Shown here one piece after another: positions 1 to 61,292 of a stretch of 61,292 nucleotides of DNA (positions within the stretch are counted from its first letter, which is position 1; each line of letters starts with the position of its first letter). The DNA is from Gammaproteobacteria bacterium. Its GTDB lineage: Bacteria; Pseudomonadota; Gammaproteobacteria; Thiotrichales; Thiotrichaceae. Under the pieces are notes generated by a model. That model was given only the letters and a program-made list of their open reading frames with translations. It searched no databases and had not been told where the DNA came from. The stretch spans positions 1 through 61,292 of the forward strand of contig JAHJJD010000080.1 in assembly GCA_018822845.1 (NCBI GenBank). Reading direction: 5' to 3'. Made by a program: the position numbers and the translations under genes.

Positions 1-2
1 AT

Positions 3-284
3 GCAGCCAACTTCCCGTGGCATTCGCACGGGCGTTACTTCCTGACACAAATGCAGGCTGCCGGACAGTTACCAAACCTGCCGGAAAATATGGCAAGCCT
101 GCTAACCAGAGTATACCACACCGACCTCTACCGGCAGGCGGCGGCTGCGCTGAATTTCCCCTACCCGACAGGCGACGAAATTCCGCTCATGGGCTGCACG
201 ACACCCTGGGTATTACACGAAGCCAGCCAGCCTATCGCCATGGGCAGCAATCATATTGCATTGCACCAATTACGACCCAATTAA
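3..284 (+). CDS. NasS/NrtA-family nitrate-binding protein, C-terminal fragment
   Basis: The frame is open from the window edge to the TAA at 282-284, so only about the last 93 residues are seen. The fragment reads like the C-terminal part of NrtA/CmpA-family solute-binding proteins: FPWHSH, then a FLTQM motif, a GQ pair, and VYHTDLYRQAAAAL. The NrtA encoded just downstream (618-2024) has the matching order [22 protein letters not shown], so the relation is visible within the window. Placed directly upstream of a nitrate operon whose leader carries ANTAR-type hairpins, it is most likely NasS, the nitrate/nitrite sensor that holds the antiterminator NasT inactive. That assignment is inference; a second transporter binding protein is the alternative. 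The internal ATG at 51 is not the true start, because the family similarity continues upstream of it. Confidence 0.7.
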   Translation, partial: AANFPWHSHGRYFLTQMQAAGQLPNLPENMASLLTRVYHTDLYRQAAAALNFPYPTGDEIPLMGCTTPWVLHEASQPIAMGSNHIALHQLRPN

Positions 285-292
285 GGGCATGA

Positions 293-309
293 AGCACTAT
301 ATAAGTGCA
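293..309. promoter_or_regulatory. NtrC-like enhancer site upstream of nrtA
   Basis: GCAC at 294-297 and GTGC at 305-308 are separated by 7 bases, matching the GCAC-N7-GTGC core of NtrC operators. Against the 17-base consensus TGCACCANNNTGGTGCA it scores 10 of 14 defined positions. It lies about 130-145 bases upstream of the sigma-54 promoter at 438-455, a normal enhancer distance. NtrC binding is inferred from the match and the position. Confidence 0.55.
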
Positions 310-331
310 GACTAATGAATGAAAGACCGAA

Positions 332-433
332 AAATCCCCCCTCAATCCCCCCTTTTTCAAAGGGGGGAAGCCTGATCACACTGCGTTCTCTTAATTCCCC
401 CCTTTGAAAAAGGGGGGTTAGGGGGGATTTAAA
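332..433. repeat. REP/MITE-like inverted repeat of C6/G6 tracts
   Basis: Two arms of about 35 bases are inverted copies of each other. The left arm (332-369) contains AAATCCCCCCT, CCCCCCTTTTTC and AAAGGGGGGAA. The right arm (395-433) contains TTCCCCCCTTTG, AAAAAGGGGGG and TTAGGGGGGATTT. Each arm is itself partly palindromic (CCCCCCTTT/AAAGGGGGG). There is no reading frame inside. The form is that of a non-coding dispersed palindromic element. It sits between the NtrC-like site and the sigma-54 promoter of nrtA. Confidence 0.75.
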
Positions 434-437
434 CGGG

Positions 438-455
438 TTGGCACAACCTTTGCAT
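438..455 (+). promoter_or_regulatory. Sigma-54 (-24/-12) promoter of nrtABD
   Basis: TTGGCAC at 438-444 and TTGCA at 450-454 give the invariant GG-N10-GC arrangement of sigma-54 promoters (consensus TGGCAC-N5-TTGCW). The same TGGCACAACC-TTGCAT sequence recurs upstream of nirB at 8565-8581. Transcription would start about 12 bases after the GC, near 464-468, immediately before the first ANTAR-type hairpin. Confidence 0.85.
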
Positions 456-467
456 AGTAATTACCAA

Positions 468-528
468 GCAGTCAACGGCGACTGCGCATGAAGTGACTCC
501 TCCTCCTACCCATGCACTGACGTATGGG
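468..528 (+). promoter_or_regulatory. ANTAR (NasT) antitermination leader of nrtA
   Basis: Two hairpins, each with a six-base loop carrying A at position 1 and G at position 4, precede the terminator. P1 (468-485) is GCAGTC-AACGGC-GACTGC. P2 (509-528) is CCCATGC-ACTGAC-GTATGGG, with one G.U pair. This is the two-hexaloop signature recognised by ANTAR-domain antiterminators such as NasT. P1 has the same loop sequence as P1 of the nirB leader. The structure is read directly from the sequence; NasT as the ligand is inferred from the nitrate genes and the NasS-like fragment upstream. Confidence 0.8.
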
Positions 529-543
529 ATTTTGGGTAAAGCT

Positions 544-594
544 GCCCTGGCACTGTTGGTTCCTCCTCCCCAACAGTGACCAGGGCTTTTTTTT
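544..594 (+). terminator. Regulated intrinsic terminator in the nrtA leader
   Basis: The left arm GCCCTGGCACTGTTGG (544-559) pairs with the right arm CCAACAGTG-A-CCAGGGC (570-586), a 16-bp stem with one bulged A, followed by eight T (587-594). It ends only 24 bases before the nrtA start codon, so transcripts reach nrtA only when it is bypassed. An ATG at 576 lies inside the right arm and is not a credible start. Confidence 0.9.
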
Positions 595-617
595 GGCTAC
601 GAAAAAAGGTTTTAGCA

Positions 618-2024
618 ATGAGCAAGATTCACCAAACCGGACGCCGCACCTTCCTGAAGAAGGCAACATTGGCGTTGGCATTAAGCATGGGCATGGGCGC
701 TGGCCTGCTGGGCATGACGACCGCACAGGCCGAAGACATCGGCAAACCGGAAAAGGCTGACCTCAAATTCGGTTTCATCAAGCTGACCGACATGGCTCCG
801 CTGGCGATTGCCTACGAAAAAGGTTTCTTTGAAGACGAAGGGTTGTTCGTCAAGCTGGAAGCGCAAGCCAACTGGAAAGTCCTGCTGGATGGCGTCATTG
901 ACGGCCAGCTCGACGGCGCGCACATGCTGGCAGGCCAGCCACTCGCCGCCACCATCGGTTTCGGTACCAAGGCCGACATCGTGACCCCGTTTTCCATGGA
1001 CCTGAACGGCAACGGCATCACCGTTTCCAACTCAGTCTGGGAAAAAATGAAACCTCACCTCGAAATGAAGGATGGCAAGCCCGTCCACCCGATCAAGGCG
1101 GATGCGCTCAAGGCCGTGGTCGAGGACTACAAGAAGGAAGGCAAGCCATTCAACATGGGCATGGTATTCCCGGTTTCCACCCACAACTACGAGCTGCGTT
1201 ACTGGCTGGCGTCCGGCGGGCTGAACCCCGGTACTTATGCGCCTGCCAAGGATGACATCAAGGGTCAGATCGGTGCGGATGTCATGCTTTCCGTTACCCC
1301 GCCACCGCAAATGCCCGCCACCCTGGAAGCAGGCACCATCGATGGCTATTGCGTCGGTGAACCATGGAACCAGCAGGCAGTTGCCAAAGGCATCGGCGTG
1401 CCGGTCATTACCGACTACGAAATCTGGAAAAACAACCCGGAAAAAGTGTTCGGCCTGACCAGGGAATTCACCGAGAAGAACCCCAACACCACCGCCCGTT
1501 TGGTGAAAGCCCTGATCCGCGCCGCCTACTGGCTGGATGAAAACAACAACGCCAACCGCAAGGAAGCCGTTGAAATCCTCTCCAAACCGGAATATGTCGG
1601 TGCTGACAAGGATGTACTGGCCAACTCCATGACCGGCACTTTCGAATACGAAAAGGGTGACAAGCGCGAGGTACCGGACTTCAACGTGTTCTTCCGTTAC
1701 AACGCCACCTACCCGTACTACTCCGATGCGGTCTGGTACCTGACCCAGATGCGCCGCTGGGGACAGATCGGCGAGCACAAGGATGATGCCTGGTATGAGG
1801 AAACCGCGAAGAAAGTTTACCGCCCGGACATCTTCAAAGTCGCTGCTGAAGCGCTGGTTGCCGAAGGCAAGCTGAAGAAGGAAGACTTCCCTGACTTCGC
1901 GGCTGAAAGCGGTTACAAGCCAGCCACCAGCGACTTCATCGACGGTGTGACTTACGACGGCAAAAAGCCGAATGAGTACATCGAACAGTTCCAGATCGGG
2001 CTGAAGAAAGACGACAAGGTGTAA
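618..2024 (+). CDS. nrtA: Nitrate ABC transporter, periplasmic binding protein NrtA
   Basis: This 468-residue protein is of the NrtA/CmpA solute-binding family and captures nitrate in the periplasm for the NrtB/NrtD transporter. It begins with a Tat signal (RRTFLKK at 9-15, then a hydrophobic stretch ending AQA at about 36-38), so it is exported folded. Family features include the [26 protein letters not shown] opening of the mature protein, here cited as [15 protein letters not shown], and the C-terminal [10 protein letters not shown] region. The start at 618 is preferred: AAGG lies about 9 bases upstream, and the earlier ATG at 576 falls inside the leader terminator. It is the first gene after the ANTAR-type leader and is followed by nrtB and nrtD. 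The very similar bicarbonate-binding CmpA is excluded by the nirBD-nasA context rather than by sequence alone. Confidence 0.92.
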
Positions 2025-2051
2025 GAGCTGCGCTCTTCCCCCCATCCCCAA

Positions 2052-2076
2052 CCCTTCCCCCGCAAGGGGTGAAGGG
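2052..2076 (+). promoter_or_regulatory. Intercistronic hairpin between nrtA and nrtB
   Basis: CCCTTC-CCCC closes on GGGG-T-GAAGGG around a GCAA tetraloop, a 10-bp stem with one bulge. No T-run follows, so it is not a classical terminator. A stable hairpin behind a binding-protein gene often protects the upstream mRNA and raises binding protein over permease levels. It also resembles C/G-rich dispersed repeats, so either origin is possible. Confidence 0.6.
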
Positions 2077-2094
2077 CGTTAAGAGGACATAATC

Positions 2095-3027
2095 ATGAAC
2101 ACCAGACAATTATTCCAGACCTTCGCAGCGCCATTCCTCGGCATCCTGTTGTTTCTGGCTATCTGGCAAGTTGGCGCACCCAAAATCGTGACCTCACTTG
2201 GCGCTGTTCCGGGGCCAGTGCAGGTATTCGAGCAGTTTGAAGGGCTGCTGACAGAACATCAGGCCGCCCGCCAGAAAGAGGTGGATTTCTACCAGCGTCA
2301 GCAAGAGCGTAATACCGAGACGCTGAAAGAAGACCCGAATGCGGAAGTCAGTATTCGCCCTTATACAGGCAAAGCGACGTTCTTTGACCAGATATTAACC
2401 AGTATCGTGACCGTGATGACCGGCTTTGTGCTGGCAGGTTTCATTGCCATCCCGTTGGGCATCGTGGCGGGCCTAAGCCAGACAGTGTATTCCGCCCTTA
2501 ACCCGCTGATCCAGTTGTTCAAACCGGTGTCGCCGCTGGCGTGGTTGCCGATCGTGACCATGATCGTGAGCGCGGTGTACGTCACCGATAACCCGGCTTT
2601 CGACAAATCTTTCATTACATCGGCGTTGACCGTGCTGCTGTGCTGTTTGTGGCCGACCATCATCAATACCACGGTTGGTGTGGCCAATATCAGCAAGGAT
2701 TTGCAGAATGTCAGCAAGGTGCTGCGCCTGAGTTGGTGGACGCATGTGCGCAAAATCGTGCTGCCTTCCGCCATCCCGATGATTTTCACTGGCCTGCGCC
2801 TGTCACTGGGGATTGCGTGGATGGTGCTGATCGCTGCGGAAATGCTGGCGCAGAACCCCGGCCTCGGCAAATTCGTGTGGGATGAATTCCAGAACGGCAG
2901 TTCCAATTCGCTCGGGCGCATCATGGTGGCGGTGATCGTCATTGGCCTGATCGGCTTTGCGCTGGATCGAGGCATGTTGTTCCTGCAACGCCATTTTTCC
3001 TGGGACAAGAGCCTCGCGCTGCGCTAA
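2095..3027 (+). CDS. nrtB: Nitrate ABC transporter permease NrtB
   Basis: This is a 310-residue inner-membrane permease of the NrtB/SsuC type that forms the nitrate channel with NrtD. The first membrane segment is at about 12-27 (APFLGILLFLAIWQVG). A hydrophilic segment of roughly 65 residues (about 45-100, rich in Gln, Glu and Arg) separates it from the core membrane domain, whose segments start at SIVTVMTGFVLAGFIAI. The EAA-type coupling loop appears as AEMLAQNPGLGKFVW near 250-265. It starts 70 bases after nrtA, preceded by AAGAGGA. It belongs to the same operon as nrtA and nrtD. Confidence 0.92.
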   Translation: MNTRQLFQTFAAPFLGILLFLAIWQVGAPKIVTSLGAVPGPVQVFEQFEGLLTEHQAARQKEVDFYQRQQERNTETLKEDPNAEVSIRPYTGKATFFDQILTSIVTVMTGFVLAGFIAIPLGIVAGLSQTVYSALNPLIQLFKPVSPLAWLPIVTMIVSAVYVTDNPAFDKSFITSALTVLLCCLWPTIINTTVGVANISKDLQNVSKVLRLSWWTHVRKIVLPSAIPMIFTGLRLSLGIAWMVLIAAEMLAQNPGLGKFVWDEFQNGSSNSLGRIMVAVIVIGLIGFALDRGMLFLQRHFSWDKSLALR

Positions 3028-3052
3028 CCGATACGCATAAAGGAGACAAGAC

Positions 3053-3961
3053 ATGACAACCAGTAACCACCCGGATCACCTGCTGATTTCGCAAGTATCC
3101 ATCGACTTCCCCACTCCCAAGGGGCCATTCCGCGCGCTGGACAAGGTGAACCTGCGCATCGAAAAGGGTGAATTCGTATCCATCATCGGCCATTCCGGTT
3201 GTGGCAAATCGACTGTGCTGAACATCGTTGCCGGGCTGTATCAGGCTACCGAGGGCGGCGTCATCCTCGACGGGCGCGAAGTGAATGAGCCGGGGCCGGA
3301 ACGCGCCGTAGTGTTCCAGAACCATTCCCTGCTGCCGTGGCTGACGGCGTATGAAAACGTCGAACTGGCGGTGAAACAGGTCTTCAAGGGCAAAAAGTCC
3401 AGGGCCGAAATGAAGGAATGGATCGAACACAACCTGACACTGGTGCACATGGATCACGCCATGCACAAGCGTCCGGACGAGATTTCCGGCGGCATGAAAC
3501 AGCGCGTCGGCATCGCCCGCGCCTTGGCCATGGAACCGCAAGTATTGTTGCTGGATGAACCTTTCGGTGCACTCGACGCCCTCACTCGCGCCCACTTGCA
3601 GGATTCCATGATGGAAATCCAGTCCACACTGGGCAACACCGTCATCATGATCACGCATGATGTGGACGAAGCCGTGCTGCTTTCCGACCGCATCGTGATG
3701 ATGACCAATGGCCCGGCAGCGACTGTGGGCGAGATTCTGGACGTGAACCTGCCACGCCCGCGCAACCGGGTGGAAATGGCGGAAATGCCGGAATACATCC
3801 GCTGCCGCCATGCGGTGCTGCAATTCCTGTACGAACGGCATGGGCGCAAGGAGGCTTCCACGCCCAAAGCCAAGGTAGCCGCTGCCAGCGCTGATGAAGA
3901 AAGTGAGCCTGCCAAAGGGAACGTTGTGACGATGAGTAAGGTGACGGCCAAGGCGGCGTAA
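3053..3961 (+). CDS. nrtD: Nitrate ABC transporter ATP-binding protein
   Basis: This 302-residue cytoplasmic ATPase powers nitrate import. Walker A is GHSGCGKST (46-54), the ABC signature is SGGMKQR (about 145-151), and Walker B with D-loop is LLLDEPFGALDA (about 164-175), followed by ITHDVDEA with the switch histidine. It lacks the NrtA-like C-terminal domain of cyanobacterial NrtC, so it corresponds to the single-domain NrtD type; NrtC is the alternative name. The last 40 residues are a low-complexity Ala/Lys/Glu-rich tail not needed for the fold. The start has AAAGGAGA about 6 bases upstream. With no second ATPase nearby, it probably works as a homodimer. Confidence 0.92.
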   Translation: MTTSNHPDHLLISQVSIDFPTPKGPFRALDKVNLRIEKGEFVSIIGHSGCGKSTVLNIVAGLYQATEGGVILDGREVNEPGPERAVVFQNHSLLPWLTAYENVELAVKQVFKGKKSRAEMKEWIEHNLTLVHMDHAMHKRPDEISGGMKQRVGIARALAMEPQVLLLDEPFGALDALTRAHLQDSMMEIQSTLGNTVIMITHDVDEAVLLSDRIVMMTNGPAATVGEILDVNLPRPRNRVEMAEMPEYIRCRHAVLQFLYERHGRKEASTPKAKVAAASADEESEPAKGNVVTMSKVTAKAA

Positions 3962-3962
3962 T

Positions 3963-4081
3963 GTCTGAACCGGGATTTACCTGATTTGTATGATTAAGCA
4001 TGATTTTGGCAGTATCCCTTGGTCGGAGCACCCCAAAAAATCATGGTTAATCATATAAATCACACGAATCCCAGTTCAGAC
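3963..4081. repeat. Long imperfect inverted repeat (GTCTGAACCGGGATT type)
   Basis: The left arm begins GTCTGAAC-CGGGATT (3963-3977) and continues through GATTTGTATGATTAA to CATGATTTTGG at about 4009. The right arm runs from CCAAAAAATCATG (about 4033) through TTAATCATATAAATC to AATCCCAGTTCAGAC (4067-4081). The arms are about 46-49 bases and are separated by about 24 bases. It resembles dispersed AACCGGGATT-containing palindromic elements known in several bacterial genomes (recalled, not searched). It fills the gap between nrtD and the next gene and could also act as a terminator-like structure. Confidence 0.75.
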
Positions 4082-4099
4082 ATTTGCTATATTCGCGCC

Positions 4100-4846
4100 A
4101 TGCCAATCATCCAGACTTTATACGACGATGCAGACGACTTCGGCCCCATCACCGTTACCGACGATGGTGAATGCCGGGTGCTTGCCTTTGCTCCCAATGA
4201 TGAGCAAAGCCGTTGCCTGAAAGCCGCTCCATACATCCTGCAATTCGAGTACACGCAAGCCATGCTGCTTGTATTGCTGTTTTGTCAGCCGCAGCGGGTG
4301 CTGGTGCTGGGGGTGGGGGGCGGCAGTCTGGTAACAGCTTTGCACCATACCGTTCCCGGCCTCAAGATCACGGCGGTGGAATTGCGCCAAAGCGTGATTG
4401 ACCTGGCCTACCGCTATTTCCAGATGCCGCGTGGCAAACGGGTACAGGTGCTGTGCCAGAATGCCGACAGTTTCCTGTACAGCGACCAACCCCGTAAATC
4501 GGATGTGATCTTTGCCGACCTGTATCACGGCACGGGCGTGGATGAGCTGCAATTACGCGCGGATTTCATTGCCCGTTGCGCTGAAATACTCAAGGAAGAT
4601 GGCTGGCTGGTGCTGAATTGCTGGAATGAGCACCGCGAAGATGTCATCTTGCGCGAAACCTTGCAGCAGCACTTTGCCGACATCCGCACGGTTTTGACCA
4701 GCAGCCGCAACTGGGTGATTCTGGCGGGCAGGAAGCCAAGCTGGCATACCAACAGTGAGATGAAGGAAACGGCTTTTCAGCTTTCCGGCGCGTTGGGGTT
4801 TCCGCTCACCCGGCATCTGGCGCGGATGCGGGCGCTGGGCGAGTAG
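4100..4846 (+). CDS. Spermidine-synthase-like methyltransferase-fold protein
   Basis: This 248-residue protein has the Rossmann fold of the spermidine/spermine synthase family. It shows a glycine-rich loop VLVLGVGGGS, then ITAVELRQSVIDLA with the acidic residue that holds the nucleoside ribose. The catalytic aspartate segment of true spermidine synthases (DSSDP) is replaced by ADLYHGTG, so aminopropyl transfer is doubtful; it could instead be a SAM-dependent methyltransferase or an inactive relative. The start at 4100 is chosen because the family N-terminal fold begins there. The upstream extension to 4019 lies within the inverted repeat at 3963-4081. Its stop overlaps the GTG of the next gene by one base, so the two are probably co-translated. 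Confidence 0.65.
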   Translation: MPIIQTLYDDADDFGPITVTDDGECRVLAFAPNDEQSRCLKAAPYILQFEYTQAMLLVLLFCQPQRVLVLGVGGGSLVTALHHTVPGLKITAVELRQSVIDLAYRYFQMPRGKRVQVLCQNADSFLYSDQPRKSDVIFADLYHGTGVDELQLRADFIARCAEILKEDGWLVLNCWNEHREDVILRETLQQHFADIRTVLTSSRNWVILAGRKPSWHTNSEMKETAFQLSGALGFPLTRHLARMRALGE

Positions 4847-5262
4847 TGGCTTATGTGATTCTGTTCCTGTCGGCACTGCTGGCAGCAACCCTTTTTCCTG
4901 CCCAGTCGGAAACCGTGCTGGCGGGTCTGATCCTCAACGGGCAGCATGCATTCTGGCTGCTGATCACAGTTGCTACCCTCGGCAATACGCTTGGCTCCGT
5001 TATCAACTGGTGGCTGGGGCGCTATCTGGAACACTTCCACGACAAACGCTGGTTTCCGCTCAAGGCGGCAACACTGGAGCGGGCGCAACAGCAGTTCCAG
5101 CGTTATGGCTGGTGGTCGTTGTTATTGAGCTGGGTGCCGATTGTGGGCGATCCACTGACAATGGTAGCGGGGTTGATGCGGATGCCGTTGCTGGCGTTTG
5201 TGCTGGTGGTGGCTGTGGCGAAAGGGGGGCGGTATCTGGCGCTGGGGTGGTTAGTGCTGTAG
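4846..5262 (+). CDS. yqaA: YqaA-family small membrane protein
   Basis: This 138-residue integral membrane protein resembles E. coli YqaA, a DedA/SNARE-associated-like family. Visible features are hydrophobic segments at about 2-30, 35-55 and 100-135, the pair GNTLGSVINWWLGR, and an R-x-G-W-W-S-L-L-L-S-W-(V/I)P-x-(V/I)GD motif, here RYGWWSLLLSWVPIVGD, in the re-entrant region. The start is GTG (4846-4848), sharing a base with the TAG of the upstream gene. DedA-type proteins are linked to membrane lipid flipping and proton-motive-force maintenance. The precise role of YqaA is unknown, and the coupling to a spermidine-synthase-like gene gives no firm clue. Confidence 0.75.
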   Translation: MAYVILFLSALLAATLFPAQSETVLAGLILNGQHAFWLLITVATLGNTLGSVINWWLGRYLEHFHDKRWFPLKAATLERAQQQFQRYGWWSLLLSWVPIVGDPLTMVAGLMRMPLLAFVLVVAVAKGGRYLALGWLVL

Positions 5263-5321
5263 CTGACTTTGCATTTACGGGTGGCTGTGCCAGACTTTGG
5301 CTTTGAATCCTTTAAACAAAT

Positions 5322-6026
5322 ATGCCCACCATGCAAGATACTTACTGGCAAATGTCCCCCAAACGTGCCACCGTGCTGATGCTGGCAAAGCGCCAACTCA
5401 GCGAATTCGTCTGCGATGCTGTCAATCTGGAGGGTATCAACATGACCCTGCCGGAAGTCCAGACCCTACTGGATGGCATTACCGTGGGTGGGCACAAACT
5501 GTCTGACCAGCAAATCACGGTCAATCAGGGCAATGCATGGCGCTTGTTGTTTGAATGGGTCGAGCGCGGTGAATTCAGTGTATCAGCCGAAAAAGCCTGT
5601 GCGCTTCATGCGGTTGCAGGGAAAGAGGAAGCATTGGAGTGGGGATGTTTTCGCTCAGGTGGTGTCATGATTGCGGGAACGGACTACCTGCCGCCCCCCG
5701 TCGCCGAACTCCCAGCCCGTTTTGCAGCGATGGTGGCTGACCTTGCACAGATTGACGATATTTACGACCAAGCCATCCATATCTTCCTGACGATGGCGCG
5801 TTGCCAGTTTTTCTACGACGTGAACAAACGCATGGGGCGTTTCATGATGAACGGGCATTTGCTCCAGCATGGCTACCCGGCGATCAACCTGCCCGCCAAA
5901 CGCCAACTGGAATTCAATACCCTGATGCTGGCGTTTTATGATTCGGGGGATGAAACCGCCATGAACGTTTTCCTGCGCTCGTGCATGGATGAGCGGGTGC
6001 TGCGCATCATGCGGGAAACCCGCTAA
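5322..6026 (+). CDS. Fic-fold protein with His-to-Gln active-site change
   Basis: This is a 234-residue protein of the Fic family. The N-terminal region has the familiar NLEGINMTLPEVQTLL segment (about 35-50). The Fic motif, normally HxFx(D/E)xNxR, reads QFFYDVNKR at 162-170. The catalytic histidine is therefore a glutamine, while the Phe, Asp, Asn and Arg are kept, followed by MGRFMMNG. Active Fic enzymes transfer AMP or other phosphate-containing groups using that histidine, so this one is either inactive for AMPylation or uses other chemistry. The inhibitory (S/T)xxxE(G/N) helix is also degenerate. No toxin-antitoxin partner is adjacent. The start at 5322 is uncertain because the ribosome-binding site is weak; ATG 5331 is possible. 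Confidence 0.75.
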   Translation: MPTMQDTYWQMSPKRATVLMLAKRQLSEFVCDAVNLEGINMTLPEVQTLLDGITVGGHKLSDQQITVNQGNAWRLLFEWVERGEFSVSAEKACALHAVAGKEEALEWGCFRSGGVMIAGTDYLPPPVAELPARFAAMVADLAQIDDIYDQAIHIFLTMARCQFFYDVNKRMGRFMMNGHLLQHGYPAINLPAKRQLEFNTLMLAFYDSGDETAMNVFLRSCMDERVLRIMRETR

Positions 6027-6030
6027 ACGC

Positions 6031-8337
6031 TTACAACGGCAGTGCCAGCAACCGTTCCCGGTTCGCCTCATCCCGCTTGCGCTGCGCCACTTTGCGGTCG
6101 TAGCTGGCCTGGTTTTTGACAAAGCGCAGGGTGTAAGGCCGCCCTGTCTTGAGGGTGGTCATGCTGACATCCAGGTTTGCGGCAATAGCAGCCAGTGGCT
6201 CACGACGGTCTGCGGCTGCGGTGAAATTCCAGCTTGTTTCCGTCGGGTCAAGCATGAAGCGTTTCAGTGCCTCACAGTCTGCCTGGCTGGTGCGTTGCCA
6301 GCCACCACCACCGGGACACTTGAAATCGGCTTCGCGTGTCCAGTCGGTGGGCGCTGCCAGCGGTACGGCGATGCAGGATTCCAGATACGCCAGAGATTGC
6401 TGTTGCAGCAAAGCCAGCGTTTCGCTTGGGCAATCAGGTGCATTGGCTGCCAGAATGACGGCAGGAATCAGGCGGTCATCCATCGGGTAGTGTTTGCGCT
6501 GTGCCAGCAAGTGCACTACCACCTGTTTGCCTAGCCCCGCATCCGTGTTGCCGATGGCGGCCAGCACATCCACCACCTGTTCAACATTCAGCTTGACGGC
6601 CCGGTAGAAATGGTCTGTCTGATCATTTGCCAGACTGTCCAGCAGGGCTTGTGCGGCAGGCAGGAACGGTGCAGTTCCGGCCTGTGCGTAGCGCGGCAAT
6701 GCCAGCCGTAGCAATTGCCCACAGTCCGCCAGCCGGTTAACCGCCCGTTGCTGGATCAATTCCCCCAGCAGTTGTCGTGCCTGTGTTTCCGGCAGCAAGG
6801 ATACAGCCGCCAGCAGGGTGGGGTTATCCTCGCGCTGGTATGATTTTCCGGCAACAGCAATGCGGCTTACCGCGCTGGCAATCAGACCGCTATCCGCCAG
6901 TTGCAGCAGGTGTTTGAGTAACCGGGTCAGGTAAGGTTGCGTGTCGGGCAAGCCGGGATGCCAGCCGTTGCCCGTTTCCTGCCAGTTGGCAATGGTGGCC
7001 TGGGCGAAATGCTGCGCTTCCCGCCATTGTGGCAGGTCGTTGCTGCCACCCGCTGCCTGCCACTCCGTTATCAGGTCGGCGAGATAGTCCAGGTTCATGC
7101 TGACACCGCCCACACTCAGGGCATCGGCACGGTAAGCACGCGGCCACATCACCAGCGCTGCCCGGTGGTAGCTGCGTTCAAACGATGCGCCTTCGTTGCC
7201 GGTGGCTTCGTGGAAATGCAGGGCATCAGCGGCGAGGCTGTGCAAACGCTCGGGTAGGCACAGTTCCTCATCCTCAAACGGCAGGTTGCCGAGGCTGGCT
7301 GCCCCGCGCGGGGTGTGCCAGTGGGAAATGTACTGGTACTGCTCGGTCACTTCGCCGATTTCAAAGTCTCCATCATCCTCGTCGTCTTCCCAGTAACGCT
7401 GCTTGCGCCCCCACGGGCCGCTGTATTCCGCCCAGCCGGATTCCTCCACCGACACCAGCGCCAGATACAGGTCGCAATCCGCCTGTTCCGCAGCCGGGAT
7501 CAGTACGCTGGCGATGGCTGCGTCGCTGTTTTTCAGCGCATCGAACGCCACACCATCAGGGGTGTAGGCATGTTCCAGCAGGTACACCAGCTTGAGCGGA
7601 ATGTCCTCGCCGGTATGCTCCATCGTCGTCCACTGGCGCAGGCAGGCAGCAGCCCTCGTCTGTTCGTTGTGGTAATCGGGCGGGCGCGGCAACTCCCCCT
7701 TGCCGCTGCGGATCAGGTTGTAGGTCAGCACGATCCGGCAACCGCTGGTGACGGGCAGCACTTCATGCACGCAATCGGCGTAAAAGGCGGCGAAGGTGAT
7801 TTCCGACGGGTCATCCGCTTGCAGGTTCAAGGTGACGCTGTGCCCGGCATGTTCGATACGCAACTCCCCGCCACTGTACACCGCAGGCAAGGCAACGATC
7901 AGGGTAGCGAACATGCCTTCCGCCTTTTCGGTGTCGCGGTGGTTCACAAAGAAACTGCCTTCGTCATACACCAGCATTTTGTACAGGTCGGCATGAACCT
8001 CGCCCTTCACACCCAGCCCGTCCACCACTTGTGCTACGATGCCATCCAGCATGGGTTGCCAGTATTTGCCGCTGATGTGGATTTTTTCAGGTGCAATCTG
8101 CCAGGTTTTGCGCACGGTGGTATCCACCAGCGTTTCCTCGCCCTTGCCATAAGGAGCCTGTTCGGCAGCTTGTACCAACTGGCTGATTTGCTGTGACAAC
8201 AGCGGCAGGGCGATGCAGCCGACGCCATCAACCTCGATACGCGGCATGGCAAGGTCAGTCTTGCCAGTGGCGTAGAACGCGCCGGGGCGTTGCACACGAC
8301 TGAGGATGGAAACCAGTTGGGCGTTGATGTCGGTCAT
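6031..8337 (-). CDS. Large 2OG-Fe(II) oxygenase-domain protein
   Basis: This 768-residue protein has an N-terminal prolyl-4-hydroxylase-type 2-oxoglutarate/Fe(II) domain (about 90-215). The iron ligands are visible as HRD (His and Asp of the HxD motif, in VNHRDTEK) and the later His of DCVHEV, with the 2OG-binding Arg in SGCRIVLTY. The remaining 500 or more residues are Leu/Ala-rich, probably helical, and of no family that I recognise. Substrates of this class are usually protein side chains, but nothing here names one. The start at 8337 (MTDINAQ) is preferred, with AAGAG upstream. The longer frame to 8460 gives a basic, non-conserved extension reaching into the NtrC-like site. It is transcribed away from nirB. 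Confidence 0.7.
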   Translation of the reverse strand: MTDINAQLVSILSRVQRPGAFYATGKTDLAMPRIEVDGVGCIALPLLSQQISQLVQAAEQAPYGKGEETLVDTTVRKTWQIAPEKIHISGKYWQPMLDGIVAQVVDGLGVKGEVHADLYKMLVYDEGSFFVNHRDTEKAEGMFATLIVALPAVYSGGELRIEHAGHSVTLNLQADDPSEITFAAFYADCVHEVLPVTSGCRIVLTYNLIRSGKGELPRPPDYHNEQTRAAACLRQWTTMEHTGEDIPLKLVYLLEHAYTPDGVAFDALKNSDAAIASVLIPAAEQADCDLYLALVSVEESGWAEYSGPWGRKQRYWEDDEDDGDFEIGEVTEQYQYISHWHTPRGAASLGNLPFEDEELCLPERLHSLAADALHFHEATGNEGASFERSYHRAALVMWPRAYRADALSVGGVSMNLDYLADLITEWQAAGGSNDLPQWREAQHFAQATIANWQETGNGWHPGLPDTQPYLTRLLKHLLQLADSGLIASAVSRIAVAGKSYQREDNPTLLAAVSLLPETQARQLLGELIQQRAVNRLADCGQLLRLALPRYAQAGTAPFLPAAQALLDSLANDQTDHFYRAVKLNVEQVVDVLAAIGNTDAGLGKQVVVHLLAQRKHYPMDDRLIPAVILAANAPDCPSETLALLQQQSLAYLESCIAVPLAAPTDWTREADFKCPGGGGWQRTSQADCEALKRFMLDPTETSWNFTAAADRREPLAAIAANLDVSMTTLKTGRPYTLRFVKNQASYDRKVAQRKRDEANRERLLALPL

Positions 8338-8452
8338 GGGTATGGGGCTCTTGGTGGCATTGAGTGACAAGGATTGTAGGCGTGGCGGCGATTTTTTACC
8401 ATGCCAGCAGGTTATGCACTTGGTGATACGAATTCGCCATCTTTTGCATCCA

Positions 8453-8469
8453 TGCTCCATTCTAGTGCA
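8453..8469. promoter_or_regulatory. NtrC-like enhancer site upstream of nirB
   Basis: TGCTCCATTCTAGTGCA matches the NtrC consensus TGCACCANNNTGGTGCA at 12 of 14 defined positions. It lies about 96-112 bases upstream of the sigma-54 promoter at 8564-8581, mirroring the arrangement upstream of nrtA. NtrC as the protein is inferred. Confidence 0.65.
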
Positions 8470-8518
8470 TTACTCCCCACCCACTCCCTAGATTAGCGCA
8501 CCCTTATGGAGACTTTTC

Positions 8519-8553
8519 CTCCTCCTCCCCTGACAAGGGGAGGCCGGGAGGGG
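8519..8553. repeat. Short C/G-rich palindromic repeat upstream of the nirB promoter
   Basis: CCTCCCC (about 8524-8530) pairs with GGGGAGG (8537-8543) across TGACAA and is followed by CCGGGAGGGG. The form is that of REP-like dispersed elements. As with the repeat upstream of nrtA, it lies between the NtrC-like site and the sigma-54 promoter. Confidence 0.55.
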
Positions 8554-8563
8554 ATTCTTCCTT

Positions 8564-8581
8564 CTGGCACAACCCTTGCAT
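8564..8581 (+). promoter_or_regulatory. Sigma-54 (-24/-12) promoter of nirB-nirD-nasA
   Basis: TGGCAC (8565-8570) and TTGCA (8576-8580) keep the exact GG-N10-GC spacing and are nearly identical to the nrtA promoter. Predicted initiation is about 8590-8594, just upstream of the first leader hairpin. Confidence 0.85.
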
Positions 8582-8595
8582 GGCATTTCCCACAC

Positions 8596-8648
8596 GCTGC
8601 TACCCGGTCAACGGCGACCACCCGCAGCACTCCACGCACCGTAGCGTG
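8596..8648 (+). promoter_or_regulatory. ANTAR (NasT) antitermination leader of nirB
   Basis: P1 has an outer stem GCTGC (8596-8600)/GCAGC (8624-8628) and an inner stem GGTC/GACC closed by the hexaloop AACGGC (8610-8615), identical to the P1 loop of the nrtA leader. P2 is CACGC-ACCGTA-GCGTG (8633-8648). Both loops have A at position 1 and G at position 4. The tandem hexaloop hairpins and downstream terminator define an ANTAR-regulated leader, so nitrate uptake and reduction genes would respond together. Confidence 0.8.
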
Positions 8649-8673
8649 ACGACACAACCATACGGGTAACGAA

Positions 8674-8726
8674 GCCCTGAACCTCTACACCTTTTCCGGT
8701 GTAACGGTTCAGGGCTTTTTTGTTTT
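8674..8726 (+). terminator. Regulated intrinsic terminator in the nirB leader
   Basis: GCCCTGAACC (8674-8683) pairs perfectly with GGTTCAGGGC (8706-8715), with an inner TACACC/GGTGTA stem, and is followed by TTTTTTGTTTT. The nirB start codon is 15 bases further on. As in nrtA, the terminator would block expression unless NasT binds the preceding hairpins. Confidence 0.9.
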
Positions 8727-8740
8727 CAGGAGAAGCGAAA

Positions 8741-11179
8741 ATGCTGAAAGAAAATCTGGTACTGATCGGCAACGGCATGGCGGGTGTGCGTACCCTCGAA
8801 GAGCTGCTCAAGCTCGCCCCCGACCAGTACAACATCACGGTGTTCGGTGAGGAACCCTACGGCAACTACAACCGCATCATGCTCTCGCCAGTGCTCGCCA
8901 GTGAAAAGACTATCGAGCAGATCATGCTCAACGATGAACAGTGGTACGTCGACAACGGCATCACCCTGCACAAGGGCAAAAAGGTTGAGCAAATCAACCG
9001 CGCCCGCCGCGAAGTGATCGCCACCGACGGCACGGTAGCGAAATACGACCGCCTGATCATCGCCACCGGTTCGCTGCCGTTCATGCTGCCATTACCGGGC
9101 GCAGACAAACAGGGGGTCATCGGTTTCCGCGACATTAAAGACGTGGATGCGATGCTGGATGCTGCCCGCCGGTATAAAAAAGCAGTAGTGATCGGCGGCG
9201 GCTTGCTTGGCCTCGAAGCCGCCAATGGCCTGATCAAGCAGGGCATGGAGGTCAGCGTCGTGCACCTGCTCGACACCCTGATGGAACGCCAGCTCGACAA
9301 GCCCGCCGCCCTGATGCTGCAAAAATCGCTGGAAGAACGCGGCATGAGATTCCTGATGGAACACAGCACCGCTGAAATCCTCGGGGGTGAGCGCGTCACC
9401 GGCCTGCGTTTCAAAAACGGCAGCGAAGTCAAAGCCGATCTGGTGGTGATGGCCGTTGGCATCAAACCCAATATCGAACTGGGCAAATCCGCTGGCTTGC
9501 ACTGTGAACGCGGCATCGTGGTCAGCGACACCATGCAGACCATCACCGACCCGAAAATCTACGCCATCGGCGAATGCGTGCAACATCGCGGCATCGCCTA
9601 CGGGCTGGTTGCGCCACTGTTTGAGCAGGCCAAGGTCGCCGCCAACCATCTGGCCAAACACGGCATCGCCCGCTACCAGGGCACGGTGACTTCCACCAAG
9701 CTGAAAGTGACCGGGATTGAGCTGTTTTCCGCAGGCGACTTCATCGGCAATGACACAACCGAAGACATCGTATTCAAGGACGCCGCTTCCGGCACCTACA
9801 AGAAAATCGTGCTGCAAGACAACCAGATCAAGGGTGCTGTGCTGTACGGCGACACCGTGGATGGAAGCTGGTATTTCCAGCTCATGAAAGACGGCACCGA
9901 CATTTCCGCCTTCCGCGACACCCTGCTGTTCGGGCAGGCGCATCTGGGCGACTCTGGCCACAACCCGGAAACCCGCGTTGCCTCGCTGCCAGACGACGCC
10001 GAAATCTGCGGCTGCAACGGCGTTTGCAAGGGCGACATCGTAAAGGCCATCACCGAAAAAAAGCTGTTCACGCTGGATGATGTACGCGCGCACACCAAGG
10101 CTTCCGCCTCTTGCGGCTCCTGCACCGGGCTGGTGGAATCGCTGCTGGCGCACACGGTCGGTGGCGACTATTCCAAGACGCCCACCAGCAAGCCACTGTG
10201 CAAATGCACCGACTACACCCACGATCAGGTGCGTGGCGGCATCCTCCAGCACGGCCTGAAAACCATGCAGGCAGTACGCGACCATTTCGAGTGGACTACG
10301 CCGGATGGTTGCCCAAGCTGCCGTAACTCGCTCAACTACTACCTGCTGTGCGCCTGGCCTACCGAGTACGTGGACGATGCCCAGTCCCGCTACATCAACG
10401 AACGCGCTCACGGCAATATCCAGAAAGATGGCACGTATTCGGTGGTTCCGCGCATGTTTGGCGGGATGTGTACCTCAGACCAGCTTCGCGCCATTGCCGA
10501 CGTTGCCGACAAGTTTCAGGTTCCCACCATGAAAGTCACCGGCGGGCAGCGCATCGACATGTTCGGCATCAAAAAAGAGCAGCTTCCGGCGATGTGGAAA
10601 GACCTGAGCGCCGCTGGTTTCGTTTCCGGTCATGCCTACGGTAAGGCGATGCGCACGGTGAAAACCTGTGTAGGCAGCGAATGGTGCCGGTTCGGCACGC
10701 AGGATTCCACTGGCCTCGGCGTCAAGCTGGAAGAACTCACCTGGGGTTCATGGATGCCGCACAAGTTCAAGCTGGCTGTGTCCGGCTGCCCGCGCAACTG
10801 TGCGGAAGCCACCATCAAGGACTTCGGCGTGGTGTGCGTTGATTCCGGTTACGAACTGCACATCGGCGGTAACGGCGGCATCAAGGTGCGCGTCACCGAT
10901 CTGCTGAGCAAGGTCGAAACCGAAGAGCAAGTGCTGGAATATTGCGGCGCATTCTGCCAGCTCTACCGCGAAGACGCCCACTATCTGGAACGCACCGCCC
11001 CATGGGTCGAGCGCGTCGGCCTCGACAAGATCAAGCAGGCGCTGGAAGACACAGCCAACCGCAAGGTACTGCACGAACGCTTCCTGATTTCGCAGCAACC
11101 CGCCCAGATCGACCCGTGGAAACAACGGGCAGAGGGCGCAGAAGCCAATGAATTTACCCCGATCCTGATCGAAGCATAA
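8741..11179 (+). CDS. nirB: Assimilatory nitrite reductase [NAD(P)H], large subunit NirB
   Basis: This is the 812-residue large subunit of cytoplasmic NirBD, which reduces nitrite to ammonium with six electrons from NAD(P)H. Domains in order: FAD-binding (VLIGNGMAGVRTLEEL, about 6-21), NAD(P)H-binding (VVIGGGLLGLEAANG, about 149), BFD-like [2Fe-2S] domain (CGCNGVCKG near 423 with CGSC near 458), a second Cys cluster (CKCTDYT near 487), and the sirohaem/[4Fe-4S] sulfite-reductase-type core with CVGSEWC near 643 and SGCPRNC near 681. The start at 8741 has CAGGAGA about 9 bases upstream; a start at 8720 would fall in the terminator. It is followed 13 bases later by nirD. Confidence 0.96.
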   Translation: MLKENLVLIGNGMAGVRTLEELLKLAPDQYNITVFGEEPYGNYNRIMLSPVLASEKTIEQIMLNDEQWYVDNGITLHKGKKVEQINRARREVIATDGTVAKYDRLIIATGSLPFMLPLPGADKQGVIGFRDIKDVDAMLDAARRYKKAVVIGGGLLGLEAANGLIKQGMEVSVVHLLDTLMERQLDKPAALMLQKSLEERGMRFLMEHSTAEILGGERVTGLRFKNGSEVKADLVVMAVGIKPNIELGKSAGLHCERGIVVSDTMQTITDPKIYAIGECVQHRGIAYGLVAPLFEQAKVAANHLAKHGIARYQGTVTSTKLKVTGIELFSAGDFIGNDTTEDIVFKDAASGTYKKIVLQDNQIKGAVLYGDTVDGSWYFQLMKDGTDISAFRDTLLFGQAHLGDSGHNPETRVASLPDDAEICGCNGVCKGDIVKAITEKKLFTLDDVRAHTKASASCGSCTGLVESLLAHTVGGDYSKTPTSKPLCKCTDYTHDQVRGGILQHGLKTMQAVRDHFEWTTPDGCPSCRNSLNYYLLCAWPTEYVDDAQSRYINERAHGNIQKDGTYSVVPRMFGGMCTSDQLRAIADVADKFQVPTMKVTGGQRIDMFGIKKEQLPAMWKDLSAAGFVSGHAYGKAMRTVKTCVGSEWCRFGTQDSTGLGVKLEELTWGSWMPHKFKLAVSGCPRNCAEATIKDFGVVCVDSGYELHIGGNGGIKVRVTDLLSKVETEEQVLEYCGAFCQLYREDAHYLERTAPWVERVGLDKIKQALEDTANRKVLHERFLISQQPAQIDPWKQRAEGAEANEFTPILIEA

Positions 11180-11192
11180 CGAGGAACCGACA

Positions 11193-11504
11193 ATGAGCAA
11201 ATGGATAGAAGTGGTTGAACTGAACAAAATCCCGGTTCTCGGTTCGCGCCTGATCAAAACCCGTGAGATGGACATTGCCGTGTTTCGCGGCTCAGACGAT
11301 CAGGTGTACGCCATCCGCGACGCCTGCCCGCACAAGAATGGCCCCTTGTCGCAAGGCATCATGCACGGCACCTCCGTCACCTGCCCGCTGCACAACTGGA
11401 AGATTGACCTCACCAGCGGTCAGGCGTTGGGGCCGGATGAAGGTTGTACCAATGTGTTTGCGGTGAAGGTGGAAGCAGGCAAGGTGTATCTGAATCTGGA
11501 TTAA
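11193..11504 (+). CDS. nirD: Nitrite reductase small subunit NirD (Rieske-type)
   Basis: This 103-residue partner of NirB has a Rieske-like fold. A full Rieske [2Fe-2S] ligand set is visible: Cys45-x-His47 (CPH) and Cys64-x2-His67 (CPLH). E. coli NirD lacks such a cluster, so this version may carry an extra electron-transfer centre. It lies 13 bases after nirB, with GAGGAAC upstream, and 4 bases before nasA, so it is clearly cotranscribed. Confidence 0.93.
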   Translation: MSKWIEVVELNKIPVLGSRLIKTREMDIAVFRGSDDQVYAIRDACPHKNGPLSQGIMHGTSVTCPLHNWKIDLTSGQALGPDEGCTNVFAVKVEAGKVYLNLD

Positions 11505-11508
11505 GCCC

Positions 11509-14151
11509 ATGAAAACAACCAAAACCACCTGCCCCTATTGCGGCGTCGGCTGCGGCGTACTGGTGCAGCAGGACGACAACGGTGTATTCAGCGTCAAACC
11601 CGACCCGGAACATCCCGCCAATCAGGGCAGCTTGTGTTCCAAAGGGACGGCACTGGTGGAAACGCTAGCCCACCCCGACCGCCTGCTCTACCCCGAAATC
11701 AACGGGCAGCGGGTAAGCTGGGATGAGGCTACCCAAACAGTCGCCAACCGTTTCCGTACCATTATCGAGGAACACGGGGCGGATGCTGTCGCCTTTTACG
11801 TCTCCGGCCAGTTGCTGACCGAAGACTATTACGTTGCCAACAAGCTGATGAAAGGCTGTATCGGCTCGGCCAACATCGATACCAATTCGCGCCTGTGCAT
11901 GTCTTCGGCAGTGGCTGCGCACAAGCGGGCATTCGGCGAAGATCTGGTTCCGTGCAGTTACACAGACCTTGATCAAGCCGAGCTGATCGTGTTGGTCGGC
12001 AGCAATGCAGCCTGGTGCCACCCGGTGCTGTTCCAGCGCATGGTACGGGCAAAAAAGGCCAACCCGGCACTGAAAGTCGTCACCATCGACCCGCGCCGTA
12101 CCCAGACCACCGACCTTGCCGACCTGCATCTGGGGCTTGCTCCCGGCACGGATGCGGTACTGTTCAATGGTCTGTTGGCGTGGCTGGCAGATAACGGGCA
12201 CAGCGCAACGGAATTTGTCACGCAATCCACCAATGGCATCGACGCTGCGCTGGAAATGGCCCATGACAGTGCACCAGGCGTGAATTCCGTTGCAGAACAG
12301 TGCAAGCTTGAGGCTGAGACAGTGGACAGCTTCTACCAATTGTTCGCCTCAACGGAGAAGGTCGTTACAGTATTTTCCCAAGGCATCAACCAGTCTTCCA
12401 GCGGCGTGGACAAGGGCAATGCCCTGATCAACTGCCACCTGCTGACCGGGCGCATCGGCAAGCCGGGCATGGGGCCGTTTTCCTTCACTGGCCAGCCCAA
12501 CGCAATGGGCGGGCGCGAAGTCGGTGGGCTGGCCAACCAGCTTGCCGCGCATCTGGACATCGACAATCCGCAGCACCGCGACCTTGTGCAAGGTTTCTGG
12601 CAAACATCTTGCATTGCAGATAAAGCCGGGCTGAAAGCAGTGGAACTGTTTGAAGCCATCCACAGCGGCAAGGTAAAAGCGCTGTGGATCATGGCAACCA
12701 ACCCCGCAGTCAGTCTGCCCGATTCCCGTCGGGTACGTGAGGCACTAGAGAAGTGTGAGTGTGTAGTAGTGTCAGACTGTGTGCGCCATACCGATACCGT
12801 CGATATGGCGCACATCCGTCTGCCTGCGCTGACGTGGGGGGAGCGTGATGGCACCGTCACCAATAGCGACCGCACCATTTCCCGCCAGCGTCCGTTCCTG
12901 CCTGCACCGGGTGAAGCAAAGCAGGATTGGGAAATCATCTGCGAAGTGGCACGGGCAATGGGCTTCGGCACACATTTCCCCTACCGCTCAGCGCATGAAA
13001 TCTTCCGCGAACATGCGGCGCTATCCGCCTTTGAAAATGACGGGAAACGCTGTTTTGACATCGGCCCATGGCAACACCTTTCCGCCACAGAATACGATGC
13101 CTTGCAACCAACCCAATGGCCTCTGCACGCTGACGGACAGGGAACCGCACGTTTGTTTGCCGACGGAAAGTTTTTCACCCCATCCGGCAAGGCGCAATTC
13201 ATCGCCGTTACACCACGCCCACCCCAGTCAACCCGCACGCCGGAACACCCTTTTGTACTGAATACCGGGCGGGTACGCGACCACTGGCATACGCTGACGC
13301 GCACTGGCATTTCCCCTCGGCTATCGGCGCATAGTGCGGAACCGACTGTGGAAATCCACCCCTGTGATGCCCGCGACCAAGGTTTGCAGGAAGGCGGCAT
13401 TGCCCACATCCACAATGCCTTGGGCGCAGTATTGGCAAGGGTCAAAACCAGCCGTAACCAGCAACGCGGCAGCGTGTTCGTGCCGATGCACTGGAGCGGG
13501 CAATTCAGCGCTGCGGCAAGCGTCGGCAGGCTGATTCCGGCAGTAACCGACCCCATTTCCGGGCAGCCGGAAGCGAAACATGCAACAGTCGCGGTGGAGC
13601 CGTTTACAGCACAATGGCATGGATTCCTGATTTCACGACGGAAACTCTCCCCCGCCAGCGCATACTACACCATCATCAAAGTCGAGCACGCCTGGCGCTA
13701 CGAACTCGCTGGCAACGAAACCAGCACAAGCTGGCCAGCATTCGCCCGCCAACTGCTGTGCCAGGAAGACTGCGCTAGCAACTGGACGGAGTATTACGAC
13801 CCCGCCCGCCAGACCTACCGTGCCGCCCGTTTCATTGGCGGACAACTGGAAAGCTGCCTGTTCATCAGCGCCTCTGCCGGACTGTTGCCACAACGTGAAT
13901 GGCTGGTCAGCCTGTTTGCGCAGGATTCCTTGCAACCGGCTGAGCGCGCCAGTCTACTGGCAGGCAAACCGCTGCGGGCGGGGGAAGACAGGGGGCGCAC
14001 GGTTTGCGCCTGTTTCAACGTAGGGGAAAAGACCATCCGCACGGCAATCGCGGCACAGGGTCTGAAGAGCGTGGAAGACATTGGCCGTTGCCTGAATGCA
14101 GGCACAAACTGCGGCTCGTGTGTGCCAGAGTTGAAAGCATTGCTTCAGTAG
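11509..14151 (+). CDS. nasA: Assimilatory nitrate reductase catalytic subunit NasA
   Basis: This 880-residue cytoplasmic molybdoenzyme reduces nitrate to nitrite, the step before NirBD. The N-terminal [4Fe-4S] motif has Cys8, Cys11 and Cys15 (CPYCGVGC) plus a Cys in GSLCSKG near 44. The central molybdopterin domains show INTNSRLCMSS-like NIDTNSRLCMSS (Mo-ligand region), GINQSSSG and the QPNAMGGREVGG loop. A C-terminal BFD-like [2Fe-2S] domain (CACFNVG near 833, CGSC near 868) marks the NADH- or flavodoxin-dependent NasA type with a built-in electron relay. It starts 4 bases after nirD. Its last 7 bases overlap the convergent DUF3293 gene. Confidence 0.95.
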   Translation: MKTTKTTCPYCGVGCGVLVQQDDNGVFSVKPDPEHPANQGSLCSKGTALVETLAHPDRLLYPEINGQRVSWDEATQTVANRFRTIIEEHGADAVAFYVSGQLLTEDYYVANKLMKGCIGSANIDTNSRLCMSSAVAAHKRAFGEDLVPCSYTDLDQAELIVLVGSNAAWCHPVLFQRMVRAKKANPALKVVTIDPRRTQTTDLADLHLGLAPGTDAVLFNGLLAWLADNGHSATEFVTQSTNGIDAALEMAHDSAPGVNSVAEQCKLEAETVDSFYQLFASTEKVVTVFSQGINQSSSGVDKGNALINCHLLTGRIGKPGMGPFSFTGQPNAMGGREVGGLANQLAAHLDIDNPQHRDLVQGFWQTSCIADKAGLKAVELFEAIHSGKVKALWIMATNPAVSLPDSRRVREALEKCECVVVSDCVRHTDTVDMAHIRLPALTWGERDGTVTNSDRTISRQRPFLPAPGEAKQDWEIICEVARAMGFGTHFPYRSAHEIFREHAALSAFENDGKRCFDIGPWQHLSATEYDALQPTQWPLHADGQGTARLFADGKFFTPSGKAQFIAVTPRPPQSTRTPEHPFVLNTGRVRDHWHTLTRTGISPRLSAHSAEPTVEIHPCDARDQGLQEGGIAHIHNALGAVLARVKTSRNQQRGSVFVPMHWSGQFSAAASVGRLIPAVTDPISGQPEAKHATVAVEPFTAQWHGFLISRRKLSPASAYYTIIKVEHAWRYELAGNETSTSWPAFARQLLCQEDCASNWTEYYDPARQTYRAARFIGGQLESCLFISASAGLLPQREWLVSLFAQDSLQPAERASLLAGKPLRAGEDRGRTVCACFNVGEKTIRTAIAAQGLKSVEDIGRCLNAGTNCGSCVPELKALLQ

Positions 14152-14561
14152 CAAAACAGCAGTTGCGGAACTGCATCGGCATCGGCCCAAACAATGGCGT
14201 TCTGGGAATATTTGCGGCTCAGTTGCACTGCGTCCGCCTGCGCCAAACCCAGTGCCAGCACACTTTCCTCGCCCGGCCACTGGCTGTCGGGATCGACTCC
14301 GGCGGCAGGAATCACCATACAGCCAGCCTGTTGCAAATCTTCCAGCAAACGCTGCTGGGCGCGTCGGTTTTCAGCTTGCAGGTGGGGTTTGCTGTGGGGG
14401 TTCCATGCAGTGATGAAAGCAGCACCTGTTAGCCCCGTCTTTTGCAGCAGCGCTAACAGTTCGGCAGATGACTGACCGATGTGCAGGGTAAAAGCGCTCG
14501 CCGCATGCTTTACCTCATAATGGGTTGCGAGATAGGCATCCAGCAATGCGGGCGTTACCAT
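14145..14561 (-). CDS. DUF3293 family protein
   Basis: This 138-residue cytoplasmic protein has the DUF3293 hallmarks FITAWNPHSKP (about 49-59), followed by N-x-x-A-Q-x-x-L, and a closing segment QNAIVWADADAVPQLL. Its function is unknown. Its ATG directly follows the TGA of the HhH/Lys-rich gene (TGAATG), so it is probably translated from the same message. It ends convergently inside the last codons of nasA. Confidence 0.75.
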   Translation of the reverse strand: MVTPALLDAYLATHYEVKHAASAFTLHIGQSSAELLALLQKTGLTGAAFITAWNPHSKPHLQAENRRAQQRLLEDLQQAGCMVIPAAGVDPDSQWPGEESVLALGLAQADAVQLSRKYSQNAIVWADADAVPQLLFCY

Positions 14562-15170
14562 TCAGGCGGCCTTCTTATCCTTCTTTTTGGCTTTCTTGGC
14601 TACTTTTTGGGCTTTTTTCTTTAGCTTTTTCTCGGCCTTGCGGGCAGCCTTTTTGGCTTCTTTTTCCTGCTTTTTAGCTTTCTTTTTGGCTTTTTTAGCA
14701 ATCTTTTTCAGCTTTTTGATGGCTTTTGGGGAAAGGTCAGGCATTGGAACCAGAGCGGACTCTTCCACCCCGGCAGCGTCATCCTCAAGGGACGGCTCGT
14801 CCATTTCAATTGCTTCCACCGCTTCCGCACTGGTAGCGTCATCCTCAAGGACTGGCTCGTCCGCTTCGATTACTTCCACCGTTTCAGGGGCCTCTTCAGT
14901 TTCCTCGGGAACCGTAGCCAGAACAGGTTCATCTGCCACAACAGGGGGGTCTTCTACTGCCGCTTCAGGGGCCGGGTCTTGTTCGGCGTTCATGATCTCT
15001 TTTGCGCTGGCAATGATCAGAGGAGCAGTGCTTGCCCCAATCCCTGGTACTGCCGCCAGCTCTTCCTCCGACATTTCTGCCAGTTGCTCAATGGTGGTAA
15101 TGCCTTGAGCCGACAGCCGCTCGACGGTTGCAGGGCCTACATACTTAACAGATGCCACATCTTGTGCCAT
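14562..15170 (-). CDS. HhH-domain protein with acidic middle and Lys-rich histone-like tail
   Basis: This 202-residue protein has three clear parts. Residues 1-60 form a helix-hairpin-helix DNA-binding-type domain (VKYVGPATVERL and VPGIGASTAPLI). Residues about 65-145 are strongly acidic and contain an imperfect duplication (VIEADEPVLEDDA, then AIEMDEPSLEDDA). The last 55 residues are more than half lysine with alanine spacers (KKAKKKAKK, KKLKKKAQK), like the tail of bacterial histone H1-like proteins. A role as a nucleoid or DNA-damage-associated protein is inference. I recognise no named family for the whole. It has AAAGGAGA upstream of the ATG and is followed immediately by the DUF3293 gene. 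Confidence 0.65.
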   Translation of the reverse strand: MAQDVASVKYVGPATVERLSAQGITTIEQLAEMSEEELAAVPGIGASTAPLIIASAKEIMNAEQDPAPEAAVEDPPVVADEPVLATVPEETEEAPETVEVIEADEPVLEDDATSAEAVEAIEMDEPSLEDDAAGVEESALVPMPDLSPKAIKKLKKIAKKAKKKAKKQEKEAKKAARKAEKKLKKKAQKVAKKAKKKDKKAA

Positions 15171-15277
15171 ATCAGGTTCTCCTTTCTGTTTTTTGTTGCA
15201 AATTCATTACGTTTTAACGAAATGGTAACATTGGAGTCGCCAGATTTGATGACAAATTTGTATATTTTTTAATCTAT

Positions 15278-16966
15278 TTAATAATTCTGTAACAATGTTT
15301 TCCATAAACCACCGCCTGAAACCTCTTCACCGGTCAACAGGTAGTGCAAAACGTTTTCATTCTGGGTCGCCCATTCCATTTCCCGATGGACAGGGTAGGC
15401 AGCACACATCAGCAGGCGGTCGCTGACTTCGAGTATTTGCTGCCCATCCGGCAACAGGTTAGTTTCACCATCGCGCTTGAGCAGGAGCGGGATTACCGGC
15501 AACTGTTCATCCCGCTCGCGTGGGTCACGCATCAGGTCAAACAGGCTGACCGCGTGTTTAAGGCAAGACTTATACAGTGCAGGCGTGCGCCCCCTGGTTA
15601 TCCTGATTTCCCACAGATAAGGTACCTCGTCGGTCGAAACGCCCAGAATGCGGCTGATCAGGCCGTTTGCCCAGGCATTGTCCTGAGTACGCGCTGTGGT
15701 CAGAAAATCACTGATCAACGGCGTGCGCAGCAAAGCAAAAATCTTGTGCGCAATCACGTCGCCGCGTTTCATGATCAGTTGGAAACCGGCCTTCTCGAAA
15801 ATAATGCCATTTTCCTGCCGGTTTTGGCGTGCCACCATGAAGATATCCGGGTTCAGTTCACGCACCGTCATCAGTATGGAAAGGTTATTGGCATCATCAC
15901 TGGAACCCGCAATAACACCCGCCGCCTTTTCCACACCGGCTTGCCGCAGGGTGGAAGCATCCGTCCCCGACCCCTTGATCGTGCCAGGCGGTGCATTCTG
16001 GGCGGCTGGGTCAGGTTCGATGATATGCATGTCGATTCCGGCATGTTCCAGATAGTGCTGCAACGCCTTGCCAAAACGGCCATACCCACACAGCACCCAG
16101 TGCCCGTATTCCGGAAACAGCGGTTCGTGCAGGGGTTCATGCGGGATGCCCGTCATCCAGGTGTAAAGGGTGTACATGCCGGGGGAATGCAGCGCCATGG
16201 CCAGCCGACCGGCAAATGTTTCAAACGGGTTGATGACTTCGTTCTTGCCGAAGGAAAGGATGTTGGCAGCCGCTTCGGGAGACTCCGCACGCGCCAGCAC
16301 CCGCAAATCCGGGTTCAGCAAATGGGCGGTAAGGGCAACCATCAGGTTGGTCTTATCCACATCCGTCAAGGCGATAACCCCCTTGCAGTAGGGGCTGGTA
16401 ATACCGGCCATCTGCAAAACTGCCGGAACGCCCGCATCCCCCACCAATCCCAGCGGACGGCGCAGGTAATCACTCAACTCCAGCTCATTGATGCGGTTTT
16501 CATCGCAATCAACCACCACCGACTTGACGCCCACGTCAGCCAGCGCCTTTACCAGGATTGAGCCGGTATCCCCGTACCCGCACACCAGATAAAACGGGGT
16601 ACGTAAACTCCGCACCGAACGCCCGAAAGCATATTCCGCCCGCAAACGTTTAAATGCAGGATCCTGCAATACCGCCAGCAACGCACCAATGCTGTACAGC
16701 CAGCCAATGACTGTCAGGTATATGACCACCAGCGTCCACATGCGCTGCGCGTCGGTAAACGTATACGGAATTTCCCCGAAACCGATGGTGGAAGCCGTGT
16801 AACTGACGAAATAGAAGGCGTGGAAAAACGACGTATGCCACACATTCCCGTCGTTGTCCTGCCCAGGAATCAGGACAAAACCGAGAATGGAAACAGCATA
16901 GATCAGGATCAGGCTAATGATCGGGGTACGCAGCCGCCGCAGCAGGATGTAGAAGATGTCAGGCAT
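15278..16966 (-). CDS. Potassium channel protein with two RCK/TrkA-N domains
   Basis: This 562-residue inner-membrane channel has a first membrane helix at about 12-33, a pore helix and selectivity filter TIGFGE (about 60-65), and a second membrane helix at about 72-95. The filter keeps the GFG form of potassium channels. Two cytoplasmic nucleotide-binding RCK domains follow: the first has a loop CGYGDTGSILVKAL near 128, and the second CGYGRFGKALQHYLE near 290. Both are GxGxxG-type. A further C-terminal extension includes TrkA-C-like sequence. It lies 16 bases after the DUF6394-like gene and forms the end of the phoH-lnt transcription run. Confidence 0.85.
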   Translation of the reverse strand: MPDIFYILLRRLRTPIISLILIYAVSILGFVLIPGQDNDGNVWHTSFFHAFYFVSYTASTIGFGEIPYTFTDAQRMWTLVVIYLTVIGWLYSIGALLAVLQDPAFKRLRAEYAFGRSVRSLRTPFYLVCGYGDTGSILVKALADVGVKSVVVDCDENRINELELSDYLRRPLGLVGDAGVPAVLQMAGITSPYCKGVIALTDVDKTNLMVALTAHLLNPDLRVLARAESPEAAANILSFGKNEVINPFETFAGRLAMALHSPGMYTLYTWMTGIPHEPLHEPLFPEYGHWVLCGYGRFGKALQHYLEHAGIDMHIIEPDPAAQNAPPGTIKGSGTDASTLRQAGVEKAAGVIAGSSDDANNLSILMTVRELNPDIFMVARQNRQENGIIFEKAGFQLIMKRGDVIAHKIFALLRTPLISDFLTTARTQDNAWANGLISRILGVSTDEVPYLWEIRITRGRTPALYKSCLKHAVSLFDLMRDPRERDEQLPVIPLLLKRDGETNLLPDGQQILEVSDRLLMCAAYPVHREMEWATQNENVLHYLLTGEEVSGGGLWKTLLQNY

Positions 16967-16982
16967 CTGCGCCGTCCCCCGC

Positions 16983-17366
16983 CTAACGGCGCACGGTCAT
17001 GGTTTCCGCCACCAGCAGAATGACCGAAATGATATTGGCCAGCAAAGCCCCCCCGGAAAAAGACACAATAGCCACCGCTGCTTCCGTATTTATACCTGAC
17101 GCCCCTGCATGTTCCGCATAGCCCCAGATCACCGCTGCCACGATCAACTGCAAATCAGCCACCAGACTGGTCGCCAGAAAAATGGCTCCCAGATGCGTCC
17201 GGTCGCCGAATTTCAACACTGTCGCAATCAGGCTGACCACCAGCGCGGCAAACAGCTCATAGACATTGTGGTGGGTAATATCGTCAATTTCTCCGATGAA
17301 AAAGCCGAAGTTGAGCGTCAGCGCCAAAACGATAAAGAAACCAAATATGACTTTTTCTGAATTCAT
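16983..17366 (-). CDS. Small four-helix membrane protein, DUF6394-like
   Basis: This 127-residue protein has four predicted membrane helices (about 5-25, 36-52, 60-82 and 92-122) joined by short loops. The loop HHNVYELFAALVVSLIATVLKFGDRTHLGA is distinctive, cited here by its ends HHNVYELF and FGDRTHLGA. I associate it with the DUF6394 family, which is from memory and not certain. Its position 16 bases before a potassium channel gene suggests an accessory or modulating role for that channel. It starts 12 bases after lnt ends. Confidence 0.6.
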   Translation of the reverse strand: MNSEKVIFGFFIVLALTLNFGFFIGEIDDITHHNVYELFAALVVSLIATVLKFGDRTHLGAIFLATSLVADLQLIVAAVIWGYAEHAGASGINTEAAVAIVSFSGGALLANIISVILLVAETMTVRR

Positions 17367-17378
17367 GGAGTGCGATCC

Positions 17379-18929
17379 TCAGTAAAACTTGCCGCGCATC
17401 AAAACCAAAGGAACCACAAGCATAGCCAACATCAACGGGATAATCAGCCAGTTGCCCATCTTCACATACGGCGTTGCGCCACTCATAGGCACGGCATAAC
17501 CGGAAATGGCGACAGCCTTATACTGCGGGCCAGTGGTCATCACCTTGCCTTTTTCATTGATGATAGCGCTGACACCGTTATTGGTGGCCCGCAACAGGAA
17601 ACGCCCGGTTTCCAGCGCCCGCATCCGCGCCAGTTCGGCATGTTGGGCAGGCTCAATGGAACCGGTAAACCAGCCATCATTGCTGACATTCACCAGCATG
17701 GTGGCCTCTGGCAAACCGGCAATCATTTCCTCACCATAGGCGTCTTCGTAACAGACCGACATGCGCATCGGCTGGCCCGCCACCATCAGGGTGTTGGTTC
17801 CTGTCCACTGCGTTATATTGTCATACGGCAGCCTGACAATGTTTTCCAGAAAACGCAGGTATTTGAGGAACGGAATGTATTCGCTGAATGGCACACGATG
17901 CTGCTTGCCATATACACCCTCAGCCGTTTGCAGGGATTTTTCCACATCATAACCATCGCCCAGTGCCATGATCGCGTTGAACACCTGATTCTGCTCACGA
18001 TTGAAATAGAAACCGCCTACCAGCAGGTCTGCCCTGGCCTCCCGCGACCATTCCTGTAATGGCAGCAATACATCATCTTTGGAAAAATGGTAGAAATCAG
18101 GCAGCGCCGTTTCCGGCCAGATCACCAGATGGGAACGTTCCACATCCGGGAATCGGTCGGCATCCATCAAATCCAGATATGCCTGGATATTGGCGACACG
18201 GTATTCCGGAACCCATTTTTTATCCTGCCCGACATTGCCTTGCAGCATGCTGACATAGAGCGGCTCGCCCGCTGGTTGCGTCCAGTTGATTTGCGCCAGC
18301 CCCAAACCGCCCAGGGTAGTCACGACCGCCAGCACACCTGCGATGATGCGTTCCCGCATGGAACCCACTACCAGCAGCACCAGCACGCCCGCGCCTAAGG
18401 CCACCAGCCAGCTAACACCCAGCACGCCGGTAATGGGTGCATAAGCCGCCAGCCAGGTGTCAATTTGCGTGTTGCCCAGCAGTAACCATGGAAACCCCGT
18501 CAGGAACCAGCCCCGCAACCATTCCGTCAGCGTCCACACGGCAGGAAACACCAGCAACAGTTTCATACTGACCGGCAAGTGATCAAAGCGGGATACCAGC
18601 CAGCCGAACACCAGCAGGAACAGCGCCATCACCAGCACGAACAGCAGCACCATGAAGGCTGCGATCAGGCTGTTTGCGCCCCCGAAGAAATGGATGCTGA
18701 CATAAATCCAGTGCGCGCCCCCGGCAAACAGGCCAACCCCGAAAACCCACGCAAGCTTCAAACGTTGCTTTACCGGCATGGATTTGAGGTTCAGCCAGAA
18801 AAGCACTGCCAGAGCCAACCATGCCAAGGGGCGCAACTCAAATGGCGCAAAGGCAAGCGCCATGGATGCACCTGCCAGCAAGGCCAGCAGGTAATCGAAT
18901 TTGCTCAGGGAATCACGAAAAGACAGCAT
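17379..18929 (-). CDS. lnt: Apolipoprotein N-acyltransferase
   Basis: This 516-residue inner-membrane enzyme adds the third acyl chain to lipoproteins. The N-terminal half has six or so membrane helices. The C-terminal nitrilase-fold domain shows the catalytic triad: Glu in IWPETALPDF (about 278), Lys in YGKQHRVPFSEY (about 345) and Cys in SVCYEDAYGEE (about 397). Length and order match the family. It sits 33 bases after corC, as in E. coli, where corC (ybeX) precedes lnt. Confidence 0.96.
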   Translation of the reverse strand: MLSFRDSLSKFDYLLALLAGASMALAFAPFELRPLAWLALAVLFWLNLKSMPVKQRLKLAWVFGVGLFAGGAHWIYVSIHFFGGANSLIAAFMVLLFVLVMALFLLVFGWLVSRFDHLPVSMKLLLVFPAVWTLTEWLRGWFLTGFPWLLLGNTQIDTWLAAYAPITGVLGVSWLVALGAGVLVLLVVGSMRERIIAGVLAVVTTLGGLGLAQINWTQPAGEPLYVSMLQGNVGQDKKWVPEYRVANIQAYLDLMDADRFPDVERSHLVIWPETALPDFYHFSKDDVLLPLQEWSREARADLLVGGFYFNREQNQVFNAIMALGDGYDVEKSLQTAEGVYGKQHRVPFSEYIPFLKYLRFLENIVRLPYDNITQWTGTNTLMVAGQPMRMSVCYEDAYGEEMIAGLPEATMLVNVSNDGWFTGSIEPAQHAELARMRALETGRFLLRATNNGVSAIINEKGKVMTTGPQYKAVAISGYAVPMSGATPYVKMGNWLIIPLMLAMLVVPLVLMRGKFY

Positions 18930-18962
18930 GAACCTACATCCGGCTGGGTAAAATGCCGCAGA

Positions 18963-19835
18963 TTATAGCGCAGCTGTTTGCTCCGAGATATGACAATCAG
19001 AATACGGCAAAACTTCCAGTAACAGGATGCGGCGGTTATCGCTACGCAGTACCCGGAACAGCCAGCCATCCAGTACCACTTCTTCACCCTGACGCGGAAT
19101 CTTGCCCATTTCGTTGATCACGATGCCCGCAATGGTATCGAATTCATCATCAGGAAAACGGGCACCAACCACCTCATTGAATTCTTCGACAGGCGTTATG
19201 GCCTGCACGATGTAGCGGTTGTCATCCTGCGGAGAGATATTCGTACTGACATCTTCCTCATCATCGTGTTCATCCACGATGTCGCCGACAATCTGCTCCA
19301 GCACATCCTCAAAGGTCACGATGCCTGATATGCGCGAATACTCATCAATCACCACCGCCATGTGGTTACGGGTATTGCGGAATTCTGCCAGCAGCTTGTT
19401 GAGACGCTGGCTTTCAGGAATGATCAATGCCGGGCGGATAATGTCATCAATGTCGAAAGCATCTTCACGCCCGATATATTTGAGCAGGTCTTTGGCAAGT
19501 AAAACACCGATCAGATCATCATGGCTCTCATCGATTACCGGGTAGCGTGAGTGCTCGGTTTCGGCGATCCGTTGCAGAATTTCGCTAAACTCATCTTCGT
19601 GGTAAATGAAATTGATCTGGGAACGTGGAATCATGATGTCACGCACCTGAAGTGCGCCAAATTCCAGTACGCCTTGCAGCATGCCGACCGTTTCACCGGG
19701 TAACAGGTTTCTTTCATTTGCCCGTTGCAGGTCGTCCATCAGGTCTTCCCGGCTTTGGGAAGTGAGGTCGAATTTTTCTATTAGCCATTGTTTCCATCGC
19801 GGTCGAGGTCGCGAGTCACCTGCGTCAGTATTCAT
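18963..19835 (-). CDS. corC: CorC/YbeX CBS-domain protein
   Basis: This 290-residue cytoplasmic protein has two CBS domains (from about 70, starting VRDIMIPRSQI, and about 130-190, ending SGIVTFEDVLEQIVGDI) and a C-terminal transporter-associated domain (about 205-280). The family is linked to magnesium/cobalt efflux and, as YbeX, to ribosome metabolism. Its ATG overlaps the last base of ybeY (19835), so translation is coupled. Confidence 0.92.
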   Translation of the reverse strand: MNTDAGDSRPRPRWKQWLIEKFDLTSQSREDLMDDLQRANERNLLPGETVGMLQGVLEFGALQVRDIMIPRSQINFIYHEDEFSEILQRIAETEHSRYPVIDESHDDLIGVLLAKDLLKYIGREDAFDIDDIIRPALIIPESQRLNKLLAEFRNTRNHMAVVIDEYSRISGIVTFEDVLEQIVGDIVDEHDDEEDVSTNISPQDDNRYIVQAITPVEEFNEVVGARFPDDEFDTIAGIVINEMGKIPRQGEEVVLDGWLFRVLRSDNRRILLLEVLPYSDCHISEQTAAL

Positions 19836-20308
19836 TATTCCTCTGAAGGTAATTGATAAGGATCGGGAAAACCGAGTTTCCCCAGAATGCCGGTTTCGAG
19901 ACTTTCCATCCCGGCAGCTTCGTCATCGCTTATATGATCATAGCCCTGCAAATGCAACAAGCCATGTATCAGCAAATGTGCCCAGTGTTGCCCCGTGGTT
20001 TTTCCCTGTTCCATTGCTTCGCGTTCCATGACGGGCAGGCAGATAACCAGATCACCGAGGTAATTGGCCTCATCGTCTTCCAGCGGCATGGGCGGCGGGT
20101 CATAAGGGAAAGACAGGACATTGGTCGGGTAATCTTTCCCCCGGTAATCGCGATTGAGAGTGCGGCTTTCCTCCTCACCCACGATGCGCACGACGACGCC
20201 TGCCTCACCCTCACCCTGCCAAGCTGCCTGCGCCCAGTGCAACAGCTCTGATTCAGCAGGGATGGTGGTGTATTCTTCAGGATTCTGTATGTCGAGCAGC
20301 AGCGTCAT
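19835..20308 (-). CDS. ybeY: Endoribonuclease YbeY
   Basis: This 157-residue metal-dependent endoribonuclease acts in 16S rRNA 3'-end maturation and ribosome quality control. The zinc site H-x3-H-x5-H is seen as HGLLHLQGYDH (about 115-125). The family region TLNRDYRGKDYPTNVLSFPY is present, cited here as LNRDYRGKDYPTNVLSFP. The start at 20308 (MTLLLDIQ) is chosen by family fit. It overlaps the 3' end of phoH by 32 bases, and an upstream start would add an unrelated Trp/Cys-rich stretch read from phoH in another frame. Confidence 0.93.
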   Translation of the reverse strand: MTLLLDIQNPEEYTTIPAESELLHWAQAAWQGEGEAGVVVRIVGEEESRTLNRDYRGKDYPTNVLSFPYDPPPMPLEDDEANYLGDLVICLPVMEREAMEQGKTTGQHWAHLLIHGLLHLQGYDHISDDEAAGMESLETGILGKLGFPDPYQLPSEE

Positions 20309-21278
20309 GACTGTCGTATGCCTCCACGATTTTCTGCACCAGCTTGTGTCGCACCACATCCCGCCCGGTGAAATAGTTGAAACTGATACCTTTTACCCCA
20401 TCCAGGATTTCCACCGCCTGCTTCAGGCCGGAACGCTGGTGGCGAGGCAGGTCAATCTGGGTAACGTCACCAGTAATGACAGCGGAAGAGCCGAAGCCCA
20501 GCCGGGTCAGGAACATTTTCATCTGTTCAGTGGTGGTATTCTGCGCTTCGTCCAGCAGGATGAAAGCGTCGTTCAGGGTGCGGCCACGCATGTAAGCCAG
20601 CGGCGCAACCTCGATGACATTGCGCTCAATCAGCTTATTGACCTTTTCGATACCCAGCATTTCAAACAAGGCGTCATACATCGGGCGCAGATACGGGTCG
20701 ATTTTCTGTGACAGGTCACCGGGCAGGAAGCCAAGACGCTCCCCCGCCTCCACCGCCGGGCGCACCAGCACCAGACGGCGCACTTCGTCACGTTCCAGCG
20801 CTTCCACCGCACAGGCAACTGCCAGCCAGGTCTTGCCGGTTCCGGCAGGGCCTACGCCAAATGTTACATCGTGGGTGCGGATATTCTGTATGTACTGGCT
20901 CTGCATCATCCCCTTGGGCTTGATAAAGCCGCGCCGGGTGCGAATACGTACATCATCGTGGGTATTGGCCTGTACCTTGTCCAGGTTGGCTTCCTGCAAA
21001 AACAGGTGGATGCTTTCCGGATCAAGCACACTGTCAACAGTCTCGCGGTAAAGGCCCTGCAACAGGTTGATGCCTAACTGCGCTGATACAGGGTTACCCG
21101 TAATCTGGAACAGATTGCCCCGGTTACTGATTTCCACCCCCAGACGTTTCTCCAGTTGACGCAAATGTTGATCAAACTGGCCACACAGGTTCATGAGGCG
21201 GGCGGTATCGGCAGGTTCAAGTTCGAACTGGACGGTGTGCCTGTCACTATCGGTCGCAGCAGTATTCAAGGTACTCAA
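20277..21278 (-). CDS. ybeZ: PhoH-like ATPase YbeZ
   Basis: This 333-residue PhoH-family ATPase partners YbeY in RNA metabolism. An N-terminal KH-like region (about 20-100) precedes the ATPase domain, with Walker A GPAGTGKTWLA near 143 and Walker B FILLDEAQNTT near 243. The sequence TRLGFGSSAVITGDVTQIDLP is typical of the family, cited here as GSSAVITGDVTQIDLP. It is the first visible gene of the phoH-ybeY-corC-lnt run. The usual miaB neighbour is absent. Confidence 0.94.
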   Translation of the reverse strand: MSTLNTAATDSDRHTVQFELEPADTARLMNLCGQFDQHLRQLEKRLGVEISNRGNLFQITGNPVSAQLGINLLQGLYRETVDSVLDPESIHLFLQEANLDKVQANTHDDVRIRTRRGFIKPKGMMQSQYIQNIRTHDVTFGVGPAGTGKTWLAVACAVEALERDEVRRLVLVRPAVEAGERLGFLPGDLSQKIDPYLRPMYDALFEMLGIEKVNKLIERNVIEVAPLAYMRGRTLNDAFILLDEAQNTTTEQMKMFLTRLGFGSSAVITGDVTQIDLPRHQRSGLKQAVEILDGVKGISFNYFTGRDVVRHKLVQKIVEAYDSHDAAARHTES

Positions 21279-21460
21279 TGAGTGGGGGTAATTTTGTAAG
21301 TTTAAGTAAATGAAAGTATATCGATACGCTCAGGCAGGTTCAACAGTCCCGACAAATGGTAAAGAATTCAGCTTTTCCTTATGGTAAGCTTTTCACCCGA
21401 TGAAGAAAAAAATAATAGACATCCTGTTCATCTGAAAAAGACAGGAGGGGGATCCGCAGC
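21279..21460. other. Divergent intergenic region between ybeZ and the FIST gene
   Basis: The 182 bases are AT-rich and hold no gene. They must contain promoters for both directions. A good ribosome-binding site (AGGAGG at about 21444-21449) precedes the FIST start. I see no convincing -35/-10 pair or operator. Confidence 0.5.
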
Positions 21461-22603
21461 ATGCAGGTTGTATTGACCTTTTTCACTGAAGCGACTGGCT
21501 GGCATAAGCCTTTACCCGATCTGGATTCACCCAGGACTTTGGTACTTGTATTTGGCCAAGCGGAAAGTCGCCATTATCAGGCTGCTCTTGATGAGCTGAT
21601 AACCAAATATCCGACTTCGCTTATGGCAGGATGCTCCACCGTTGCCGGTATTTTTGATGACTACCTGATGGAAGATGCCCTGGTAGTCGGCATCATTCAT
21701 TTCCATACCACCCGATTGACGCTGGTCTCCCGTGAAATTCATGCTTCAGCCGAATCCTGGCAGGCAGGCAAAAACATTGCCGAGAACCTTTACGCACCTG
21801 ACCTGAAAGGCGTACTCATACTGTCTGACGGATTAAACACCAATGGGACGGAACTGGCACGCGGCCTTGCATCCGCCCTCCCCGCCAATGTCATGGTGGC
21901 GGGAGGACTGGCCAGTGACCCGATGGAATTCAAGCATACCTGGATCTTGCACAAAGGCGCACCAGCCACCCATATGGTCTGTGGTGTCGGCTTTTATGGC
22001 GAACAGATATATTTTGCTACCCAGGCCAAAGATGGCTGGCGTCCCTTCGGCCCTGAGCGCACGATCACCAAATCTGCTGGCAATATCCTGTACGAAATTG
22101 ACCAGCAGCCTGCACTTGAACTGTACAAGGAGTATCTTGGCGACCATGCTGCCGGGCTGCCAGCAACCGCCCTGCACTTTCCGCTCGCGATTTGGGGTGA
22201 AAGCAAGGAACACTATCTGGTGCGCACCATTCTCGGCATTGATGAAAGTGCCAACTCGCTGATATTCGCAGGCGACATTCCCAAGGACAGCAAAACCCAG
22301 TTGATGTATGGCAGTTTCGACAATCTGGTGGAAGGCGCAGAAATAGCCTCCCGCATCCTGACGGACAAGCTGCCCGAAGCCAGCCAGCCAGTTCTGGCCC
22401 TTGCCATCAGTTGCGCAGGCCGCAAACTGGTCATGCAAGAAGATACCGATCAGGAACTTGAGGCAACCCTCGAAAATCTGCCGCCGGACAGCAGGCAAAT
22501 CGGCTTTTACTCCTTTGGTGAACTGGCCCCCTCCTTCCCTGGAGAAGGTTGCAGTTTACACAATGAAACCATGACCATAACGGTGATTTATGAAGGAAGT
22601 TAA
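21461..22603 (+). CDS. FIST N/C domain sensory protein
   Basis: This 380-residue soluble protein matches the FIST family. The FIST_N part (about 20-215) includes LVLVFGQAE, a LMAGCSTVAGIF segment and LILSDGLNTNG. The FIST_C part (about 225-365) ends with QIGFYSFGELAP. FIST domains are thought to bind small ligands such as amino acids and usually pass the signal to a partner kinase or cyclase. The next gene, a hybrid kinase without its own sensor domain, overlaps this one by 14 bases, making a two-component sensor-kinase pair likely. There is no signal peptide. Confidence 0.88.
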   Translation: MQVVLTFFTEATGWHKPLPDLDSPRTLVLVFGQAESRHYQAALDELITKYPTSLMAGCSTVAGIFDDYLMEDALVVGIIHFHTTRLTLVSREIHASAESWQAGKNIAENLYAPDLKGVLILSDGLNTNGTELARGLASALPANVMVAGGLASDPMEFKHTWILHKGAPATHMVCGVGFYGEQIYFATQAKDGWRPFGPERTITKSAGNILYEIDQQPALELYKEYLGDHAAGLPATALHFPLAIWGESKEHYLVRTILGIDESANSLIFAGDIPKDSKTQLMYGSFDNLVEGAEIASRILTDKLPEASQPVLALAISCAGRKLVMQEDTDQELEATLENLPPDSRQIGFYSFGELAPSFPGEGCSLHNETMTITVIYEGS

Positions 22604-24422
22604 CCCTTTGCACCGCCGCCTTGAAAAGCAGCTCAAACGAACTGGCCTCATCCGCAGCGGCCTGCCTGACGACCTTGGCAAATGGCAGGACTTCCTGCAT
22701 CTGGTTGACCGTTCTTACACCGGCACCAGTGACGCCCAATACCTGCTGGAACGTTCGCTGGAAGTGTCTTCGCAGGAAATGCGCAAGCTCTACGAAGACC
22801 TGAAAGCCGAAACCGAACAGCGTATCGACGCCCTGCACAAGTCCGAACAGAAAACCCGCTTCATGGCCAACATGAGTCATGAATTGCGCACACCGATTCA
22901 TGGCATCCTCGGCTCGCTTGAAATCGTCAAGGGCACCGACCTGGATGGGCGGCAGAAACTGTTTGTCGACACCGCTTACGCCTCCTGCGAAGTGATGCTC
23001 GACATCATCAACAACATCCTCGACTTCTCCAAGCTGAAAGCAGGCGGTATTGAGCTCGAAATCATTGAATTCTCCCCGCGCGAACTGGTGGAAAGCATCA
23101 GCGGCATCATGTCCACCATGGCACAGGAAAAAAACCTCGAAGTCCAGTGTTACATTCCCGAAGAAATCCCCGCACGGGTCAAGGGCGACCCTGCCCGCCT
23201 GCGGCAAATGCTGATGAACCTGATTGGCAACGCCGTCAAGTTCACTGAACGGGGTGAAGTTTACACCGGACTGGATCTGCGCGAAGTCAAGGGGGAGAAC
23301 GCCTTGTTACGCTTCGAAGTGCGCGACACGGGCATCGGCATTCCCCAGGCCATGCAAAAAAGCATATTTGAATCTTTCGTACAAGTGGATGCCTCCATCA
23401 ACCGCCGCTACGGCGGAACCGGTCTGGGTCTGACCATCGTGCGTGAATTCGCTGAAATGATGGGCGGCAAAGTCGGTCTGGCCAGCACGCCGGGGCAAGG
23501 CAGCACCTTCTGGTTTGAAATCCCCGTTCCCATTGTCGAAAACAGCCATCTCGACAACCCCCACCAGCATCTGGAAGGCTATCGGGTCATGGTGGTGGAC
23601 GATAACGAAACCAATCGCCGGATTCTGGAAAACTACCTGCACGCATGGAAAGCCGAAGCCGTTATCGTCAGCAACGGGCACGATGCCCTGCACAAACTGG
23701 AAGAATCCCTGCATAGCGGCAAGCCATTCGACATACTGCTGCTGGACTGGTTCATGCCGCAAATGGACGGCATTGCCCTGGCAAAGGCCATCCGCTCTGA
23801 CGAACGCCATAACCAGACACCGATTGTCATGCTGACTTCCTACGGCATTTCACAGGAAAAACAGCAACAGGCAGGCGTACAGGCAGCCGTTACCAAACCG
23901 GTACGTTCCGTTACACTGCGTGATGTGCTGGCCGACACCTTGCGCAGGCATGGCTCTCCCAAACATAACCAGCAAAATCAAAATCAGGCTGCCCCCGTAA
24001 TCGCAAAGCCAGCACCCAAAGAGCTCCCCCCAGCCCTGTTACTGGCGGAAGACAACCCGGTCAACTCCCTGATTGCCATTACCATGCTGGAAAAAATCAA
24101 CATTCAGGTTGATCACGTCACCACTGGCAAACTCGCCCTCAAAGCCATCCGTACCCGCCCCTACAAGCTGGTGCTGATGGACATCAACATGCCGGAAATG
24201 GATGGCTACACCGCCACCCGTTACATCCGCAAATGGGAAAAGGAAGGTATCCTCAAAGGCCGCACGCCCGTCATTGCCATGACGGCCAACGCCCTCAAAG
24301 GCGACAAGGAAAAATGCATGAGCGTGGGCATGGATGATTACCTGCCCAAACCGGTCAAGCAGGATGAATTACTGGCCATGGTAGAGCACTGGCTGGAAGA
24401 AACTACAATGGCGGCTTCCTAG
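22590..24422 (+). CDS. Soluble hybrid histidine kinase with two receiver domains
   Basis: This 610-residue protein has no membrane segment or recognisable sensor domain. A short N-terminal helical region (1-85) leads to the dimerisation/phosphoacceptor helix [15 protein letters not shown] (His at about 97). The ATPase follows with N-box [13 protein letters not shown]1 DTGIGIP and G2 GGTGLGL. Two receiver domains follow: the first has Asp in [12 protein letters not shown] (about 385) and the second Asp in [12 protein letters not shown] (about 528). There is no Hpt domain, so phosphate must leave through another protein. Overlap with the FIST gene suggests FIST supplies the input. Confidence 0.9.
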
Positions 24423-24433
24423 AGCAGGATATT

Positions 24434-25726
24434 TTAGAAGAATACATCCTGCGTGAAATTGTTGTACCAGCTATAAGCGTACTGCACGTCGATCAGGCGT
24501 TCCTCGTCAGCCGCAGCCAACGGGGACATGCCACCGGAATCAGGCACGGCCTCAATCGACTTGCCATCTGACGACAGCCGATAAATACCGACGATGGAAA
24601 TCGCGTAATCATCCCCCACCAGACTATAGCAACCATTGGAGAAGGAAGTCCTGCCGGGTTCACGCCCGTTCAGCAAGGCAGCTACCGCCAGCGCGCACGC
24701 CTTCGCCTCGGAATTGGCCGCAAAGCCCGACTTCGGCAATGGGTTAGCCGTACAGGCATCGCCAATCACATGAATATTTGGGTGCAGGGTCGATTCAAAA
24801 CTGGATAACGCCACCGGGCACCAGCCACTGGCGTCCGTCAGGCCAGCGCTGAAAGCCAGTACGCCCGCTTTCTGGGCAGGCACGATATTCAGCACATCTG
24901 CTGCCACACTTTCACCACCCGCCGTCGTCACTGTTTTACTGGCGGCATCCAGCCTGACCACGGCATTTTCACCGCCGGAAACCCAGTCCAGCATCGCGTC
25001 ATTGCTGCCATAACCGTACAGCTTCATCCAGCCTTCCATAAACAGCGGCTGCTTGGCAAAACTGCTTTTGGGATCAAGGATCAACACCTTGCTGTTCGGC
25101 TTGTGCTGTTTGAAATAGCTGGCAACCTGACTGGCGCGTTCATACGGCGCGGGCGGGCAGCGGTAAGGGTTTGGCGGTGCTACCAGCACATAGGTACCGC
25201 CATTGGGCATGGCTTCCAGCTGGGAACGCAGGAGGGTGGTTTGCTCACCCGCTTTCCACGCATGAGGAATATCCTGGGTAACTTCCGCGCTGTAACCTTC
25301 AATGGTTTCGTAGCGGTAATCAATGCCGGGGGAAACGATGCAGCGGTCGTAACTGAAATCACCTGCGGAAGTCTTTACCACACGTGCATCGGCGTCAATT
25401 GCAGTCACTTCCGCCTGCACCACGTTGACGCCACGTTTCTGCAAGCCTGCGTAGCCGAAACGCAATGAATCCAGCGTGCGCCCGCCACCCAGCACTTCGT
25501 TGCTCATGTAACAGGTGTAGTAATACGGGTTACGCTCAATCAGGGTAACGTTGATGCCCGGGTCGGCCAGCTTCAGGTATTTGGCGGCGGTTGCTCCCCC
25601 GGTGCCACCACCGATGATGACCACATTGGCGCTCGCCCCCCAGCTGCGGGCCGGAATGCCGGACATCAGCAACAGCCCCCCGGCACCAAGGGTTTTCAGA
25701 AAATGTCTGCGGTTCAGTTGTGTCAT
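24434..25726 (-). CDS. fccB: Sulfide dehydrogenase flavoprotein subunit (FccB/SoxF type)
   Basis: This 430-residue periplasmic flavoprotein has a Tat signal (RRHFLK, 6-11). The FAD-binding motif VIIGGGTGGATAAKY is at about 36-50. The covalent-FAD cysteine is Cys72 (YYTCYMSNEV), and the redox disulfide cysteines lie in YRCPPAPYER (about 190) and GDACTANPLPKSG (about 325). The C-terminal VQYAYSWYNNF end matches the Allochromatium FccB closely. The family oxidises sulfide to sulfur/polysulfide and passes electrons to a c-type cytochrome. No fccA gene is adjacent; the cotranscribed partners are a DUF1501 protein and a giant haem protein. It is the last gene of that operon, 12 bases after the DUF1501 gene. 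Confidence 0.93.
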   Translation of the reverse strand: MTQLNRRHFLKTLGAGGLLLMSGIPARSWGASANVVIIGGGTGGATAAKYLKLADPGINVTLIERNPYYYTCYMSNEVLGGGRTLDSLRFGYAGLQKRGVNVVQAEVTAIDADARVVKTSAGDFSYDRCIVSPGIDYRYETIEGYSAEVTQDIPHAWKAGEQTTLLRSQLEAMPNGGTYVLVAPPNPYRCPPAPYERASQVASYFKQHKPNSKVLILDPKSSFAKQPLFMEGWMKLYGYGSNDAMLDWVSGGENAVVRLDAASKTVTTAGGESVAADVLNIVPAQKAGVLAFSAGLTDASGWCPVALSSFESTLHPNIHVIGDACTANPLPKSGFAANSEAKACALAVAALLNGREPGRTSFSNGCYSLVGDDYAISIVGIYRLSSDGKSIEAVPDSGGMSPLAAADEERLIDVQYAYSWYNNFTQDVFF

Positions 25727-25738
25727 GACACGAGCTTC

Positions 25739-27022
25739 CTACACCGTGATGCCGCTGGAAACGGCGGGGTTGAACAGGGCCATCGGTTCGGCCTTGAGAT
25801 CGTAACGTTGTGCCAGCGCGTGGCTGTCGATACCCAGCAGCTTGCGCAATTCGGACTGCACATGGCGCGGTTGTAGCTGTACGCCGGTTTCACTCAGTTG
25901 CAGGGTATCCGGGTTGATCGCGCGCTTTTCGTGCACGGGGCCGCTGATACCGGCGATACGGTTAGCCCACGGCGCGTTTTTCATCATCACGATGTCGCTG
26001 CCCAGCGACCAGTGATCCTTACCATTACCGGCGTTGTATTCCGGCGTGCGGCCTACGTCCGATGTGACGTGTACGATCAGGCGGTCGGCAATACCCATGC
26101 TTTCCGCTTTCGTCCACAGGTAATCCAGCAGGCGGGTGGTGTTCACCAATGCATTGGCATGGTTCGCATCATGGTTGCCGTGGGTGTCGAAACCACCCGT
26201 GCCAAAACTGCTGGTAGCCGTCATCCCGGCGGCGGCCAGCGTCAGGAACATATGCAGTTCGCGGATTCCCCCACGGCTCTGGCCAGCCAAATCCTTGCTA
26301 TCGAGGGTGGCGGGCAAAACACTTCCCAGCGTATTCACGTCGCCGGAACCGGCATGGGCGCGTTGCAGTTCGGCCAGTTTGGCCTGCCAGCGGGGCGTAT
26401 TGTTTTGCTGCCCCATTTGCGCCTGCAAACGCTCTTCCTGAAAACGTTTGAGAATGCCCATGTGCGAATCAGCGTAATAACTGCGGGTGCTGTCGTAGAA
26501 ATTGGGGTTGGACAGCGTGCGCAGCAGGGTTTCATCCGGTAACAAGGTAAATGGCATGAGGCCAACCGATTCATCAAAGCCACCATTGCGCACGAACGGC
26601 ATGGGCACATTTGGTGCAGCGACTGCGGCATACAACTCGTTCAGCGACGGAAAACCTTCCACCAGGTTGCCGGTATTGCGGTTACGCGCAGCGGCATCAT
26701 GACCATTGGTCTGGATGTCGATGCCATTGATGACCAGCATGTACGAGTAGTACTTGTTGAAGAATGCCGCATTCTCCGCCATCGGGGCATACAGCAGGTT
26801 ACCGGCTTCCCCTGCTGTCCGGGTATTTGCCCAGCGGTTGATCAGCGGGTTATTACGCGGGTCGGAAAACGAACTGTGATCCCAGCCGCCCCCGGTATGC
26901 AGGGTCAGCAATACCTTGCCGGTATGCATGCTGCTGGCAGCCTGCGCCCTGCCGCTTGCCCACGGAAGTGAAGCCGCAAGCCCGACTGCGCCTATCGTTT
27001 TCAGAAAGTTGCGTCTGTTCAT
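25739..27022 (-). CDS. Tat-exported DUF1501 family protein
   Basis: This 427-residue protein starts with a Tat signal (NRRNFLKT, 2-9, cleavage after AQA near 28). The mature part opens LLTLHTGGGWDHSSF and contains GFDTHGNHDANHA and HVTSDVGRTPEYN, the features of the DUF1501 family, which has an alkaline-phosphatase/sulfatase-like fold. The enzymatic role of the family is unknown. In planctomycetes DUF1501 genes sit beside large cytochrome-c-domain proteins, and the same pairing is seen here with the 3567-residue gene 21 bases upstream. Confidence 0.85.
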   Translation of the reverse strand: MNRRNFLKTIGAVGLAASLPWASGRAQAASSMHTGKVLLTLHTGGGWDHSSFSDPRNNPLINRWANTRTAGEAGNLLYAPMAENAAFFNKYYSYMLVINGIDIQTNGHDAAARNRNTGNLVEGFPSLNELYAAVAAPNVPMPFVRNGGFDESVGLMPFTLLPDETLLRTLSNPNFYDSTRSYYADSHMGILKRFQEERLQAQMGQQNNTPRWQAKLAELQRAHAGSGDVNTLGSVLPATLDSKDLAGQSRGGIRELHMFLTLAAAGMTATSSFGTGGFDTHGNHDANHANALVNTTRLLDYLWTKAESMGIADRLIVHVTSDVGRTPEYNAGNGKDHWSLGSDIVMMKNAPWANRIAGISGPVHEKRAINPDTLQLSETGVQLQPRHVQSELRKLLGIDSHALAQRYDLKAEPMALFNPAVSSGITV

Positions 27023-27043
27023 GTCTGACTGTCCTCACTCACC

Positions 27044-30000
27044 TTATTCATACAGGAAGCGCGCATCGGTCAACAGGTACATCATGACGATGCTCCATGC
27101 CCGCTTGGTACGTTGCGGATCTTCCCGGTCGCTATAGAGGCGGCAGGCCGTGCTGCCTTCACCGCTGGCATCCGCCTGTACTTCGCTGAACAGACGGTAG
27201 GTACGGTCAATTTCCTCGCTATCCAGCGCCAATTCTTCGTTCAGCAGGTGTTTGTGCAGGAACTGGATGTTGGCGCGGATGCGTTTTTCACCCGTGGTCA
27301 TGTAATCGCTGCCTGCCGCAACCACCCGCAGGTAGGCGTCATCCACGAAGGCGTCATTGTTCGGATGAGACCCCAGATTGCGCCCCTGCATGTTGAAACG
27401 AATGACACGGGTATTGGCAGGCAGGGTAATAGCGGAAGACAGCACCTGCCATTCGCCACGCACATTGCTGAGCGCAGGCGCTGCGCTGATTTCATTGCCG
27501 CTGGCGTCACGGAAACTCAGGTAAACGCTGGCTTCGTCATTATTGGTCGACCAGGCGCGCAGGGCCGCGCCGTAAATGGCGCGCGCCTGCCCACTGTCGA
27601 CCTGCCCCGCCCAACTGGTGACATCCACATCCTGATACAAGGTCGCCAGATTGCTCTGGTTTTTACAGATGCCGCCCGGATTGAATATGGCGGAGCCTGC
27701 ATGGATGGAAGGCCCGCCGTCACAGCCTGGAGCACCGGAGAGGATACGGGCAGTACCCTGCTCCAGCGTCCAGCCGGTCATGCCCTCTTCCGCGCCCGGA
27801 TTCAGCAGCATGTTGGCCTCACCCGCACCGATTTCTTCCAGCGTTGGCGTATCGCCTGCTTCCACGAAGCCGAGTAGCCTGCGCTCACCCGCCGCAAGTT
27901 TGAAATCGCTGTAGACGGCATTACAACTGAGTTCGATCGCCATGCGCTCCGGAATCTTGCTCATCAGCGTATTCATTTCGGTGTTTGGCGTCTTTTGCAG
28001 GCTGCCACCATCGAAACCACCGTAGAACAGACCCATGCGGTCGCTCCAGGCACGATCCGGCGTAAACGGACGCCATTCCGTACCCAGCAGGGATGTAAGC
28101 TTACCGTTGATTTCTTCCGGCGTCAGCAGACGGGCGATGCCCATATCCGGTACGGCCAGCTTGCCCGCCTCGTCCAGATAGGCTGCATCGGCGCGGAACA
28201 GCGGGCTGGCGATCATCCCCACCAGCAAGTCCTTGACGTTCCACGCACCACGTCCGTGATCCTGCTGGAACTGGCTGGCAAGCGTGCTCAGCAGCGCATC
28301 CTGTTCGTTGAAGGCAGCCATTTTCTCTGCATAACCCTCAGCTGCCGGATCGACCGGCGCGGCCAACGGTTCACGCTTGAACAGGGTGCGATACCAGAAA
28401 TAAACCCCACCCTTGGCAAATCGCTGGTCTTCCGTCAGGTGCTTGGCCAGCCATTGCAGACTGTCTTGTAGCCCCTGATCCACCGCCACATTCTGCGCAG
28501 GCGTTTTCAGGGTCATGAATACGCTATCAATGTAGGCATCCAGATAAGGATCAGCCCACCTATAGGTAGAACGTGCGCCACGCATGTTGAAGCGCAAGGT
28601 GTACGTGCCTTGCGGCACTGCCTGCTCCGCTGTCTTGTTGCCCCAGGTCCAGCCAATGGTATCGAGCAGGATCGGGCTTTCACCCAAAGCAGCGCCATCC
28701 GCCGCCAGGAAGCTGACCCAGACAGATGGAATGTCGCCGTTGCCTTTGGTTCTCAGGTACGCACCGAAGTTGACCGATGCCTTGCCCTGATCCACAACCT
28801 CGCTATGGCTGGAAATATCAATATCCTGATACAACCAGCTTTCATCGACTTTCTGGTCACACAAACCCATCATGAACAGGGAGCTACCGGCTTTCGGATC
28901 GTACGTTACCCGGTTACAGGATGCCTTGTTGGTCGCCACTGCTGCACCGGTTTTGACATTCCAGCCAGCCAGACCAGACTCGGCAGATGGATTTTCCAGC
29001 AAATTAGCGGTTGTCGCCCAGGTTTCCTCGCCATAATTACCGAAGCCACCCGGCATCAGCTTGCCGTTGAAGCCCGGCATCAGCATGTCACGGTACCAGG
29101 TGTCGCCCTTGTGGAACCATGGCTGCTCCAGATGATTCAGCGGATAACCGGAAGACTTGTAGGAACGCGCCAGGGAATCCTTGTCCCCACTGGTTCCGTT
29201 GAAGTTCTGGAAGTAGCGCGCCTCATTGCCCCAGTTTTTGAAGGCACCAGCGACCGGATCCATAACCGTATGGCAAACCATACAGTTCGGGTTCTCCATG
29301 GTCGGCACGCGGAAGCTGCCATTGCCGCTGTCATTCAGCGGGCGTTGGGCCAGTGCTTCAATATCCAGCCCCATGAACTGCTTGTAGACATTGGCTGAAC
29401 GGTGGCGATTACGGTTGGTATCCGTGGTGGGGAAACGTGACAGCCAGGCGTTGGTGGTCAACACCCCGGCATGCGGGAATGGCTTGTCCGGCATACGCGC
29501 AGACAATTGCGGAATGCGTGCCGGGCGCAGCTCATTCACATCATCCGGATTGCTGAAGTTCTCCAGCGTCTGTGCGCCCAATGCCTTCGCCAACGGTGGG
29601 TTCAGCACGGTGTAATCTGCCGTCAGAATATCAGTCCACGGACGATCCTTGCCCACGATGTATTCCATCAGGAAGACCGGTTCCTTGCGGATGGTGTCAT
29701 TGACGATATTCTTTTCCGCAACTGTCAGACCTGCCTGTGCCGGGAAGTCTTCTTCACGGATGCCGTTGTTGCTGTTACCCCGTGCTGCGCCGTTACTGAG
29801 GAACACCTCGTGCCCGGCACGGTAGACAAACTGGTTCAAGGCTCCATCCGCATCCAGCATGGCGCGCAAGGTTGTACGGAAATCCTCTTCCGAATTCACT
29901 GCGGCGATTTCAGCCTCGGTCGGTACGCGGTTCAACAGCAGGATGGCAGCCTTGCGCAGGGTAGATTTGTAATCCAGCAGTTGCATGCCTTCCGGCGCAA

Positions 30001-33000
30001 CGTCTTCGCTGCTCAGGTTGGCCTGCGCTTCGTCACTCACGAGCGAACGGTTCCCGGCAGCATCAACCGCCACAACCGTATAACGATACCCTCCTGCGGC
30101 CAGTCCGGTATCCGTAAAGCTGTTGTAGGTAGTTTGCCCGATGAGTACCCCATCACGGTAGATTTCGTAGTAGCTAACGCCCCAGTCATCGGAAGAATCC
30201 ATCCAGGTCAGGGTAACGCCAGTCGGCGTATAGGCGGCCACTTCCACAAAATCCGGCTGCTCAGGTAGTGCCGTATCCTGTTGTGCACTGGCGTAGAACT
30301 CGGTCAGGGCAGTCAGGGAGCCTTCACCTTCTGCCGCCAGCATTGCGCTCAGCTGGTTTGCCATGCCGGTTGGGGCCTGGCTGCGCTGGCTGGCGAAATC
30401 ATCAAGCGTTGCCAACAGATAGGGCTTCCATTGACCCGCCAGACGCACACCAGTCAGACTGTCGCTACGCCCGCTGGCAGTATGGCAGGATGCGCAATAT
30501 TGCTGGTGCAGGGTCTGGCCACGTTCAACCAGGGCGGCATCAGTCGTCTGCTCATTAACCACGAACGGCTGCTCCGCGAAGAACTTTGCCAGACGGTCGA
30601 TTTCTTCCGCATTGTAACCAGTCGCAATGCGTCCCATCACAGTGGATGCGCGCTTGCCGGTCTGGTAATCACGCATCAGGGTAGACAGGTAATGGCTGCC
30701 CATACCAGCGATGCTCGGGGTAGCCGGGCCGCTGCTGACGCCGTTGCTTCCATGACAACTGGCGCAGTTGGCGACCATGGATTCAGTCAGCACTGCCGGG
30801 CCAGTTCCCTCGTTGGCGGAGGCGTCGCAGCTTTGCGGATCGGCCAGTTGATCCAGCAATCCGGAGAACAGATTCAAGCCTTCCGAACCTGTCGGCAGAA
30901 CAGCGCCACCACCGTGGGCAACCTGCCCACTGGCTTTCGCCACAATGGCGTCCTTGCCCAGCGCCTGCACCAGGCCATCCAGCACATTCAGGTTGCGCTC
31001 ACTGGCGTCCGCGCCATTGGTGAGAATGAAACGGCTGTTTTGCCCCATGCCACCCGCGATATGGCAGCTGGCACAGTTGCTGACCCGGCTTTCCACATGC
31101 TGTTTGTAATACAGTTGGGTCGTTTCACAAATCGTGGAAAGGCTGGCTTCAACCATGCTAGCGGGCAGGGAAGCATTGCCTGCCGAATCCAGCGCCTTGA
31201 CCGTGTAGGTATAGGTATTGCCAGCCTGCACATCGGTATCGGTATAGGCCGCGCGGTTACTCAGTGCCAGCAGCCGCCCGTCACGCAGGATACGGTACTG
31301 GGCAACCCCCACATTATCAGCGGATGCATCCCAGCTCAGCACCACCTGCATCCGCGCTGTATCGGCACTTGCCGTCAGATTGGCAGGTGCATCCGGAGCC
31401 GTTGTATCACCGCTGGTGAGTGAAACCGGCTCACTTGGTGCAGACACATTCCCGGCAACGTCGACCGCAACAACCTGATAGGAGTAGGCAGTATCCTGCT
31501 GCACGCTGTTGTCGGTAAAACTGCTGGCAGCACTCTGCCCGACTTGCAGCCCGTCACGCAGGATGCGGTATGCAGTAATGCCCACATTGTCGCTGGCAGG
31601 CTGCCAACTCAGGCTAACCTGCCCCTTGGCCGCAACCACCTGGATATTCTGCGGAACAGATGGCGCAGTACCATCCTGGGTATAAGCAGTCAACGGCACA
31701 GATGGCACGGAAGCATTGCCCGCAGCATCCAGTGCAATCACGCTGTAATGGTGGCGGCTGTAACTGCCAAGCCCGCCATCAACAAAGCTTGCCGCAGTGC
31801 TTTCACCAGCCAGCAAACCGTCACGCCAGATCTGGTATTTAACCACACCGACATTATCACTGGCGGGCTGCCAACCCAGACTGATGGAATCTGTACCGAC
31901 ACTGGTCACAGCCACAGCTAGCGGCATGCCCGGTGCTTCAGTATCCGCCACCGTAACGCCGAGTTTGGCTGGCAGGGATTCGCGCCCGTTTGGCCACAAG
32001 GCTGTTACGCCATATTCATATGTATGGGTAACAAGCACCGTATTGTCGGTGTAGGCCGCGCCCGTCACCTCGCCCAGCAGTGTTCCGTCACGATAAACCC
32101 GGTAAGCGCTGGCCAGGGACTGCGCATCCCACGTCAGGTTAACGGCTGTCTGGCTGATGCTGGCTGCCTTCAGATTGGCTGGCGTCTGTGGCTGCGCCAG
32201 TTGGTCTGCCTTCCAGCTCATTTCGGCAACAGCACCGCCACCGGCTTCGTAGTACTCGGCCTTGATGGCATGGGTTCCACCAGTGAGGAAAATACGCCTG
32301 GTGTAATTGGTCGGCCCTTGCGGCTTCCAGGAATCGATCAGATTGGCTCCATCCACCCATAGGCGGAAACCATCATCGGTGCGTACACTGAAGGTATATT
32401 CACCCTCGGCCAAGTCGAAATTGCCAACCCAGCGGGTTGAGAAATTGTCACCCGGTACATTCGGGTTCGGCGAATTGTAGCCCCAGTCGAACTGGATGGC
32501 GTCATCCAGACGGGTATCCAGAGGCGCACCCTGCAAGCCGGTTCCATTGTAGAAAGCGGTACAGAACTGACCATTTGGAATACTGCTATCGCAATCCGGA
32601 GCTTTTTCCCACGAAACCTTGGCCAGCGCATTACCCCAGCTTTCACGGTACTCCACCTTGACCAGGTGCTTGCCTGCCGTGATACGGCGTAGTGTGCGCA
32701 GTTTGCCGTACCATGGCCATTGCGGGTTCCAGCCATCCAGCACGAGTTCGCCATCTACCCAAATGCGGGCACCATCATCAAGCTCGGTAACGAAACGGTA
32801 CAGGCCGTCTTCAAAGCTGATATTGCCCAGCCAGCGCACCGAATAACTGCTATTCCAGACCATTGGATCAGGCTGGGTATCCGCCCAGTCATAGGCAATT
32901 TCAGGCGCTGTTTTCAGCACCTGCCGTGGGATACCACCCAGGTTGGTATTATCGAAATACATCATGCAGAAAGCATCATCAGGCGCGGCAGCAGCGCAGC

Positions 33001-36000
33001 CCTCAACCTGCTCCCAGCCCAGTTGCAGGGCAGCCGCGCCATAGCGTTCACGGTATTCCACCTTGACCACATGCTGGCCTGCCTCAATGAAGGGTACGGC
33101 CTGCGCCTTGCCTGGCCAGCGCCAGTCAGAATTCCACTGATCAATCACCTGCTGGCCATCGACCCAGACGCGCACGCCATCATCCATTGCACCGCTGAAA
33201 CGGTAATAAGCGGATTCAGGGAAGTTGAAGCGCCCTTCCCAACGCGCCGAGAACATTTCGCTGTTCAATCCGTGCATTGGACGGTCAGTACCCCAATCGA
33301 AATTCAGCGCATCCGTCAGCTGGGTACGTTTCGCCGCACCCGCCAGCGCATCGCCAGCGAAGAAAGAGCCGCAGAACGCATTGTCGGGCACGCCTTCACA
33401 TTCATGCCGCTGCTCCCAGAAAAATTTGGCACGCGCCCAGCCGCCGAACTCGCGCATTTCCACCTTGATACGATGCCTGCCTGCGCTCAACGGCATATCC
33501 TGGAAATGCTCCTGGGCGTCGTTACTGTCCCACAAATCCAGCACTACCTGCCCATCCACCCAGACACGCATACGGTCATCGGCCTTGGCGACGAAACGGT
33601 AATCACCTGCCGCAAAATCAAAGTCGCCAACCCAGCGCGCCGAGAAATTGTCGGCGCTGACCCCGGCAACCGGAGCCTTGTCCTGCCACTCGAAATTGAT
33701 GGCCGGATCGTTCTGGATCCTGGCCGGATCGCCGGTCAAACTGTTATTATTGAAATATTCCGCACAATACTCGCCCGTTGGGATGGAGGCACAGCCGATA
33801 TTCTTCACCCAGTCCAGCTTGGCAACCGCGCCGCCACTGCGTTCATAGTAATCCATACGCACACGGTGCTTGCCTTCCGTAACGGGAATGGTTTGCTGGT
33901 AAGTCGTCGCCCCCTGATCTTTCCACGCATCAATCAGTAACTGGTCATCCAGCCACACGCGCACGCCATCATCCGCTGTCGCGCGGAAGGTGTGCCGCCC
34001 TTCGGAAAAATCGAAATCCCCTACCCAACTGACCGCGAAGTTATCTTTCAGATAACCCGGCAAGGCTGCCGCGCTGCCCCAGTCGAAATTGATGGCATCA
34101 TCCACGCGGGTATCCACTGGTGCTGCCGTCAGATCCTTGCCATCATGGAACGTGGCGCAGAATTTACCTTCAGGCACGCCGCCGCAGTCCGGTGCTTTCT
34201 CCCAGAAAACCCTGGCGGTGGCTGTGCCGTATGATTCCCGGTACTCCACCTTGATGTCATGCAGACCAGCAGTCATTTGCTTCAGCTTGCGGTGCTTGCC
34301 GTAATATGGCGAAACGGGCGTCCAGGCATCAAACAGCAATTCACCATCCACCCAAATGCGTGCGCCATCATCCATTTCAGTGGCGAAACGGTACAAACTA
34401 TCCTCAAAACGAACCTTGCCAACCCAGCGGGCAGAGAAATGGTCGCCCAGCACCATGGGATCAGGTGTATTGCCTTCCCACGCATAGTTGATGAAAGGCG
34501 AAGTCTTCAACGCCTGACGTGGATTTCCGGACAAGTCCTCGTTATTGAACAGTGTCAGGCAGAAAGCATCTTCCGGCGCTTCAGCACCACATCCTTCCAC
34601 CTGCCGCCAGCCCAGCCTGACGTAGGCCGCGCCATAACGCTCACGGTATTCCACCTTGACGACATGCTTGCCAGCTTCAATGTAGGGAACTGCCTGCGCC
34701 TTGCCCGGCCAGCGCCAGTCGGAACTCCATTGGTCTACTACCAGTTCGTCATCAACCCAGACACGCACACCGTCATCCATTTCCCCAAGGAAACGGTAGT
34801 AAGCGGATTCAGGAAAATCGAAGTTACCAACCCAGCGCGCCGAGAACATATCACTTTTGACGCCATGCATGGGGCGCTCGGTTCCCCAGTCGAAATCAAT
34901 GGCGGTCGCGGATTGGGTACGTTTCACCTCGCCTTCAAGCTCTGTTCCATCGAAGAAGGAACCACAGAAAGCATTGTCAGGAACACCTTCACAGTCCTGT
35001 CGCTGTTCCCAGAATACAATGGCACGCGCATTGCCACCGAACTCCCGCATTTCCACCTTGATACGGTGCTTGCCCGCAGGCAGGTTCATGTCATGGAAGT
35101 TTTCCCGGTAATCATTAACATCCCACAGGTCGATGATCAGCTCATCATCGACCCAGACGCGCATCCGGTCATCCACACTGGCGACGAAACGGTAATTACC
35201 CACCAGATCGAAATCACCCTGCCAGCGAACCGAGAAATTATCGGCATTCACACCTTCCACTGGCGCGCCATCTTTCCAATCGAAGTTAATGGCCGGATCA
35301 TTCTGAATTTTGGCAGGATTATCCAGCAGCTCTTTGTTATTGAAGTATTCCGCGCAAAACGCATTCTCAGGAATGGCTTCGCAACTGATGTTCTTGCTCC
35401 AGTCCAGTTGCGCCACCGCGCCACCGCCACGCTCGTAATATTCCATCTTGACGCGGTGCAGCCCCGCCGGAATCAGCACGCTTTTACGGTAAGTCGTGGG
35501 AGCCTGATCTTTCCAGGCATCAACCAGCAACTCATCATCCAGCCAGACCCGCACGCCATCATCCGCCGTGGTGACGAAAGTATAAGCGCCCTCCTCGAAA
35601 CTAAAATCCCCCACCCAACGGGCGGAGAAATTATCAGCGGGCGACTCATCCAGCGGCTTACCGTTACCCCAGTTGAAGTTGATTTTGTCGGTATGCTGGA
35701 TGGCGGCGAAATCACCCGCCAGCGTCTTGTTGGCAAAGAACTGGCCACAGAATTCACCTGTCGGCACCACCGAACAATCATCCGGTTCGCTGGAAGGCAG
35801 TTCGTTGGTCAGGCGTTGCGCCCCCAACTCAACTGCCGCCTCGCCTCCCAGGTCGGTATATTCCAGACGCAACGCATGCACGCCAGACAGCGGCGCATCG
35901 CCCATCAGGATACGGGAAGCAGTGACCTCCGTAGCGGTGCCATCCAGCAATAACTCTCCGTCCACCCACAGCTTCACCGCGTCATCCGCTTTTACCGCGA

Positions 36001-37747
36001 ACTGATAGACTCCTGCCGGAAAATCGTAGCTGACGTTGTATTGGGCAGTGAAATGATCCTTCCCAACGCCTGCATCCGGGCCACCGGATTTCCAGTTTTT
36101 GGTAAACAGTATTGACGCCACACCTGCCGAATCCAGGACAGGAGCAGTCTTTTCCAAGATCAGGCTAGCCTGGACTGAAGCAGCATCACCCGCATAATAA
36201 GCCACGCATTCCTGCCCGGTCGCCACTGGCAAAGCGCATCCCATGACACTGGTATCAGCACTTTCCGTCAACCAGAAACCTTGAGTGGAAACAGGACCAT
36301 CCAGCGTCTCCATCCGTGCCGCCGGTACGGTTACCCGCACATCGCCAACCTTGAACATGGCCGGTTGCTGCTGACGAGGCACACTATCAATAGCCGTGTA
36401 ATCATCCAGTTGCGGGGTAAAACGCCATACCTTACCGGTTTCCCCATTTGCCGCAGACAACACAAATGGCTGTTGCCAATCCACCAGGTTGTCTGCTGCC
36501 GGTATAGCCGCTGCCACCCCCAGATGCTGGTCAACCGACTGTAAAGTCTTGTCCAGCAAGGATTCTTCTGCCGCTGGCGCATTCTGATTCCGGTAAATAA
36601 ACTGACGCGCGCCACTCAGGGTCGCATGAATCACCATTTCCTGATACAGATCGCTGCCTGTCAGCAAAGCCGACATGCCTGCGCTTGCATCAGGCTGATT
36701 CTTGCCTTCCAGCAGCGGAAACAACGGTTCGCCGGAAGCCAGCGCCATGCTACGCAAACGGTTGGTTTCATAGCGGAAAGCATTGAAGGCAGTGGGCGCA
36801 TAAGGTTTGCCATCAATCTGCAAACCATCAACCGGCAAGGTACCTGAAAGGCCGAGACCTTGCGCATTACCTGCGAGTGCTCCTGTTGTATTGCCGAAAT
36901 CGCTGTCGGGAATACTGAAATCTGTTGTCTGCTGGTAGAAATCACGCGCGCTCACTTGCGCCTGCGGGAAGCTGAGCGCCAGCGGTTGATAAAATGCCTG
37001 TTGCAGGTAGCCAGCCATGCGCTGTTTCATCACCGCATTCCACTGCTGCTGGCGTTGTGAAGCCAGCTCATCACCTGCATACATGGAAAGCAGGTCGGCG
37101 AAACCCAGTTGGGTTTGCAGGTCGGCAAAGCGGGAATCGGCTTCAATCCCTGCCAGATATTCAGTCAGTGAACCGGAAGCTTCCGCCAGTGTTTTCAATT
37201 CGTCCGCACTCAGGGAAAGCCCCTGGTAGTCCAGCATGACGAAATCCACCTCACCGCCAGCCTGACGGTAAAGCGTAAAAAAGTCGTTTACCCGCTGACG
37301 CACGATGCTTGCACCCTGCTCCAGCCAGATACCCCGATCCGGCAGCAGGGAACCATCTGCGGTCATAACCTGTGCGGTATTATCATCGGTATCTGTAACG
37401 GTTACGCTTGAACCGGCAATAGCCATGAAATCAAGGTCAACGTTAAGCATTACCCGTTTGCCTTGCGGCATCAGTGAGGTGGCGCTCAGTGCCGCCTGCA
37501 CAGCAGTATTTACACCTGCTGCATCATTCAGCTCTTGCAGATGGACAACGTGTAACGGGGTAACTTTATCGAGGGTAGCGAAAGGGGAACGTACTGAGAA
37601 AGCGTGGCTACCGAGAGAGTTTATCTCTGTTGGAGAAGCGTTAGCACTGGTCAGGAATAGCGCACATGAAAACAGGCCGTTAAAAACAAGACGACGAAAG
37701 CCGCCATTCGCACATAACACGCGAACGCCTTTGCCACACATACCCAT
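27044..37747 (-). CDS. Giant exported PA14/FnIII multihaem protein with planctomycete-cytochrome-like C-terminus
   Basis: One uninterrupted frame of 3567 residues. The start at 37747 has GAGGGA 4 bases upstream. Order: signal peptide (1-37, ANA end); an unrecognised, possibly TIM-barrel-like domain (about 45-430); a divergent PA14 module (about 513-645); nine PA14 modules (about 660-1858); four FnIII-like modules (about 1860-2205); CxxCH haem motifs at 2225, 2328 and 2418; a fifth FnIII (about 2500-2590); a DUF1592/DUF1588-like region with a fourth CxxCH at 2822; a jelly-roll-like module (about 2915-3080); a further DUF-like stretch; a second jelly-roll-like module (about 3312-3470); and a terminal part. 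It is probably located at the cell surface or in the periplasm, binding a polymer through PA14 and carrying electrons through four c-type haems; this is inference. No sortase or autotransporter anchor is visible. It leads the operon with the DUF1501 and fccB genes. Confidence 0.85.
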   Translation of the reverse strand: MGMCGKGVRVLCANGGFRRLVFNGLFSCALFLTSANASPTEINSLGSHAFSVRSPFATLDKVTPLHVVHLQELNDAAGVNTAVQAALSATSLMPQGKRVMLNVDLDFMAIAGSSVTVTDTDDNTAQVMTADGSLLPDRGIWLEQGASIVRQRVNDFFTLYRQAGGEVDFVMLDYQGLSLSADELKTLAEASGSLTEYLAGIEADSRFADLQTQLGFADLLSMYAGDELASQRQQQWNAVMKQRMAGYLQQAFYQPLALSFPQAQVSARDFYQQTTDFSIPDSDFGNTTGALAGNAQGLGLSGTLPVDGLQIDGKPYAPTAFNAFRYETNRLRSMALASGEPLFPLLEGKNQPDASAGMSALLTGSDLYQEMVIHATLSGARQFIYRNQNAPAAEESLLDKTLQSVDQHLGVAAAIPAADNLVDWQQPFVLSAANGETGKVWRFTPQLDDYTAIDSVPRQQQPAMFKVGDVRVTVPAARMETLDGPVSTQGFWLTESADTSVMGCALPVATGQECVAYYAGDAASVQASLILEKTAPVLDSAGVASILFTKNWKSGGPDAGVGKDHFTAQYNVSYDFPAGVYQFAVKADDAVKLWVDGELLLDGTATEVTASRILMGDAPLSGVHALRLEYTDLGGEAAVELGAQRLTNELPSSEPDDCSVVPTGEFCGQFFANKTLAGDFAAIQHTDKINFNWGNGKPLDESPADNFSARWVGDFSFEEGAYTFVTTADDGVRVWLDDELLVDAWKDQAPTTYRKSVLIPAGLHRVKMEYYERGGGAVAQLDWSKNISCEAIPENAFCAEYFNNKELLDNPAKIQNDPAINFDWKDGAPVEGVNADNFSVRWQGDFDLVGNYRFVASVDDRMRVWVDDELIIDLWDVNDYRENFHDMNLPAGKHRIKVEMREFGGNARAIVFWEQRQDCEGVPDNAFCGSFFDGTELEGEVKRTQSATAIDFDWGTERPMHGVKSDMFSARWVGNFDFPESAYYRFLGEMDDGVRVWVDDELVVDQWSSDWRWPGKAQAVPYIEAGKHVVKVEYRERYGAAYVRLGWRQVEGCGAEAPEDAFCLTLFNNEDLSGNPRQALKTSPFINYAWEGNTPDPMVLGDHFSARWVGKVRFEDSLYRFATEMDDGARIWVDGELLFDAWTPVSPYYGKHRKLKQMTAGLHDIKVEYRESYGTATARVFWEKAPDCGGVPEGKFCATFHDGKDLTAAPVDTRVDDAINFDWGSAAALPGYLKDNFAVSWVGDFDFSEGRHTFRATADDGVRVWLDDQLLIDAWKDQGATTYQQTIPVTEGKHRVRMDYYERSGGAVAKLDWVKNIGCASIPTGEYCAEYFNNNSLTGDPARIQNDPAINFEWQDKAPVAGVSADNFSARWVGDFDFAAGDYRFVAKADDRMRVWVDGQVVLDLWDSNDAQEHFQDMPLSAGRHRIKVEMREFGGWARAKFFWEQRHECEGVPDNAFCGSFFAGDALAGAAKRTQLTDALNFDWGTDRPMHGLNSEMFSARWEGRFNFPESAYYRFSGAMDDGVRVWVDGQQVIDQWNSDWRWPGKAQAVPFIEAGQHVVKVEYRERYGAAALQLGWEQVEGCAAAAPDDAFCMMYFDNTNLGGIPRQVLKTAPEIAYDWADTQPDPMVWNSSYSVRWLGNISFEDGLYRFVTELDDGARIWVDGELVLDGWNPQWPWYGKLRTLRRITAGKHLVKVEYRESWGNALAKVSWEKAPDCDSSIPNGQFCTAFYNGTGLQGAPLDTRLDDAIQFDWGYNSPNPNVPGDNFSTRWVGNFDLAEGEYTFSVRTDDGFRLWVDGANLIDSWKPQGPTNYTRRIFLTGGTHAIKAEYYEAGGGAVAEMSWKADQLAQPQTPANLKAASISQTAVNLTWDAQSLASAYRVYRDGTLLGEVTGAAYTDNTVLVTHTYEYGVTALWPNGRESLPAKLGVTVADTEAPGMPLAVAVTSVGTDSISLGWQPASDNVGVVKYQIWRDGLLAGESTAASFVDGGLGSYSRHHYSVIALDAAGNASVPSVPLTAYTQDGTAPSVPQNIQVVAAKGQVSLSWQPASDNVGITAYRILRDGLQVGQSAASSFTDNSVQQDTAYSYQVVAVDVAGNVSAPSEPVSLTSGDTTAPDAPANLTASADTARMQVVLSWDASADNVGVAQYRILRDGRLLALSNRAAYTDTDVQAGNTYTYTVKALDSAGNASLPASMVEASLSTICETTQLYYKQHVESRVSNCASCHIAGGMGQNSRFILTNGADASERNLNVLDGLVQALGKDAIVAKASGQVAHGGGAVLPTGSEGLNLFSGLLDQLADPQSCDASANEGTGPAVLTESMVANCASCHGSNGVSSGPATPSIAGMGSHYLSTLMRDYQTGKRASTVMGRIATGYNAEEIDRLAKFFAEQPFVVNEQTTDAALVERGQTLHQQYCASCHTASGRSDSLTGVRLAGQWKPYLLATLDDFASQRSQAPTGMANQLSAMLAAEGEGSLTALTEFYASAQQDTALPEQPDFVEVAAYTPTGVTLTWMDSSDDWGVSYYEIYRDGVLIGQTTYNSFTDTGLAAGGYRYTVVAVDAAGNRSLVSDEAQANLSSEDVAPEGMQLLDYKSTLRKAAILLLNRVPTEAEIAAVNSEEDFRTTLRAMLDADGALNQFVYRAGHEVFLSNGAARGNSNNGIREEDFPAQAGLTVAEKNIVNDTIRKEPVFLMEYIVGKDRPWTDILTADYTVLNPPLAKALGAQTLENFSNPDDVNELRPARIPQLSARMPDKPFPHAGVLTTNAWLSRFPTTDTNRNRHRSANVYKQFMGLDIEALAQRPLNDSGNGSFRVPTMENPNCMVCHTVMDPVAGAFKNWGNEARYFQNFNGTSGDKDSLARSYKSSGYPLNHLEQPWFHKGDTWYRDMLMPGFNGKLMPGGFGNYGEETWATTANLLENPSAESGLAGWNVKTGAAVATNKASCNRVTYDPKAGSSLFMMGLCDQKVDESWLYQDIDISSHSEVVDQGKASVNFGAYLRTKGNGDIPSVWVSFLAADGAALGESPILLDTIGWTWGNKTAEQAVPQGTYTLRFNMRGARSTYRWADPYLDAYIDSVFMTLKTPAQNVAVDQGLQDSLQWLAKHLTEDQRFAKGGVYFWYRTLFKREPLAAPVDPAAEGYAEKMAAFNEQDALLSTLASQFQQDHGRGAWNVKDLLVGMIASPLFRADAAYLDEAGKLAVPDMGIARLLTPEEINGKLTSLLGTEWRPFTPDRAWSDRMGLFYGGFDGGSLQKTPNTEMNTLMSKIPERMAIELSCNAVYSDFKLAAGERRLLGFVEAGDTPTLEEIGAGEANMLLNPGAEEGMTGWTLEQGTARILSGAPGCDGGPSIHAGSAIFNPGGICKNQSNLATLYQDVDVTSWAGQVDSGQARAIYGAALRAWSTNNDEASVYLSFRDASGNEISAAPALSNVRGEWQVLSSAITLPANTRVIRFNMQGRNLGSHPNNDAFVDDAYLRVVAAGSDYMTTGEKRIRANIQFLHKHLLNEELALDSEEIDRTYRLFSEVQADASGEGSTACRLYSDREDPQRTKRAWSIVMMYLLTDARFLYE
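32174..35770 (-). repeat. Nine tandem PA14 modules in an A-B-C-D-A-B-C-D-A superduplication
   Basis: Module-start cysteines lie at residues 667, 798, 928, 1063, 1197, 1328, 1459, 1594 and 1729 of the giant protein. Adjacent modules differ, but every fourth matches best: A (667, 1197, 1729) shares YYER-GGAVA or its variants; B (798, 1328) shares AEYFNN and VEMREFGG; C (928, 1459) shares WPGKAQAVP; D (1063, 1594) shares EMDDGARIW or its variant. The period is 530-532 residues (about 1.59 kb). All modules retain the adjacent-Asp pair (DDG or DDR) that binds calcium in PA14 lectins. Confidence 0.85.
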
Positions 37748-37877
37748 GATTCCCTCGCAATAGCTTGAGTATTTTTTACACCATTAGTAGTTTATATGCT
37801 AAAGGCAATAAAATCTATGAAGCTATCGTAAAACTGACGGCAGTTCATCGGAAAACGGTTGGTGTCACACAGTGGTT
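37748..37877. other. Promoter-bearing gap upstream of the giant-protein operon
   Basis: This 130-base AT-rich interval lies between the start of the giant gene and the end of murB, both on the minus strand. The operon promoter should be here. I see no clear sigma-54 motif, hairpin with T-run or operator palindrome. Confidence 0.4.
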
Positions 37878-38897
37878 TCAGGCTGCATTCTGGATCACTC
37901 GCGGTTCAGGCTCCAGCTCCACGCCAAACCTGCCCTGCACGGATGCAATAACACCTTGCGCGAAACGCCAGACATCCGCACCAGTCGCCTCACCGTGGTT
38001 AACCAGCACCAGCGCATGCTTGTCATACGTTCCGGCATCCCCGTCCCGCTTGCCTTTCCAGCCGCACTGATCAATCAACCAGCCAGCAGAAGTCTTTACC
38101 CCGCCATCCTGCTGCCAGCCAGGAATGGCCGGAAACCGTTCCTTGAGCGCCGCCCACTGTTGCGGTGAAATCACCGGATTCTTGAAAAAACTGCCTGCAT
38201 TGCCGATCTGCGCAGGGTTGGGTAACTTGCTTTGGCGGATACTGATAATGGCGTCGCTGATGATGCGGGCGCTCAGTTCCTTGCCATCCAGTTGCTCGCG
38301 CACACCGGCATAATCCGTTTTCCACTGCGGGTTGCGTGGCAAGCGAAACACAACGGTCACAATCAGCCAGCGCCCCGCTTCAACCGACTTGAAATAGCTG
38401 TCACGATAACCGAAACGGCATTCTTCCAGACTGAACTCGCGAATCTCTCCCGTGCGCCAGTCTACCGCCTGCAATTCGTAGAAACAGTCTTTCAACTCCA
38501 CACCATAAGCACCGATATTCTGCATGGGAGCAGCCCCGACCGTGCCCGGAATCAGCGACAGGTTTTCCAGACCGGCACACCCCTGATCAATCGTCCAGCG
38601 CACGAATTCGTGCCAGTTTTCACCCGCCGCAGCCCTGACGTAGACGTAATCATTGTCCTGCCCCAGCATTTCCCGATCCTGCAAACGCACATGCACCACC
38701 AGCCCCGGAAAATTATCGACAAACAACATGTTGCTGCCGCCACCCAGAAACATGACAGCCAGATCAGGGTGTTCCTGCGCCCACTGCATGACGCTGCGCA
38801 AGCCTCCCAGTTTGTGCAGGGAGCAGAAATAGCGGGCGGAAGCATCCAGCCCAAAGGTATTCAGCCCTTTCAGGCTGTAGTTTTCACGGATTTGCAT
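37878..38897 (-). CDS. murB: UDP-N-acetylenolpyruvoylglucosamine reductase
   Basis: This 339-residue cytoplasmic FAD enzyme makes UDP-MurNAc for peptidoglycan. The start MQIRENYSLKGLNTFGL matches the family N-terminus. The FAD-binding segment MFLGGGSNMLF is at about 50-60, LIPGTVGAAPMQNIGAYGVE at about 115-135 (cited as PGTVGAAPMQNIGAYG), the catalytic-region FGYRDSYFK at about 160, and AGSFFKNP near 225 holds the catalytic Ser region. It follows ctaA by 4 bases, an unusual partner, and is likely cotranscribed with it. Confidence 0.95.
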   Translation of the reverse strand: MQIRENYSLKGLNTFGLDASARYFCSLHKLGGLRSVMQWAQEHPDLAVMFLGGGSNMLFVDNFPGLVVHVRLQDREMLGQDNDYVYVRAAAGENWHEFVRWTIDQGCAGLENLSLIPGTVGAAPMQNIGAYGVELKDCFYELQAVDWRTGEIREFSLEECRFGYRDSYFKSVEAGRWLIVTVVFRLPRNPQWKTDYAGVREQLDGKELSARIISDAIISIRQSKLPNPAQIGNAGSFFKNPVISPQQWAALKERFPAIPGWQQDGGVKTSAGWLIDQCGWKGKRDGDAGTYDKHALVLVNHGEATGADVWRFAQGVIASVQGRFGVELEPEPRVIQNAA

Positions 38898-38901
38898 AAG
38901 C

Positions 38902-39885
38902 TTAACGGGCCGGGTACAAACGATGGTTCAAGGTAATGACCGATAGCAACAACAAGGCTGCGACCAGATTGTGCGCTGTCGCCACAGGCAATGGCAAGGC
39001 CAGCACGACATTCAGGATACCCAGCGTTACCTGCACCAACAGCAGCAACAGCACAGTTACAGGTGCGCCCCCCAGCAGCTGCACACGCTTTCTTAACAGC
39101 CAGACAGTGAGCATTCCCACATACAGGAAAACGATCAGCGCACCCAAACGGTGTGTCATGTGAATGGCAGTACGCGCAGGATTTTCCAGAATGCCAAACT
39201 CATAATTGACGCCTTCCAGCCATTCAAACGCAAAGCCGCTGGCGAAATCGGCAGCAGGCCATAAGGAACCGTGACAATCAGGAAAACTGGTTCCACACGC
39301 AATCGCCGCGTAATGTGTGCTAGTCCACCCACCCAGAAAAATCTGTGCAACCAATAGCAACAAGGCAACCAGCGCCAGTGCCCGCACCCTTGGCAAAGCA
39401 TCCAGGTACAGGGTATTGGGGCGGGAAGCATGCTGATTGAGCCACAGCAGCCACAATAACGACAAGGTGGTAAAACCGCCCAACAGGTGGGCAGTCACAA
39501 TCATCGGACTTAGCAGCAAAGTCACCGTCCACATACCCAGCGCAGCCTGAAAAATCACGGTACATAACAACAAGAGTGGCAGCAGGACGCCCCGCCCGAG
39601 TTGGCGTCTGAAAAATACGCTCAGCAGGAAAATACCCAGAATGGCCAGACCCAAACTCCCTGCGGCATAGCGGTGAATCATTTCCGCCCACGCTTTTTCC
39701 GGCTCCAGCACCCGCCCGAACTGGCTGTGGTCAACCGTTTCCGGCACGCTCAGATGCCCGTAACACCCCGGCCAGTCAGGGCAGCCCAGACCTGCATCCG
39801 ACAGACGGGTGTACGCGCCCAGCACAATCACTACCAACGCCAGTAGCACCGCAGCAGAAAGCAGGAAAGAGTAAAACCTTTTCAT
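38902..39885 (-). CDS. ctaA: Haem A synthase (CtaA/COX15)
   Basis: This 327-residue membrane protein has eight hydrophobic segments and converts haem O to haem A for the oxidase encoded divergently at 40210-44378. Conserved histidines for haem binding are visible in MIHRYAAGSLGL, TAHLLGGFTTL, MTHRLGALIVF and TAHNLVAALLL, two pairs as in the family. The N-terminal TRLSDAGLGCPDWPGCYG motif is diagnostic, and an acidic/Cys loop (SFPDCHGSLWP) follows later. It is separated from coxB by a 324-base divergent region. Confidence 0.93.
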   Translation of the reverse strand: MKRFYSFLLSAAVLLALVVIVLGAYTRLSDAGLGCPDWPGCYGHLSVPETVDHSQFGRVLEPEKAWAEMIHRYAAGSLGLAILGIFLLSVFFRRQLGRGVLLPLLLLCTVIFQAALGMWTVTLLLSPMIVTAHLLGGFTTLSLLWLLWLNQHASRPNTLYLDALPRVRALALVALLLLVAQIFLGGWTSTHYAAIACGTSFPDCHGSLWPAADFASGFAFEWLEGVNYEFGILENPARTAIHMTHRLGALIVFLYVGMLTVWLLRKRVQLLGGAPVTVLLLLLVQVTLGILNVVLALPLPVATAHNLVAALLLLSVITLNHRLYPAR

Positions 39886-40209
39886 TCATGCATACTCAGG
39901 TAAAAACATTTACAAACACATGATACACATTCCCGGCCACATCAGGTGAACCATACACCGTAACAATGACCACGACTTGTAATTCTTATAACCAAAACCA
40001 TCCACCATTACAAACCCCAAAAGCATGTTTTTATCAATGTCATTATCAGGATGGACGTGACATCCGGTAGGATAGCCGCAGATGAAAAACAATTAAAACA
40101 AGTGGATGAAATATCTGACCGGACAGAAAACAACTGAATAAAAAATAGCCTGCCGGTTAGTGATGATAAAAATTCTTGCTGATTTTTATTAATCACAGAG
40201 GCATCGCCA
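39886..40209. other. Divergent promoter region between ctaA and coxB
   Basis: These 324 AT-rich bases hold no credible gene. They should carry promoters for ctaA-murB and for coxBA-ctaG-coxC. I see no sigma-54 site, no terminator and no strong operator palindrome. Confidence 0.5.
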
Positions 40210-41340
40210 ATGGAAAGGAGAACCATCGTAGCAGGGTCGCTGCCGATGCTGTTAACACCACTGACAGCACTGGCCGACTGGGAACTGAACATGCCGAGGG
40301 GCGTTACCGACCTCAGCGCAGAAATCTACGGCTTGCACATGTTGACGTTGTGGATATGTGTCGGGATCGGAATCATCGTGTTTGGCGCAATGGCCTATTC
40401 CATCAGCCATCACCGCAAAGACAAAGGCCATAAAGCCGCCACTTTCCACGAAAGCACCACCGCCGAAATCATCTGGACCATCATCCCCGCCATCATTCTC
40501 GTTTCCCTCGCCATCCCCGCCGCCCAGGCCCTGATCAAAATTGAAGACGCCAGCAACGCCGACCTGACCATCAAGGTCACTGGCTATCAATGGAAGTGGG
40601 AATATGAATACCCCGAAGAAGGCATCCGCTTCTTCAGCAGCCTTGACAGTAAAAGCCGGGAAGCCAGTACGCTCGGCTCCGGCATTGATCCTGCCAGCAT
40701 CGACCACTACCTGCGCGAGGTAGACAACCCTGTGGTCATCCCGGTTGGCAGGAAAGTCCGCTTCCTGTTTACCGCCAATGATGTCATCCACGCCTGGTGG
40801 GTGCCTGATCTCGCCATCAAGAAAGACGCCATTCCCGGCTTTGTCAACGACATGTGGGCCAAGGTCAACCAGCCCGGCGTTTACCGTGGCCAGTGCGCCG
40901 AATTGTGCGGCAAGGATCACGGTTTCATGCCCATCAAGGTCATCGCGCTGGAAGACGCCGATTACCAGCAATGGGTGGCGGAACAAAAGCAGCAAGCCGC
41001 AGCTGCAAGTGCTGCCAGCGACCGGGAATGGAGCAGGGATGAACTGCTTACCCAGGGTCAGAAAGTTTTCACAGCATCCTGTGCCGCCTGCCATCAGGCA
41101 ACTGGCCTGGGTATTCCAGGCGTATTCCCTGCCCTGAAAGGCAGCAAGATCGCGACAGGCGACCTCAACGCCCATATCGGTATTGTCCTGCATGGCAAAA
41201 CCGGCACAACGATGCAGGCTTTCGGCAAGCAACTCAGCGACGCCGACATTGCCGCCGTCATTACCTATGAACGTAACGCTTTTGGCAACAACATGGGCGA
41301 TATAGTCCAGCCTGCCGCCGTCAAGGCAGCACGCCAATAA
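40210..41340 (+). CDS. coxB: Cytochrome c oxidase subunit II with fused cytochrome c domain
   Basis: This 376-residue protein has a signal/hydrophobic N-terminus (to about 22) and two membrane helices (about 45-65 and 88-106). The CuA domain has its ligands in HAWWVPD and CAELCGKDHGFM (C-x3-C-x3-H). A C-terminal cytochrome c domain (from about 275) contains CAACH, so this is the caa3 type, accepting electrons through its own haem c. It is the first gene of coxB-coxA-ctaG-coxC and is divergent from ctaA. Confidence 0.95.
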   Translation: MERRTIVAGSLPMLLTPLTALADWELNMPRGVTDLSAEIYGLHMLTLWICVGIGIIVFGAMAYSISHHRKDKGHKAATFHESTTAEIIWTIIPAIILVSLAIPAAQALIKIEDASNADLTIKVTGYQWKWEYEYPEEGIRFFSSLDSKSREASTLGSGIDPASIDHYLREVDNPVVIPVGRKVRFLFTANDVIHAWWVPDLAIKKDAIPGFVNDMWAKVNQPGVYRGQCAELCGKDHGFMPIKVIALEDADYQQWVAEQKQQAAAASAASDREWSRDELLTQGQKVFTASCAACHQATGLGIPGVFPALKGSKIATGDLNAHIGIVLHGKTGTTMQAFGKQLSDADIAAVITYERNAFGNNMGDIVQPAAVKAARQ

Positions 41341-41352
41341 AGGAGTGGAATC

Positions 41353-42939
41353 ATGACCGTACCTGCCGATCTCACCCATGAGGATTACGGCGGCCATCAC
41401 GGCCCGCGCAAGGGCTTGTTACGCTGGGTAACCACGACCAACCACAAGGATATTGGCACGCTTTACCTGTGGTTCTCACTGATCATGTTGTTCGTCGGCG
41501 GTGCAATGGCGATGATTATCCGTGCGGAACTTTTCCAGCCTGGCCTGCAACTGGTGAACCCTGACTTTTTCAACCAGATGACGACCATGCATGCGCTGGT
41601 CATGATTTTCGGTGCCGTCATGCCTGCCTTCGTCGGCTTGGCCAACTGGATGATCCCCTTGATGATCGGCGCGCCAGACATGGCCTTGCCACGCCTGAAC
41701 AACTGGAGTTTCTGGATTCTGCCGTTTGCCGGAACGCTGCTGCTTTCCAGCCTGTTTGTGGAAGGCGGTGCACCTGCGGGAGGCTGGACGATGTATCCGC
41801 CGCTGGTATTGCAAACAGGAGCCGCCTTCCCGATGCTGATTTTCTCGGTTCACTTGCTGGGGATTTCGTCCATCATGGGTTCGATCAACATTATTGCCAC
41901 CATCATGAACCTGCGTGCGCCGGGCATGGGCTATATGAAAATGCCGCTGTTCGTCTGGACGTGGTTCATTACCGCCTTCCTGCTGATCGCTACCATGCCG
42001 GTGCTGGCCGGGGCTGTGACCATGCTGCTGACTGACAAGTATTTCGGCACCAGTTTCTTCAATGCAGCGGGCGGCGGTGACCCGGTCATGTTCCAGCATA
42101 TTTTCTGGTTCTTTGGCCATCCGGAAGTGTATATCCTGATCCTGCCTGCTTTTGGCATCGCTTCCCAGATCATTCCGACCTTTGCCCGCAAGCCGCTGTT
42201 TGGCTACAAGTCCATGGTGTATGCAACCGCTTCCATCGCCGTGCTGTCGTTCATTGTCTGGTCACACCACATGTTTACTGTCGGCCTGCCCGTCGGGGCA
42301 GAACTGTTTTTCATGGTGTCGACCATGCTGATCGCCATACCGACCGGCGTCAAGGTGTTCAACTGGGTTGCCACCATGTGGCGGGGTTCCATGACGTTTG
42401 AAACACCCATGCTGTTTGCCATCGGTTTCATCGTGCTGTTCACGATCGGCGGCTTTTCCGGCCTGATGCTGGCGATTGCACCGGCTGATTTCCAGTATCA
42501 GGACAGCTATTTCGTTGTCGCCCATTTCCATTACGTGCTGGTGCCAGGCGCTGTATTTTCAATCATGGCAGCCAGCTATTACTGGCTACCCAAGTGGACG
42601 GGGCACATGTATGACGAAAAGCTGGGCAAGCTGCATTTCTGGCTGTCGGCCATTTTCGTCAATTTAGTGTTCTTTCCGCAGCACTTCCTGGGCCTGGCCG
42701 GAATGCCACGCCGGATTCCGGATTACGCCGTGCAGTTTGCCGATTTCAACATGATTTCTTCCATTGGTGCCATGGGCTTTGGTTTAAGCCAGTTATTGTT
42801 TGCCTACATCGTCATCAAAACAGTGCGTGGCGGTGCCAAAGCCAGCGATGAGGTATGGGAAGGCGCACAGGGGCTTGAGTGGACATTGAGCTCGCCACCG
42901 CCCTACCACTCGTTTTCCGTACAACCGGTCATCAGGTAG
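41353..42939 (+). CDS. coxA: Cytochrome c oxidase subunit I
   Basis: This 528-residue subunit has twelve membrane segments and contains haem a and the haem a3-CuB oxygen-reduction site. Visible are the haem a histidine in TMHALVMIF, the CuB/Tyr helix WFFGHPEVYILILPAFG (His-Pro-Glu-Val-Tyr), the CuB histidine pair in WSHHMFTVGLP, and the haem a/a3 histidines in VAHFHYVLVPG. It starts 12 bases after coxB with AAAGGAG upstream. Confidence 0.97.
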   Translation: MTVPADLTHEDYGGHHGPRKGLLRWVTTTNHKDIGTLYLWFSLIMLFVGGAMAMIIRAELFQPGLQLVNPDFFNQMTTMHALVMIFGAVMPAFVGLANWMIPLMIGAPDMALPRLNNWSFWILPFAGTLLLSSLFVEGGAPAGGWTMYPPLVLQTGAAFPMLIFSVHLLGISSIMGSINIIATIMNLRAPGMGYMKMPLFVWTWFITAFLLIATMPVLAGAVTMLLTDKYFGTSFFNAAGGGDPVMFQHIFWFFGHPEVYILILPAFGIASQIIPTFARKPLFGYKSMVYATASIAVLSFIVWSHHMFTVGLPVGAELFFMVSTMLIAIPTGVKVFNWVATMWRGSMTFETPMLFAIGFIVLFTIGGFSGLMLAIAPADFQYQDSYFVVAHFHYVLVPGAVFSIMAASYYWLPKWTGHMYDEKLGKLHFWLSAIFVNLVFFPQHFLGLAGMPRRIPDYAVQFADFNMISSIGAMGFGLSQLLFAYIVIKTVRGGAKASDEVWEGAQGLEWTLSSPPPYHSFSVQPVIR

Positions 42940-42953
42940 CGGAGGATGCAGAA

Positions 42954-43481
42954 ATGGAACGCCACTCACTTCGCCCACTACTCATGAAACTGTTTGCCAT
43001 CCCCATCCTGATGTTCGGCTTTGGCTACCTGATGGTGCCCCTCTACAACGTATTTTGTGAAGTTACCGGCCTGAACGGCAAAACCGGCAGGCTATCGGCG
43101 GCAGAAGCCAGTCTGTTGCAGGAAGACCTCAGCAGGCTGGTGAAAATCCAGTTTGTCACCAGCGTCAATCAGGATGGGCCGTGGGATTTCCGCCCGGCTG
43201 AAACCAGCATGATGGTGCATCCGGGCAAACCTTACACCACAAAATTTTACGCATACAACCGGATGGACAAGACGCTCGTCAGCCAGTCCATTCCCAGCGT
43301 TGCGCCCATTCAGGCCACCCGCTATTTCAAAAAGACCGAATGCTTTTGCTTCATCGAGCAGAAATTCAACGCCAGTGAAGCGCGGGAAATGCCAGTGACT
43401 TTTGTGATCAACCCGCAACTGCCGGAGGATGTCGACACGATCATCCTGTCGTACACCCTGTTCACCAAAACCGGGACATGA
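42954..43481 (+). CDS. ctaG: Cytochrome c oxidase assembly protein CtaG (Cox11)
   Basis: This 175-residue membrane-anchored copper chaperone delivers copper to CuB of subunit I. It has one N-terminal membrane helix (about 12-28), the VPLYNVFCEVTGLNG motif, and the copper-binding CFCF of TECFCFIEQ near 127. The start at 42954 has GGAGG about 9 bases upstream. A longer frame from 42879 would overlap coxA and adds no family sequence. Confidence 0.95.
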   Translation: MERHSLRPLLMKLFAIPILMFGFGYLMVPLYNVFCEVTGLNGKTGRLSAAEASLLQEDLSRLVKIQFVTSVNQDGPWDFRPAETSMMVHPGKPYTTKFYAYNRMDKTLVSQSIPSVAPIQATRYFKKTECFCFIEQKFNASEAREMPVTFVINPQLPEDVDTIILSYTLFTKTGT

Positions 43482-43511
43482 AGCAGCAAGTATGGAGGGG
43501 AGGTATCCATC

Positions 43512-44378
43512 ATGGCTAAACCAGATCATGGCCACTACTATGTTCCTGAGGGGACGTACTGGCCCATCCTTGGTTCGATTGGCCTGATAACGCTGGTCGT
43601 TGGTTTCATATACATCCTCAACGGTGGTAGCGGCACAGTGCTGATGTTGGCAGGAACTGCTGTCATGATCGTGATGCTGTTCGGCTGGTTTGGCGAAGTG
43701 ATCCGGGAAAACGAAAGCAGCACCTACCATGCATGGGAAGACAAATCCTTCCGGTTGGGCATGGTCTGGTTCATTTTCTCGGAAGTCATGTTTTTTGCGG
43801 CATTCTTCGGAGCACTATTCTATGCAAGGGTGCTGTCCGTGCCATGGCTGGGCGGTAGCGGGGAAGAAGCCGATACCCACACCCTGCTGTGGAATTCCTT
43901 TCAAGCCATGTGGCCCAGCAATGGCCCTGCTGATGTTGGCGGTAAATTTGAACCGATGAACACCTGGGGATTACCGGCACTGAATACCGTGATTCTCCTG
44001 TCATCCGCCGGAACCGTCACCTGGGCGCATCACGCCCTCAAACGCGGCAATCGACGCAACCTGATCACTGGCCTTGCCATCACCGTTTTCCTTGGCTTTC
44101 TGTTCGTTGGTTTGCAGGCGATGGAATATTACCACGCCTATCATGAACTGAATCTGACACTCGGGTCGGGCATTTACGGCTCCACATTTTTCATGCTGAC
44201 CGGATTCCACGGCCTGCATGTGACGTTGGGCGCGATCATGCTGACTGTGATTCTGTTCCGCTGCATAAAAGGGCATTTCACGCCTGACAACCATTTCGCC
44301 TTTGAAGCAGCGGCATGGTACTGGCACTTCGTGGATGTGGTCTGGCTGGGCCTGTTTGTGTTTGTGTACTGGCTATAG
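43512..44378 (+). CDS. coxC: Cytochrome c oxidase subunit III
   Basis: This 288-residue membrane subunit has seven helices. The family features WFGEVIRENESSTYHAWEDKSFRLGMVWFIFSEVMFF are present, cited as WFGEVIRENES and GMVWFIFSEVMFF, with the lipid/Glu site in FSEVMFF. GFHGLHVTLGAIML and WYWHFVDVVWLGLFVFVYW form the usual end. It starts 30 bases after ctaG, with GGAGGGG upstream. It closes the oxidase operon. Confidence 0.96.
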   Translation: MAKPDHGHYYVPEGTYWPILGSIGLITLVVGFIYILNGGSGTVLMLAGTAVMIVMLFGWFGEVIRENESSTYHAWEDKSFRLGMVWFIFSEVMFFAAFFGALFYARVLSVPWLGGSGEEADTHTLLWNSFQAMWPSNGPADVGGKFEPMNTWGLPALNTVILLSSAGTVTWAHHALKRGNRRNLITGLAITVFLGFLFVGLQAMEYYHAYHELNLTLGSGIYGSTFFMLTGFHGLHVTLGAIMLTVILFRCIKGHFTPDNHFAFEAAAWYWHFVDVVWLGLFVFVYWL

Positions 44379-44502
44379 GCGGCCACTGCAAAAGGGCGCA
44401 ATTATCTTCCGGGCAGAAGATGAGAAATATCACTTACTCCTGCCAGGAACAGGCGTAGTCTGAAAGCATATCATCAGACATCAAACAAAAGGAGGGAGCG
44501 AC

Positions 44503-44871
44503 ATGAACATTTTCCGCTTTTCACTGCTCAGCTTCCTGATTGCAGCGCCATTATGTATCGCTGATCCGGGTCAACCGTTACCCGGCGAAGGTATCGGCGT
44601 AGATATCAGCCACCCTGCCGACAAGGTTTTGCGTGCGGAAGGCTGGGAATTGCAAATCTGGTATCGCGCCAAAGGTTCCCGTAGTGAAGGCCAACACGGC
44701 GTACTTTTCCATAAAGGCAACATCGTAAAAGGCGTAACTGTCGATGAGGAAATGGAGACAGCCTTGGGCAAGATGAAATATTACGGCAGCACACCGGCAG
44801 TGATGTGGGAGCCCAGCGGTTGGCATTTCGCCGACAAAAGCCTGATCAAGCCATCAACGTTTTGCCCGTAA
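44503..44871 (+). CDS. Small secreted protein of unknown function
   Basis: This 122-residue protein has a strong ribosome-binding site (AAAGGAGGG) and a signal peptide (about 1-20, hydrophobic core FSLLSFLIAAPLCI). The mature part is soluble, with two motifs HPADKVLRAEGWELQIWY and VMWEPSGWHFADKSL, and no domain that I know. A cysteine lies next to the signal end (LCIAD), but the pattern is not a convincing lipobox. It is followed by a terminator. Its place behind the oxidase operon may be coincidental. Confidence 0.6.
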   Translation: MNIFRFSLLSFLIAAPLCIADPGQPLPGEGIGVDISHPADKVLRAEGWELQIWYRAKGSRSEGQHGVLFHKGNIVKGVTVDEEMETALGKMKYYGSTPAVMWEPSGWHFADKSLIKPSTFCP

Positions 44872-44880
44872 ATAAAAAAT

Positions 44881-44910
44881 GCCAGTCATTACTGACTGGC
44901 CTTTATATTT
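44881..44910. terminator. Intrinsic terminator between the small secreted gene and tRNA-Leu
   Basis: GCCAGTC (44881-44887) pairs with GACTGGC (44894-44900) across ATTACT, followed by CTTTATATTT on the plus strand and preceded by an A-run (ATAAAAAAT). It can terminate in both directions: the small secreted gene on plus and the tRNA on minus. Confidence 0.8.
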
Positions 44911-44994
44911 GGTGCCGAGAAGAGGACTCGAACCTCCACGGGTCGCCCCACTAATACCTGAAACTAGCGCGTCTACCAATTCCGCCACCTCGGC
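44910..44994 (-). tRNA. tRNA-Leu (anticodon CAG)
   Basis: On the minus strand an 85-base cloverleaf is visible: acceptor GCCGAGG/TCTCGGC, D-arm region ATTGGTAGACGC, anticodon stem CTAGT/ATTAG around loop TTCAGGT (anticodon CAG), a long variable arm (TGGGGCGACCCGT) typical of leucine tRNAs, T-arm GAGG-TTCGAGT-CCTC, and an encoded CCA end. Confidence 0.97.
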
Positions 44995-45134
44995 ATTCAC
45001 TAAGCATCGCTGCGTTGTGAGAGGCGAATCTTATAGAGCTTATTCCACCTTGTCAAACATGAAAAAGCACTTTCATTACATTTTTTTGATATGCTTGCCG
45101 CATATGAAAGATAACGCCACGAAAGGATACCTGA

Positions 45135-47465
45135 TTGAAGTTTAATGACCCCCATAGCCAGCGCGAAGCCGAAAAATACGACAATCCCATCCCCAGCCGC
45201 GAACTGATCCTGCAAATGCTGGATCAAAGCGGTCAGCCGCTGGACTTTGCCGACCTGTCAGCCAAACTGCACCTTACCGAGGAACGCGACCTTGACGCCC
45301 TGAAAAAACGTCTGCGGGCAATGGAACGCGACGGGCAACTGCTTTACAACCGCCGCCGCCAGTATGTGCCAATTGCCCACACCGACCTGATTGCCGGGCG
45401 TGTGATCGGCCACGCGGATGGCTTCGGCTTCCTCAAACCCGATGACGGCACACCTGACCTGTTCCTGCACGCCAAGCAAATGCGCACCCTGATGCATGGT
45501 GACCGGGCCTTGGTCAGCGTGCGTGGCCTCGACCCCAAAGGGCGGCGCGAAGGCGCGGTGGTGGAAATCCTCGAACGCGGTACCACCCAAGTGGTCGGGC
45601 GCTATTTCATGGAAGGCAATATCGGCTTCGTCACCCCCGACAACTCCCGCATCAGCCAGGACATCCTCATCCCCCCGGATGCTGTCGGCGACGCCCGGCC
45701 CGGCCAGATTGTGGTTGCATCCATTGTTGAACAGCCATCCAAATACGCCCAACCCAAGGGCAAGATTGTAGAAGTGCTGGGCGACCACATGGCTCCCGGC
45801 ATGGAAATCGACGTAGCCATCCGCAGCCATCAACTGCCCTATGAATGGTCGCCGGAAATCCGCGAAGAATCCGACCAGTTTGGCTACGAAGTACCCGAAG
45901 CCGCCAAGGCTGGCCGGGTCGACATGCGCGATACCCCATTCGTCACCATTGATGGCGAAGATGCCAAAGACTTCGACGACGCTGTGTATTGCGAACGTGA
46001 TGGCAAAGGCTGGCGTTTACTGGTAGCAATTGCCGACGTATCGCATTACGTCATGCCCGATTCCGCCATTGGACGCGAAGCTACCGAGCGCGGCACCTCG
46101 GTCTATTTCCCTGGCAAGGTCATTCCCATGCTGCCGGAAATCCTGTCCAACGGCCTGTGCTCGCTCAACCCGCACGTTGACCGTCTGTGCATGATCTGCG
46201 ACATTGAAATCGGCCCACGCGGCAAGCTGGTCAGCTATCAATTCGTGGAAGGTCTGATGCATTCCGCCGCCCGCCTGACCTACACCAAAATGGCGAAAAT
46301 CGTCGTCGACCGTGATCAGGAAGCCCGCGACGAATATTCGCCGGAACTGTGCGAACACCTCGATGACCTGTATTCCCTCTACCACATACTGCGCAAGGCA
46401 CGTGAACGGCGTGGCGCAATCGACTTTGAAACGGCTGAAACCCGCATCATTTTCGATGCCGAACGCAAGATCGAAGCGATTGTCCCCACCGAACGCAATG
46501 ATGCGCACAAGCTGATTGAAGAGTGCATGATCCTCGCCAATGTGTGCGCGGCAACGTACCTCAACAAGTACAAAATGCCAGCGTTGCACCGTGTCCATGC
46601 CAAACCAACCCCGGAAAAACTGCTTGATCTGCGCCAGTTTCTCAGCGGCCTGGGCTTGTCACTGGGCGGTGGCGAAGCCCCCACGCCGATGGATTACACC
46701 ACACTGCTCAACAGCCTGCATGACCGCCCCGACAGGCACATGATCCAGACTGTATTGCTACGCTCCATGTCGCAAGCGGTCTACAGCCCGGATGCAAACG
46801 GGCACTTTGGGCTGGCGCAATCCCATTACGCGCATTTCACCTCGCCTATCCGCCGTTACCCGGATTTGCTGGTGCATCGCGCCATCCGCCACCTGATTCG
46901 TGGTGGCAAGGTCAGCGACTACAAATACTCCTACAAGGACATGGTCACGCTGGGCGAACACTGCTCCATGACCGAACGCCGTGCCGACGACGCCACCCGT
47001 GATGTCACCGCCTGGCTGAAATGCGAATACATGCAGGAACACGTTGGCGAAAGTTTCAGCGGCATCATTTCCGGCGTGACCGGCTTTGGCCTGTTCGTGG
47101 AACTGAGCGATATTTACGTCGAAGGGCTGATCCACATTACCGCCCTGACCAGCGACTACTACCACTTTGACCCTGCCCGCCATCAGTTGACCGGGGAAAA
47201 CTCCGGGCGTGCCTACCGTCTCGGTGACACCATCCAGGTCACGGTCGCACGGGTAGACCTCGACGAACGCAAAATTGACTTCGTACTGGTCAAAGTGGAA
47301 GGTGAAACCACCACCCGTAGCAAAAAACCCGCCAGCAAAAGCCGCAAACCCAAGCCCAAAGGCAAAAGCAGCCAGCCTGCCAAGGCGACTGAAACCACCC
47401 CGAAGCCCGCCAGCAAAAAGAAACCGGCGGGCAGAAAACCGCGTAAAAAGAAACCGACCAACTGA
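45135..47465 (+). CDS. rnr: Ribonuclease R
   Basis: This 776-residue 3'-5' exoribonuclease degrades structured RNA. The start is TTG at 45135 (AAGGA 9 bases upstream); the N-terminus QREAEKYDNPIPSRELIL aligns with E. coli RNase R. Order: winged-helix region, two cold-shock domains (about 80-240), and the RNB catalytic domain with the Asp cluster DGEDAKDFDDAVY (about 272-284). An S1 domain follows (about 635-720), then a Lys/Pro/Ser-rich tail of about 55 residues (KKPAGRKPRKKK) that binds RNA. It overlaps rlmB by one base. Confidence 0.95.
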   Translation: MKFNDPHSQREAEKYDNPIPSRELILQMLDQSGQPLDFADLSAKLHLTEERDLDALKKRLRAMERDGQLLYNRRRQYVPIAHTDLIAGRVIGHADGFGFLKPDDGTPDLFLHAKQMRTLMHGDRALVSVRGLDPKGRREGAVVEILERGTTQVVGRYFMEGNIGFVTPDNSRISQDILIPPDAVGDARPGQIVVASIVEQPSKYAQPKGKIVEVLGDHMAPGMEIDVAIRSHQLPYEWSPEIREESDQFGYEVPEAAKAGRVDMRDTPFVTIDGEDAKDFDDAVYCERDGKGWRLLVAIADVSHYVMPDSAIGREATERGTSVYFPGKVIPMLPEILSNGLCSLNPHVDRLCMICDIEIGPRGKLVSYQFVEGLMHSAARLTYTKMAKIVVDRDQEARDEYSPELCEHLDDLYSLYHILRKARERRGAIDFETAETRIIFDAERKIEAIVPTERNDAHKLIEECMILANVCAATYLNKYKMPALHRVHAKPTPEKLLDLRQFLSGLGLSLGGGEAPTPMDYTTLLNSLHDRPDRHMIQTVLLRSMSQAVYSPDANGHFGLAQSHYAHFTSPIRRYPDLLVHRAIRHLIRGGKVSDYKYSYKDMVTLGEHCSMTERRADDATRDVTAWLKCEYMQEHVGESFSGIISGVTGFGLFVELSDIYVEGLIHITALTSDYYHFDPARHQLTGENSGRAYRLGDTIQVTVARVDLDERKIDFVLVKVEGETTTRSKKPASKSRKPKPKGKSSQPAKATETTPKPASKKKPAGRKPRKKKPTN

Positions 47466-48208
47466 TGGCAAAATCGACTATTTACGGCATCCACGCCGTC
47501 GAAACTGCGCTGCGCAATGATGCAGAAAACCTCGGGCAAATCTGGCTGGACAAGCGCAGCCGCAACGACCGTCTGAAAAAGCTGGAAAAGCTGGCAGCGG
47601 AAAGCGGTGCGCACCTCATCCCCACCGACCCTGACAGGCTGGACAAGATGGCGGGGCATAACCGCCATCAAGGCGTGGTAGCTGATTACTACAAGCTCAA
47701 GTCCTATACTGAAAACGATCTTTACGACCTGCTGGACGCTCTGGAAGAAACCCCGTTCCTGCTGGTGCTGGATGGTGTCACCGACCCGCACAACCTCGGT
47801 GCCTGTTTACGCACTGCGGAAGGCGCAGGCATCCAGGCGGTCATCGCCCCCAAGGACAACGCCGCCAGCATCACCCCAACCGTGCGCAAGGTCGCCTCAG
47901 GCGCGGCAGAAGTCATTCCTTTCATACCCGTCACCAATCTGGCGCGCACCATGGATACACTCAAGGAACGCGGCATCTGGCTGACCGGCACCAGTGACAA
48001 GGCGACACAAAGCATCTATCAGGCCAATCTGAAAGGCCCGATGGCGCTGGTCATGGGCGCAGAAGGCGCAGGCATCCGCCGTTTGACGGAAGAGCGCTGC
48101 GATTTTCTGGTGTCGATTCCGATGAAGGGACAAGTGTCGAGCCTGAACGTGTCGGTGGCAACAGGCGTCTGTTTGTACGAGGCTTTACGCCAACGTTCTG
48201 ATCTGTAA
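47465..48208 (+). CDS. rlmB: 23S rRNA (guanosine-2'-O)-methyltransferase RlmB
   Basis: This 247-residue SpoU-family enzyme methylates G2251 of 23S rRNA. The N-terminal L30e-like substrate-binding domain is at 1-75, and the SPOUT domain with its knot follows, with LDGVTDPHNLGACLRTAEG (motif 1), MGAEGAGIRRLTEE (motif 2) and SIPMKGQVSSLNVSVATGV (motif 3). TGATG overlap with rnr shows coupling, as in E. coli. Confidence 0.95.
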   Translation: MAKSTIYGIHAVETALRNDAENLGQIWLDKRSRNDRLKKLEKLAAESGAHLIPTDPDRLDKMAGHNRHQGVVADYYKLKSYTENDLYDLLDALEETPFLLVLDGVTDPHNLGACLRTAEGAGIQAVIAPKDNAASITPTVRKVASGAAEVIPFIPVTNLARTMDTLKERGIWLTGTSDKATQSIYQANLKGPMALVMGAEGAGIRRLTEERCDFLVSIPMKGQVSSLNVSVATGVCLYEALRQRSDL

Positions 48209-48213
48209 TTTAA

Positions 48214-49140
48214 TCACGGCCCGGAATAGTAATCGTACTTGCTCAGCATTTCGCTGGTAAACCGCCATGCCTCATTGTAAGACAGGCCGCTGTCACTCGG
48301 GATAATGACCTTGACATACAAATCCGTCGCGTACTTGCCTTTCAGGGCAGAAAGCTCTGTCTCAAGCGTGGAGCGGCTGACACTGCGTACAGTGCTATCC
48401 CCTGGCCTGCGGATCGCGTAGCCGGATTTACGGTAAACCACTTCCACGACCTGCTTGCCTTTGGCGGAACGCGCCGGTTTCAGCAGTTTCTGGTATTTCT
48501 TGTCCAGTTCAGTGTAGTCGCCACGTAAACTCAGCAACTGTTTTTCACTCTGATCCACCTTGCTACGCAAACTGGTGAGTTCCGTATCCTTGGTCGAAAC
48601 ACTGTCCAGTGCCGTCGCCAGTTCAGTCTGGGCGCGTTCGCGTTCGGCCATGATGCTGACGAACTGCTGTTGCAGCTCATCCAGCGTCTTTTCACGACTG
48701 GCGATGGTATCAGCCTGTTCGCGGGACAGCACTTGCAGGCGCTCCAGTGCGGTACTTTGGGCATTGCTGGCGTTACGAACCTCTTCGGTTTCAGCGCGGC
48801 TGCGCAACAACTCCATTTCCAGTGACGAGGAACGCTGTTGCAGGTAATCCAGTTGTTCTTCCAGCGTGGCGTTGGCCTTGAGCTGGAATTCGGCCTGTTG
48901 GGCAGCTTTGGCGGCTTCCAGCGCAGCCTTTTGCGCCTCCTGCTGGGCGCTTTGTTCGGCCAGGACACTATGACGCAATTCATCCAGCAAGCGCGTGTTG
49001 GAGAGCACCACCGCCACCGTCACCAGCAGGAAAATCATGGTGATGACCATCATGATGTCAGTGAAGGATGGCCAGAAGCTTTCCTCGAACTCATCCCGTG
49101 GACTGATCAGGGAAGCAAAGGAAAAGTGTGAGTCGTTCAT
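48214..49140 (-). CDS. ExbD/MotB-like protein with long coiled coil
   Basis: This 308-residue protein has a single membrane helix at about 27-47, preceded by FWPSFTDIMM. Asp28 is at the position of the proton-binding Asp of ExbD, TolR and MotB. Residues about 50-225 are a near-continuous Glu/Gln/Ala/Arg coiled coil. The last 80 residues (from VVEVVYRKSG) resemble the periplasmic ExbD/TolR domain in layout, ending PSDSGLSYNEAW. There is no OmpA-type peptidoglycan domain. With the MotA/ExbB-like gene 3 bases upstream, it forms a stator-type pair. What it drives is unknown. Confidence 0.65.
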   Translation of the reverse strand: MNDSHFSFASLISPRDEFEESFWPSFTDIMMVITMIFLLVTVAVVLSNTRLLDELRHSVLAEQSAQQEAQKAALEAAKAAQQAEFQLKANATLEEQLDYLQQRSSSLEMELLRSRAETEEVRNASNAQSTALERLQVLSREQADTIASREKTLDELQQQFVSIMAERERAQTELATALDSVSTKDTELTSLRSKVDQSEKQLLSLRGDYTELDKKYQKLLKPARSAKGKQVVEVVYRKSGYAIRRPGDSTVRSVSRSTLETELSALKGKYATDLYVKVIIPSDSGLSYNEAWRFTSEMLSKYDYYSGP

Positions 49141-49143
49141 GGC

Positions 49144-50073
49144 TTACCCTTTCGGTTTGTCATCCAGCCGGAAACCTTCACGGATGGAATCGCGGATGAC
49201 CTGAAGGTTGTTCCCGCCTTGCGCCACGGCATTTTGCAGATCGTCCGCCGCCAGTTGCAGGCGTTCGCCTGCATGCAGGAAACGATCCTGAATCAAGTGA
49301 ATGGCCTCCGCTGCCCGGCGCAATTCCGCCGTCAGCACAGCTACATCATGCAGCATGCTGTTTTCCGCATGTTTGAAGCGCGGCAGGATATGCAGTGTCG
49401 TGACGTTTTCAATATTGGCCAGCAACTGGGTGCGGGCATCCTGCAATCGCAGGTGGAAATAGGAAAAAAAGACGTAACAGACAATTGCAGTAATGGTTGT
49501 ACTCAATGCTGTCGACATGCCACCGATGATCGTACCCATTTGCTGCATGTTATCAGGGGAATCCAGCAAGCCCGCAGCACCAATCAGGGCAACCGACAAC
49601 GATACAATGGTGCCGAATACGCCTGCCAGGATCAGGATATTGTGCACGAAACGCACCAGCGTAAATTCCGCTGCCTGACTGGCCACCAGGGTGGAAGCCA
49701 ATGCCGCCTGATTAACTTGTGAATGCTGGCGGGCAATGGTCTGCACGGCATGGTAACGGTCGATGATCAGGGCGGAGTCCGGCAAACCATAAGCCGGGTT
49801 GGCCGCGCCCTCTCCCACCTTTTTGTAAAAGCGCGCCAGAACCTCCTGCTCACGGGTATAGCCCAGGAACATGAAAATCATGCGCACCAACCCAACCAGA
49901 AAAATCAGCAGGATGACCCCGTTCAACACCAGGCCAAGTTGCCCCGCCTGAGTAGTGTAGAAGAAATGCGTCACGGCATCCTTGTTGAGCAGAATGACCA
50001 CCCCCAACAGGAACAGGATAACCAGCATTTGCAACAGGGTCAGGTAGTAGCGCGTTTTAATCGGTTTCAGCAT
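49144..50073 (-). CDS. MotA/TolQ/ExbB-like proton-channel protein
   Basis: This 309-residue membrane protein has four predicted helices (about 9-30, 42-66, 145-170 and 192-215). The last two have the ExbB/TolQ/MotA pattern: GVFGTIVSLSVALIGAAG, then GGMSTALSTTITAIVCY. The C-terminal 90 residues are helical and cytoplasmic. The start at 50073 (MLKPIKTRY) overlaps the end of rmuC by 17 bases. The longer frame to 50202 adds only sequence read through rmuC. It is the channel half of the pair with the ExbD-like coiled-coil protein. Confidence 0.75.
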   Translation of the reverse strand: MLKPIKTRYYLTLLQMLVILFLLGVVILLNKDAVTHFFYTTQAGQLGLVLNGVILLIFLVGLVRMIFMFLGYTREQEVLARFYKKVGEGAANPAYGLPDSALIIDRYHAVQTIARQHSQVNQAALASTLVASQAAEFTLVRFVHNILILAGVFGTIVSLSVALIGAAGLLDSPDNMQQMGTIIGGMSTALSTTITAIVCYVFFSYFHLRLQDARTQLLANIENVTTLHILPRFKHAENSMLHDVAVLTAELRRAAEAIHLIQDRFLHAGERLQLAADDLQNAVAQGGNNLQVIRDSIREGFRLDDKPKG

Positions 50074-51367
50074 CAGTATCAGAATCCCTCGAATATGACT
50101 GACGTGGCATGTCTTCGACAGGCGCAGGCTCGGCAATGTTCCGCCCCGAGGAAATGCCAAGCTCGGATAATCTACGCACTCCAGGCAAGACACTTCGTTC
50201 AAGCGAACCCAAGGCTTTGTTGTAAGTGTCTACGCTGCTGCCGAGATTACGCCCCAGACGCTCCAGATGGTCAAGAAAAACCGCCAGGCGTTTGTGTAAT
50301 TCCTCACCCAGATCGCGCACCTTGCCAGCATTTTCAGCCAGCACTGTCTGTTTCCAGCCAAACGCCACTGCCCGTAGCAGGGCAACCAGTGTAGTTGGAG
50401 TGGCGAGAATTACCTTGTCGTTGAGCGCATCATGCAACAGGTTTTTGTCCTGCTCCAACGCTGCACCCAAAAATTGTTCACCGGGGATGAACAGTACCAC
50501 AAAATCGGGGGACTGCTCGAACTGTTCCCAGTAACGTTTGCCCGCCAGCACTTTGACGTGGTCACGCACATGACGGGCATGGCGTTGCAGGTGACGCTTG
50601 CGGCTATCCTCGCTGTCGGCGTTGACCGCATCAAGGTAAGCATCCATCGGCGCTTTCGCATCCACAATCATTTCACGCGCATCAGGCATGCGGATAACCA
50701 TGTCGGGGCGGATGGTGCGATCAGCATTGCTGCGCTGTGCCTGTTCAACGAAATCACAGTGCTCAACCATGCCGGAAAGCTCGGCAATCCGGCGCAGGCT
50801 GAGTTCACCCCACTGCCCGCGAATACCGGGGGTTCGCAAGGCAGAAGCCAGCCGCCCGGTTTCGTCGCGCAAGGCTGCCTGATCGTTCATCATGCCACGA
50901 ATCTGCTGGCTGATAATGCCGAAACTGGCCTGACGTTCCTTTTCGATTTCGCGGATCTGGTTTTCGGTTTTGGCCAGCGCATCGCGGATCGGGTCGACCA
51001 GATGCTGGATGGAACGCTGCCGCTGTTCCAGATCAGCACGGGATTCCACATGAAAACGCCCCATGGATTCCTGCGCCAGTTGCAGGAACTGGGTGTTGTT
51101 CTCCCGCAGGGCGCGTTGGGAAAGGGCTGCGAAGGTATTGTGCAGGCGGTCTTGCGCATCGTCAAGCATGCGCAGGCGTTCCTCGTGGAGCTGCTCTTCG
51201 GTTTGCAGCTGCAACTCCAGCCGCTCCAGTTCCCGACGGGACTGGCGCAACGGGCCGCTATAGATGAAGTGCGCCACCAGCAAGCCAAGCATGAACATCG
51301 CCACTGCCGTGATGAAAACGATGTGCTGATCAATGAACGCGCCTAGTTGAAACGGGCTACTGTCCAT
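50057..51367 (-). CDS. rmuC: DNA recombination protein RmuC
   Basis: This 436-residue protein has an N-terminal membrane helix (about 14-33), a coiled coil (about 38-165) and the RmuC nuclease-like domain, visible as GQWGELSLRRIAELSG, RPDMVIRMPDAREMIVDAKAPMDAY and FIPGEQFLGAAL. The VDAKAP segment is the part resembling a restriction-endonuclease-type (D/E)xK site. RmuC limits rearrangements at inverted repeats in E. coli. Here it heads a three-gene run with a MotA-like/ExbD-like pair. Confidence 0.9.
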   Translation of the reverse strand: MDSSPFQLGAFIDQHIVFITAVAMFMLGLLVAHFIYSGPLRQSRRELERLELQLQTEEQLHEERLRMLDDAQDRLHNTFAALSQRALRENNTQFLQLAQESMGRFHVESRADLEQRQRSIQHLVDPIRDALAKTENQIREIEKERQASFGIISQQIRGMMNDQAALRDETGRLASALRTPGIRGQWGELSLRRIAELSGMVEHCDFVEQAQRSNADRTIRPDMVIRMPDAREMIVDAKAPMDAYLDAVNADSEDSRKRHLQRHARHVRDHVKVLAGKRYWEQFEQSPDFVVLFIPGEQFLGAALEQDKNLLHDALNDKVILATPTTLVALLRAVAFGWKQTVLAENAGKVRDLGEELHKRLAVFLDHLERLGRNLGSSVDTYNKALGSLERSVLPGVRRLSELGISSGRNIAEPAPVEDMPRQSYSRDSDTDAETD

Positions 51368-51495
51368 TCAACCACTCACCCAAAGTGAAAATATACGGTT
51401 TGTCGGCAAAACAGAACTTGTCAGCATATTATGCATCCATAGAATTGACAGGATCGTATCACCATATCTTCCATGCTGTAACCGGAGACTTTTCC

Positions 51496-51999
51496 ATGCA
51501 ACAAATGAAACAAGGGCTGATTATCGCATTTTTATTCAGCTCAATGCTATTCGCTTTGCCTGCCAAAGCCCTGACAGACATGGATGAAAAGCCTGTCACC
51601 ATTGACGGGCTGATAGGTAAGGGCAAGTGGTCAGTGTTCGAAATCTGGGCATCGGACTGCCGCATGTGCCGGGCGAGCATTTACGAAACCGTCAACTTTG
51701 AAACCGCCAACCCCGATGTGGATGTCTACGGTATTTCACTGGATGGGGTTACAGGCAAAACCAATGCAGAAAGATTCATTGATGAGTACGGGCTAACATT
51801 CCCCAATCTGCTCAGCACGCCTTCCGAAATCGACACCTACCTCTACTCCACGGCAAAAGAGAGCTTCATTGGCACCCCCACCTTCATGGTGTTTGATCCA
51901 CAAGGCAAACTGCGTGTCGTACAGCCGGGTGCGGTTTCAGAAGAAGCCCTTAGCAATTTCATCAAGCAGCAGGATGCACAAGAAAAACCAGCACCCTGA
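51496..51999 (+). CDS. Exported thioredoxin-like (TlpA/ResA-type) protein
   Basis: This 167-residue protein has a signal peptide (about 1-25, ending PAKA) and a thioredoxin fold with active site Cys55-Arg-Met-Cys58 (ASDCRMC) and the cis-Pro loop GTPTFMVFD. It would act on disulfides in the periplasm. The start at 51496 gives the signal peptide; the earlier frame from 51385 does not. GGAGA lies about 7 bases upstream. There is no haem-biogenesis gene nearby, so its partner is unknown. Confidence 0.8.
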   Translation: MQQMKQGLIIAFLFSSMLFALPAKALTDMDEKPVTIDGLIGKGKWSVFEIWASDCRMCRASIYETVNFETANPDVDVYGISLDGVTGKTNAERFIDEYGLTFPNLLSTPSEIDTYLYSTAKESFIGTPTFMVFDPQGKLRVVQPGAVSEEALSNFIKQQDAQEKPAP

Positions 52000-52032
52000 C
52001 ACTGGATTTGCAATCACCATCACCATGGTTCC

Positions 52033-52467
52033 CTACAAGAACTCTGGCAGGTGATTGCGGATATCCTCAACTGAATGTTTGGTTAGGTCTTTATCCAGTT
52101 CCAATACAATGGCTGCACTGACATTTTTGTCCAGTTGCTTGCGCAGCAATCCCAGAAAATGAGGGGGCGCAACAATGTAAAGCTGCTGGAAACGCCCCGC
52201 TTCATACGCATTGCCCAGATAAACGGCCAGTTCATGTGCAAATGTTTCCACCTCCTGCTCATGCACATCTGTCGATGGCTCCACCGCGTGCCTCCCCGGC
52301 CCGGCTGAATCAAAGGTTCGCGCAGGAGCATCCGTCTCCAGATCACGTCCGTGAAAACGGGACTTCGCATGAATTCTATCTTCCCGCTCAATCAGGCCAC
52401 CCTTTCCTGCCCCTGCACTAAAGAAGCGCGCTCTTGATGCATCAGCTACCATTATCCATCTGCTCAT
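52033..52467 (-). CDS. Host-attachment family protein
   Basis: This 144-residue soluble protein matches the host attachment family (first described for Agrobacterium plant attachment, found in many free-living bacteria). Features are the opening WIMVADASRARFFSA, a central HAVEPSTDVHEQEVETFA and LYIVAPPHFLGLLRKQL. The fold is related to the eRF1/Pelota-type and RNase-like family. The start at 52467 has AGGAG 9 bases upstream. The role here is unknown. Confidence 0.75.
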   Translation of the reverse strand: MSRWIMVADASRARFFSAGAGKGGLIEREDRIHAKSRFHGRDLETDAPARTFDSAGPGRHAVEPSTDVHEQEVETFAHELAVYLGNAYEAGRFQQLYIVAPPHFLGLLRKQLDKNVSAAIVLELDKDLTKHSVEDIRNHLPEFL

Positions 52468-52705
52468 GACTATATCTCCTGATTGCATTTACCTACTAGT
52501 TTAGCCCTTCCAATAGAAAGATGACTGAGAATAATCCCAAGAATCCAATTAATTTTCAGAGAAGCAACATATAAAGCATTGCCACATAAATATCCATTAT
52601 CAAAAAACTTTCAATCACCCATTCCCCGTTGAGTGATATATATTAAAGAATGCACAAGGGGATTGCTGTGCAAATGTGAATACCAAGCCAACGGGAGTAG
52701 CTATT

Positions 52706-52939
52706 ATGAAAAGAGAAGCGGAAGGCTTACTGGCTTATTCAAAAGAAAACCTTTCCAGGCTACAGCAGAATAATAAAGAATACAATGAATGGCTTAGGGC
52801 CAATCGTGACAAGATTGCGTTAATTGCCTATTACAAGGCTGAAGCAAGGAAATTTGAGCCAGGCGGAGAAGAGCAGGACTGGTTTGAAGCAGAAGAAGAA
52901 GTAGCGAGGGCATTAATACCACATGAATTCTTTGTTTAA
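52706..52939 (+). CDS. DUF2934-type small protein
   Basis: This 77-residue acidic protein has the C-terminal pattern IALIAYYKAEARKFEPGG, then DWFEAEEEV, as in DUF2934 proteins, whose function is unknown. The start at 52706 has GGGAG about 9 bases upstream; a GTG at 52676 is possible. The surrounding DNA (52489-52705 and after) is AT-rich and otherwise empty. Confidence 0.65.
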   Translation: MKREAEGLLAYSKENLSRLQQNNKEYNEWLRANRDKIALIAYYKAEARKFEPGGEEQDWFEAEEEVARALIPHEFFV

Positions 52940-52970
52940 GCAACAAAAGATCCCATTAGGGGAATCGACC

Positions 52971-53075
52971 ATGCCATCCACCTGCGAGCCTCTGTCAATG
53001 CTGAACAGGCCGCAGCAAACCGCAAGGACGGAGTGCCCGGAATCTATCGCACTTGCCCAAAAGCAAAGGCGTTAA
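52971..53075 (+). CDS. Possible 34-residue small ORF
   Basis: ATG at 52971 is preceded by AGGGGA at a reasonable spacing and opens a 34-residue frame ending at 53075, just inside the minE stop. It is rich in Arg, Gln and Thr with two cysteines (STCEPL, RTECPES). It follows the DUF2934 gene by 31 bases. I do not recognise it, and it may be non-coding. Confidence 0.25.
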   Translation: MPSTCEPLSMLNRPQQTARTECPESIALAQKQRR

Positions 53076-53329
53076 CGCTCTCTCTCAGGAAGCGCGATAT
53101 TGAGTTCCAGCACATCGTAATCTGCACCTTTTTCATATTGCACGTTGACCTGCTCTTCCGTGATGGGAACATACTTGCGGATCACATCCATGATGTCACG
53201 GCGTAACTGTGGCAGATAGTCAGGGCCAGTCCGGTCAATGCGTTCGTGGGCAATGACGATCTGCAAACGTTCTTTGGCAAGTTGCGCACTATTCGGCTTC
53301 CCCTGCCTGAAATAATCAAACCATCCCAT
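53072..53329 (-). CDS. minE: Cell division topological specificity factor MinE
   Basis: This 85-residue protein drives MinD off the membrane so that MinCD oscillates. The N-terminal membrane-targeting helix (MGWFDYFRQ) and anti-MinCD segment AKERLQIVIAHER (about 18-30) are present, followed by the dimerisation domain with YLPQLRRDIMDVIRKYV. It starts 3 bases after minD ends. Confidence 0.95.
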   Translation of the reverse strand: MGWFDYFRQGKPNSAQLAKERLQIVIAHERIDRTGPDYLPQLRRDIMDVIRKYVPITEEQVNVQYEKGADYDVLELNIALPERER

Positions 53330-53332
53330 AAC

Positions 53333-54139
53333 TCACCCGAACAAACGCTTTAAGAAACCTTTCTTTTCCACTTCGAGGAAGCGGTGCGGAACGGTTTCGC
53401 CCAAAAAACGGCGCACGAAATCGTCATACGCTTTCCCTGCGTCACTCTCCTTGTCCAGAATGACTGGCGTACCACTGTTGGAAGCCTGCAAAACGCTTTG
53501 TGACTCGGGAATGACGCCAATCAAGGGAACAGCCAGAATTTCGAGGATGTCTTCCATTCCCAGCATTTCCCCCGCCTGTACCCGGTCTGGAGAGTAACGG
53601 GTAATCAACAGGTGCTCACGCACTATTTCACCCTGCTCGGCCTTCTGTGTTTTGCTCTGCAAAAGACCAAGGATACGGTCAGAATCGCGCACCGATGATA
53701 CTTCCGGATTGGTCACAACAACTGCGTCATCAGCGAAATACATTGCCATGTGTGCGCCACGTTCGATACCAGCAGGCGAATCGCACACCACGAAATCGAA
53801 ACCATCTGCACACAGGTCACTGATGATCTGACCTACGCCTTCCTTGGTCAGGGCATCCTTGTCACGGGTTTGGGAGGCAGGCAGGATATACAGGTTCTCG
53901 GTTCGCTTGTCGCGGATCAACGCCTGCTTGAGGCTGGCTTCACCATTAATGACATTGACGAAATCATAGACAACACGACGCTCACAACCCATGATGAGAT
54001 CAAGGTTGCGCAAGCCCACATCAAAATCAATGACAGCGGTCTTGTAGCCACGCATGGCCAACCCCGTAGCAAATGCCGCGCTGGTAGTCGTCTTGCCGAC
54101 GCCACCCTTGCCCGAGGTCACTACAACTATCCTGCTCAA
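53333..54139 (-). CDS. minD: Septum site-determining ATPase MinD
   Basis: This 268-residue deviant-Walker ATPase has Walker A KGGVGKTT (10-17), the switch IDFDVGLRNLDLIMG (about 38-52) and DSPAGIERGA (about 120). The C-terminal amphipathic membrane-targeting helix is GFLKRLFG. It binds the membrane as an ATP dimer, recruits MinC and is released by MinE. It is flanked by minC and minE in the usual order. Confidence 0.97.
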   Translation of the reverse strand: MSRIVVVTSGKGGVGKTTTSAAFATGLAMRGYKTAVIDFDVGLRNLDLIMGCERRVVYDFVNVINGEASLKQALIRDKRTENLYILPASQTRDKDALTKEGVGQIISDLCADGFDFVVCDSPAGIERGAHMAMYFADDAVVVTNPEVSSVRDSDRILGLLQSKTQKAEQGEIVREHLLITRYSPDRVQAGEMLGMEDILEILAVPLIGVIPESQSVLQASNSGTPVILDKESDAGKAYDDFVRRFLGETVPHRFLEVEKKGFLKRLFG

Positions 54140-54243
54140 AAGATGCTCCTTTATTGTTTACATCGTAGGGTAGGTTCCAATCCTGCGTCCCGTGCAGAAT
54201 ATTACCAGACACATCACTTTTTTAGTAGAAAATCAGTACACCC

Positions 54244-54945
54244 TCAGAACATCGGGGCAATTTTCAGTTTCTCACCTTCCAGCCAGACCATGGCAGGCTG
54301 ACCTTTCAGATCCGTATCAATGTCATCCAGCAAACGGTAGTTACCGGCAATCGCCACCAACTCGGCTTCCAGCTTCTGACAGAAAATACGGGCGCTGGTA
54401 TCGCCCTGAATGCCTGCCAGCACCCTGCCACGCAACGAACCGTATACATGCACCGAACCGCCCGCCAAAATTTCCGACCCAGCACTGGTATGTTGTAACA
54501 CAACGATGTCGCCATCAGGAAAATAAACCTGCTGACCGGAACGCACAGGGCGATCAATGACCTCTATGCTTTTGCCTGAAGGATTTGCCTCCTTCGGTGC
54601 AGGCTTTTCAATGCGACTGGAAGCCACCGCAGGGCGTCCGCCACGCAGGATCGCCCAACCGGCTTTCACCGCCTGTTCAACACAATCGTCAGCCAGATTG
54701 CGGATGCCGACTGGAATGAAGCCAAGTTCTGAAATGCTGGCGCGCAACTGCTGCATGTCCAGCTTCCCACAATCACTCCCCAGCAAATGGCAATCAACTA
54801 CCAACGGGCTGCCTGCAAACAATGCTGGCAGGCTGTCACGTCTCGCCTGCAAGCCCTGGTGTATTTGCGCCGCATCCGGGGACGCCAGTTGCAGGACACT
54901 GAGCATGGCCATCTCACCCTTGATTTCAACTGACTCTGCTGACAA
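54244..54945 (-). CDS. minC: Septum site-determining protein MinC
   Basis: This protein is about 233 residues long. The N-terminal FtsZ-inhibiting domain starts SVEIKGEMAMLSVLQL, and the C-terminal beta-helix domain (from about 130) has VYFPDGDIVVLQHTSAGSEI and GSLRGRVLAGIQGD. The start is uncertain. TTG at 54945 has AGGAG 8 bases upstream and fits the family; a TTG at 54969 would extend it by 8 residues. A gap of 104 bases separates it from minD. Confidence 0.9.
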   Translation of the reverse strand: MSAESVEIKGEMAMLSVLQLASPDAAQIHQGLQARRDSLPALFAGSPLVVDCHLLGSDCGKLDMQQLRASISELGFIPVGIRNLADDCVEQAVKAGWAILRGGRPAVASSRIEKPAPKEANPSGKSIEVIDRPVRSGQQVYFPDGDIVVLQHTSAGSEILAGGSVHVYGSLRGRVLAGIQGDTSARIFCQKLEAELVAIAGNYRLLDDIDTDLKGQPAMVWLEGEKLKIAPMF

Positions 54946-55127
54946 AACAATCACTCCTGGACAACACAAAATTTGAGCCTCGCTATAAATTCATCCGACA
55001 AACGGATACCATAGAAAGGCATTATGTTCAAATGCAGGATTTTATATTAAATCCTGTTAATTTATAATTCAGATGCTACATTCAAAAGTATAAATAACCT
55101 GACACAAATCCACTTGGGGCTTACATC

Positions 55128-56483
55128 ATGAACAGGGGTTCACTTATTCAACGGCATTTACTACCCTCACTGACGGTCGCCATACTATTGGCAGTATCAC
55201 CCGATGCCAGCCATGCTGGCCTTACAGATACTAGCACACCTGAATCAATGCTCACTGCCGCGATTGAATCCTCCCAGGATGCAATCAGTCTGTTTTCCAT
55301 TGCCAGCAACCTGCTTGCCAAGGGCAATGAAGCATCCAAACTGGCAGAAGGCATCAGTTTACTGGAACGTTCCGCAGCACAAAATTACTCGCCAGCGCTG
55401 TTCGAACTCGCCAACTTCTATGAAAATGGGCTGCATGTAAAGCGGGATCTGGACAAGGCCATCAATTTGTATGAACAGGCGGCCAAGCAGGGGCATGTTG
55501 ACTCCCAGTATAATCTTGGTGTCCTTTACTTACGCCTCTCCCCCGATACAGACAAGGCGACCTACTGGTTCAAGCAAGCCGCCAGTCAGCAGGATGTCGA
55601 TGCCGAATACAATCTTGCCCTGTTATACGACTCCCGTGACCCAAAGACTGCCGACCAGGCCAAAGCAGCCCACTGGTATGCACTCGCAGCACAACATGGT
55701 CACAAGGATGCCCAGTTCGATCTGGGTGTACGCTATCTGAAAGGCGTTGGGCAGAAACTGGATCAAACCCAGGCAGCCCATTGGTTCATGAAGGCTGCCG
55801 AACAACATGACCCGGCTGCCGCCTTCAATCTGGGCCTGATGTATGAAGACGGTCAGGGCGTGGAACAAAGCATCGACAAGGCAGTGTACTGGTATCGTGA
55901 AGCCGCCCGGCAAGGTGAACCCGGCGCGCAATACAACCTTGGCGTCAAATACCTGCTGGGGGAAGGCGTCGCACAAGACCAGAAAAAAGGCATGGAATGG
56001 ATACTCAAGGCAGCGGATGGCAATAACCCGGCGGCGCAGCATACTGTTGGTTTCATGTACGACCAGGGTATTGATTTACCCAAGGACGATGCCATGGCAC
56101 TATACTGGTATCGGCAGGCTGCCGAACAGGGTTATACCGACGCCCAGTTGAGTCTGGCCAGTATGTTTGCCCAAGGGCAAGGGGTGGAAATCGATCTGGA
56201 GGAGGCTATTAGCTGGTTCCGTAAAGCTGCCGAAAGCAACGACCCTATCGCCCAGTTCAATCTCGGCACTTATATGGCACATGGGGTGGGCACAGCTAGG
56301 GACTTGCCAGCCGCCGCCTACTGGCTGTCATTATCCGCCCAACAAGGGTATGAACACGCTGTCGCCAACCGGGATTATGTCCTGCAATTGCTGACCGACA
56401 GCGAGCGTGACGAAGTGGATCGCCGCCTGCAAAACGCAGCCCTGAACACACAGCATCAGGACAATCAGGCATCCATCCAGTAG
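55128..56483 (+). CDS. Exported Sel1-repeat protein
   Basis: This 451-residue protein has a signal peptide (about 1-30, ending SHA). From about residue 70 to 430 it consists of about ten tandem Sel1-like repeats of 34-37 residues, each with the A-x2-G-x3-A-x-(Y/F)-x-L-G-x-(M/L)-Y pattern, for example AAEQHDPAAAFNLGLMYEDG and AARQGEPGAQYNLGVKYLLG. Sel1 solenoids are protein-binding scaffolds in the periplasm or in signalling. No catalytic domain is present. It stands alone between minC and mfd. Confidence 0.85.
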   Translation: MNRGSLIQRHLLPSLTVAILLAVSPDASHAGLTDTSTPESMLTAAIESSQDAISLFSIASNLLAKGNEASKLAEGISLLERSAAQNYSPALFELANFYENGLHVKRDLDKAINLYEQAAKQGHVDSQYNLGVLYLRLSPDTDKATYWFKQAASQQDVDAEYNLALLYDSRDPKTADQAKAAHWYALAAQHGHKDAQFDLGVRYLKGVGQKLDQTQAAHWFMKAAEQHDPAAAFNLGLMYEDGQGVEQSIDKAVYWYREAARQGEPGAQYNLGVKYLLGEGVAQDQKKGMEWILKAADGNNPAAQHTVGFMYDQGIDLPKDDAMALYWYRQAAEQGYTDAQLSLASMFAQGQGVEIDLEEAISWFRKAAESNDPIAQFNLGTYMAHGVGTARDLPAAAYWLSLSAQQGYEHAVANRDYVLQLLTDSERDEVDRRLQNAALNTQHQDNQASIQ

Positions 56484-56516
56484 AATGCCGGGCTTTAGGA
56501 AAACAAGCCCGGTTTC

Positions 56517-59500
56517 ATGCCTGTATTACCCAAGCCACACTATCCCGCTCTCCCCAACGGCAGCATCCGCTGGGGGCAACTCTACGGCTGTTCCCATGAA
56601 TGGCTGATCGCCCAGACTGCCCAGGATTTTGACGGCCTGTTGCTACTGGTGACGCCGGATTTGCATGCAGCCTACCGGGCCGAAGCCTCGCTGCAATTTT
56701 TCGCGCCAGAAATTCCACACCACATTTTCCCCGACTGGGAAACCCTGCCCTATGACGTGTTTTCCCCGCACGAAGACATCATTTCTGAACGCCTGAAAGC
56801 ACTGGCAACCTTGCAAAACCTCAAGCGTGGCGTGCTGATTGTGCCCGCCACAACCCTGTTGCACAGGGTTGCACCCACCAGCTATGTGCATGGGCATACC
56901 TTCGTGGTGCGCAAAGGCTCACCGCTCAATATCGACAAATTGCGCAAGCAACTCGAAGAAGCAGGCTACCGCAACGTCAGTCAGGTGATGGCACATGGCG
57001 AATATGCGACGCGGGGTTCGCTGGTCGATTTGTTTCCGATGGGCAGTCATACGCCCTACCGGATTGATTTGTTTGATGAAGAAATTGATTCGATCCGCAC
57101 CTTCAACCCGGAAACGCAGCGTACTGAAGATGTGGTAAACAGTATTGAACTGCTGCCTGCGCGGGAGTTTCCGCTAGATGAAGCCGGAATCCGCACCTTC
57201 CGCCAGAATTATCGGGCGCAGGTTGAGGGGGATCTGACCCGCAGCCGTATTTACGAAGGGGTGAGTCAGGGCAAGCCTCCGGCAGGGATTGAATATTACT
57301 TGCCGCTGTTCTTTGAGCATACTGCGACGTTGTTTGATTATCTGCCGAAGAAAACATTGCTAGTGTTAGCGGAAGGGGTGGATGCGGCGGTCAAGACATT
57401 CTGGGAAACGGTGGAATATCGGTATGAGCAGCGGCGGCATGATATTGAAAGGCCGTTGCTTGCGCCGGAGAAGTTGTTTTTGACGGCGGCGATGTTGGGG
57501 AGTTGGGTTGGGGATTATCCTCGGGTTGATGTACAACGCGGTAGGGGCGTATTGCATACGCCCTCTTCCTCTTCAACAGAAAACGATGGGGAAAGAGGAG
57601 GAGAAAGAGGGCGTATGCAATACGCCCCTACGGTGGATTATGGGGTCGCCGCCCTGCCCTCGCTGCTCATCCACGCCCGCCAAGAACAGCCCCTCTTCCT
57701 GCTGTTCAACTTCCTCAAGGATTTGCAAGGGCGCGTACTGTTCACCGCCGAATCCGCCGGACGGCGCGAAGCCTTCCTCACCCTGCTGAAAGACAACGGC
57801 ATAGCAGTCAAAACGCTGGAAACTTGGCAGGATTTCCTCAACAGCAAAGCCGAAATGGCGGTCACGGTCGCGCCGCTGGAAAACGGTTTCTGGCTGCCCG
57901 ATGCGAAGATTGCGGTCATTCCCGAAAACCTCCTCCACGGCGTGCAAATTCAGCAGCAACGCCGTCGCCGCAAAGCCACCCGCGATGCCGATGCCATTAT
58001 CCGCAACCTGACCGACCTCAATGAAGGCGCACCCGTCGTCCACGAGGAACACGGGGTCGGGCGTTATCTGGGGCTGGAAACGGTCACGGCAGGCGGGGTG
58101 ACGGCGGAATATTTGCTGATCGAATACGCCAACCACGACAAGCTGTACGTCCCCGTCGCCGCGTTGCATCTGGTCAGCCGTTACACGGGCGCAGACCCGG
58201 AACACGCGCCATTGCACCGCCTCGGCAATGAGCAGTGGGACAAAGCGCGGCAGAAAGCGGCGGAAAAAGCACGGGATGTGGCGGCGGAATTGCTCGACAT
58301 CCACGCCCGCCGTGCCGCACAGCAGGGGCATAGCTTCCCGTTTGACGACAACGATTACCGCCTGTTTGCGGGCGCGTTCCCGTTTGAGGAAACCCCGGAT
58401 CAGGCACTGGCGATTGAAAACGTGATCAAGGATATGCGTTCCGCGCAGCCGATGGATCGTGTGGTGTGCGGCGATGTGGGTTTCGGCAAGACCGAAGTGG
58501 CAATGCGGGCGGCGTTCGTGGCGGCGAATGCGGGCAAGCAGGTGGCGATGATTGCGCCGACGACCTTGCTGGCGCAGCAGCATTTGAACAATTTCCGTGA
58601 CCGTTTTGCCGATTGGCCGTTCAATATCGAATCGCTGTCACGCTTCAAGACTGGCAAGGAAACCAGCAAGGCACTGGAGGCACTCGCGTCCGGCAAGATC
58701 GACATCGTGATCGGTACGCACAAGCTGTTGCAGGACGACGTGCATTTCAAGCAACTGGGGTTGGTGATTATCGACGAGGAACACCGCTTCGGGGTGCGTG
58801 ACAAGGAGCAGATGAAAAAGCTGCGTGCCAATGTCGATATGTTGACCATGACCGCCACGCCGATTCCGCGCACGCTGAATATGTCGCTGTCCGGCTTGCG
58901 CGATTTGTCGATCATTGCCACCCCGCCGACGCAACGCCACGCCATCAAAACCTTTGTGTGCGAGTGGAACAAGACCATCATTCAGGAGGCGTGTGCGCGG
59001 GAATTGTCACGCGGCGGGCAGGTGTACGTGTTGCACAATGAGGTCAAAACCATCGACAAGGTGGAGCAGGAACTCAGCGCGATGTTGCCCGGTGTGACGG
59101 TGCGCCATGCCCACGGGCAGATGCGGGCGCACGATCTGGAAAGCATCATGAGCGACTTTTACCACCAGCGTTTCCAGATTCTGATTGCCACCACCATCAT
59201 TGAAAGCGGCATCGACGTGCCGACCGCCAACACGATTTTGATCAACCGCGCCGACAAGCTGGGGCTGGCGCAGTTGCACCAGTTGCGCGGACGGGTCGGG
59301 CGTTCGCACCACCGCGCTTATGCCTATTTGATTGCGCCGCCGAAATCCGCGCTCACGCCGGATGCGGTCAAGCGGTTGGAAGCAATTGAATCGCTGGAAG
59401 AACTGGGGGTCGGTTTCACGCTGGCGACGCACGATCTGGAGATTCGCGGCGCGGGCGAACTGCTCGGCGAAGGGCAAAGCGGGCAGATTCAGGAAATCGG

Positions 59501-60020
59501 TTTCAACCTCTACAACGACTTGCTGGAACGCGCGGTGAAGGCGTTGAAATCGGGCAAAGTGCCGGAACTGAGCGCCACCAGCCGCCGCACCACGGTGGAA
59601 TTGGGTGCGCCTGCGCTGATCCCGGACGATTATTTGCCGGATGTCCATGCGCGGCTGATCCTCTACAAACGCATTGCCAGCGCGGAATCGCAGGCCGCAC
59701 TGGACGAATTGCGGGTGGAAATGATCGACCGCTTCGGGCTGCTGCCAGAGCCGACCAAGACGCTGTTCAGCGTCACGCGGGTCAAGCTGCTGGCGCAGGA
59801 ACTGGGCATCCGCAAACTGGATATGCACGTCAAGGGCGGGCGGATTATCTTTGACGACAAACCGAATATTGACCCGATGAAGGTGATTACCCTGATCCAG
59901 AAACGCCCGTGGGTGTTTAAGCTGGATGGGCAGGATAAGTTGCGGTTTGAAATCGAACTCCCGACCGTGGAGGAGCGGGAGGAGTGGGTGGTTAAGTTGA
60001 TGGGGGAGATTGGGGGATAA
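56517..60020 (+). CDS. mfd: Transcription-repair coupling factor Mfd
   Basis: This 1167-residue ATP-dependent translocase removes stalled RNA polymerase and recruits UvrA. Order: UvrB-like domains (to about 340), a central region, an RNA-polymerase interaction domain (about 490-560), and the translocase motor with Walker A GDVGFGKTE (near 651) and DEEH box IIDEEHRFGV (near 752). The TRG region with GRVGRSHHRAYAY and the C-terminal autoinhibitory domain follow. Residues about 342-372 are an extra Gly/Arg/Ser-rich segment encoded by an inserted palindrome (57541-57631), falling between VDVQ and VDYGVAALP. The rest is a full-length family match, so the protein is probably functional. Confidence 0.95.
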   Translation: MPVLPKPHYPALPNGSIRWGQLYGCSHEWLIAQTAQDFDGLLLLVTPDLHAAYRAEASLQFFAPEIPHHIFPDWETLPYDVFSPHEDIISERLKALATLQNLKRGVLIVPATTLLHRVAPTSYVHGHTFVVRKGSPLNIDKLRKQLEEAGYRNVSQVMAHGEYATRGSLVDLFPMGSHTPYRIDLFDEEIDSIRTFNPETQRTEDVVNSIELLPAREFPLDEAGIRTFRQNYRAQVEGDLTRSRIYEGVSQGKPPAGIEYYLPLFFEHTATLFDYLPKKTLLVLAEGVDAAVKTFWETVEYRYEQRRHDIERPLLAPEKLFLTAAMLGSWVGDYPRVDVQRGRGVLHTPSSSSTENDGERGGERGRMQYAPTVDYGVAALPSLLIHARQEQPLFLLFNFLKDLQGRVLFTAESAGRREAFLTLLKDNGIAVKTLETWQDFLNSKAEMAVTVAPLENGFWLPDAKIAVIPENLLHGVQIQQQRRRRKATRDADAIIRNLTDLNEGAPVVHEEHGVGRYLGLETVTAGGVTAEYLLIEYANHDKLYVPVAALHLVSRYTGADPEHAPLHRLGNEQWDKARQKAAEKARDVAAELLDIHARRAAQQGHSFPFDDNDYRLFAGAFPFEETPDQALAIENVIKDMRSAQPMDRVVCGDVGFGKTEVAMRAAFVAANAGKQVAMIAPTTLLAQQHLNNFRDRFADWPFNIESLSRFKTGKETSKALEALASGKIDIVIGTHKLLQDDVHFKQLGLVIIDEEHRFGVRDKEQMKKLRANVDMLTMTATPIPRTLNMSLSGLRDLSIIATPPTQRHAIKTFVCEWNKTIIQEACARELSRGGQVYVLHNEVKTIDKVEQELSAMLPGVTVRHAHGQMRAHDLESIMSDFYHQRFQILIATTIIESGIDVPTANTILINRADKLGLAQLHQLRGRVGRSHHRAYAYLIAPPKSALTPDAVKRLEAIESLEELGVGFTLATHDLEIRGAGELLGEGQSGQIQEIGFNLYNDLLERAVKALKSGKVPELSATSRRTTVELGAPALIPDDYLPDVHARLILYKRIASAESQAALDELRVEMIDRFGLLPEPTKTLFSVTRVKLLAQELGIRKLDMHVKGGRIIFDDKPNIDPMKVITLIQKRPWVFKLDGQDKLRFEIELPTVEEREEWVVKLMGEIGG
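57541..57631. repeat. Palindromic repeat inserted in frame inside mfd
   Basis: The left arm GTAGGGGCGTATTGCATACG, continuing CCCTCTTC (57541-57568), is mirrored by GAAAGAGGGCGTATGC then AATACGCCCCTAC (57603-57631), with a purine-rich spacer. The arms match over about 27 bases. The element contains no stop in the mfd frame and adds about 30 residues absent from E. coli Mfd at this point. The form is that of a small non-autonomous dispersed repeat. Confidence 0.85.
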
Positions 60021-60101
60021 CATCTTCCCAATTTTTGATCGTGCAAATACATCAAACTGTGTCTACAATGGAAAAATGTAGCCACAAATGAGATAACCGT
60101 T

Positions 60102-60380
60102 ATGCATGTCGCTGTCCGCGAACTCAAAAACCGCTTTTCCGAATACCTGAAATACGCACAAGCAGGTGAAGAAATCATTGTCACCACTCACGGCAATCCG
60201 GTAGCACGCTTGATGCGCCTAGCCCCTAACTTGCAACTTCGCGCTTCACAACCGCTGGATAAATTAGCGTGGGTACGGCGTGGACAAGCTGGCAAAAAAC
60301 TGGGGTTGCCTGCTGCGCAGCGTATCCGCTTAACCGAAGGTGTATCGTTGAGTGATTTACTGCTGGAAGACCGTGCATGA
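60102..60380 (+). CDS. Phd/YefM-type antitoxin
   Basis: This 92-residue protein has the Phd/YefM DNA-binding N-terminus VAVRELKNRFSEYLKYAQAGEEI, cited as VRELKNRFSEYLKYAQAG, then VTTHGNPVARLMRL. The C-terminal part (LTEGVSLSDLLLEDRA) is the typical toxin-wrapping tail. Its last four bases overlap the toxin ATG (ATGA), so translation is coupled. It should bind its own promoter in the 81-base gap after mfd. Confidence 0.9.
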   Translation: MHVAVRELKNRFSEYLKYAQAGEEIIVTTHGNPVARLMRLAPNLQLRASQPLDKLAWVRRGQAGKKLGLPAAQRIRLTEGVSLSDLLLEDRA

Positions 60381-60814
60381 GCATCCCCCTACTCTATCTC
60401 GACACTTCCGCGTGGCTGAAATTGTATGTCGAAGAAGACGGTTCAGAAGCAGTCCATGCAGCAGTTGAACAAGCGGAACAGACTTGCACCCACCTGATTG
60501 CCTATGCGGAATTACGCGCAGCCTTGGCAAAAGCGCAGCGTATGCAACGTCTGGATGCTACCCAAAAAGCCCAACTGTTACCCATCATCGACAACGATTG
60601 GCAAACGCTGAATGTGATTTTGCCCACTGAAATGCTGGTCAAACGGGCGGGCAATCTGGCAGATCAGTTTGACTTGCGCGGTTACGACAGCGTTCATCTG
60701 GCGGCATCTGAGGCGATTAGCCTGCAAATCATGCCGCAACCGTTGATATTTGCCTGCTTTGACAGCAAGTTGAATGATGCTGCCAAAACCTTGGGGATGA
60801 CCTTACTTGTTTAA
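60377..60814 (+). CDS. vapC: VapC-type PIN-domain toxin
   Basis: This 145-residue PIN-domain ribonuclease has acidic metal ligands at Asp9 (LYLDTSAWLKLY), Glu45 (AYAELRAAL), Asp104 (RGYDSVHLA) and Asp129 (ACFDSKLN). PIN toxins cleave tRNA or rRNA when freed from the antitoxin. Pairing with a Phd-type antitoxin is common in VapBC-like modules. All four acidic residues are kept, so it is probably active. Confidence 0.9.
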   Translation: MSIPLLYLDTSAWLKLYVEEDGSEAVHAAVEQAEQTCTHLIAYAELRAALAKAQRMQRLDATQKAQLLPIIDNDWQTLNVILPTEMLVKRAGNLADQFDLRGYDSVHLAASEAISLQIMPQPLIFACFDSKLNDAAKTLGMTLLV

Positions 60815-60824
60815 TCCTATACAA

Positions 60825-61145
60825 TCACAAACTTCTAATAAAACTTTCAGGTATATTCCTAATAAGTTGTTCGCAGCATTTTTCAGTAAATTTACTCTGA
60901 TAACGCCCTAATATTCTTGCAGAATCTTTGTATTGCTTCTTCAAAGACAAATGTTCGATTTCTATACGAGCCATTTCTACTTCAACAATAGGATTTTTTC
61001 TATCTCGAAGGGTCTTTTTCAATTCCTCAAGAAGTTCATCATATTGATGATCCTTTCCTTTTATAGATAGCATATCAAGCAATGCCAACTTTGCCATTAT
61101 GGGCAAAGTTCTTCTAGAATTAAATAGATCACTGAGTGAACTCAA
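60825..61145 (-). CDS. AT-rich hypothetical protein
   Basis: This 106-residue frame begins with TTG at 61145 (an ATG start at 61097 is possible). It is charged and mostly helical (KDHQYDELLEELKKTLRDRK, cited as DELLEELKKTLRDRK), with one Cys pair (KCCEQ). It has clearly lower GC than its surroundings, suggesting acquired DNA. I recognise no family. It lies between the toxin gene and a transposase remnant on the opposite strand from the toxin. Confidence 0.5.
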   Translation of the reverse strand: MSSLSDLFNSRRTLPIMAKLALLDMLSIKGKDHQYDELLEELKKTLRDRKNPIVEVEMARIEIEHLSLKKQYKDSARILGRYQSKFTEKCCEQLIRNIPESFIRSL

Positions 61146-61160
61146 ATTACCCTATGCCTT

Positions 61161-61292
61161 TCAAGGTGAGTTCTTGCCCTTCCGCTGGCTGAGCAGCCTT
61201 GCGGTTGAGATATGGGGTTTTGTCGGGTCATTCGTCTTCGCGGGCATCGGTTTTTTCTGCCCGCGTGGATGCTTGGTGTATTTGCGCAGTTG
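61161..61292 (-). mobile_element. C-terminal end of a probable IS transposase (truncated by window edge)
   Basis: Read on the minus strand, the window edge opens a frame of 43 residues ending TGA at 61161-61163. It includes LRKYTKHPRGQKKPMP and HISTARLLSQRKGKNSP. The basic KYT-HPRG-KKP and (V/I)STARLL segments resemble the end of IS4-like transposases as I remember them. The element family cannot be fixed from this piece, and no terminal repeat is visible in the 15 bases left. Confidence 0.5.

What the first reader, a model, noticed from the sequence alone, without database searches (positions are those of the whole stretch)
24434..37747. Operon of a giant PA14/FnIII multihaem protein, a DUF1501 protein and a sulfide dehydrogenase flavoprotein
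Three exported proteins are encoded with gaps of 21 and 12 bases. The first is a 3567-residue protein with ten PA14-like, five FnIII-like and two jelly-roll-like modules plus four CxxCH motifs. The second (DUF1501) is of a family that accompanies large cytochrome-domain proteins in planctomycetes. The third is a complete FccB/SoxF flavoprotein. I know of no described system joining these. Hypothesis: a surface- or sheath-bound electron-transfer complex that couples sulfide (or another reductant) oxidation to a polymer- or sulfur-binding scaffold.
Basis: partly seen in the sequence, partly recalled or inferred. Interest (0 to 1): 0.85.

Follow-up and report, generated by a model that had tools for sequence, protein, structure and literature searches.

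The report
Sulfide-oxidising enzyme built into giant scaffold
A filamentous sulfur bacterium appears to have built the cytochrome half of its sulfide-oxidising enzyme into a giant, probably sugar-binding exported protein, which offers a clue to what an uncharacterised class of bacterial electron-carrying scaffold proteins may be wired to.

Summary
In detail: three exported proteins lie 21 and 12 bases apart. Residues 2308-2489 of the 3567-aa protein are a complete FccA, the dihaem subunit of flavocytochrome c sulfide dehydrogenase (FCSD; PDB 3vrd_A E 8.5e-41, 1fcd_C 3e-39). The third gene is FccB, so this is an FCSD whose cytochrome subunit sits inside a PA14/FnIII scaffold ending in a divergent planctomycete-type DUF1592/DUF1588 haem module. 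The same genome has a parallel operon: CBM2-FnIII-FccA-X183-DUF1587...DUF1585, then DUF1552, then FccB. In the 63 held genomes of the family I found 24 fused FccA loci in 16 genomes. Each one not cut by a contig end has DUF1501 or DUF1552, then FccB. DUF1588 and DUF1552 matches above cut-off occur there only in these operons. The nearest known proteins are Cbp2D and TERTU_2913/3803, whose electron partners are unknown. Vibrio plasmids carry a related scaffold-DUF1501 pair with a sub-threshold sugar-dehydrogenase match, a hint of swappable input enzymes. Location, electron acceptor and DUF1501 function remain inferred.

The parts
27044..37747 (-). giant FccA-containing scaffold protein, 3567 aa
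   Evidence: single open frame; homologous open frames of 2731-3703 aa in 9 other family genomes (the 2731-aa one is cut by its contig end) and of 3220 aa in another family
37637..37747 (-). Sec-type signal peptide, residues about 1-37
   Evidence: hydrophobic N-terminus read from the translation; not tested with a predictor
36233..37636 (-). N-terminal domain, residues 38-505, no Pfam match; model weakly resembles TIM-barrel glycoside hydrolases
32201..36223 (-). ten tandem PA14 domains, residues 509-1849
   Evidence: Pfam, coordinates; copy number 6-11 among the 11 giants
31154..32194 (-). four FnIII domains, residues 1852-2198
30848..31135 (-). first haem region (CxxCH at residue 2225), about residues 2205-2300
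   Evidence: CxxCH present in all 11 giants; no PDB relative found
30281..30826 (-). FccA domain, residues 2308-2489, two CxxCH (2328, 2418)
   Evidence: 3vrd_A E 8.5e-41, 1fcd_C E 3.1e-39; both CxxCH and two Met in likely ligand places invariant in 24 fused FccA
30029..30268 (-). fifth FnIII domain, residues 2494-2573
29228..29713 (-). DUF1592/DUF1588 (PSD4/PSCyt3)-like haem module, residues 2679-2840, CxxCH at 2822
   Evidence: all 10 aligned giant C-termini hit both Pfam models at E <= 0.5; hhalign to the class-2 module probability 88.7
28478..29032 (-). jelly-roll-like module 1, residues 2906-3090
   Evidence: homologous to module 2
27293..27826 (-). jelly-roll-like module 2, residues 3308-3485
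   Evidence: homologous to module 1
25739..27022 (-). DUF1501 protein with Tat signal
   Evidence: PF07394 47.2 bits, PF10518 TAT_signal 23.3 bits, both over cut-off
24434..25726 (-). FccB, FCSD flavoprotein subunit with RR signal motif
   Evidence: 1fcd_A E 1.3e-154; PF21706 and PF09242; TAT_signal 18.1 bits, below its cut-off of 22.7; cysteines 72, 190, 366

Best explanation
The operon encodes a flavocytochrome c sulfide dehydrogenase whose FccA (dihaem) subunit is a domain of a giant exported scaffold. FccB, probably exported by Tat, docks on that domain, oxidises sulfide at its FAD/disulfide site and passes electrons to the two FccA haems. The PA14 array (CBM2 modules in the sister operon) tethers the complex to a polysaccharide, most likely the filament's own sheath, holdfast or biofilm matrix. 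Electrons may then pass to the further haem and the DUF1588-type haem of the C-terminal module, and from there to an unidentified acceptor, with the DUF1501/DUF1552 protein as a dedicated partner of that module. Shown: FccA and FccB identity, fusion, operon conservation, four haem motifs. Inferred: docking, sulfide activity, polysaccharide binding, location, relay order, acceptor, DUF1501 role.
For: FccA domain: 3vrd_A and 1fcd_C; haem motifs and two Met invariant in 24 fused domains. FccB: 1fcd_A E 1.3e-154; the three cysteines kept in 25 of 25 FccB from fused operons. Own genome: no stand-alone FccA at E <= 1e-12; in the genus 9 of the 11 genomes with FccA at that threshold have it only fused. 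Linkage: 10 of 10 giants with intact downstream sequence have DUF1501 then FccB, and 15 of 15 class-2 loci not cut before FccB have DUF1552 then FccB (window). Gaps of 10-27 and 4-13 bases in 10 giant operons, with starts set by script from the Tat motif. DUF1588: 22 of 22 listed matches in 63 genomes, 19 of them over cut-off, lie in fused-FccA frames. DUF1552: 14 of 14 over cut-off are in class-2 operons. Four CxxCH in 10 of 10 giants not cut, in 14 of 14 class-2 proteins scanned and in L173. The single-haem domain of the own class-2 protein is X183-like (8q1v E 1.9e-10, 7b21 2.2e-5). Trees: fused FccA split from stand-alone FccA at 100/98; giant FccB one clade 100/99.
Against: Nothing shows that the complex leaves the periplasm: no MtrB-type conduit in any of the 16 genus genomes, and the type II secretion test used an unspecific model. 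PA14 binding to sugar is inferred from family knowledge. The giant's DUF1588 and DUF1592 matches are weak (23.5 and 15.9 bits in the whole-protein scan, below the cut-offs 27 and 23.3). The giant's first haem region matched no solved cytochrome. DUF1501 and DUF1552 are treated here as equivalent partners, but their profiles align only weakly and over the N-terminal part that includes the Tat signal (probability 69.1). Five of 16 genus genomes have no FccA at E <= 1e-12, so the system is dispensable. Papers call Thiothrix fccAB a core trait without comment on architecture (passages).
Confidence: 0.72

Rival explanations
1. A periplasmic version: the scaffold stays in the periplasm or around periplasmic sulfur inclusions, holding FCSD where sulfur is deposited, and electrons go to ordinary soluble cytochrome c and the oxidase.
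For: FCSD is normally periplasmic (recalled, established knowledge). No MtrB conduit in the genus. PMC5615132 (passages) reports that PSCyt proteins of Verrucomicrobia were predicted to be periplasmic or cytoplasmic. A caa3-type oxidase gene cluster lies beside the operon in the window.
Against: Ten PA14 domains here and CBM2 modules in the sister protein suggest polysaccharide binding; the related Cbp2D is reported from secretomes (PMC8981238 passage). The oxidase neighbourhood was not seen in the fetched pieces of relatives.
Confidence: 0.33
2. A polysaccharide-attacking system like the one proposed for Cbp2D: sulfide electrons drive an oxidative polysaccharide-cleaving enzyme (LPMO).
For: Class-2 architecture resembles Cbp2D, and the X183 domain of Cbp2D can reduce LPMOs in vitro (PMC8981238 passages).
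Against: AA10 LPMO (PF03067) found in 0 of 63 family genomes. TtX183 domains did not serve an LPMO (PMC10916295 passages).
Confidence: 0.04
3. Pure immobilisation: the extra haems and the DUF1592/1588 module are relics, FccAB works as usual, and the scaffold is only an adhesin.
For: PA14 number varies from 6 to 11 while the rest is constant; the giant's DUF1588-like module is divergent.
Against: All four CxxCH are kept in the 10 giants not cut, and DUF1501 or DUF1552 is kept in every fused locus whose downstream sequence is held: relics would be lost.
Confidence: 0.18
4. Reverse direction: the scaffold's cytochromes feed electrons to FccAB, which reduces polysulfide or sulfur.
For: Nothing in the sequence fixes the direction of electron flow; the related Vibrio scaffold has its own weak sugar-dehydrogenase-like stretch.
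Against: FCSD is known to oxidise sulfide to cytochrome c (recalled); Thiothrix species are reported as sulfide oxidisers (passages).
Confidence: 0.06

Closest known systems
Flavocytochrome c sulfide dehydrogenase FccAB (PDB 1fcd, 3vrd)
   Same: FccB and FccA over nearly their whole mature lengths, haem sites and FCSD cysteines kept, fccA before fccB on one strand
   Different: FccA is a domain of a 3567-aa modular protein instead of a 174-residue chain, and a DUF1501 gene stands between; of 18 stand-alone loci with a strong FccA match examined in the family, 17 have FccB next to FccA and none matched the DUF1501 or DUF1552 queries
Cbp2D of Cellvibrio japonicus (CBM2-X158/YceI-FN3-X183-DUF1587-X132)
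   Same: The sister operon's protein shares CBM2, FnIII, an X183-like haem domain and DUF1587 followed by a CxxCH-bearing C-terminal module
   Different: In place of the YceI quinone-binding input domain it has FccA plus a separate FccB; Cbp2D itself was not compared over its full length here
TERTU_2913 / TERTU_3803 of Teredinibacter turnerae
   Same: Large multi-haem X183/X132 proteins, one with a PQQ-dehydrogenase-like domain pair (PMC10916295 passages)
   Different: No FccA mentioned in the passages; electron donor and acceptor unknown in that paper
PSCyt/PSD proteins with neighbouring unknown genes (Planctomycetes, Verrucomicrobia)
   Same: PSCyt/PSD modules with binding modules including PA14; [quoted passage not shown]
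   Different: No FCSD subunit mentioned in those passages; the giant's module is divergent. That the two unknown families are DUF1501 and DUF1552 is likely (the paper was found by those terms) but the passages do not name them
Vibrio maritimus BH16 and Photobacterium DA100 plasmid scaffolds (L171, L172)
   Same: Large protein with a C-terminus related to the giant's, then DUF1501
   Different: No FccA or FccB match in the pieces; the Vibrio protein has a sub-threshold GSDH match plus CBM96, LamG and GbpA_2

Membership tests
Flavocytochrome c sulfide dehydrogenase | FccB flavoprotein with FCSD central and flavin-binding domains | tested here: met
   PF21706 158.1 bits, PF09242 76 bits; 1fcd_A E 1.3e-154
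Flavocytochrome c sulfide dehydrogenase | FAD-linking cysteine and redox-active cysteine pair in FccB (roles and 1fcd numbering recalled) | tested here: met
   window cysteines 72, 190, 366; kept in 25 of 25 FccB from fused operons
Flavocytochrome c sulfide dehydrogenase | FccA dihaem subunit with two CxxCH and Met ligands (ligand role recalled) | tested here: met
Flavocytochrome c sulfide dehydrogenase | physical FccA-FccB complex with sulfide:cytochrome c activity | not testable with these tools
   needs protein work
Cbp2D / TERTU type multi-haem proteins (X183-X132) | X183 haem domain | tested here: inconclusive
   met in the own genome's class-2 sister protein; no match for the giant's first haem region
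Cbp2D / TERTU type multi-haem proteins (X183-X132) | X132 C-terminal haem domain | not tested
   no X132 model or Cbp2D full sequence at hand; equating X132 with DUF1592/1588/1585 is inference from domain order
PSCyt/PSD (planctomycete-type cytochrome) proteins | DUF1588 with CxxCH next to DUF1592 | tested here: inconclusive
   class-2: far above cut-offs. Giant: 10 of 10 C-termini hit both models at E <= 0.5; the window giant's DUF1588 scores 28.5 bits, over the cut-off of 27, but 23.5 and 24.4 bits, under it,
PSCyt/PSD (planctomycete-type cytochrome) proteins | adjacent DUF1501 or DUF1552 gene | tested here: met
SoxF-type FccB homologues | flavoprotein of the SoxF branch without an FccA | tested here: not met
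   window FccB lies with FccB, split at 100/100 from the two paralogues on C64 that I label SoxF-like (their sox neighbourhood was not checked), has the FAD-linking cysteine they lack and has an FccA in its operon

The most novel reading that the evidence does not exclude
The DUF1592/DUF1588 (X132-like) scaffold plus its DUF1501/DUF1552 partner is a general, polymer-anchored electron-collecting chassis into which different substrate dehydrogenases are plugged: flavocytochrome c sulfide dehydrogenase in Thiothrix-type bacteria, sugar dehydrogenase-like domains in Vibrio and Teredinibacter, a quinone-binding domain in Cellvibrio. Thiothrix filaments would thus wire their sheath with a sulfide-oxidising respiratory enzyme, and many planctomycete-type cytochrome proteins of unknown function would be extracellular dehydrogenase relays.
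Probability: 0.4. Interest if true: 0.88.

Novelty: new variant of a known kind. Interest (0 to 1): 0.74.

Why it matters
FCSD is a textbook small soluble enzyme (recalled); here its cytochrome subunit is built into a 3567-residue modular protein, in two parallel versions in one genome, and in 9 of the genus's 11 FccA-bearing genomes the fused form is the only FccA found. It also gives a biochemically defined partner to a group of scaffold cytochromes (PSCyt/PSD, X183/X132, with DUF1501 or DUF1552 neighbours) whose functions or electron partners are stated in print to be unknown (PMC10916295, PMC5615132, passages). That makes the question testable with an enzyme whose assay exists, in a strain held in a collection (Thiothrix fructosivorans ATCC 49748 carries both operons).

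Tried and rejected

Large open frames of 633-698 aa reported for FccA in G077, G325 and G214 looked like FccA-FccB fusions but are separate adjacent frames. G547 (874) and G474 (723) are also ordinary pairs. Other frames of 376-688 aa (G456, G457, G464, G522, G526, G444, G557) were not fetched, and one search did not list all its matches, so fused loci in that family may be undercounted. In some searches the number of candidates scored per genome was capped.

LPMO-donor idea: 0 of 63 genomes with AA10. Mtr conduit: 0 of 16 in the genus, one partial match over cut-off in another genus. Type II secretion via PF03934: matches in 62 of 63 genomes, but the control rang in 8 of 14 named genomes including Bacillus subtilis, so it decides nothing. 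Conserved oxidase neighbourhood: not seen in the fetched pieces of relatives, which are 20 kb or shorter. DUF1501 as a specific marker: rejected, present in 62 of 63 genomes.

Literature searches for a giant or carbohydrate-binding FccA showed none, judged from titles and starts of abstracts in the listings; DUF1501/1552/1592/1588/1800 and PSCyt searches gave no functional assignment in what I read. The library lacks most subscription journals. A recalled report that the Thiothrix fructosivorans sheath is a glucosaminoglucan could not be confirmed.

Rows dropped: the trees leave out loci without that gene in the piece (L055 and L064 for FccB), the second copies of overlapping pieces (L053/L054), and the stand-alone loci L069 and L071; they were built without G202 and G553. 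The class-2 FccB group is not well supported (39/0), and in the FccA tree neither the giant nor the class-2 rows form one clade. In one search one of 18 stand-alone FccA loci (L071) had no FccB match in the piece; L045 was cut and not judged; the weaker matches were not fetched. One search's 'small' group includes the two SoxF-like rows.

Full report
What is there. Three minus-strand genes at 37747-24434 encode a 3567-aa exported protein, a 427-aa DUF1501 protein with a Tat signal and a 430-aa FccB, with gaps of 21 and 12 bases. The window lies in a 4.0-Mb, 130-contig assembly. Its genus contains Thiothrix fructosivorans: the contig lengths 446480 and 1467533 of G051 equal those of that strain's records.

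The missed part. Residues 2308-2489 of the giant are a whole FccA, the dihaem subunit of flavocytochrome c sulfide dehydrogenase (domain limits). A PDB search with residues 2315-2490 returns 3vrd_A (E 8.5e-41) and 1fcd_C (E 3.1e-39) over nearly the whole domain. In an alignment of 24 fused FccA domains both CxxCH and two methionines in the places expected for axial ligands are invariant (the ligand role is recalled). FccB matches 1fcd_A over residues 33-429 (E 1.3e-154), and three cysteines (FAD link and redox pair in 1fcd, roles recalled) are kept in 25 of 25 FccB from fused operons. So the operon is an FCSD with its cytochrome subunit inside a scaffold. The genome has no other FccA at E <= 1e-12 except in a second operon; weaker matches include a 207-aa protein at E 4.4e-9.

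A parallel operon. On contig C44 a 1568-aa protein (Ig-like, three CBM2, FnIII, FccA, FnIII, single-haem domain, DUF1587, DUF1595, DUF1592, DUF1588, DUF1585) is followed by a DUF1552 protein and an FccB 63% identical to the window's. Its single-haem domain is X183-like (PDB 8q1v E 1.9e-10, 8q1w 6.7e-7, 7b21 of Cbp2D 2.2e-5). The giant's C-terminus is a remote version of the same module: all 10 aligned giant C-termini hit DUF1588 and DUF1592 models at E <= 0.5 and the two profiles align over 161 columns at probability 88.7. Thus both proteins carry FccA plus two further haem motifs, with different binding modules: PA14 in one, CBM2 in the other. The order differs: the third haem lies before FccA in the giant and after it in the class-2 protein.

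Distribution and linkage. Among the 63 held genomes of the family, which is also the whole order held, 44 have an FccA-like match at E <= 1e-12. Fused FccA make up 24 loci in 16 genomes: 10 giants (frames of 2731-3703 aa, the shortest cut by its contig) and 14 class-2 proteins (1284-1699 aa, plus one cut at 916). In the window's genus 11 of 16 genomes have FccA, and in 9 of these 11 it is only in fused form. With G202 (giant and class-2) and G553 (class-2) from another family the totals are 11 giants and 16 class-2 loci. Of the giants 10 have intact downstream sequence, and all 10 have DUF1501 then FccB. All 16 class-2 loci have DUF1552, and all 15 not cut before it have FccB next (and the window itself). 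Of 18 stand-alone loci with a strong FccA match examined, 17 have FccB adjacent and none matched the DUF1501 or DUF1552 queries. In the 63 genomes all 22 listed DUF1588 matches (19 over cut-off) lie in fused-FccA frames, and all 14 DUF1552 matches over cut-off are those of the class-2 operons, with one further sub-threshold match. DUF1501 by contrast is in 62 of 63 genomes. In an even sample of 369 genomes of the class, fused FccA appear in 3 (G000, G045, G202); in 146 genomes of G202's family, in 2 among the listed matches.

Evolution. FccA trees separate fused from stand-alone domains at 100/98. FccB from giant operons form one clade (100/99), as do stand-alone FccB (100/99), while the class-2 FccB group is weakly supported (39/0). 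One early fusion followed by a split into two scaffold types fits, but is not proven; in the FccB tree the giant rows lie nearer to the stand-alone rows than to class-2 at 84/51, which does not favour it. PA14 copy number varies from 6 to 11 while FnIII number and CxxCH number stay fixed in the 10 giants not cut at the C-terminus.

What it works like. The best-studied comparable proteins are Cbp2D of Cellvibrio japonicus and TERTU_2913/3803 of Teredinibacter turnerae, read here as passages only (PMC8981238, PMC10916295, PMC12542752). They are large proteins taken to be secreted, with X183 and X132 haem domains, carbohydrate-binding modules in Cbp2D and TERTU_3803, and in Cbp2D a DUF1587. The Teredinibacter paper says the X183 domains likely transfer electrons to or from a partner yet to be identified and that an LPMO is an unlikely one. 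In this family no genome has an AA10 LPMO (0 of 63). The Verrucomicrobia paper PMC5615132 (passages) reports PSCyt/PSD proteins with binding modules including PA14, next to two families of unknown genes, function unknown. A tblastn of the giant's C-terminus against plasmids found two Vibrionaceae scaffolds (37-38% identity over 17% of the query) that are followed by a DUF1501 gene. The Vibrio one carries GbpA_2, CBM96, LamG, a cytochrome domain and a glucose/sorbosone dehydrogenase match that is below its cut-off (21.9 vs 25 bits, E 1.3e-4), and lies near tatB and tatC. This suggests that the scaffold-DUF1501 pair takes different input enzymes; it is suggestive, not shown.

Mechanism proposed. 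FccB docks on the FccA domain, oxidises sulfide, and the FccA haems receive the electrons (established FCSD chemistry, inferred here by homology). The binding modules hold the enzyme on a polysaccharide; Thiothrix filaments are described as having a mucous sheath (PMC8570282 passage). The two extra haems may relay electrons further. The acceptor is unknown: no MtrB-type conduit is found in the genus, and a caa3-type oxidase cluster is close by in the window but was not seen in the fetched pieces of relatives. The periplasmic alternative is therefore live.

Novelty. FCSD is known and X183/X132-type scaffolds are known; I found no description of the two combined (searches: judged from listings; open-access library only). 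Published Thiothrix genome papers list fccAB as core without remark on architecture in the passages I read. I file it as a new variant of FCSD, with the wider chassis reading as the novel case.

Noticed in passing
window 38902-42939: Oxidase genes (CtaA, COX2 with fused cytochrome c, COX1; caa3-type by my reading) lie about 1-5 kb from the giant operon.
   Followed up: partly
L015 8598-12338 (contig C64 of the own genome): Two SoxF-like FccB paralogues (40-41% identity) flank a 366-aa protein with a weak cytochrome match; both lack the cysteine aligned with the FAD-linking one.
   Followed up: partly
L171 3862-12105 and L172 3973-12133: Vibrio maritimus and Photobacterium plasmids carry a scaffold protein of about 2300 aa (three CxxCH) followed by DUF1501; in Vibrio it lies near tatB and tatC and has a sub-threshold glucose/sorbosone dehydrogenase match.
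   Followed up: partly
L053/L054 and L050/L051: In G050 the two FccA operons are divergent neighbours with about 220 bases between the open frames; in G058 the two FccA domains lie about 17 kb apart on one contig.
   Followed up: no
L091: In Thiothrix fructosivorans the giant operon lies on a record titled plasmid pTfr446 while the class-2 operon is on another contig.
   Followed up: no
L174 6171-8210: A 680-aa open frame with nine CxxCH overlaps the fccA end of an ordinary fccAB pair in G547.
   Followed up: no
window 36233-37636: The giant's N-terminal domain has no Pfam match, is 25-58% identical between the window and nine other giants, and its model weakly resembles TIM-barrel glycoside hydrolases.
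   Followed up: partly
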